Below, one piece after another: positions 1-22,472 of a stretch of 22,472 nt of DNA. Positions within the stretch are counted from its first letter, which is position 1. Each line of letters starts with the position of its first letter. This DNA comes from Polychytrium aggregatum. Taxonomy: Eukaryota > Chytridiomycota > Chytridiomycetes > Polychytriales. Position numbers and translations under genes: made by a program. The notes beneath the pieces were generated by a model. The model searched no databases. It saw nothing but the letters and a program-made list of their open reading frames with translations, and was not told where the DNA came from. The stretch is from assembly GCF_025602895.1 (NCBI RefSeq), contig NW_026516559.1, positions 1 through 22,472 of the forward strand, given 5' to 3'.

Positions 1-222
1 GCGGTTGTAGCGGTCTTGGCTCTGCTGGGCGGTGCGCATCTCGCGCTGGTAGGTGGCCTTGGCCGACTTAATCAGCTCGATCGTCTTGCGCGCAGTGGAC
101 ACGTCATCGCGGAGATTGCTGATCAGGCGTTCGGCGAGCGGCAGAAAGCTGGCGACCGGATCGGCAGCGACAGCAGGAGCAGCAGCAGGTGCGGGGGTGG
201 GGGTGTCTGTGTTCTGGGACAT
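1..222 (-). CDS. N-terminal part of a coiled-coil-type viral protein, open at the left edge
   Basis: An open minus-strand frame runs without a stop from ATG at 222 to the left edge, giving the first 74 residues. The protein starts MSQNTDTPTP, continues with an Ala/Pro-rich tail to about residue 24, and then changes to a charged, heptad-like helix (around LAERLISNLRDDV and later TARKTIELIKSAKATY) that looks like a coiled coil. The upstream DNA has an AT-rich patch at 232-242 (ATATACTATAT), which could be a promoter core. I do not recognise the family. An Ala/Pro tail followed by a coiled coil is common in small giant-virus structural proteins, but that is only an analogy. Plus-strand frames over the same DNA have no such composition and look like shadows. 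Confidence 0.55.
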   Translation of the reverse strand, partial: MSQNTDTPTPAPAAAPAVAADPVASFLPLAERLISNLRDDVSTARKTIELIKSAKATYQREMRTAQQSQDRYNR

Positions 223-256
223 CTTGGCTCGATATACTATATGGGTGAGAAATTCT

Positions 257-502
257 TTATTGCTCTTCAGCGCAGGGGAACAACATGAAAGGGGCGCGGA
301 TCATGTCTACCATGATACGCAAGTATGCGATTTCAAATACATAAGTGCCAGTGCTATGAATCGTAATTTTGGTGTAGCTCTGTGGCGAGTCTGCGGGGGC
401 TGTATAACGGACCGGGTCGTCACAGCTGCCAATATCCTCCACTACCGCCTGCCAGTCCTTAAAGTTCAGCGCAGTAATAGTTAAGTAAGTAAACACTTCC
501 AT
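257..502 (-). CDS. Small unknown protein, 81 aa
   Basis: The frame starts at ATG 502 and encodes 81 residues with alternating hydrophobic and polar stretches (TYLTITALNF, SYTKITIHSTGTYVFEIAY), which suggests a beta-rich fold. Its first 44 bp overlap the end of the 430-aa gene in another frame on the same strand. A stop codon lies just upstream in its own frame, so 502 is the natural start. It ends 35 bp before the next minus-strand gene, which fits a tightly packed run of minus-strand genes. No family is recognised. It could also be the displaced tail of the upstream gene after a frameshift. A homologue carrying both parts in one frame would show that. Confidence 0.45.
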   Translation of the reverse strand: MEVFTYLTITALNFKDWQAVVEDIGSCDDPVRYTAPADSPQSYTKITIHSTGTYVFEIAYLRIMVDMIRAPFMLFPCAEEQ

Positions 503-1751
503 CCTTGCCGACGGTGCTTATGTGCGTTGTGTCCTTGTGACGACCGGTGTTGTAGATTTTTCGGGTAGACGAAAGGCTACCGGACTGATTGACTCGATTG
601 ACACCGTTGGTGAATGGGAGGTAGACGGACAGGGGCAGTGCGTCGGCCGGTACATGCAGACGGGCGTTGAAGGTGAAATCCATGCCCATCGGTTTGAAGC
701 CCGCTGATTCTTCGCAAAGGTACGACTTGCTCTGGGGCGAGGGCTTTGTCTTCCTCTGAATGGACTCTTGTGTCTCGTCAGTATCGATTCCGAACAAACC
801 AAGTACATTGTTGCGCTTGGTTGTGTAAATAGCCATGATACGCCTCTCTAGATCTTCGGTGATCTCGACTTCCGAGAGGACGAACACAAACCGAAGTAGA
901 TTGCGTACTCGATCCAGGACGTAGACCACCCAGGGGAGATTGCATGGCAAAGCAAGCCATTGTACTAGGTCCGTCGTTTGTCGGTCGAGCGTCCCAGCCA
1001 CCGTTGACATCGACAAAACCTTGGCGCAAGCAATAATGGCTGGGTGGTGACGTCGGGCTTGGTCGGAGTACTCGTAGACGAGCTGGTAATCACCGCCCGT
1101 GTTGTAGCCGATCCTATCCAGGTCAACGACATTATCGTCACCGTCGCACAATTCCGGGATGGTATACGAGAGCGCAAACAAGCGTGGGTTGCGCTTGGCT
1201 TCATGGAGGCACTCGAGCACACACAGGAAGCTGACGTAGTTGAATAAGGCGGTGCTAACTCCAGCGAATTGAACTTCATCTACCAATGCTTCGTTCGCAA
1301 TCCGTTCCGTGATGTACCGGGCTGCTATACTTGAGATCGACCAGGAGTGAATGATACCATCTTCATTGCTGAGTGTGGCAGCGGGCGTCTGATCGCTGAT
1401 GATCGTGTGCCACAAGAGGGTACTCGGTGGCTTCGGTGGTGAAGTGAACATCGAGGCGAGCTTTAGGTACCCGGCTTTGCAGCGAGAAATTGTCGTTTTG
1501 CGACTCGATCCACGACCGATGGATCCGGATTGCTTTTTCTTGACCGATCCTTGCTCCCTTCGGGCCGAACGGTTGCACTGAGCTTGTGGCGCCGGAAGCG
1601 CAATGGGTGTCTTGAGACACTCGATCGCCGGAGCGGGGGGCTGTTTTCGTTCTTCGAGTGGCGGTTCCTCAATCAGATCGACGTCTGATTCATCGGATTC
1701 AAGGCCGTTGAACAAATGATAAGTTGAAAAATCCGCTGCCGATATGGTCAT
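459..1751 (-). CDS. Unknown protein, 430 aa
   Basis: A long minus-strand frame from ATG 1751 encodes 430 residues. The first ~110 residues are polar and probably disordered: an acidic stretch (ESDESDVDLIEE) is followed by a Lys/Arg/Ser-rich region with KKKQSGSIGRGSSRK, which could bind nucleic acid or act as a nuclear signal. Residues from ~110 to 340 are more ordered and hydrophobic, with several predicted helices. The tail after ~345 is polar again, then beta-like. I see no catalytic motif and no known family. It overlaps the following 81-aa gene by 44 bp. The even composition across the frame and its length favour a real gene over its many antisense shadows. It is likely viral, judging from its neighbours. 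Confidence 0.6.
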   Translation of the reverse strand: MTISAADFSTYHLFNGLESDESDVDLIEEPPLEERKQPPAPAIECLKTPIALPAPQAQCNRSARREQGSVKKKQSGSIGRGSSRKTTISRCKAGYLKLASMFTSPPKPPSTLLWHTIISDQTPAATLSNEDGIIHSWSISSIAARYITERIANEALVDEVQFAGVSTALFNYVSFLCVLECLHEAKRNPRLFALSYTIPELCDGDDNVVDLDRIGYNTGGDYQLVYEYSDQARRHHPAIIACAKVLSMSTVAGTLDRQTTDLVQWLALPCNLPWVVYVLDRVRNLLRFVFVLSEVEITEDLERRIMAIYTTKRNNVLGLFGIDTDETQESIQRKTKPSPQSKSYLCEESAGFKPMGMDFTFNARLHVPADALPLSVYLPFTNGVNRVNQSGSLSSTRKIYNTGRHKDTTHISTVGKDGSVYLLNYYCAEL

Positions 1752-2021
1752 AATAGTGCGCTGGCGAAGTTTGATCTGGGAGGATGATGGGGTCTGGGGA
1801 GACGACTCCGCTCTTGGGCGGAAGTTTCACGTCGGTGCTGCGCCACCCTTGCAACATCGGGATCAGCTGAGGCCCACGAGAATCATGTAGATCAGAACGA
1901 AGAGATAGACGAGCATGGTTGCGATGGTTGCGTACGACATGCGTGCGAATGTGCTACGTTTGCTGCGTTTGCTGCGATCAGGCCCACATTTTTTCCCCAG
2001 CGCTTGCCATCGATCGCCCAA
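1752..2021. other. Divergent intergenic region, 270 bp
   Basis: This lies between the start of the 430-aa gene (-) and the start of the 184-aa gene (+). It contains a T-run (ATTTTTTCC, about 1988-1996) some 26 nt before ATG 2022, which could serve as the plus-strand promoter core. It also holds a minus-strand mini-frame for a 25-residue hydrophobic peptide (listed separately). Another minus-strand mini-frame of 52 codons (1699-1857) overlaps the 430-aa gene and is not called. Confidence 0.4.
1863..1940 (-). CDS. Possible 25-aa single-span membrane peptide
   Basis: ATG at 1940 opens a 25-codon frame ending in TGA. After MSYAT the peptide is almost purely hydrophobic (roughly residues 6-24, including MLVYLFVLIYMILVGL), which is about one membrane span. 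NCLDVs do encode very short membrane proteins of the inner virion membrane, so this is plausible, but a frame this short may occur by chance. It stands alone in the gap between two divergent genes. Confidence 0.28.
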   Translation of the reverse strand: MSYATIATMLVYLFVLIYMILVGLS

Positions 2022-2576
2022 ATGAATACCAAGATCCAGCCGAGCCGCCCCGTCCTGGGTATCCCGCCTCGAACGACATCCGAATGGATCGATACCCCGC
2101 CTCCAAAGCAGAGGGAACGCAATTACTTTATTTGCGTCGAGTCCATCAAGCGTGCACCTGTCTATCCGTCTCCGGCAGAGTATCGCTTCCCGATCCTCCA
2201 GCCCTTGCGCGATGTCATTCGTGTCGAGCTCGTTGGAGGGACCTTGCCGTCGACACCGGCCACGACGCCGCCCTATGTCATCCTTGATGTTAATGAGCTG
2301 AACCACATGGATGTCGGCAGTGCAAACGGTGCCTTCAATGTGCTCTTTACCGCCCCCGGAGCCGGCTCGTCCACCCACAGCATCGTGCAGACGCAAATGA
2401 CCCAGACAACGACACTGATCTGCCAGCCGTCCATCCCCAGACTCAATTACCTGTCGATCGCCTTGCGTGCCCCCGACGGCACTCTCATGGACTATGGCAC
2501 CGGCTTTGATCCGTCAAACCAGCACATGCTCATGTTCAAGTTCACGGTCTTGGAGGCCTTTGGGCAGCTACCTTAA
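2022..2576 (+). CDS. NCLDV virion-type beta protein, 184 aa
   Basis: The frame encodes a protein with the layout of a virion-associated family common in giant and large algal viruses. After an unstructured start comes a segment FICVESIKRAP with YPSPAEYRFPI, then VIRVELVGGTLPS, then PPYVILDVNELNHM, and near the end PRLNYLSIALRAPDGT followed by MLMFKFTVLE. The order 'Tyr-Pro-x-Pro-x-x-Tyr, ...V..iELv, ...Yi.L.i.El, ...L..l.i...d..G..yd' is what I recall for that family. The function is unknown, with virion assembly or base structure inferred. An upstream TTG at 2004 is in frame, but ATG 2022 is the better start: it lies 26 nt after a T-run. Its stop overlaps the stop of the convergent thioredoxin-like gene. 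Confidence 0.65.
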   Translation: MNTKIQPSRPVLGIPPRTTSEWIDTPPPKQRERNYFICVESIKRAPVYPSPAEYRFPILQPLRDVIRVELVGGTLPSTPATTPPYVILDVNELNHMDVGSANGAFNVLFTAPGAGSSTHSIVQTQMTQTTTLICQPSIPRLNYLSIALRAPDGTLMDYGTGFDPSNQHMLMFKFTVLEAFGQLP

Positions 2577-2983
2577 GGGAGAAGCGTGAGTGTCTGCTGA
2601 ATGGCAGAAGCAGTGCGTGGGTTAGTGGGACTGTACGGATACAAGAGTCCCTTGGAATCGACCACAAAGAGCGTCGGGAACCCGTTGACACCCAGGATCT
2701 CTGAAATCTGCCGTTGCTTCACACCGTCAAAGTGAAAGACCGGGAAGGGTGCATTGCGAAGCTCCTTGGCAAGCCGGTGGCAGTGGCCGCATGTCGTCAT
2801 ATATGCGACCACCAGGGCCTTGCGACCCAGAGCACGCCTGAATCGTACCGGAGTCCCTGGCTGCATTCCGAAATCAAGATCGACCCGCGGCTCGATCGGC
2901 TGTCCAAAGGTCGTGAATACGTCTTCATTGTGCCGCTTGTGCTTCAGAGGCGGCAGTGGGCTGAATGGTGCAAACTCGATCAT
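2573..2983 (-). CDS. Thioredoxin-fold thiol oxidoreductase (CGHC), 136 aa
   Basis: The protein has a CGHC active site at residues 65-68 (hydrophobic strand ALVVAYMTT just before it) and the thioredoxin cis-proline at P103 in GFPTLFVVDS. These are the two hallmarks of the fold. CGHC is the pair seen in protein disulfide isomerases, so oxidation or isomerisation of disulfides is the likely activity. The first ~40 residues are a Pro-rich extension with no clear signal peptide, so it probably works in the cytosol or inside the virion, as other NCLDV thiol enzymes do. A minus-strand shared promoter with the fibre gene lies just upstream. The stop TAA overlaps the neighbouring stop in the palindrome CTTAAG. 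The enzyme could serve disulfides in the capsid or fibre, but this is inference. Confidence 0.8.
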   Translation of the reverse strand: MIEFAPFSPLPPLKHKRHNEDVFTTFGQPIEPRVDLDFGMQPGTPVRFRRALGRKALVVAYMTTCGHCHRLAKELRNAPFPVFHFDGVKQRQISEILGVNGFPTLFVVDSKGLLYPYSPTNPRTASAIQQTLTLLP

Positions 2984-3002
2984 TGCTGTCTTCTACATCA
3001 AT

Positions 3003-3012
3003 AAAAATTTTT
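3003..3012. promoter_or_regulatory. Palindromic AT core of a divergent promoter
   Basis: AAAAATTTTT is a perfect 10-bp palindrome midway between two divergent starts: 19 nt from ATG 2983 (-) and 25 nt from ATG 3038 (+). The symmetry and short spacing suggest a two-way viral promoter. There is no experimental support. Confidence 0.45.
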
Positions 3013-3037
3013 GTTGGACCCAGGTCATGGGAACGGA

Positions 3038-4765
3038 ATGAGCAACATCCGCGCAAACGTCATCGTCTCTGAGGCATCCACCCTCGAGATCTATAGCGAC
3101 CGTGTGCTTTGCCAGGCCGTCTCGCTCTCAAGCACCGCAACCAATGCACTCTACACCATCGGCGGCATCCAGTGCGGGGCCAGCGTGTCCGTTGCCACCT
3201 CCGTTCAGACACCGGCTCTCTCGTCACCTACCAGCGACTTGTCCTTGAACGGAACCACCCTCCAGGTCCTTTGCCCGCAAACGAATCAACAGGGCCTCAG
3301 CGTCGAGGGGAACCTGGCATGTGGTTCTGAGCTCTCGGTTGGCTCGGTATTCTCGGTCTCGGCTGCAAACGGGCTGGCTTGCTCGGCTGATGCGGCTTTC
3401 ACCGGAGCACTCTCGGCCGGTGACGTCTCAGCGTCGACCATAGACCTGTCCACTTCGCTATCTGCACCGAGCGTCACAGCCACTTCGTTGAGCGCTTCCT
3501 CGGCTACAGTGTCGTCCTTGAGCTGCACCACCATCAGCGTCAGCAGCGGCATCACTATCGACACTCTCAGTCTCACCAATGCCAGCTTTGAAAACCTCAC
3601 GACCACGGTGTCTACGAACCTGGTGGACGTTTCGGTCGACACTCTTGCTGCTTCGTCGTCCGTGTCGATCGGGTCCGGTGGCAGCTTCTCTTGTGCTGGC
3701 AGCACCAGCTTGGCAAGCGCATCGGTCTCGGCGACATTGACCGCTTCGGCTGTGAGCGTCTCTGGCACTCTCTCGGCGTCCACCGTCGATGCCGGGTCTG
3801 TTAGTTGCTCGGGTTCGGTCACGGCCACATCGTCCGTCGGTGCACCGGTCTTGACCGCATCCACGTCCATCGGCGCTCCTTCGGCATCCATCACCTCGCT
3901 CTCTGCCTCGTCGGTCTCTGCGGCTGACGTCACCGCCACCGACACCATCACGTGCCCGAGCCTCACTGTCAGCTCGGCGCTCTCGTCGACCGGGACGGCC
4001 GAGTTTGCGGGTCTCGGCGTGAGCACCTCTGCCTCGATTGCGACCCTGTCGGCCACCACTCTCACTGCGACGGCTGCAACGATCACCAACGCCAGCGTCT
4101 CGTCCGTGCTGACGGCAAATACCTTGGACTACACCGCCCTCAGCTCGGCATCCACCCAGATCTCGGCCAGCACCTCAATCCTCTCGGCTGGATGCGATTC
4201 CCTTCGGCTCGTGTCGCTTGCCAGCCCATCCACCACGACAAGTCGCAACCTGGCCCTCTTCACCCTGGGGGCGTCCTATTCAGACAGCGACTTTGAGTGC
4301 TGCCAGCTGGCATCCGAGTCGACCGACATGTACGTGCTGAGCTCGCGGGCGATGGGTGCCGGGCAGGTCCGCTCTGTCGGTGTGCGGGCAGGCACATCCG
4401 TGAGCCAGCCGCAGATCCTCGTCGACCCCTCGCTCATCACTCTCTCCTGCGACGTCAACGTCATGGGCGAGCTCTCGACTTCGTCGGATATCCGTCTCAA
4501 GACCGACATTGTCGATTACAACGTCCAAATGTACAACACCGCCCACAAGCTGCTCGACCTCGACATGATCGAGTACGTCCACACCAGAGATCCCGATGGA
4601 CCGCGCCGGGTGGGTCTTATTGCCCAGCAGGTGCAGGAGCACTTTCCGCAATTCGTGAAGCAGGACCGGGACGGCTTTCTCGCCGTGCAGTATGATCATA
4701 TGGTGCTGCCGCTCATGGCGTTGCTCAAGCGGGTGTGCGCCCAGATCGGGCTCGAGAATATCTAG
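3038..4765 (+). CDS. Fibre-like protein with C-terminal S74 chaperone domain, 575 aa
   Basis: Residues ~30-440 are an irregular array of short Ser/Ala/Thr/Val-rich repeats of the type 'SxSxSSVSxxxLTAxTLxA', with almost no charge, as expected for a beta-helical or trimeric fibre shaft. The last ~93 residues match the peptidase S74 intramolecular chaperone: SSDIRLKTDI at 482-491, then a helix, EYVHTRDPDG..RVGLIAQQVQEHFP, and a final helical stretch (YDHMVLPLMALLKRV). In phage tail spikes this domain drives trimer folding and cuts itself off next to the conserved Ser-Asp, here S483-D484. Giant viruses also carry S74 proteins. A surface fibre or attachment role is therefore likely. ATG 3038 is chosen because the frame upstream offers only a TTG at 3011. 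The CDK-like kinase follows after 20 bp. Confidence 0.82.
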   Translation: MSNIRANVIVSEASTLEIYSDRVLCQAVSLSSTATNALYTIGGIQCGASVSVATSVQTPALSSPTSDLSLNGTTLQVLCPQTNQQGLSVEGNLACGSELSVGSVFSVSAANGLACSADAAFTGALSAGDVSASTIDLSTSLSAPSVTATSLSASSATVSSLSCTTISVSSGITIDTLSLTNASFENLTTTVSTNLVDVSVDTLAASSSVSIGSGGSFSCAGSTSLASASVSATLTASAVSVSGTLSASTVDAGSVSCSGSVTATSSVGAPVLTASTSIGAPSASITSLSASSVSAADVTATDTITCPSLTVSSALSSTGTAEFAGLGVSTSASIATLSATTLTATAATITNASVSSVLTANTLDYTALSSASTQISASTSILSAGCDSLRLVSLASPSTTTSRNLALFTLGASYSDSDFECCQLASESTDMYVLSSRAMGAGQVRSVGVRAGTSVSQPQILVDPSLITLSCDVNVMGELSTSSDIRLKTDIVDYNVQMYNTAHKLLDLDMIEYVHTRDPDGPRRVGLIAQQVQEHFPQFVKQDRDGFLAVQYDHMVLPLMALLKRVCAQIGLENI

Positions 4766-4785
4766 GTCTCTGGGCGAGGTGAACC

Positions 4786-5706
4786 ATGGTCGTCGTTAAG
4801 GATTACACCGTCCATATCAACCAGAGGCTCGGCAAGGGGTCGTATGGGACCGTCTATCGCGGATCCAAGAACGGCAAGACGTATGCGCTCAAGAAGACCA
4901 CGATGGAGAAACCCGGGGAGCTCTCTGCCACGCTCATCAGGGAGATTGCCATTCTCAAGCGCCTTGCGGGCCACCCTAACATTGTGCAGCTGGAGGAGTT
5001 CTTCTTTGCTGACAACCTCAAGTTCACTTGGCTGGTCTTTGAGGAATACAAGACCACGCTGGACGCCCTCATCAAGAGCAAGGACGACGGGCTCTCCATG
5101 GACGAGACCTTCAAGTTCTCGTCCAATCTTATCGACGGACTCGTTTATATGGAGGAACAAGGGTGTATTCACCGGGATCTGAAGCCGGGCAACATTCTCG
5201 TTCACGCGGACGGGCACTGTGTCATTGCCGACTTTGGACTCGCCCGCATGGATCGCACCCGCTACAATATCAAGCAGGACACATCCGTCGTGACGCTCTG
5301 GTACCGCGCACCCGAGATTCTGCTGGGGTGTATCGATTATACTCTGCAGGCGGATATGTGGAGTCTGGGATGTATTGTCTTTGAAATGTTCTTTGGGCAG
5401 CCTCTCATATCCACCAAGACAGGCCACGAACAACTCAGCGTCATCTTGACCATCATCGGCTCGGTCCCGCTCAAGACCTACAGTCTCAAGATCCCCACCA
5501 AGACCAGCGACCCGAACAGCGCAGCCTGGTATATGCACCTCGAGGGCAAACCCAATGGCATGTATCACCATCTGCGCAACGTCTTTGTCAAGGAGGAACA
5601 GCGGCACTGGGTCTGCAAGATGCTCGAGCTGGATCCAGCTCAGCGAGCAAGGCCAAGGGAATCAAAGGATGAATTGCTGGCCCTGATGCGCGCACAGCTC
5701 CTCTGA
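4786..5706 (+). CDS. CDK-like serine/threonine protein kinase, 306 aa
   Basis: All kinase landmarks are present: glycine loop GKGSYGTVY (16-24), lysine K36 in ALKK, helix-C glutamate E53 in SATLIREI (compare PSTAIRE), HRDLKPGN (129-136), DFG (149-151), VVTLWYRAPEILLG (168-181) and DMWSLGC. The length is that of a bare CDK. By alignment from memory with CDK2, the residue at the activating threonine position is D165, which could mimic phosphorylation. The Wee1-type tyrosine is kept (Y20). No cyclin is visible nearby. It lies 20 bp after the fibre gene; GAATATCT at 4755-4762 could be its promoter core. Its last 67 bp overlap the Nudix gene on the other strand. CDK-like kinases occur in several giant viruses and may alter the host cell cycle or transcription. 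That role is inferred. Confidence 0.9.
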   Translation: MVVVKDYTVHINQRLGKGSYGTVYRGSKNGKTYALKKTTMEKPGELSATLIREIAILKRLAGHPNIVQLEEFFFADNLKFTWLVFEEYKTTLDALIKSKDDGLSMDETFKFSSNLIDGLVYMEEQGCIHRDLKPGNILVHADGHCVIADFGLARMDRTRYNIKQDTSVVTLWYRAPEILLGCIDYTLQADMWSLGCIVFEMFFGQPLISTKTGHEQLSVILTIIGSVPLKTYSLKIPTKTSDPNSAAWYMHLEGKPNGMYHHLRNVFVKEEQRHWVCKMLELDPAQRARPRESKDELLALMRAQLL

Positions 5707-6617
5707 TGGCGCACCAGCTTTTCATGGATCCGACCAAGCACCCGCTTCTTCTCAATGTCATATGGACGCAACAACCGCATGCACTGCTCAAAGGTGTACC
5801 AGCCCACCTGCTTGACTTCTCCAGCTTGGTGCAAATTGGAGAAATTCATTTCCCAGTCCGCCTCCCCTTTCATCTCGGCGAGGTAGTATACGTGCTTGTA
5901 TTGGATGTCGTTGGTGCCCTTGAACTCTTCAATATACGTGTCTCTGTTGTTCAATCGCAGCTGGCTGTGCGGATACCCAGTCTCCTCCGTATATTCGCGC
6001 AATGCGGCATTCAGTGTGCTCTCGCGGACATTGCGCCGTCCCTTGGGGAAGCCAAACTCGGTGTGCGGCCATGTGCAGTGCGTGTGCTTGATGTAGTAGT
6101 GCTTGTCGACGCTGGTGTACTTGGCCTTGGCTTCGTCGTAGTCCATGGTGTAGCATGGATTCTTGTGGTTCACCCAGAGCCGGTTCCAGATCTCGTCAAA
6201 GGACTCGTGGAGCAGCCGGTGTCTCTCTTGACAGGTCATCTCGCCAAAGAGCGTCATGAGCTGGGGTGTGCTGTAGATGCCGCGGATAAAGTCGATGTAG
6301 GCGTGCGTGTCCTTCCGCTGGATCATGCAGTAGACGAGATCGCCGTCGCGCGGGGCAATCAGCGTCTGGGATCGTGTGTTGATGAAGCTGTTGTGGACGT
6401 CGCAGTCATACGGTGTCCCGGGTACTGTCGATATCTGGTCGCCGGCGCGGAACCGCCGGTATGCAATGATCCCGTAGCTCGTCACCGGGAGCGTGCAGTC
6501 CCGGTACATGTGCCCGATCATCCCGCAATTCACACATCTGAAGTTGGCATAACCTCCGTTTCGTCGTCGGATTCTCCTGGTCGTCATTCTGCGACAAACG
6601 CGCACAAAGCTTTCCAT
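5640..6617 (-). CDS. Zinc-knuckle Nudix hydrolase, NCLDV mRNA-decapping type, 325 aa
   Basis: Residues 193-215 fit the Nudix box GX5EX7REUXEEXGU exactly, with G193, E199, R207-E208, E211-E212 and G214, so the metal-binding catalytic core is intact. Residues 28-41 are a CX2CX4HX4C zinc knuckle (C28, C31, H36, C41), which suggests RNA binding. Between them are SYGIIAYRR and YCMIQRKDTHAYIDFIRG, and a helical part with a WNRLW motif. This layout resembles the viral decapping enzymes (poxvirus D9/D10, ASFV g5R, mimivirus L375 types), which remove the mRNA cap to speed mRNA turnover. I infer that function. The first 20 residues are basic; M11 is an alternative start. The 3' end overlaps the kinase gene by 67 bp. 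Confidence 0.87.
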   Translation of the reverse strand: MESFVRVCRRMTTRRIRRRNGGYANFRCVNCGMIGHMYRDCTLPVTSYGIIAYRRFRAGDQISTVPGTPYDCDVHNSFINTRSQTLIAPRDGDLVYCMIQRKDTHAYIDFIRGIYSTPQLMTLFGEMTCQERHRLLHESFDEIWNRLWVNHKNPCYTMDYDEAKAKYTSVDKHYYIKHTHCTWPHTEFGFPKGRRNVRESTLNAALREYTEETGYPHSQLRLNNRDTYIEEFKGTNDIQYKHVYYLAEMKGEADWEMNFSNLHQAGEVKQVGWYTFEQCMRLLRPYDIEKKRVLGRIHEKLVRHQRSCARIRASNSSFDSLGLAR

Positions 6618-6697
6618 ATCCCCAGGATTTTTTGTTATGATTCGAGCACACTGGGTTTTTTTCTTGATAACAACCAGAACGAGACTAACCCGTCATC
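6618..6697. promoter_or_regulatory. Divergent promoter region with inverted repeat
   Basis: This 80-bp gap separates the Nudix start (-) from the 622-aa gene start (+). It holds two T-runs (6628-6633 and 6655-6662) and an inverted repeat, TTGTTAT at 6632-6638 and ATAACAA at 6667-6673, one arm facing each gene. It is AT-rich compared with its flanks. It is probably a two-way viral promoter; no motif is proven. Confidence 0.4.
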
Positions 6698-8566
6698 ATG
6701 GAAACATCGGAATCCGAGACCACCGGAAACATGGGTGCGATCATCAATCTTCCTCAGCGCGTTTTGCAAATCCCAGAGCTCTCCATCGAGATCCTCTCCA
6801 ATTTTGCAGACAATCCCGCGTCAATCAGACGAACCATTCAATCGAGCTCGGTTTTGTATCGCTTCTTCAGTAGCGATAATGGCTCCAATATGCTGGCGCG
6901 GAGGTTGTTTGCAAAGAGGTATCCTACAATTCAGTTTCCAACCCAGGTGTACGACATGGCCCAAAGACTCACACTCAAGGATTACGAAGACTTTCATTGC
7001 CTGTTTGATACGCTGTTGACCGAGATCGGTGACCTCAAAGCACCTCACGAGCGATTCCCTAGAACAATGAACGCAGCTGGGAAGCTGGTTGATGTATTCT
7101 GCTTCAGACTGAAGGAATTTATCGACTACGAACATACACTTACCAATCTGTTGGCTACTAAGGCCATATATAACAACTCTCATTATCTTAGATGGGAGAG
7201 CATCGAACACATTCTGAGATACGTTTATACAGTCCACTTTCCATGGAGAGTGAAACTCAACTCACCATTGGAGCCCCAAATTGTTCTTCCAGACGAAATA
7301 ATTGATGAGGGTACTGATGAAGAATTCGACGACTACCCACCAGCTCGCGGTTATATCACCCCTCGTATCGCAGATAATGCAGCATGTCATTTTGCAAAAT
7401 TATTTAACACAAATGGTGCGTATTCGAACAATTTCATCATGGCCCTATTCCAATACAACCATTTCATTCGATACACATGGCCTCTTCGCATACTTTACAT
7501 TGCCTGTCAAATCAGAAGAATTCTACAACGACCCATCGAGACTCCTGGAAGACAAACCATTCTGGAGTTATTTGAAAGAAATGGAATTGACCACCGCAGG
7601 ACGGGCCTCAGTGCGTATGATTACTTCCGAATAACTCTTCCACTCGAATACCAAAGGATCAAACTCGTCAATGGACGTATGGTAAGCACCACTGACTCAC
7701 CAGTGGAATATTGGCTGGCTATGCGAGAGAAGATCTTTTGGGGCTCACGTATCTACCATAGCAGAGTGGAAACCACATTGGACAAAGACATAGATTCATC
7801 GTTCATCGCAGGTGTTCAACTGGACAATGAAATGTCCGCCAAAAGTTTTTTGTTCAGACTATTCGACACGCGTGTGGTGAGTTCGATCAATGATCCCATA
7901 AATCTTGACGTCATCAATACCTTTTTCCATACACAGCCCTATTCATCACTTGGTTCTATGTTCAAATCGCCGTGGGGGTTATGGATGTCACCTTCCAACG
8001 GAACCATCTCCGGCAATCAACCAACTGAAGAAAGTGCATCGCGGCTGCGAGAGGACCGGAGAGACTTCTTATCGAGGATCCCTGACACAATGCTGAAAAC
8101 CTATCACACATATGCACCTTACATCATCCTCACAATGGTAGAACGCCGGAATGTTTACGAAAATTTGACATTGAAAGCAAGGGAACGGTCGTATATTGAC
8201 TTGGAGGAGTTTCGGGCCACTCTGGACAATAAATTGGTAATGAGTTCAAACCGCCAACCACTTCAATTGACAGAGCTACTTCGTAAAGAGCCCTTGTATT
8301 CTGTTGCTGCGCCGTTCAATGCTTTGTGGTATTGTAAGGACCCTACGCTTCGTAATCAATACACCGAAATGTTTTGCGAAAATATGAAACGGCTAAAAGT
8401 GTTCTGGAACAGTACACATCCGTCCATGGGGTTTCCTGATTTTGACCAAGAGCATTGGAAGCTTGATCCCGAGTACCACACTTACCAATCTGACGATGAC
8501 GATTCCCAAACTGAAACCTCAAACTCAGACACAGACGATATCCAGAATACCACATACACACAATGA
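6698..8566 (+). CDS. Unknown protein, 622 aa, with a weak F-box-like N-terminus
   Basis: An uninterrupted frame from ATG 6698 encodes 622 residues. Residues ~18-58 (LPQRVLQIPELSIEILSNF, then SIRRTIQSSSVLYRFFSS) resemble the start of an F-box: a Leu-Pro entry, an Ile-Leu-rich helix and a Ser-rich second helix. If this is correct, the protein could recruit substrates to a host SCF ubiquitin ligase, as F-box proteins of other large DNA viruses do. The remaining ~560 residues are mixed helical, rich in Tyr, Arg and Phe, with no repeat or motif I recognise. The last ~25 residues are acidic (SDDDDSQTETSNSDTDD). Codon use is visibly more A/T-rich than in the flanking capsid, fibre and kinase genes, which may mean a separate origin. 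It ends 7 bp before the convergent capsid gene. Confidence 0.65.
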   Translation: METSESETTGNMGAIINLPQRVLQIPELSIEILSNFADNPASIRRTIQSSSVLYRFFSSDNGSNMLARRLFAKRYPTIQFPTQVYDMAQRLTLKDYEDFHCLFDTLLTEIGDLKAPHERFPRTMNAAGKLVDVFCFRLKEFIDYEHTLTNLLATKAIYNNSHYLRWESIEHILRYVYTVHFPWRVKLNSPLEPQIVLPDEIIDEGTDEEFDDYPPARGYITPRIADNAACHFAKLFNTNGAYSNNFIMALFQYNHFIRYTWPLRILYIACQIRRILQRPIETPGRQTILELFERNGIDHRRTGLSAYDYFRITLPLEYQRIKLVNGRMVSTTDSPVEYWLAMREKIFWGSRIYHSRVETTLDKDIDSSFIAGVQLDNEMSAKSFLFRLFDTRVVSSINDPINLDVINTFFHTQPYSSLGSMFKSPWGLWMSPSNGTISGNQPTEESASRLREDRRDFLSRIPDTMLKTYHTYAPYIILTMVERRNVYENLTLKARERSYIDLEEFRATLDNKLVMSSNRQPLQLTELLRKEPLYSVAAPFNALWYCKDPTLRNQYTEMFCENMKRLKVFWNSTHPSMGFPDFDQEHWKLDPEYHTYQSDDDDSQTETSNSDTDDIQNTTYTQ

Positions 8567-8573
8567 AACCCCT

Positions 8574-9665
8574 TCAGCTCATGAAATCCAACCAGCTGAT
8601 TCCATCGGCACTCTGCAGAAGAGTGGCCTCGATGCCCATAAAGTAGAGCTGGTACAGCCCGTTCGTGGCGGTATTGGTGATGTTGAAGAGCAGTGCGACT
8701 TCGTCAAAGGCCCCGCAATCCAAGGCATCTTCTGCTCCGAAATCGAAGCAGTAGATTCCGCGTGTACCGTCAAAGTCTGCATAGCCCGTCTTGATGCGGG
8801 GGAAGATCTCTGGCAGCTGGTAGAATCGGGGCTTGCCGTCCAGGGTCAGTGTGACGCTGGTGAAGAGACCCGTTGCCTCTGGATTAAACTTCCAGAGCAG
8901 CTTGCGGATCACCGACCGGAACGGGAGTACCACCTTGAATGACCCCGGTGAGACCGGTACGTCATAGTAGACCCAGGTGTTGAGCAGCTGAGTCTTTTGC
9001 ACATCCGGGTCATTCACTGGTGCCGTCGGCCACATGCGATACTTGAAGAAGACGGCGGCATCCTGGAAGACTGCGGTTTGTGCGGGAATCGGTGGGTCTG
9101 TCGATGTGTGTGGAGTCGGTGCCGGTCCCAGCACTCCAGATGCGGCGGTTGCCCATATCACACGGAACTTGAGCTGCATCGCCTGTACATCCGCAAAGAG
9201 GAACGGTGCATGGGGTGCTCTGATGAGAAAGCTTTGGGTGGTGGCTTGCGGGAGACTGAAATCACACAGTGGCTGGTAAAGCGTGAATCCGTCGGGAACT
9301 CGCCCGGCTGCAAGCTCATCCGCATAGTTCGTCGGCTCCAATGCCGAAACCGCTTCGAGCCACATGCCCGTCCACTGGTACAGGCGCATCGAGCCGACCC
9401 ACATCTCGATCGAGTCGATTGCCCCGAACCCAGCTGCATTGGCAAAGCCACCGACGTTAACCTCGATCGTGAAATACAGCCATGTCTCCTCGAGCTGATC
9501 ACCCAGCCAGGGAACGACCGCGGTCGATGTCTTGCCAAAGTCGGTCACTTCCTGGAACTCGACTCGTGAGATGTTAATGCCGCTCTTGGGTTGCCCCTGG
9601 AAGAGCGCTCGCTCTTGCGGGCCGTATGTCGTGAGCTGCGTGAGTGCGGTTGCATTCGTCGACAT
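8574..9665 (-). CDS. MCP: Divergent NCLDV major capsid protein (double jelly-roll), 363 aa
   Basis: Both ends follow the NCLDV capsid pattern. The start ALTQLTTYGPQERALFQGQP matches the usual 'L.qLvayGaqD.yLtgnP', followed by VTDFGKTSTAVVPWLGDQLE (compare 'dFGkkv...I.r.GDLi') and IDSIEMWVGSMRLYQWTG (compare 'i..vei.iGgq.id'). The end GIYCFDFGAEDALDCGAFDE parallels 'yyFSlnPed.qPSGtlNfS', and FMGIEATLLQSADGISWLDF parallels 'yNvLrisnGmggl.f'. At 363 residues it is shorter than the usual 440-600, and the Pro-Ser-Gly core is changed to DCG. It may therefore be a minor or paralogous capsid protein. Start 9665 is chosen because the longer frame to 9815 would run over the neighbouring gene and the homology begins here. 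It shares a palindromic promoter with the next gene. Confidence 0.82.
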   Translation of the reverse strand: MSTNATALTQLTTYGPQERALFQGQPKSGINISRVEFQEVTDFGKTSTAVVPWLGDQLEETWLYFTIEVNVGGFANAAGFGAIDSIEMWVGSMRLYQWTGMWLEAVSALEPTNYADELAAGRVPDGFTLYQPLCDFSLPQATTQSFLIRAPHAPFLFADVQAMQLKFRVIWATAASGVLGPAPTPHTSTDPPIPAQTAVFQDAAVFFKYRMWPTAPVNDPDVQKTQLLNTWVYYDVPVSPGSFKVVLPFRSVIRKLLWKFNPEATGLFTSVTLTLDGKPRFYQLPEIFPRIKTGYADFDGTRGIYCFDFGAEDALDCGAFDEVALLFNITNTATNGLYQLYFMGIEATLLQSADGISWLDFMS

Positions 9666-9691
9666 TGTGGGTTCTTGGTGAGGGGTAGATA

Positions 9692-9699
9692 GAATATTC
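9692..9699. promoter_or_regulatory. Palindromic core of a divergent promoter
   Basis: GAATATTC is a perfect 8-bp palindrome between two divergent starts: 26 nt from ATG 9665 (-) and 21 nt from ATG 9721 (+). The spacing is close to that of the AAAAATTTTT core at 3003-3012, and a near copy (GAATATCT) lies at 4755-4762 before the kinase. This spacing is why 9721 is preferred as the start of the plus-strand gene. Confidence 0.4.
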
Positions 9700-9720
9700 G
9701 GGCTGGGTCTCGTGCGTCTG

Positions 9721-10134
9721 ATGGAGGCAAGAAATGTTCTTGGCCTAGAGAAGATCACAGCCATGCCCCCGCTCCACAACGTCGACATCACCAACGATAA
9801 TGCCTTCCAGCTCATTGCTCAGTATATTGAGATTGCTCAGTCCAAGGGTGCTTACAAGCTGAACGATGCATTCCAGCTCAAGAAGGCGCTCGATGCCTGT
9901 GTCAGCGCCAAGTACGAGCCATTCGGAGAGAACGACCGCAACCCACGAGAGACGGCCAAGCGTATCCTGCTTCAGGGCATCTTTGTCGGACAGAACAAGG
10001 GCGCCTTTACGATCTCAGACTCGGTGCTCCTCGCCGATCTCATCCAGTTTACTGAGCTGGACGGTGGAGAGCTATTCGGTTCAACCAGCCATGGTCACGG
10101 AAAGCAAGTCTCAAAGCACAAGGAGAGGGAGTAG
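9721..10134 (+). CDS. Small NCLDV-type protein with an internal duplication, 137 aa
   Basis: The protein contains two related helix-loop-helix units: IEIAQSKGAYKLNDAFQLKK (about residues 35-54) and IFVGQNKGAFTISDSVLLAD (about 84-103). Shared positions are the Gln, the Lys-Gly-Ala with an aromatic, the acidic residue four to five places later, and the hydrophobic pattern. The single 'AQ.kGay...da..l..ai' unit is common in small giant-virus and phage proteins of unknown function, as far as I recall. The tail is basic and His/Lys-rich. ATG 9721 fits the shared promoter spacing; ATG 9763 (MPPLHNVD, 123 aa) is an alternative. The capsid gene starts divergently 55 bp away. It is the last gene I assign to the viral block. 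Confidence 0.65.
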   Translation: MEARNVLGLEKITAMPPLHNVDITNDNAFQLIAQYIEIAQSKGAYKLNDAFQLKKALDACVSAKYEPFGENDRNPRETAKRILLQGIFVGQNKGAFTISDSVLLADLIQFTELDGGELFGSTSHGHGKQVSKHKERE

Positions 10135-10484
10135 CTCCACCATCAAGAGAAAACGAGACCGATCCTTTCTGTTTTGCCTCGACATGATCAAGTCCAAGAG
10201 CGAAATGAGGACTTGGTGCATTGGGCTGGGAGGTCGACGCGATCACATGACCAAGGGGGTCAGGGTGGAGATGGCATGTTTCCTCCGCCCGCCGTGCCGC
10301 CGTGCGCGGCGATCCCAAGTCCAGCGGGGGATGAAGAGCAGAGATCGCCGCACCAGGGCGGCCCTGGCGAGGGACAACCATGTCTCCCAGGATGCCGAGA
10401 CTGGTGGTATAAATGGTCGCCCTCGGGGCAGAGGAGCGAGATCAGCATCGACCCAGCTCCAGCCTCAGCTTCCTGCGTTCGACC
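10135..10484. other. 350-bp non-coding region, candidate virus/host junction
   Basis: This stretch lies between the last virus-type gene and the first intron-bearing gene. Frames that cross it have shadow-like composition (Arg/Ser or Pro-rich). Its left part continues the style of the viral block. A GC-rich part at about 10280-10380 is followed by a TATA box. No inverted or direct repeat that would mark an integration site stands out by eye. Confidence 0.4.
10408..10414 (+). promoter_or_regulatory. TATA box (TATAAAT)
   Basis: TATAAAT lies 70 bp before ATG 10485, leaving room for a transcription start ~30 bp downstream and a short leader. The start codon context is gaccATGG, a good eukaryotic one. 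This is a classical RNA polymerase II promoter layout, unlike the short AT cores of the viral block. Confidence 0.55.
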
Positions 10485-12728
10485 ATGGCTACTCCCTTTG
10501 CTCCCCCCGCTATCCAAGCTACCCCTACTACGCCTGCTGCCCTTCCAGGTGTAGTTGTCCCAGCTGCCAGGCCTCCCGACTCTCCAATCCCCGACGTTTC
10601 CCTCAGCGACGTTCCCTTTGGTAGAAACAGCGTCACGATCGTGAAGACGCATCAGCGCTCTACTCACTGGGCGATGACGTTCGAAATGATCAATTCCGAT
10701 TTTCGCCGGTCTGCCCTCAAGCAGATCACCTTTCCAGTGTTCACTGGATTTATTTGGTGTACCGAGTACATCCAGATCGCCCGTGTTTATATTTTTTTGA
10801 TTCTGAAGTGCTTCCAGCACTATTTTGCCCCGATTGTTGCCGTTTTTCCCAATCTCTCTTATCTTCGCACCTTCGTTGCTACCCTCTTGAAGAAGAACAA
10901 GAAAATCCATGGCGCTGGTGACATCACTCCTTCCAATTGCCACAGGTTTGATCTTTTTGCCAATGTCTCTGACTTTGAGGCATTTTATTTGGTTTTCTGC
11001 GCTATCGTACACCCTTCGAACCCAATTGAGCAGAATCGCATCCAACAGTCCTTCGTGAATCACACTGTGGGCAAATATCGTTCCGTTGGCCCCTTCTGTT
11101 CTGCTGTAGGAATGGCGTTTTGTCTGGATTTGCGTAGGAAAGTTACCCCTTTCACCATTCCAATGTATCCATTGATTGTTTCCCCTTTTACTTGGTTTGT
11201 TCCTACCTTTTCCACGTTTGTATCCGCCTTTGTGAATGTCCCCAATGGATTCAGGGTGCTGTGCAGTGTCAATGCTTTGATGTACCGTTTCGCAATCCCC
11301 CCTGCTGTTGCTCAAACCACCCCACAGCCCATCCTCACCACCACCAACGACCACGCTTACGACAGCGACTCTGAGTACGTTCCCTCGGACACTGATTCAG
11401 CAAGCTCCTTCTGCTCTTCCGAGTCCGCCGAGTCCTCCAGCTCCACCGAGGTCGATGAACCCGCCGATTCGGTCGCTTCTGCCGAGTCCATGCAGCTGAT
11501 CGACGACGAATACACCGTCGTCGACGAAGGCGTTGTTCCAGTTCAAGCCAGCATGCCCTCCAAGAATGCGGCGGCCTTTGAACACCCCAAGACCCCGACT
11601 CCTGCTGGCATCAGCGGTCCTCGCTTGATGCTCGTCGATGGCTTGGCCACTCCAATCACGCCAGCGGCCAAGAGCAACGACAAGATCAATGTCGCCCCGG
11701 TTCTTGCGACTCCCGATCCCCAGCCTGTGCCTGTGGTCGCGGCCGTTGTCGAGACAGTGATCGCTACTCCAAAGCCCGTTGTCCCTGGTGAGTGCTGCAC
11801 GAACATAGCTGTTTTTCGCTCGACTGAGGACTGACGCTGATTCTTCTTTGCCACAGCACCTCCTGTTGAGCCCGCAACTCCCGATGGAGCGGCTGTCGTC
11901 TCGCTCAAGAGAGATTTCGCCGCGATGAAGGCTGTGCCTATCGGATGCTACGAATTCATGACACCAATCAGGGACACTGTGCTTGCCTCAGGCAATGACA
12001 TGTCCGAATTCATGGCATGGTCCAAGGACATTGCCACAATCGACAGCAAGAATCGAGAAATCGAGAGCCAGAACAAGCAGTTCAGCTTGGATGCCTATAA
12101 GACTGTACTTGAGTGCATCAAGGGTGTCGAGGACAAGACCACCGCTTTTGGAATCCTGGACAGAGCTGAAGCCTTCATTTACGGCTCAAAGCGAACCAAG
12201 CTCAGCGACCCCGAGGACACCCAGCCAAGCCCTTCCACTCGCCCCACCACTCCCACTCCTCCATCCGCGGCCGTTGGGGTCGAGGAGCTTCCCGATGAGC
12301 AGCCAGCCGAGCATTTGTCCTTCCAGAAGCTCGACATCGAAGGTCTCAAGGCCGCTTTTGCTACTCCTGTCGACAACACCCCCGGTAACTTCAAAACCAT
12401 TCCTGAGTTGATTGCGGGTGTTGATGAGTTTCGGGCGTTTTTCGATGGTATCACTCCCCAGCATAGAATGCTCTACTCGATGGACCGCTTGACCGATATG
12501 GTGATTGATTGGTTTGATGGTATAGTTGAAGATTATGGTCTCCATGATAACTTTCTTAGCAACTGGCGGGTGATCGAGTGTAAATCTTCGAAAATTTTCC
12601 CCACCTCCTATTATGCGCCTTTGCATCCTTTCATTCTCGTGCTGGTTGGTTTGTATGTTTTCAAGAGAGGGACGATTTTGACTTGGACCGAAATGCGTGG
12701 GGCCTTCTCCACTCGTGTTGCATTTTGA
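10485..12728 (+). CDS. Two-exon eukaryotic gene of unknown function, 724 aa after splicing
   Basis: Exon 1 is 10485-11787 and exon 2 is 11857-12728. Joining them gives 725 in-frame codons including the stop, with the codon split after its first base. The protein starts with a Pro/Ala/Thr-rich segment (1-50), then a Phe-rich, partly hydrophobic region (~65-290; stretches such as RVYIFLILKCFQHYF and LIVSPFTWFVPTFSTFVSAF). A Ser/Glu/Asp-rich acidic linker (~300-360) and Pro-rich linkers to ~450 follow, then a helical charged part (SKDIATIDSKNREIESQNKQ), another Pro/Thr linker and a C-terminal domain ending in a hydrophobic stretch (PFILVLVGLYVFKRG). I recognise no family. Third codon positions are mostly C or T on this strand, supporting real coding over the 364-aa antisense frame. 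It is probably a host gene, though a virus-derived gene that gained an intron cannot be excluded. Confidence 0.65.
11788..11856 (+). other. Spliceosomal intron, 69 bp
   Basis: The intron starts GTGAGT and ends CCACAG. It holds two perfect fungal-type branch sites, CTGAC at 11831-11835 and CTGAT at 11837-11841, 15-25 nt before the 3' end, with a pyrimidine-rich stretch between. Read through, it hits a stop (TGA at 11832-11834). Removed, the two frames join exactly. The length is typical of fungi. Confidence 0.75.
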
Positions 12729-12790
12729 GTATTTATGAAATACAAATGTGGAGCGCTCGTTGGCGACTCTGTGATTTGATACGTTGCAGG

Positions 12791-13035
12791 GCTGTGGTAG
12801 TTTTGTCTGGGGCACCCATCGGCGACTCGTTCCTCTGTGGCGAGGCTGTGGTAGTTTTGTCTGGGGCACCCATCGGCGACTCTTTCCTCTGTGGCGAGGC
12901 TGTGGTAGTTTTGTCTGGGGCACCCATCGGCGACTCGTTCCTCTGTGGCGAGGCTGTGGTAGTTTTGTCTGGGGCACCCATCGGCGACTCTTTCTTCTGT
13001 GGCGAGGCTGTGGTAGTTTTGTCTGGGGCACCCAT
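12791..13035 (+). repeat. 54-bp minisatellite, 4.5 units, cut by an LTR
   Basis: Units start at 12791, 12845, 12899 and 12953, and a partial fifth covers 13007-13035. Each reads gctgtggtagttttgtctgg and so on for 54 bp. Units 1 and 3 have ...gactcgttcc, units 2 and 4 have ...gactctttc, so a 108-bp higher-order unit is visible. Because 54 is a multiple of three, both strands stay open, which gives false long frames. The array breaks at the first base of LTR 1. The 62 bp between the gene's stop and the array contains a short hairpin (GTATTT-atg-AAATAC, 12729-12743) right after the stop and nothing else I can name. Confidence 0.9.
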
Positions 13036-13040
13036 TGTTA

Positions 13041-13184
13041 GAGTCCGAAGGGGACTCAACGGCAAAAGAAGAAGTGAGCTCGAAGTGAGCTCAGGGAAGG
13101 CAAGGGTAAAGTCCGAAGTGGACTCGGAGAGGGAGCGAGGGAAGCAAAGATCCGTTCAAGATAAGACTAGTCTCGAAATGAGAC
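13041..13184 (-). other. Array of four 5-nt-loop hairpins in U5
   Basis: Four inverted repeats lie in a row: GAGTCC-GAAGG-GGACTC (13041-13057), TGAGCTC-GAAGT-GAGCTCA (13075-13093), AGTCC-GAAGT-GGACT (13110-13124) and GTCTC-GAAAT-GAGAC (13170-13184). All loops are 5 nt and read GAA on this strand. The same array is in LTR 2 (14586-14729) and LTR 3 (18981-19124). In element RNA they lie in the leader, just before the expected primer-binding site. Confidence 0.6.
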
Positions 13185-13274
13185 GTGAGGAACACTCAGA
13201 GAATAAAGTAGAAGGCACTTTATTTAGTCCTATTTTGAACGCTGAGGTTCGACTACACATCGCGGGGGTCAGGC

Positions 13275-13282
13275 TATTTATA
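13275..13282 (-). promoter_or_regulatory. LTR 1 TATA box, with downstream AATAAA
   Basis: On the minus strand it reads TATAAATA. AATAAA follows 50 nt downstream at 13219-13224, as expected for the U3/R promoter and the R-region polyadenylation signal of an LTR element. Confidence 0.6.
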
Positions 13283-13826
13283 GACAAGTCCGGACTTGGC
13301 AGCGAAGGGCGGCCAAGGGAGGGAAAAGTGGGCGATCGAGCAGGGCGAAGGGGGCGATGCACGAACGAGGGCCGAGAAGGACCACCGAGACAGGCAGAGA
13401 ACCAAAGCGAGGGAGGCGCAAGCAAAAGCGAAGCACCTGGCAGGAGAAACGTGCAAAGGCGAAGCAATGTGACTCAACGTCCAAGAAGCGGATTGGTCAA
13501 GTATAAGGTTGGGGCAAATGCATGCGAGATGAACAAGAGATCGGGGCGGTCAGGCAGGTCATGAGTCACCGGTGGTGGGACACATGACCGGCAGCCGAAT
13601 TGCAACCAATCGCAGCAAGGCGCGTGCACAAACAAACCGGCGCGTGCGAAGAAGACAAAGGAAGCGGAGCAGCGCGGGGAAACGGAAGTGCGGAAGGAGC
13701 GGAAATGGCAGGCAAAAGGCGGAAAATTGGAGGGGAACTGCAAAGCTACACACAAACAAACAGAAAGGCAAAAGAACAGCCAAGTGTGCAGTCAAAGTGG
13801 AGAACAAGCAGAAGCTATCCCTAACA

Positions 13827-13840
13827 TCATCCCCTTCCTT
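13827..13840 (-). other. Polypurine tract, copy 1
   Basis: On the minus strand it reads AAGGAAGGGGATGA, directly before the LTR. It primes plus-strand DNA synthesis in Ty3-type elements. It overlaps the pol stop codon (13839-13841). Confidence 0.7.
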
Positions 13841-14580
13841 AGCGACGAACTCCGGGCGTCGCCTTCGGCTTTGAGGGATAGCGAAGGTGGAAGTCAGCAA
13901 CAAGATCAGTGGCGTGGGAAACATTGGCAGCGGGCTCCCAAGACCGGTCAGTCTCGGAATAGCCCTTCCACTGAACCAAGTACTGTAAGCGACCACGGAA
14001 GAGCCGAGAATCGAGAACAGTCTCGACCTCAAACTCTTCCTGGGAGTCAACAAGAATGGGTGGAGGTTCGGGTTGGGTGAACTCGGGAACAATGTCCTTC
14101 GTTCGGGGTTCAAGGAGGGATACATGAAAGACGGGGTGGACTTTGAGTGTGGAAGGGAGTTTAAGTTCAAAGGCAACGGGGTTGATGCGGCGAAGAACTT
14201 TAAAGGGGCCAAGCTTTTTCTGATCAAGCTTGTTGGAGGGACGAAGGGTGCGGATGTGGCGACGATCAAGAAAAACGAGGTCGCCAACGGAGATGTCGGG
14301 AGTGGGGAGACGGGATTTGTTGGCCTGCAAAGTGTAGGACTCTTGGGCAACCCGGAGGTTGGCCTTGAGATCCTCGAGAACGGTCTGAAGTCGGTCGACA
14401 CGTTCTTCGGCAGAGGGCACAACAGAAGGATCACGGATGATGGAGGGATCAAAAATGGGGTGATGGCCATGGACTGCAAAGAAGGGAGTCATGCCAGTGG
14501 AGGTGTTTTCCGAGTTGTTGTAAGTGAACTCGGCAAGGGGAAGGTGAAGGGTCCAGTCGTCTTGCAGGTAATTGCAATGG
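13839..14580 (-). pseudogene. pol: Pol C-terminal fragment, copy 1: end of integrase plus chromodomain
   Basis: The fragment holds about 247 residues of the Ty3 polyprotein, starting at ...IHCNYLQDDW, just after the integrase catalytic glutamate, so all three DDE residues are missing here. It keeps LPLAEFTYNNSENTSTGMTP, the integrase C-terminal part (GDLVFLDRRHIRTLRPSNKL, LGPFKVLRRI, HPVFHVSLLEP) and a chromodomain with the aromatic pattern YLVQWKGYSETDRSWEP. Chromodomains let chromoviruses target marked chromatin. The frame itself has no stop and is broken only by copy 2. The protein sequence is the same as the matching part of copies 2 and 3. Confidence 0.9.
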
Positions 14581-15371
14581 TGTTAGAGTCCAAAGGGGAC
14601 TCAACGGCAAAAGAAGAAGTGAGCTCGAAGTGAGCTCAGGGAAAGCAAGGGTAGAGTCCGAAGTGGACTCGGAGAGGGAGCGAGGGAAGCAAAGATCCGT
14701 TCAAGATAAGACTTGTCTCGAAATGAGACGTGAGGAACACTCAGAGAATAAAGTAGAAGGCACTTTATTTAGTCCTATTTTGAACGCTAAGGTTCGACTA
14801 CACATCGCGGGGGTCAGGCTATTTATAGACAAGTCCGGACTTGGCAGCGAAGGGCGGCCAAGGGAGGGAAAAGTGGGCGATCGAGCAGGGCGAAGGGGGC
14901 GATGCACGAACGAGGGCCGAGAAGGACCACCGAGACAGGCAGAGAACCAAAGCGAGAGAGGCGCAAGCAAAAGCGAAGCACCTGGCAGGAGAAACGTGCA
15001 AAGGCGAAGCAATGTGACTCAACGTCCAAGAAGCGGATTGGTCAAGTATAAGGTTGGGGCAAATGCATGCGAGATGAACAAGAGATCGGGGCGGTCAGGC
15101 AGGTCATGAGTCACCGGTGGGGGGACACATGACCGGCAGCCGAATTGCAACCAATCGCAGCAAGGCGCGTGCACAAACAAACCGGCGCGTGCGAAGAAGA
15201 CAAAGGAAGCGGAGCAGCGCGGGAAAACGGAAGTGCGGAAGGAGCGGAAAAGACAGGCAAAAGGCGGAAAATCGGAGGGGAACTGCAAGGCTACACACAA
15301 ACAAACAGAAAGGCAAAAGAATAGCCAAGTGTGCAGTCAAAGTGGAGAACAAGCAGAAGCTATCCCTAACA
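14581..15371 (-). repeat. LTR 2 (3' LTR of copy 2), 791 bp
   Basis: It has the same length and the same TGTTAG/CTAACA ends as LTR 1 but 13 substitutions and no indel. The hairpin array is kept: one change is in a loop (GAAGG to AAAGG) and another extends a stem from 5 to 6 bp (AGTCC to GAGTCC). Confidence 0.92.
14820..14827 (-). promoter_or_regulatory. LTR 2 TATA box, with downstream AATAAA
   Basis: TATAAATA on the minus strand, with AATAAA at 14764-14769. Both are unchanged from LTR 1 despite the substitutions elsewhere. Confidence 0.6.
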
Positions 15372-15385
15372 TCATCCCCTTCCTT
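15372..15385 (-). other. Polypurine tract, copy 2
   Basis: AAGGAAGGGGATGA on the minus strand, directly before LTR 2 and overlapping the pol stop codon. Confidence 0.7.
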
Positions 15386-18300
15386 AGCGACGAACTCCGG
15401 GCGTCGCCTTCGGCTTTGAGGGATAGCGAAGGTGGAAGTCAGCAACAAGATCAGTGGCGTGGGAAACATTGGCAGCGGGCTCCCAAGACCGGTCAGTCTC
15501 GGAATAGCCCTTCCACTGAACCAAGTACTGTAAGCGACCACGGAAGAGCCGAGAATCGAGAACAGTCTCGACCTCAAACTCTTCCTGGGAGTCAACAAGA
15601 ATGGGTGGAGGTTCGGGTTGGGTGAACTCGGGAACAATGTCCTTCGTTCGGGGTTCAAGGAGGGATACATGAAAGACGGGGTGGACTTTGAGTGTGGAAG
15701 GGAGTTTAAGTTCAAAGGCAACGGGGTTGATGCGGCGAAGAACTTTAAAGGGGCCAAGCTTTTTCTGATCAAGCTTGTTGGAGGGACGAAGGGTGCGGAT
15801 GTGGCGACGATCAAGAAAAACGAGGTCGCCAACGGAGATGTCGGGAGTGGGGAGACGGGATTTGTTGGCCTGCAAAGTGTAGGACTCTTGGGCAACCCGG
15901 AGGTTGGCCTTGAGATCCTCGAGAACGGTCTGAAGTCGGTCGACACGTTCTTCGGCAGAGGGCACAACAGAAGGATCACGGATGATGGAGGGATCAAAAA
16001 TGGGGTGATGGCCATGGACTGCAAAGAAGGGAGTCATGCCAGTGGAGGTGTTTTCCGAGTTGTTGTAAGTGAACTCGGCAAGGGGAAGGTGAAGGGTCCA
16101 GTCGTCTTGCAGGTAATTGCAATGGATACGCAAATACTGCTCGATGACCTGGTTGAGAACCTCGGTCGAACCGTCGGTCTCGGGGTGGAAGGCAGAAGAA
16201 AGGGAAATCTTCGTCTTCAGAAGCTCATTGAAGCGCCTCCAGAAGGCCGAAGTAAACTGAGTTCCTCGGTCCGAAACAATAGACCGGGGACAACCATGCA
16301 AGCGGAAGATGTGGGAGAGGAAGAGTTCGGCGGTTTGCTCGCCTGTAACCGTCTTCGTGGTGGGCACAAAGTGTGCTTGTTTGGACAGGCGGTCCTTAAC
16401 CACGAAGATGGAGTCAAAGCCGTTCGAAGGTGGGAGATCCGTGATGAAGTCCATCGACAGGTCCCACCAACGTTCGGAAGGAACGGGGAGAGGGTGAAGT
16501 AAACCATAAGGGGAGTGACGGGACGGCTTGGCTCGCTGGCACGCTTCACAATTAGCAATGAAGCGACGCACAGACTTACGAAGCCGGGGCCAGTGAAAGT
16601 CCCGGGAGATGAGCTCAACGGTCTTGGCAAGACCAAAGTGACCAGCGGCAGCGGAGCAGTGACGTTGCTCAAACACTTTGAGCTGGAGCTCGGGGGAAGG
16701 GACAACGATCAGGTCTTTAAAGTAAAGGAGACCGTCACGGAAGGAGTAATCGCCATCAAGACGTTTGGCGTTGAAGTCAGAAAGAAGGGAACAAGAAAGG
16801 GTGGCAGCTCGAATCTCGGAAAGAAAATCGGGGTTCGAGCCGATAACGGTGATGCTGTCGAGAGAAATAGACTCGAACAGCTGAAGGAAGTTGGTGGAGT
16901 GGAGGGAGTCACCAGGCTTTATCTCAAAGTCAGAACGGCGACTGAGAGCATCGGCTTTGGTGTTGAGGCGACCAGGGCGGTGGTAAATGCGAAAAGCAAA
17001 ATCAGAAAGGAATTGGGCCCACCGGAACTGGCGGCGAGAAAGTTGGGAAGCGGAAGTGAACCGGGTGAGGTTCTGGTGATCAGAGAAAACAAGAGTGGGA
17101 TGATCGGGGTCGGCAGCCATCAAGTAATGACGCCAGGCAGTAAAGGAATCGACAATAGCAAGGAGCTCTTTGTCGTGGGTGTCATAATTCACCTCGGCGG
17201 GACGGAATTGCCGAGAGTGAAAAGCAACGGGGTGAAGAGCGCCGTCAGGGTCAAACTGGGAAAGGACGGCACCCAGAGCAAAGTCAGAAGCATCGGGCTC
17301 GATGACAGCGGGTTTGGAGGAATCAAAGTAACGAAGAATAGGTGCGGAAGTGAATGAACGTTTAAGAGAATCAAAAGCCTCTTGGGCCTCGGGAGACCAA
17401 GAGAAGGTGGAGGATTTGGTGGTGAGTGAAGTCAAAGGACGAGCAAGTGCGGAAAAGTCCTTGACGAAGCGGCGGTAAAAGTTTGCGAAACCAATAAAAA
17501 CTTGGATGTCGCGAGCAGAAGAGGGAACAGGCCAAAGGGAAACGGCCTCGACCTTGGCAGGGTCCATTTTAATGCCATCGGCAGAAATGATCATGCCGAG
17601 AAAGTCAACTTCAGAAAGGTCAAAAGAACACTTGGCCGGATTGACCTTAAGAGAGTGTTCACGAAGGCGAGAAAGAACAAGCTTAACATGCTCCTCATGC
17701 TCCAGGGGATCTTTTGAGAAGATCAGGATGTCGTCAAGATAAATGACAACACAGACACCAAGGAGGTCCGAGAAGATGTCGTTCATAAAAAACTGAAAAG
17801 CAGCGGGGGCATTCGAAAGACCAAAGGGGATAACATTGTACTCGTAAGAGCCAGATTTGCAAACAAAAGCAGTCTTCCACTCATCGCCCTTCTTGACACG
17901 AACCAAGTGGTAAGCATCAGGAAGGTCAAGGTGTGAGAAGACGCGGGCAGAAGAAAGTTTATCCAGAAGATCCTGGAAGAGGGGAAGAGGGTAGCGGTTC
18001 TTCTTCGTGATGGCATTGAGGCCCCGGTAGTCGACGCAAAGGCGAAGACCACCATTGGGCTTCTTCACGAAGAAGCAGGGAGCACCAACGGGAGACGAGG
18101 ATTTGGAGATCCAACCACGTGCGAGGGCGTTGGTCAGATACTCCGAAAGAGCAGATTCCTCGGCCGGGGACAAAGGATAGACTTTCCCCGGCTTTGGCAA
18201 ACGAGGTTCCTTTCCATCCTCGGTCCGTACAAACTCAATGGACAAGTCATACGGACGATGAGGAGGCAAGGAAGAAGGAGGGTCAGACTTGAGGCTGAAA

Positions 18301-18975
18301 ACGTCGCCAAACTCATTGTATTTGAGTGGGACGCCTCGAGAGTCAACAGGGGTGCCAGACTCGGCATACACCTTCGTCGTGAGCACGGACCTTATCGACA
18401 CCGTAGGATACGTCTCCGGCGAAGGAGGACGGATATCCATTTGGGCAGCGAAAATGTCGAGCTTGTCTTCCCGTGCAAGACGGAGAAGACTCGCCGCATT
18501 AACGAGCTCAATGTCGGGTGAAGATAAAGCCGTTGGCTCTTCAGAAAGCGAAGCAGAGTCAAGGCGGGAAGAAAGGGAAGGCGAAGTGCCAAAGGAGGGA
18601 ACCGGTGTAAGGGAAGGACCGGAGGGAGGAGGAGTCAAAGGCGAAGTGCCCGAAGGGGGAGGCGAGGAGCCGGAAGCGGACGGAGTGTCCAAGGAAGAAG
18701 CAGAGACATCCGCGAGGATGTGTCCATCAGCAAGGCAAGAGGGATCGGAGAATGAAAGGGAGAGGGACTTCCAATTAACAACTGGATTATGCAAGCGCAT
18801 CCAGGGAAGACCAAGAGTGATGGGAGTGGTGGAGAGTCGAGTCACAAGAAAAGAAATCGACTCGGTGTGGGAACCAATGGTCAGAGTCAAAGGCGCGGTT
18901 TGGAAACGAATGAAACCGGCCGAAGAACCATCAGCAAGGGAAACGGAGTAAGGAGTAGAAAGAGGGATAAGAGAG
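15384..18975 (-). pseudogene. pol: Pol polyprotein, copy 2: protease remnant, RT, RNase H, integrase, chromodomain
   Basis: The frame is open from the junction at 18975 to the stop at 15384 (~1197 codons; the first internal start-like codon is TTG at 18890). Counting from 18890, residues 1-45 plus ~28 upstream are the second half of an aspartic protease (SVSLADGSS, then ITLGLPWMRLHNPVVNW); the catalytic DSG part is lost. A Pro/Ser linker follows (~55-125). The reverse transcriptase has HLDLPDAYH and YLDD (~382), RNase H has DASDFALGAVLSQ, and the integrase has an H-H-C-C zinc site (GHFGLAKT...CEAC) with D~813, D~875 and E~908. The chromodomain is at ~1115-1135. No stops or frameshifts occur, so insertion was recent. 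Only the nested copy 3 breaks the gene. Confidence 0.93.
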
Positions 18976-19766
18976 TGTTAGAGTCCGAAGGGGACTCAAC
19001 GGCAAAAGAAGAAGTGAGCTCGAAGTGAGCTCAGGGAAGGCAAGGGTAAAGTCCGAAGTGGACTCGGAGAGGGAGCGAGGGAAGCAAAGATCCGTTCAAG
19101 ATAAGACTAGTCTCGAAATGAGACGTGAGGAACACTCAGAGAATAAAGTAGAAGGCACTTTATTTAGTCCTATTTTGAACGCTGAGGTTCGACTACACAT
19201 CGCGGGGGTCAGGCTATTTATAGACAAGTCCGGACTTGGCAGCGAAGGGCGGCCAAGGGAGGGAAAAGTGGGCGATCGAGCAGGGCGAAGGGGGCGATGC
19301 ACGAACGAGGGCCGAGAAGGACCACCGAGACAGGCAGAGAACCAAAGCGAGGGAGGCGCAAGCAAAAGCGAAGCACCTGGCAGGAGAAACGTGCAAAGGC
19401 GAAGCAATGTGACTCAACGTCCAAGAAGCGGATTGGTCAAGTATAAGGTTGGGGCAAATGCATGCGAGATGAACAAGAGATCGGGGCGGTCAGGCAGGTC
19501 ATGAGTCACCGGTGGTGGGACACATGACCGGCAGCCGAATTGCAACCAATCGCAGCAAGGCGCGTGCACAAACAAACCGGCGCGTGCGAAGAAGACAAAG
19601 GAAGCGGAGCAGCGCGGGGAAACGGAAGTGCGGAAGGAGCGGAAATGGCAGGCAAAAGGCGGAAAATTGGAGGGGAACTGCAAAGCTACACACAAACAAA
19701 CAGAAAGGCAAAAGAACAGCCAAGTGTGCAGTCAAAGTGGAGAACAAGCAGAAGCTATCCCTAACA
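18976..19766 (-). repeat. LTR 3 (3' LTR of copy 3), 791 bp
   Basis: By eye it is the same as LTR 1 at every base, including ends, TATA box, AATAAA and hairpin array. It marks the exact break in copy 2's protease. Confidence 0.92.
19215..19222 (-). promoter_or_regulatory. LTR 3 TATA box, with downstream AATAAA
   Basis: TATAAATA on the minus strand, with AATAAA at 19159-19164. Confidence 0.6.
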
Positions 19767-19780
19767 TCATCCCCTTCCTT
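19767..19780 (-). other. Polypurine tract, copy 3
   Basis: AAGGAAGGGGATGA on the minus strand, directly before LTR 3 and overlapping the pol stop codon. Confidence 0.7.
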
Positions 19781-22472
19781 AGCGACGAACTCCGGGCGTC
19801 GCCTTCGGCTTTGAGGGATAGCGAAGGTGGAAGTCAGCAACAAGATCAGTGGCGTGGGAAACATTGGCAGCGGGCTCCCAAGACCGGTCAGTCTCGGAAT
19901 AGCCCTTCCACTGAACCAAGTACTGTAAGCGACCACGGAAGAGCCGAGAATCGAGAACAGTCTCGACCTCAAACTCTTCCTGGGAGTCAACAAGAATGGG
20001 TGGAGGTTCGGGTTGGGTGAACTCGGGAACAATGTCCTTCGTTCGGGGTTCAAGGAGGGATACATGAAAGACGGGGTGGACTTTGAGTGTGGAAGGGAGT
20101 TTAAGTTCAAAGGCAACGGGGTTGATGCGGCGAAGAACTTTAAAGGGGCCAAGCTTTTTCTGATCAAGCTTGTTGGAGGGACGAAGGGTGCGGATGTGGC
20201 GACGATCAAGAAAAACGAGGTCGCCAACGGAGATGTCGGGAGTGGGGAGACGGGATTTGTTGGCCTGCAAAGTGTAGGACTCTTGGGCAACCCGGAGGTT
20301 GGCCTTGAGATCCTCGAGAACGGTCTGAAGTCGGTCGACACGTTCTTCGGCAGAGGGCACAACAGAAGGATCACGGATGATGGAGGGATCAAAAATGGGG
20401 TGATGGCCATGGACTGCAAAGAAGGGAGTCATGCCAGTGGAGGTGTTTTCCGAGTTGTTGTAAGTGAACTCGGCAAGGGGAAGGTGAAGGGTCCAGTCGT
20501 CTTGCAGGTAATTGCAATGGATACGCAAATACTGCTCGATGACCTGGTTGAGAACCTCGGTCGAACCGTCGGTCTCGGGGTGGAAGGCAGAAGAAAGGGA
20601 AATCTTCGTCTTCAGAAGCTCATTGAAGCGCCTCCAGAAGGCCGAAGTAAACTGAGTTCCTCGGTCCGAAACAATAGACCGGGGACAACCATGCAAGCGG
20701 AAGATGTGGGAGAGGAAGAGTTCGGCGGTTTGCTCGCCTGTAACCGTCTTCGTGGTGGGCACAAAGTGTGCTTGTTTGGACAGGCGGTCCTTAACCACGA
20801 AGATGGAGTCAAAGCCGTTCGAAGGTGGGAGATCCGTGATGAAGTCCATCGACAGGTCCCACCAACGTTCGGAAGGAACGGGGAGAGGGTGAAGTAAACC
20901 ATAAGGGGAGTGACGGGACGGCTTGGCTCGCTGGCACGCTTCACAATTAGCAATGAAGCGACGCACAGACTTACGAAGCCGGGGCCAGTGAAAGTCCCGG
21001 GAGATGAGCTCAACGGTCTTGGCAAGACCAAAGTGACCAGCGGCAGCGGAGCAGTGACGTTGCTCAAACACTTTGAGCTGGAGCTCGGGGGAAGGGACAA
21101 CGATCAGGTCTTTAAAGTAAAGGAGACCGTCACGGAAGGAGTAATCGCCATCAAGACGTTTGGCGTTGAAGTCAGAAAGAAGGGAACAAGAAAGGGTGGC
21201 AGCTCGAATCTCGGAAAGAAAATCGGGGTTCGAGCCGATAACGGTGATGCTGTCGAGAGAAATAGACTCGAACAGCTGAAGGAAGTTGGTGGAGTGGAGG
21301 GAGTCACCAGGCTTTATCTCAAAGTCAGAACGGCGACTGAGAGCATCGGCTTTGGTGTTGAGGCGACCAGGGCGGTGGTAAATGCGAAAAGCAAAATCAG
21401 AAAGGAATTGGGCCCACCGGAACTGGCGGCGAGAAAGTTGGGAAGCGGAAGTGAACCGGGTGAGGTTCTGGTGATCAGAGAAAACAAGAGTGGGATGATC
21501 GGGGTCGGCAGCCATCAAGTAATGACGCCAGGCAGTAAAGGAATCGACAATAGCAAGGAGCTCTTTGTCGTGGGTGTCATAATTCACCTCGGCGGGACGG
21601 AATTGCCGAGAGTGAAAAGCAACGGGGTGAAGAGCGCCGTCAGGGTCAAACTGGGAAAGGACGGCACCCAGAGCAAAGTCAGAAGCATCGGGCTCGATGA
21701 CAGCGGGTTTGGAGAAATCAAAGTAACGAAGAATAGGTGCGGAAGTGAATGAACGTTTAAGAGAATCAAAAGCCTCTTGGGCCTCGGGAGACCAAGAGAA
21801 GGTGGAGGATTTGGTGGTGAGTGAAGTCAAAGGACGAGCAAGTGCGGAAAAGTCCTTGACGAAGCGGCGGTAAAAGTTTGCGAAACCAATAAAAACTTGG
21901 ATGTCGCGAGCAGAAGAGGGAACAGGCCAAAGGGAAACGGCCTCGACCTTGGCAGGGTCCATTTTAATGCCATCGGCAGAAATGATCATGCCGAGAAAGT
22001 CAACTTCAGAAAGGTCAAAAGAACACTTGGCCGGATTGACCTTAAGAGAGTGTTCACGAAGGCGAGAAAGAACAAGCTTAACATGCTCCTCATGCTCCAG
22101 GGGATCTTTTGAGAAGATCAGGATGTCGTCAAGATAAATGACAACACAGACACCAAGGAGGTCCGAGAAGATGTCGTTCATAAAAAACTGAAAAGCAGCG
22201 GGGGCATTCGAAAGACCAAAGGGGATAACATTGTACTCGTAAGAGCCAGATTTGCAAACAAAAGCAGTCTTCCACTCATCGCCCTTCTTGACACGAACCA
22301 AGTGGTAAGCATCAGGAAGGTCAAGGTGTGAGAAGACGCGGGCAGAAGAAAGTTTATCCAGAAGATCCTGGAAGAGGGGAAGAGGGTAGCGGTTCTTCTT
22401 CGTGATGGCATTGAGGCCCCGGTAGTCGACGCAAAGGCGAAGACCACCATTGGGCTTTCACGAAGAGCAGGG
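19779..22472 (-). CDS. pol: Pol polyprotein, copy 3, partial: RT (part), RNase H, integrase, chromodomain
   Basis: The frame is the same as in copy 2 from the chromodomain back through integrase and RNase H to the reverse transcriptase (YLDDILIF, DLPDAYHLVRV). All catalytic motifs listed for copy 2 that lie in this range are present. The frame is clean up to about 22457. There, loss of two bases and then one base against copy 2 (18061-18080) creates an in-frame TGA at 22458-22460 inside the conserved CFFVKKPNGG motif. As this is within 15 bases of the end, a sequencing or assembly error is more likely than decay. The true gene continues off the right edge. The internal TTG at 22301 is not a real start. 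Confidence 0.88.

What the first reader, a model, noticed from the sequence alone, without database searches (positions are those of the whole stretch)
1..13826. Giant-virus gene block next to an intron-bearing gene and an LTR retrotransposon: likely endogenous giant virus in a fungal-type genome
Positions 1-10134 hold a capsid protein, S74 fibre, decapping-type Nudix, CDK-like kinase and thiol oxidoreductase without introns, packed on both strands. Within 350 bp the style changes to a TATA box, a 69-bp GT-AG intron with CTGAC branch site, a minisatellite and chromovirus copies. Such elements live in eukaryotic chromosomes, so the viral block is best read as integrated. Giant-virus insertions in fungi have been described only for a few lineages.
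Basis: partly seen in the sequence, partly recalled or inferred. Interest (0 to 1): 0.88.

Follow-up and report, generated by a model that had tools for sequence, protein, structure and literature searches.

The report
Giant virus copies in chytrid genome
This DNA from a chytrid fungus holds part of a giant virus that is present in several nearly identical copies in the fungal assembly, some interrupted by the fungus's own jumping genes; it adds one more fungus to the few known to carry giant-virus DNA.

Summary
The window is the whole 22.5-kb contig C287 of a 64.7-Mb assembly; matching protein records name the chytrid Polychytrium aggregatum. Positions 1-10134 are a compact giant-virus block: SWIB, S74 fibre, CDK-like kinase, decapping-type Nudix, thioredoxin-like protein and a divergent capsid-like protein. 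On contig C5 (170 kb) part of this block lies with a true NCLDV major capsid gene and a B-family DNA polymerase; contig C96 holds VLTF3 and an A32-type ATPase. Endogenisation is supported by two full LTR retrotransposons, each with identical LTRs and a 5-bp target duplication, inside the capsid-like gene and the intron gene of the C196 copy, while the window (both) and C350 show uninterrupted sites; by several copies with different insertions; and by the window's LTR recurring identically on megabase contigs. The step at 10135-10484 recurs in three contigs, so it is not a one-contig chimera, but it is not shown to be the integration boundary. No viral DNA was seen running into undoubted single-copy host genes, so non-integrated virus is not fully excluded. 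Capsid and polymerase trees both pair it with Quaeritorhiza and group it with Allomyces. New member of a known kind.

The parts
1..222 (-). 5' part of a SWIB-domain gene cut by the contig end
   Evidence: Translation equals the start of the C5:167179-167901 ORF, which matches SWIB, E 6.8e-14
459..1751 (-). 430-aa ORF without Pfam match; variable between copies
2004..2576 (+). 190-aa ORF, weak DUF5901 match
   Evidence: PF19254 E 2.1e-4, 20.8 bits, under the cut-off of 26.4
2573..2983 (-). thioredoxin-like protein with CGHC motif
   Evidence: PF13098 E 1.9e-5, just under the cut-off
3038..4765 (+). fibre-like protein with C-terminal S74 domain
   Evidence: PF13884 E 3.8e-9; start at 3038 is my choice
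4786..5706 (+). CDK-like protein kinase
   Evidence: PF00069 E 3.5e-52; best solved matches are cdc2/CDK proteins
5640..6617 (-). Nudix hydrolase of decapping type with a CCHC knuckle-like motif
   Evidence: PF00293 E 7.1e-10; zf-CCHC weak, under cut-off; g5R E 2.2e-10
6698..8566 (+). 622-aa ORF in a 45% GC stretch, present in C196, absent from C350
8574..9665 (-). divergent MCP-like (capsid variant) protein, 363 aa
   Evidence: interrupted by an LTR element in C196
9763..10134 (+). small ORF without known relatives
   Evidence: start at 9763 is my choice
10173..10314 (+). stretch upstream of the intron gene, 88% identical to sequence in contigs C5 and C58
10485..12728 (+). two-exon gene (10485-11787, 11857-12728; intron 11788-11856); family members on large contigs
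12790..13035 (.). 54-bp minisatellite, 4.6 copies
13036..22472 (-). chromovirus array: LTRs 13036-13826, 14581-15371, 18976-19766; pol pieces 13839-14492, 15384-18890, 19779-22301

Best explanation
The window is one of several copies of part of a giant virus (Nucleocytoviricota) in the genome of the chytrid Polychytrium aggregatum. A virus with its own capsid and DNA polymerase, and probably packaging ATPase, late transcription factor and RNA polymerase, infected the fungus and its DNA became part of the genome (inferred; how it was joined is unknown). The copies then recombined with one another or came from slightly different viruses, giving mosaic patches (mosaic shown, cause inferred). Host LTR retrotransposons inserted into them (shown), and some copies have broken frames in the assembly (shown; sequencing error not excluded). 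The intron gene at 10485-12728 is either fast-evolving host sequence caught in the duplicated unit or a gene the virus had taken up; the evidence does not decide.
For: Host: the capsid-like ORF, the MCP and PolB all hit protein records named P. aggregatum, on contigs as long as C196, C63 and C189. Hallmarks: MCP PF04451 on C5, C63 and C326, E 2.4e-50 to 4.5e-50, 0 of 14 control genomes; PolB on C5 and C189; VLTF3 on C96, 0 of 14 controls; A32 on C96, 2 of 14 controls match too. Link: C5 holds MCP at 19 kb, PolB at 158-161 kb and window 1-2691 at 167.7-170.4 kb. Copies: most of 1-12298 on C196 and of 1-13035 on C350, 1-2691 on C5, 1-624 on C189. Elements: of six full E1/E2 copies examined, five have perfect 5-bp target duplications; the two in C196 lie in the capsid-like gene and at the intron gene, with 100% identical LTRs of 309 and 419 bp, and the window and C350 are uninterrupted there. 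The window's chromovirus LTR has 40 full-length matches at 100% (40 of 623 candidates scored), among them contigs C112, C13, C24 and C2, each over 1 Mb, and a pair at C5:116022-122425.
Against: Contigs are short and end in repeats. Reads and coverage were not available. One of six elements (C265) lacks a target duplication, so some joins may be recombinant or mis-assembled. C96 is tied to this virus by gene content only, and the Rpb1 family matches all 14 control genomes. Capsid-like identity of the window ORF rests on a 44% profile probability.
Confidence: 0.85

Rival explanations
1. Free or episomal virus: the sequenced culture carried a replicating giant virus that was assembled with the host, and its DNA picked up retrotransposons without entering a chromosome.
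For: No direct junction with undoubted host genes was seen; the ORFs of the window block are largely open; copies are mostly over 99% identical.
Against: At least three LTR elements with target duplications or paired identical LTRs lie on viral contigs: two in C196, one at C5:151185-156651, plus an LTR pair at C5:116022-122425; copies differ in insertions and frames.
Confidence: 0.1
2. Chimeric contig: viral and fungal sequence were joined by the assembler.
For: The contig is short, ends in repeats, and one related contig (C265) carries an element without a target duplication.
Against: Three contigs are colinear across 10135-10484.
Confidence: 0.03
3. The intron-bearing gene belongs to the virus (captured cargo), so the whole of 1-12730 is viral and the real boundary lies elsewhere. 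This is a rival on one detail, not on the main reading.
For: It sits at the same place in the three full copies; the 142 bp upstream of it recur in C5 and C58 upstream of another ORF.
Against: It has a spliceosomal-type intron and relatives at 33-40% identity on C2 (1.07 Mb), C366 (331 kb), C72 and C122.
Confidence: 0.45

Closest known systems
NCLDV genes in Gonapodya prolifera and Allomyces macrogynus (Gallot-Lavallee and Blanc 2017, PMC5294986; passages seen)
   Same: NCLDV core genes in zoosporic fungi; the passages name an MCP and DNA polymerase in Gonapodya and a D5 primase-helicase in Allomyces, marked as Phycodnaviridae-like
   Different: Those are described as small islands amid eukaryotic genes; here a 170-kb contig, several copies, and retrotransposons inserted with target duplications
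1.5-Mb endogenous giant virus region of Rhizophagus irregularis (PMC10640383; passages seen)
   Same: Endogenous giant virus in a fungus
   Different: Described as homologous to Asfarviridae and shown by 259 long reads joining virus and host; here the MCP's best solved matches are not the B646L capsid, and no reads were available
MCP and PolB genes in Allomyces javanicus, Catenaria anguillulae, Quaeritorhiza haematococci and Blyttiomyces helicus records
   Same: The only organism-named relatives among the 120 capsid rows listed; Quaeritorhiza pairs with Polychytrium in both trees
   Different: Their surroundings were not read here; a search for papers naming at least three of these genera or marker terms gave nothing on viruses in its 4 papers
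Solved capsids 8h2i MCPv1 and 3kk5 (Chlorella virus PBCV-1, recalled)
   Same: Best solved-structure matches of the MCP, E 9.8e-99 and 1.3e-84
   Different: An RNA polymerase large-subunit gene lies on C96; PBCV-1 is recalled to lack one

Membership tests
Nucleocytoviricota | Double jelly-roll major capsid protein | tested here: met
   PF04451 on C5, C63, C326, E 2.4e-50 to 4.5e-50, 0 of 14 controls
Nucleocytoviricota | Family B DNA polymerase of viral type | tested here: met
   PF00136 E 7e-105; groups with fungal-record and environmental rows; best solved match is cellular polymerase delta
Nucleocytoviricota | VLTF3-type late transcription factor | tested here: met
   PF04947 E 4.0e-46 on C96, 0 of 14 controls
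Nucleocytoviricota | A32-type packaging ATPase | tested here: met
   PF04665 27.7 bits against cut-off 22.8, on C96; 2 of 14 controls also match
Nucleocytoviricota | D5 primase-helicase | tested here: inconclusive
   13 places, none on a contig tied to the virus; 3 of 14 controls match
Nucleocytoviricota | Own RNA polymerase subunits | tested here: inconclusive
   Rpb1 match on C96, about 24 kb from VLTF3, E 1.4e-57, in two pieces; other matches on five further contigs and 14 of 14 controls
Giant endogenous viral element | Many viral genes in a row in a host assembly | tested here: met
   C5 and the window
Giant endogenous viral element | Host mobile elements in viral DNA, with target duplications and uninterrupted sites elsewhere | tested here: met
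   C196 E1 and E2
Giant endogenous viral element | Sequence joining virus to undoubted host genes | tested here: inconclusive
   The intron gene has relatives on large contigs, but a boundary was not shown; reads not held
Asfarviridae | MCP nearest the asfarvirus capsid | tested here: not met
   B646L E 3.9e-7 against 9.8e-99 for 8h2i MCPv1; only the Nudix is nearest g5R
Phycodnaviridae | Placement inside the family in a tree with named references | not testable with these tools
   No named algal-virus sequence set was held apart from solved structures
Chromovirus (Ty3/gypsy) | RT, RNase H, integrase and C-terminal chromodomain between LTRs | tested here: met
   Domains; LTRs

The most novel reading that the evidence does not exclude
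[quoted passage not shown] In Polychytrium it endogenised recently and more than once, so that the copies exchange variable genes while host LTR elements break them up.
Probability: 0.5. Interest if true: 0.8.

Novelty: new member of a known kind. Interest (0 to 1): 0.58.

Why it matters
Large DNA viruses of fungi are known almost only from fragments in genomes. A chytrid with at least one 170-kb viral contig and several copies gives a second, independent hint (two marker genes) that one giant-virus lineage is linked to zoosporic fungi. The insertions with uninterrupted sites in other copies give an order of events: copies first, retrotransposons later. That makes it testable how such copies enter, recombine and decay in a fungal genome.

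Tried and rejected
Relatives of the window's own viral proteins in viral contigs: single-protein scans with the capsid-like ORF, the 9712-10131 ORF, the Nudix and the MCP, and one with the MCP alignment, gave no confirmed locus (5 of 8 scans used). The patterns were narrow, so this is weak evidence of absence. NCBIfam gave nothing useful for the viral ORFs; matches of the kinase and Nudix were far below the curated cut-offs. Structure prediction of the capsid-like ORF never ran: the machine was busy at each of eight attempts. Reading the capsid ORF as the main MCP was rejected. Reading C5:157911-158387 as Erv1-like rests on its look only; Pfam gave no match. dN/dS values that involve the C196 copy of ORF 459-1751 were dropped because its frame is broken. 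A telomere-repeat check on the loci held found none.
Full report
What the window is. It is the complete contig C287 (22,472 bp) of a 64.68-Mb, 418-contig assembly. The capsid-like ORF, the major capsid gene and the DNA polymerase of this assembly each match a protein record named Polychytrium aggregatum, on contigs of 34,142, 91,312 and 36,002 bp, the lengths of C196, C63 and C189. The host is therefore taken to be this chytrid.

The viral block. Positions 1-10134 are densely coding on both strands without visible introns (93% in my gene choice). Pfam supports S74, kinase and Nudix; the thioredoxin and DUF5901 matches are under the curated cut-offs. The Nudix is nearest the solved decapping protein g5R (E 2.2e-10; g5R as an African swine fever virus protein is recalled). 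The window starts inside a SWIB-domain gene whose full form is on C5. The capsid-like ORF is the weak point: no Pfam hit, one solved match at E 0.14 to a capsid variant, and a profile match to 18 MCPs with P 2.4e-4 but a probability of only 44%; four control proteins gave P 0.22 to 0.40.

It belongs to a giant virus. The same assembly holds true NCLDV major capsid genes on C5, C63 and C326 (0 of 14 control genomes), a family B DNA polymerase on C5 and C189, VLTF3 on C96 (0 of 14 controls), an A32-type ATPase on C96 (2 of 14 controls match) and an RNA polymerase large-subunit match on C96 about 24 kb from VLTF3 (14 of 14 controls match the family, so its viral nature rests on the neighbourhood). 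C5 carries the capsid gene at 19 kb, the polymerase at 158-161 kb and window 1-2691 at its end, so the window's block and the hallmark genes belong together. Further C5 ORFs match RNase III, SWIB, polysaccharide pyruvyl transferase and glutaredoxin; C5:1-10000 holds LRR and Sel1 ORFs.

Copies. Window sequence recurs on C350 (1-6642 and 8573-13035), C196 (1-8773, 8761-11859, 11852-12298), C5 (1-2691) and C189 (1-624). C63:1-9000 matches C5:67700-76454 at 98%, with two pieces on C174 set 6,403 bp apart and overlapping by 6 bp in the query; 6,404 bp is the length of a full chromovirus (5,613 + 791), so an insertion there is inferred, not read. Identity is mostly 99-100%, with patches: 3-10% difference in 501-1750 and up to 24% in 11001-11250. 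In 1-2691 the window is like C196 in one stretch while C196 is like C350 and C5 in another, so the copies are mosaics. In these patches dS/dN is 0.112/0.058 (window and C350), 0.138/0.072 (window and C5), 0.060/0.038 (C350 and C5) for ORF 459-1751 and 0.131/0.053 for exon 1 (window and C196): the variants diverged under some constraint. In C350 the S74 and kinase frames are broken; sequencing error is not excluded.

Retrotransposons. C196 carries E1 (5,467 bp, LTRs 309 bp, identical) in the capsid-like gene, flanked by GTCAA, and E2 (about 6.08 kb, LTRs 419 bp, identical) at the 3' end of the intron, flanked by AGCAC; the window and C350 are uninterrupted at both. E1 at C5:151185-156651 (CAGAC) and two E1 copies on C189 (TAAAG, nested in a chromovirus; ATTTA) have target duplications too; E2 on C265 does not: five of six. 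The window's chromovirus LTR has 40 matches at 100% and two pieces at 98% in the 40 of 623 candidates scored, many on large contigs and one pair on C5:116022-122425. In the window the LTR spacings are 1,545 and 4,395, shorter than the 5,613 of several other pairs, so its units are internally deleted.

The junction. The intron gene (724 aa) has relatives at 33-40% on C2 (1.07 Mb), C366, C72 and C122, at 63% on C196 and C265, and 100% on C350. Three contigs run from the viral block into it. But the 142 bp upstream recur at 88% on C5 and C58, so the gene may be viral cargo. I do not call 10135 the integration boundary.

Relatives. Of the 120 capsid rows listed (8,000 scored), 8 carry an organism name, all zoosporic fungi: Polychytrium, Allomyces (2), Catenaria, Quaeritorhiza (2), Blyttiomyces (2). 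In a tree of 119 of these 120 rows (one shorter than 350 aa dropped) the 8 lie in one group of 39 rows (support 100); Polychytrium pairs with Quaeritorhiza (93); the fungal rows need three changes, so they are not a group of their own. In a polymerase tree of 71 rows (of 113 that passed the length filter) the 4 fungal rows lie with 7 environmental ones (support 100) and the pair has 98; the program warns of long branches, Polychytrium's among them, and 30 of 500 shuffles are as clustered. Roots are midpoints.

Literature. Passages were seen of PMC5294986, PMC10640383, PMC9894930 and PMC8371127. The first names NCLDV genes in Gonapodya, Allomyces and Rhizophagus; the second a 1.5-Mb region in Rhizophagus. 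The paper of Gong and others (2020), cited there, is not held. The five held papers that name Polychytrium aggregatum show no virus topic in title or abstract start (listing only). The library lacks most subscription papers and preprints.

Verdict. An endogenous giant virus in a chytrid is the best reading (0.85). It is a new member of a known kind; a lineage of giant viruses of zoosporic fungi is a bolder reading that the data allow.

Noticed in passing
6643-8572: A 1.9-kb stretch of 45% GC with a 622-aa ORF is present in the window and C196 and absent from C350, without a target duplication seen.
   Followed up: partly
501-1750 and 10751-11500: Variable patches between otherwise 99-100% identical copies, with mosaic exchange between copies.
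   Followed up: partly
L046-L055 (C374, C101, C182, C193, C206 and others): D5_N helicase ORFs, five with the same score, lie on other contigs, some large: perhaps another mobile element such as a polinton-like virus (identity of the element not tested).
   Followed up: partly
10173-10314: A 142-bp stretch upstream of the intron gene recurs at 88% upstream of a 388-aa ORF on C5 and C58.
   Followed up: partly
L032, L033 (C63, C326): A DDE_3 transposase ORF sits next to the major capsid gene on C63 and, with broken frame, C326, but not in the C5 stretch read; a similar ORF is on C58.
   Followed up: no
L043 (C63:8894-9832): A WD40-repeat gene at the end of a viral stretch matches many other contigs, so host-type repeat genes border viral sequence there.
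   Followed up: no
13036-22472: The chromovirus array consists of internally deleted units sharing LTRs (spacings 1545 and 4395; full pairs elsewhere 5613).
   Followed up: partly
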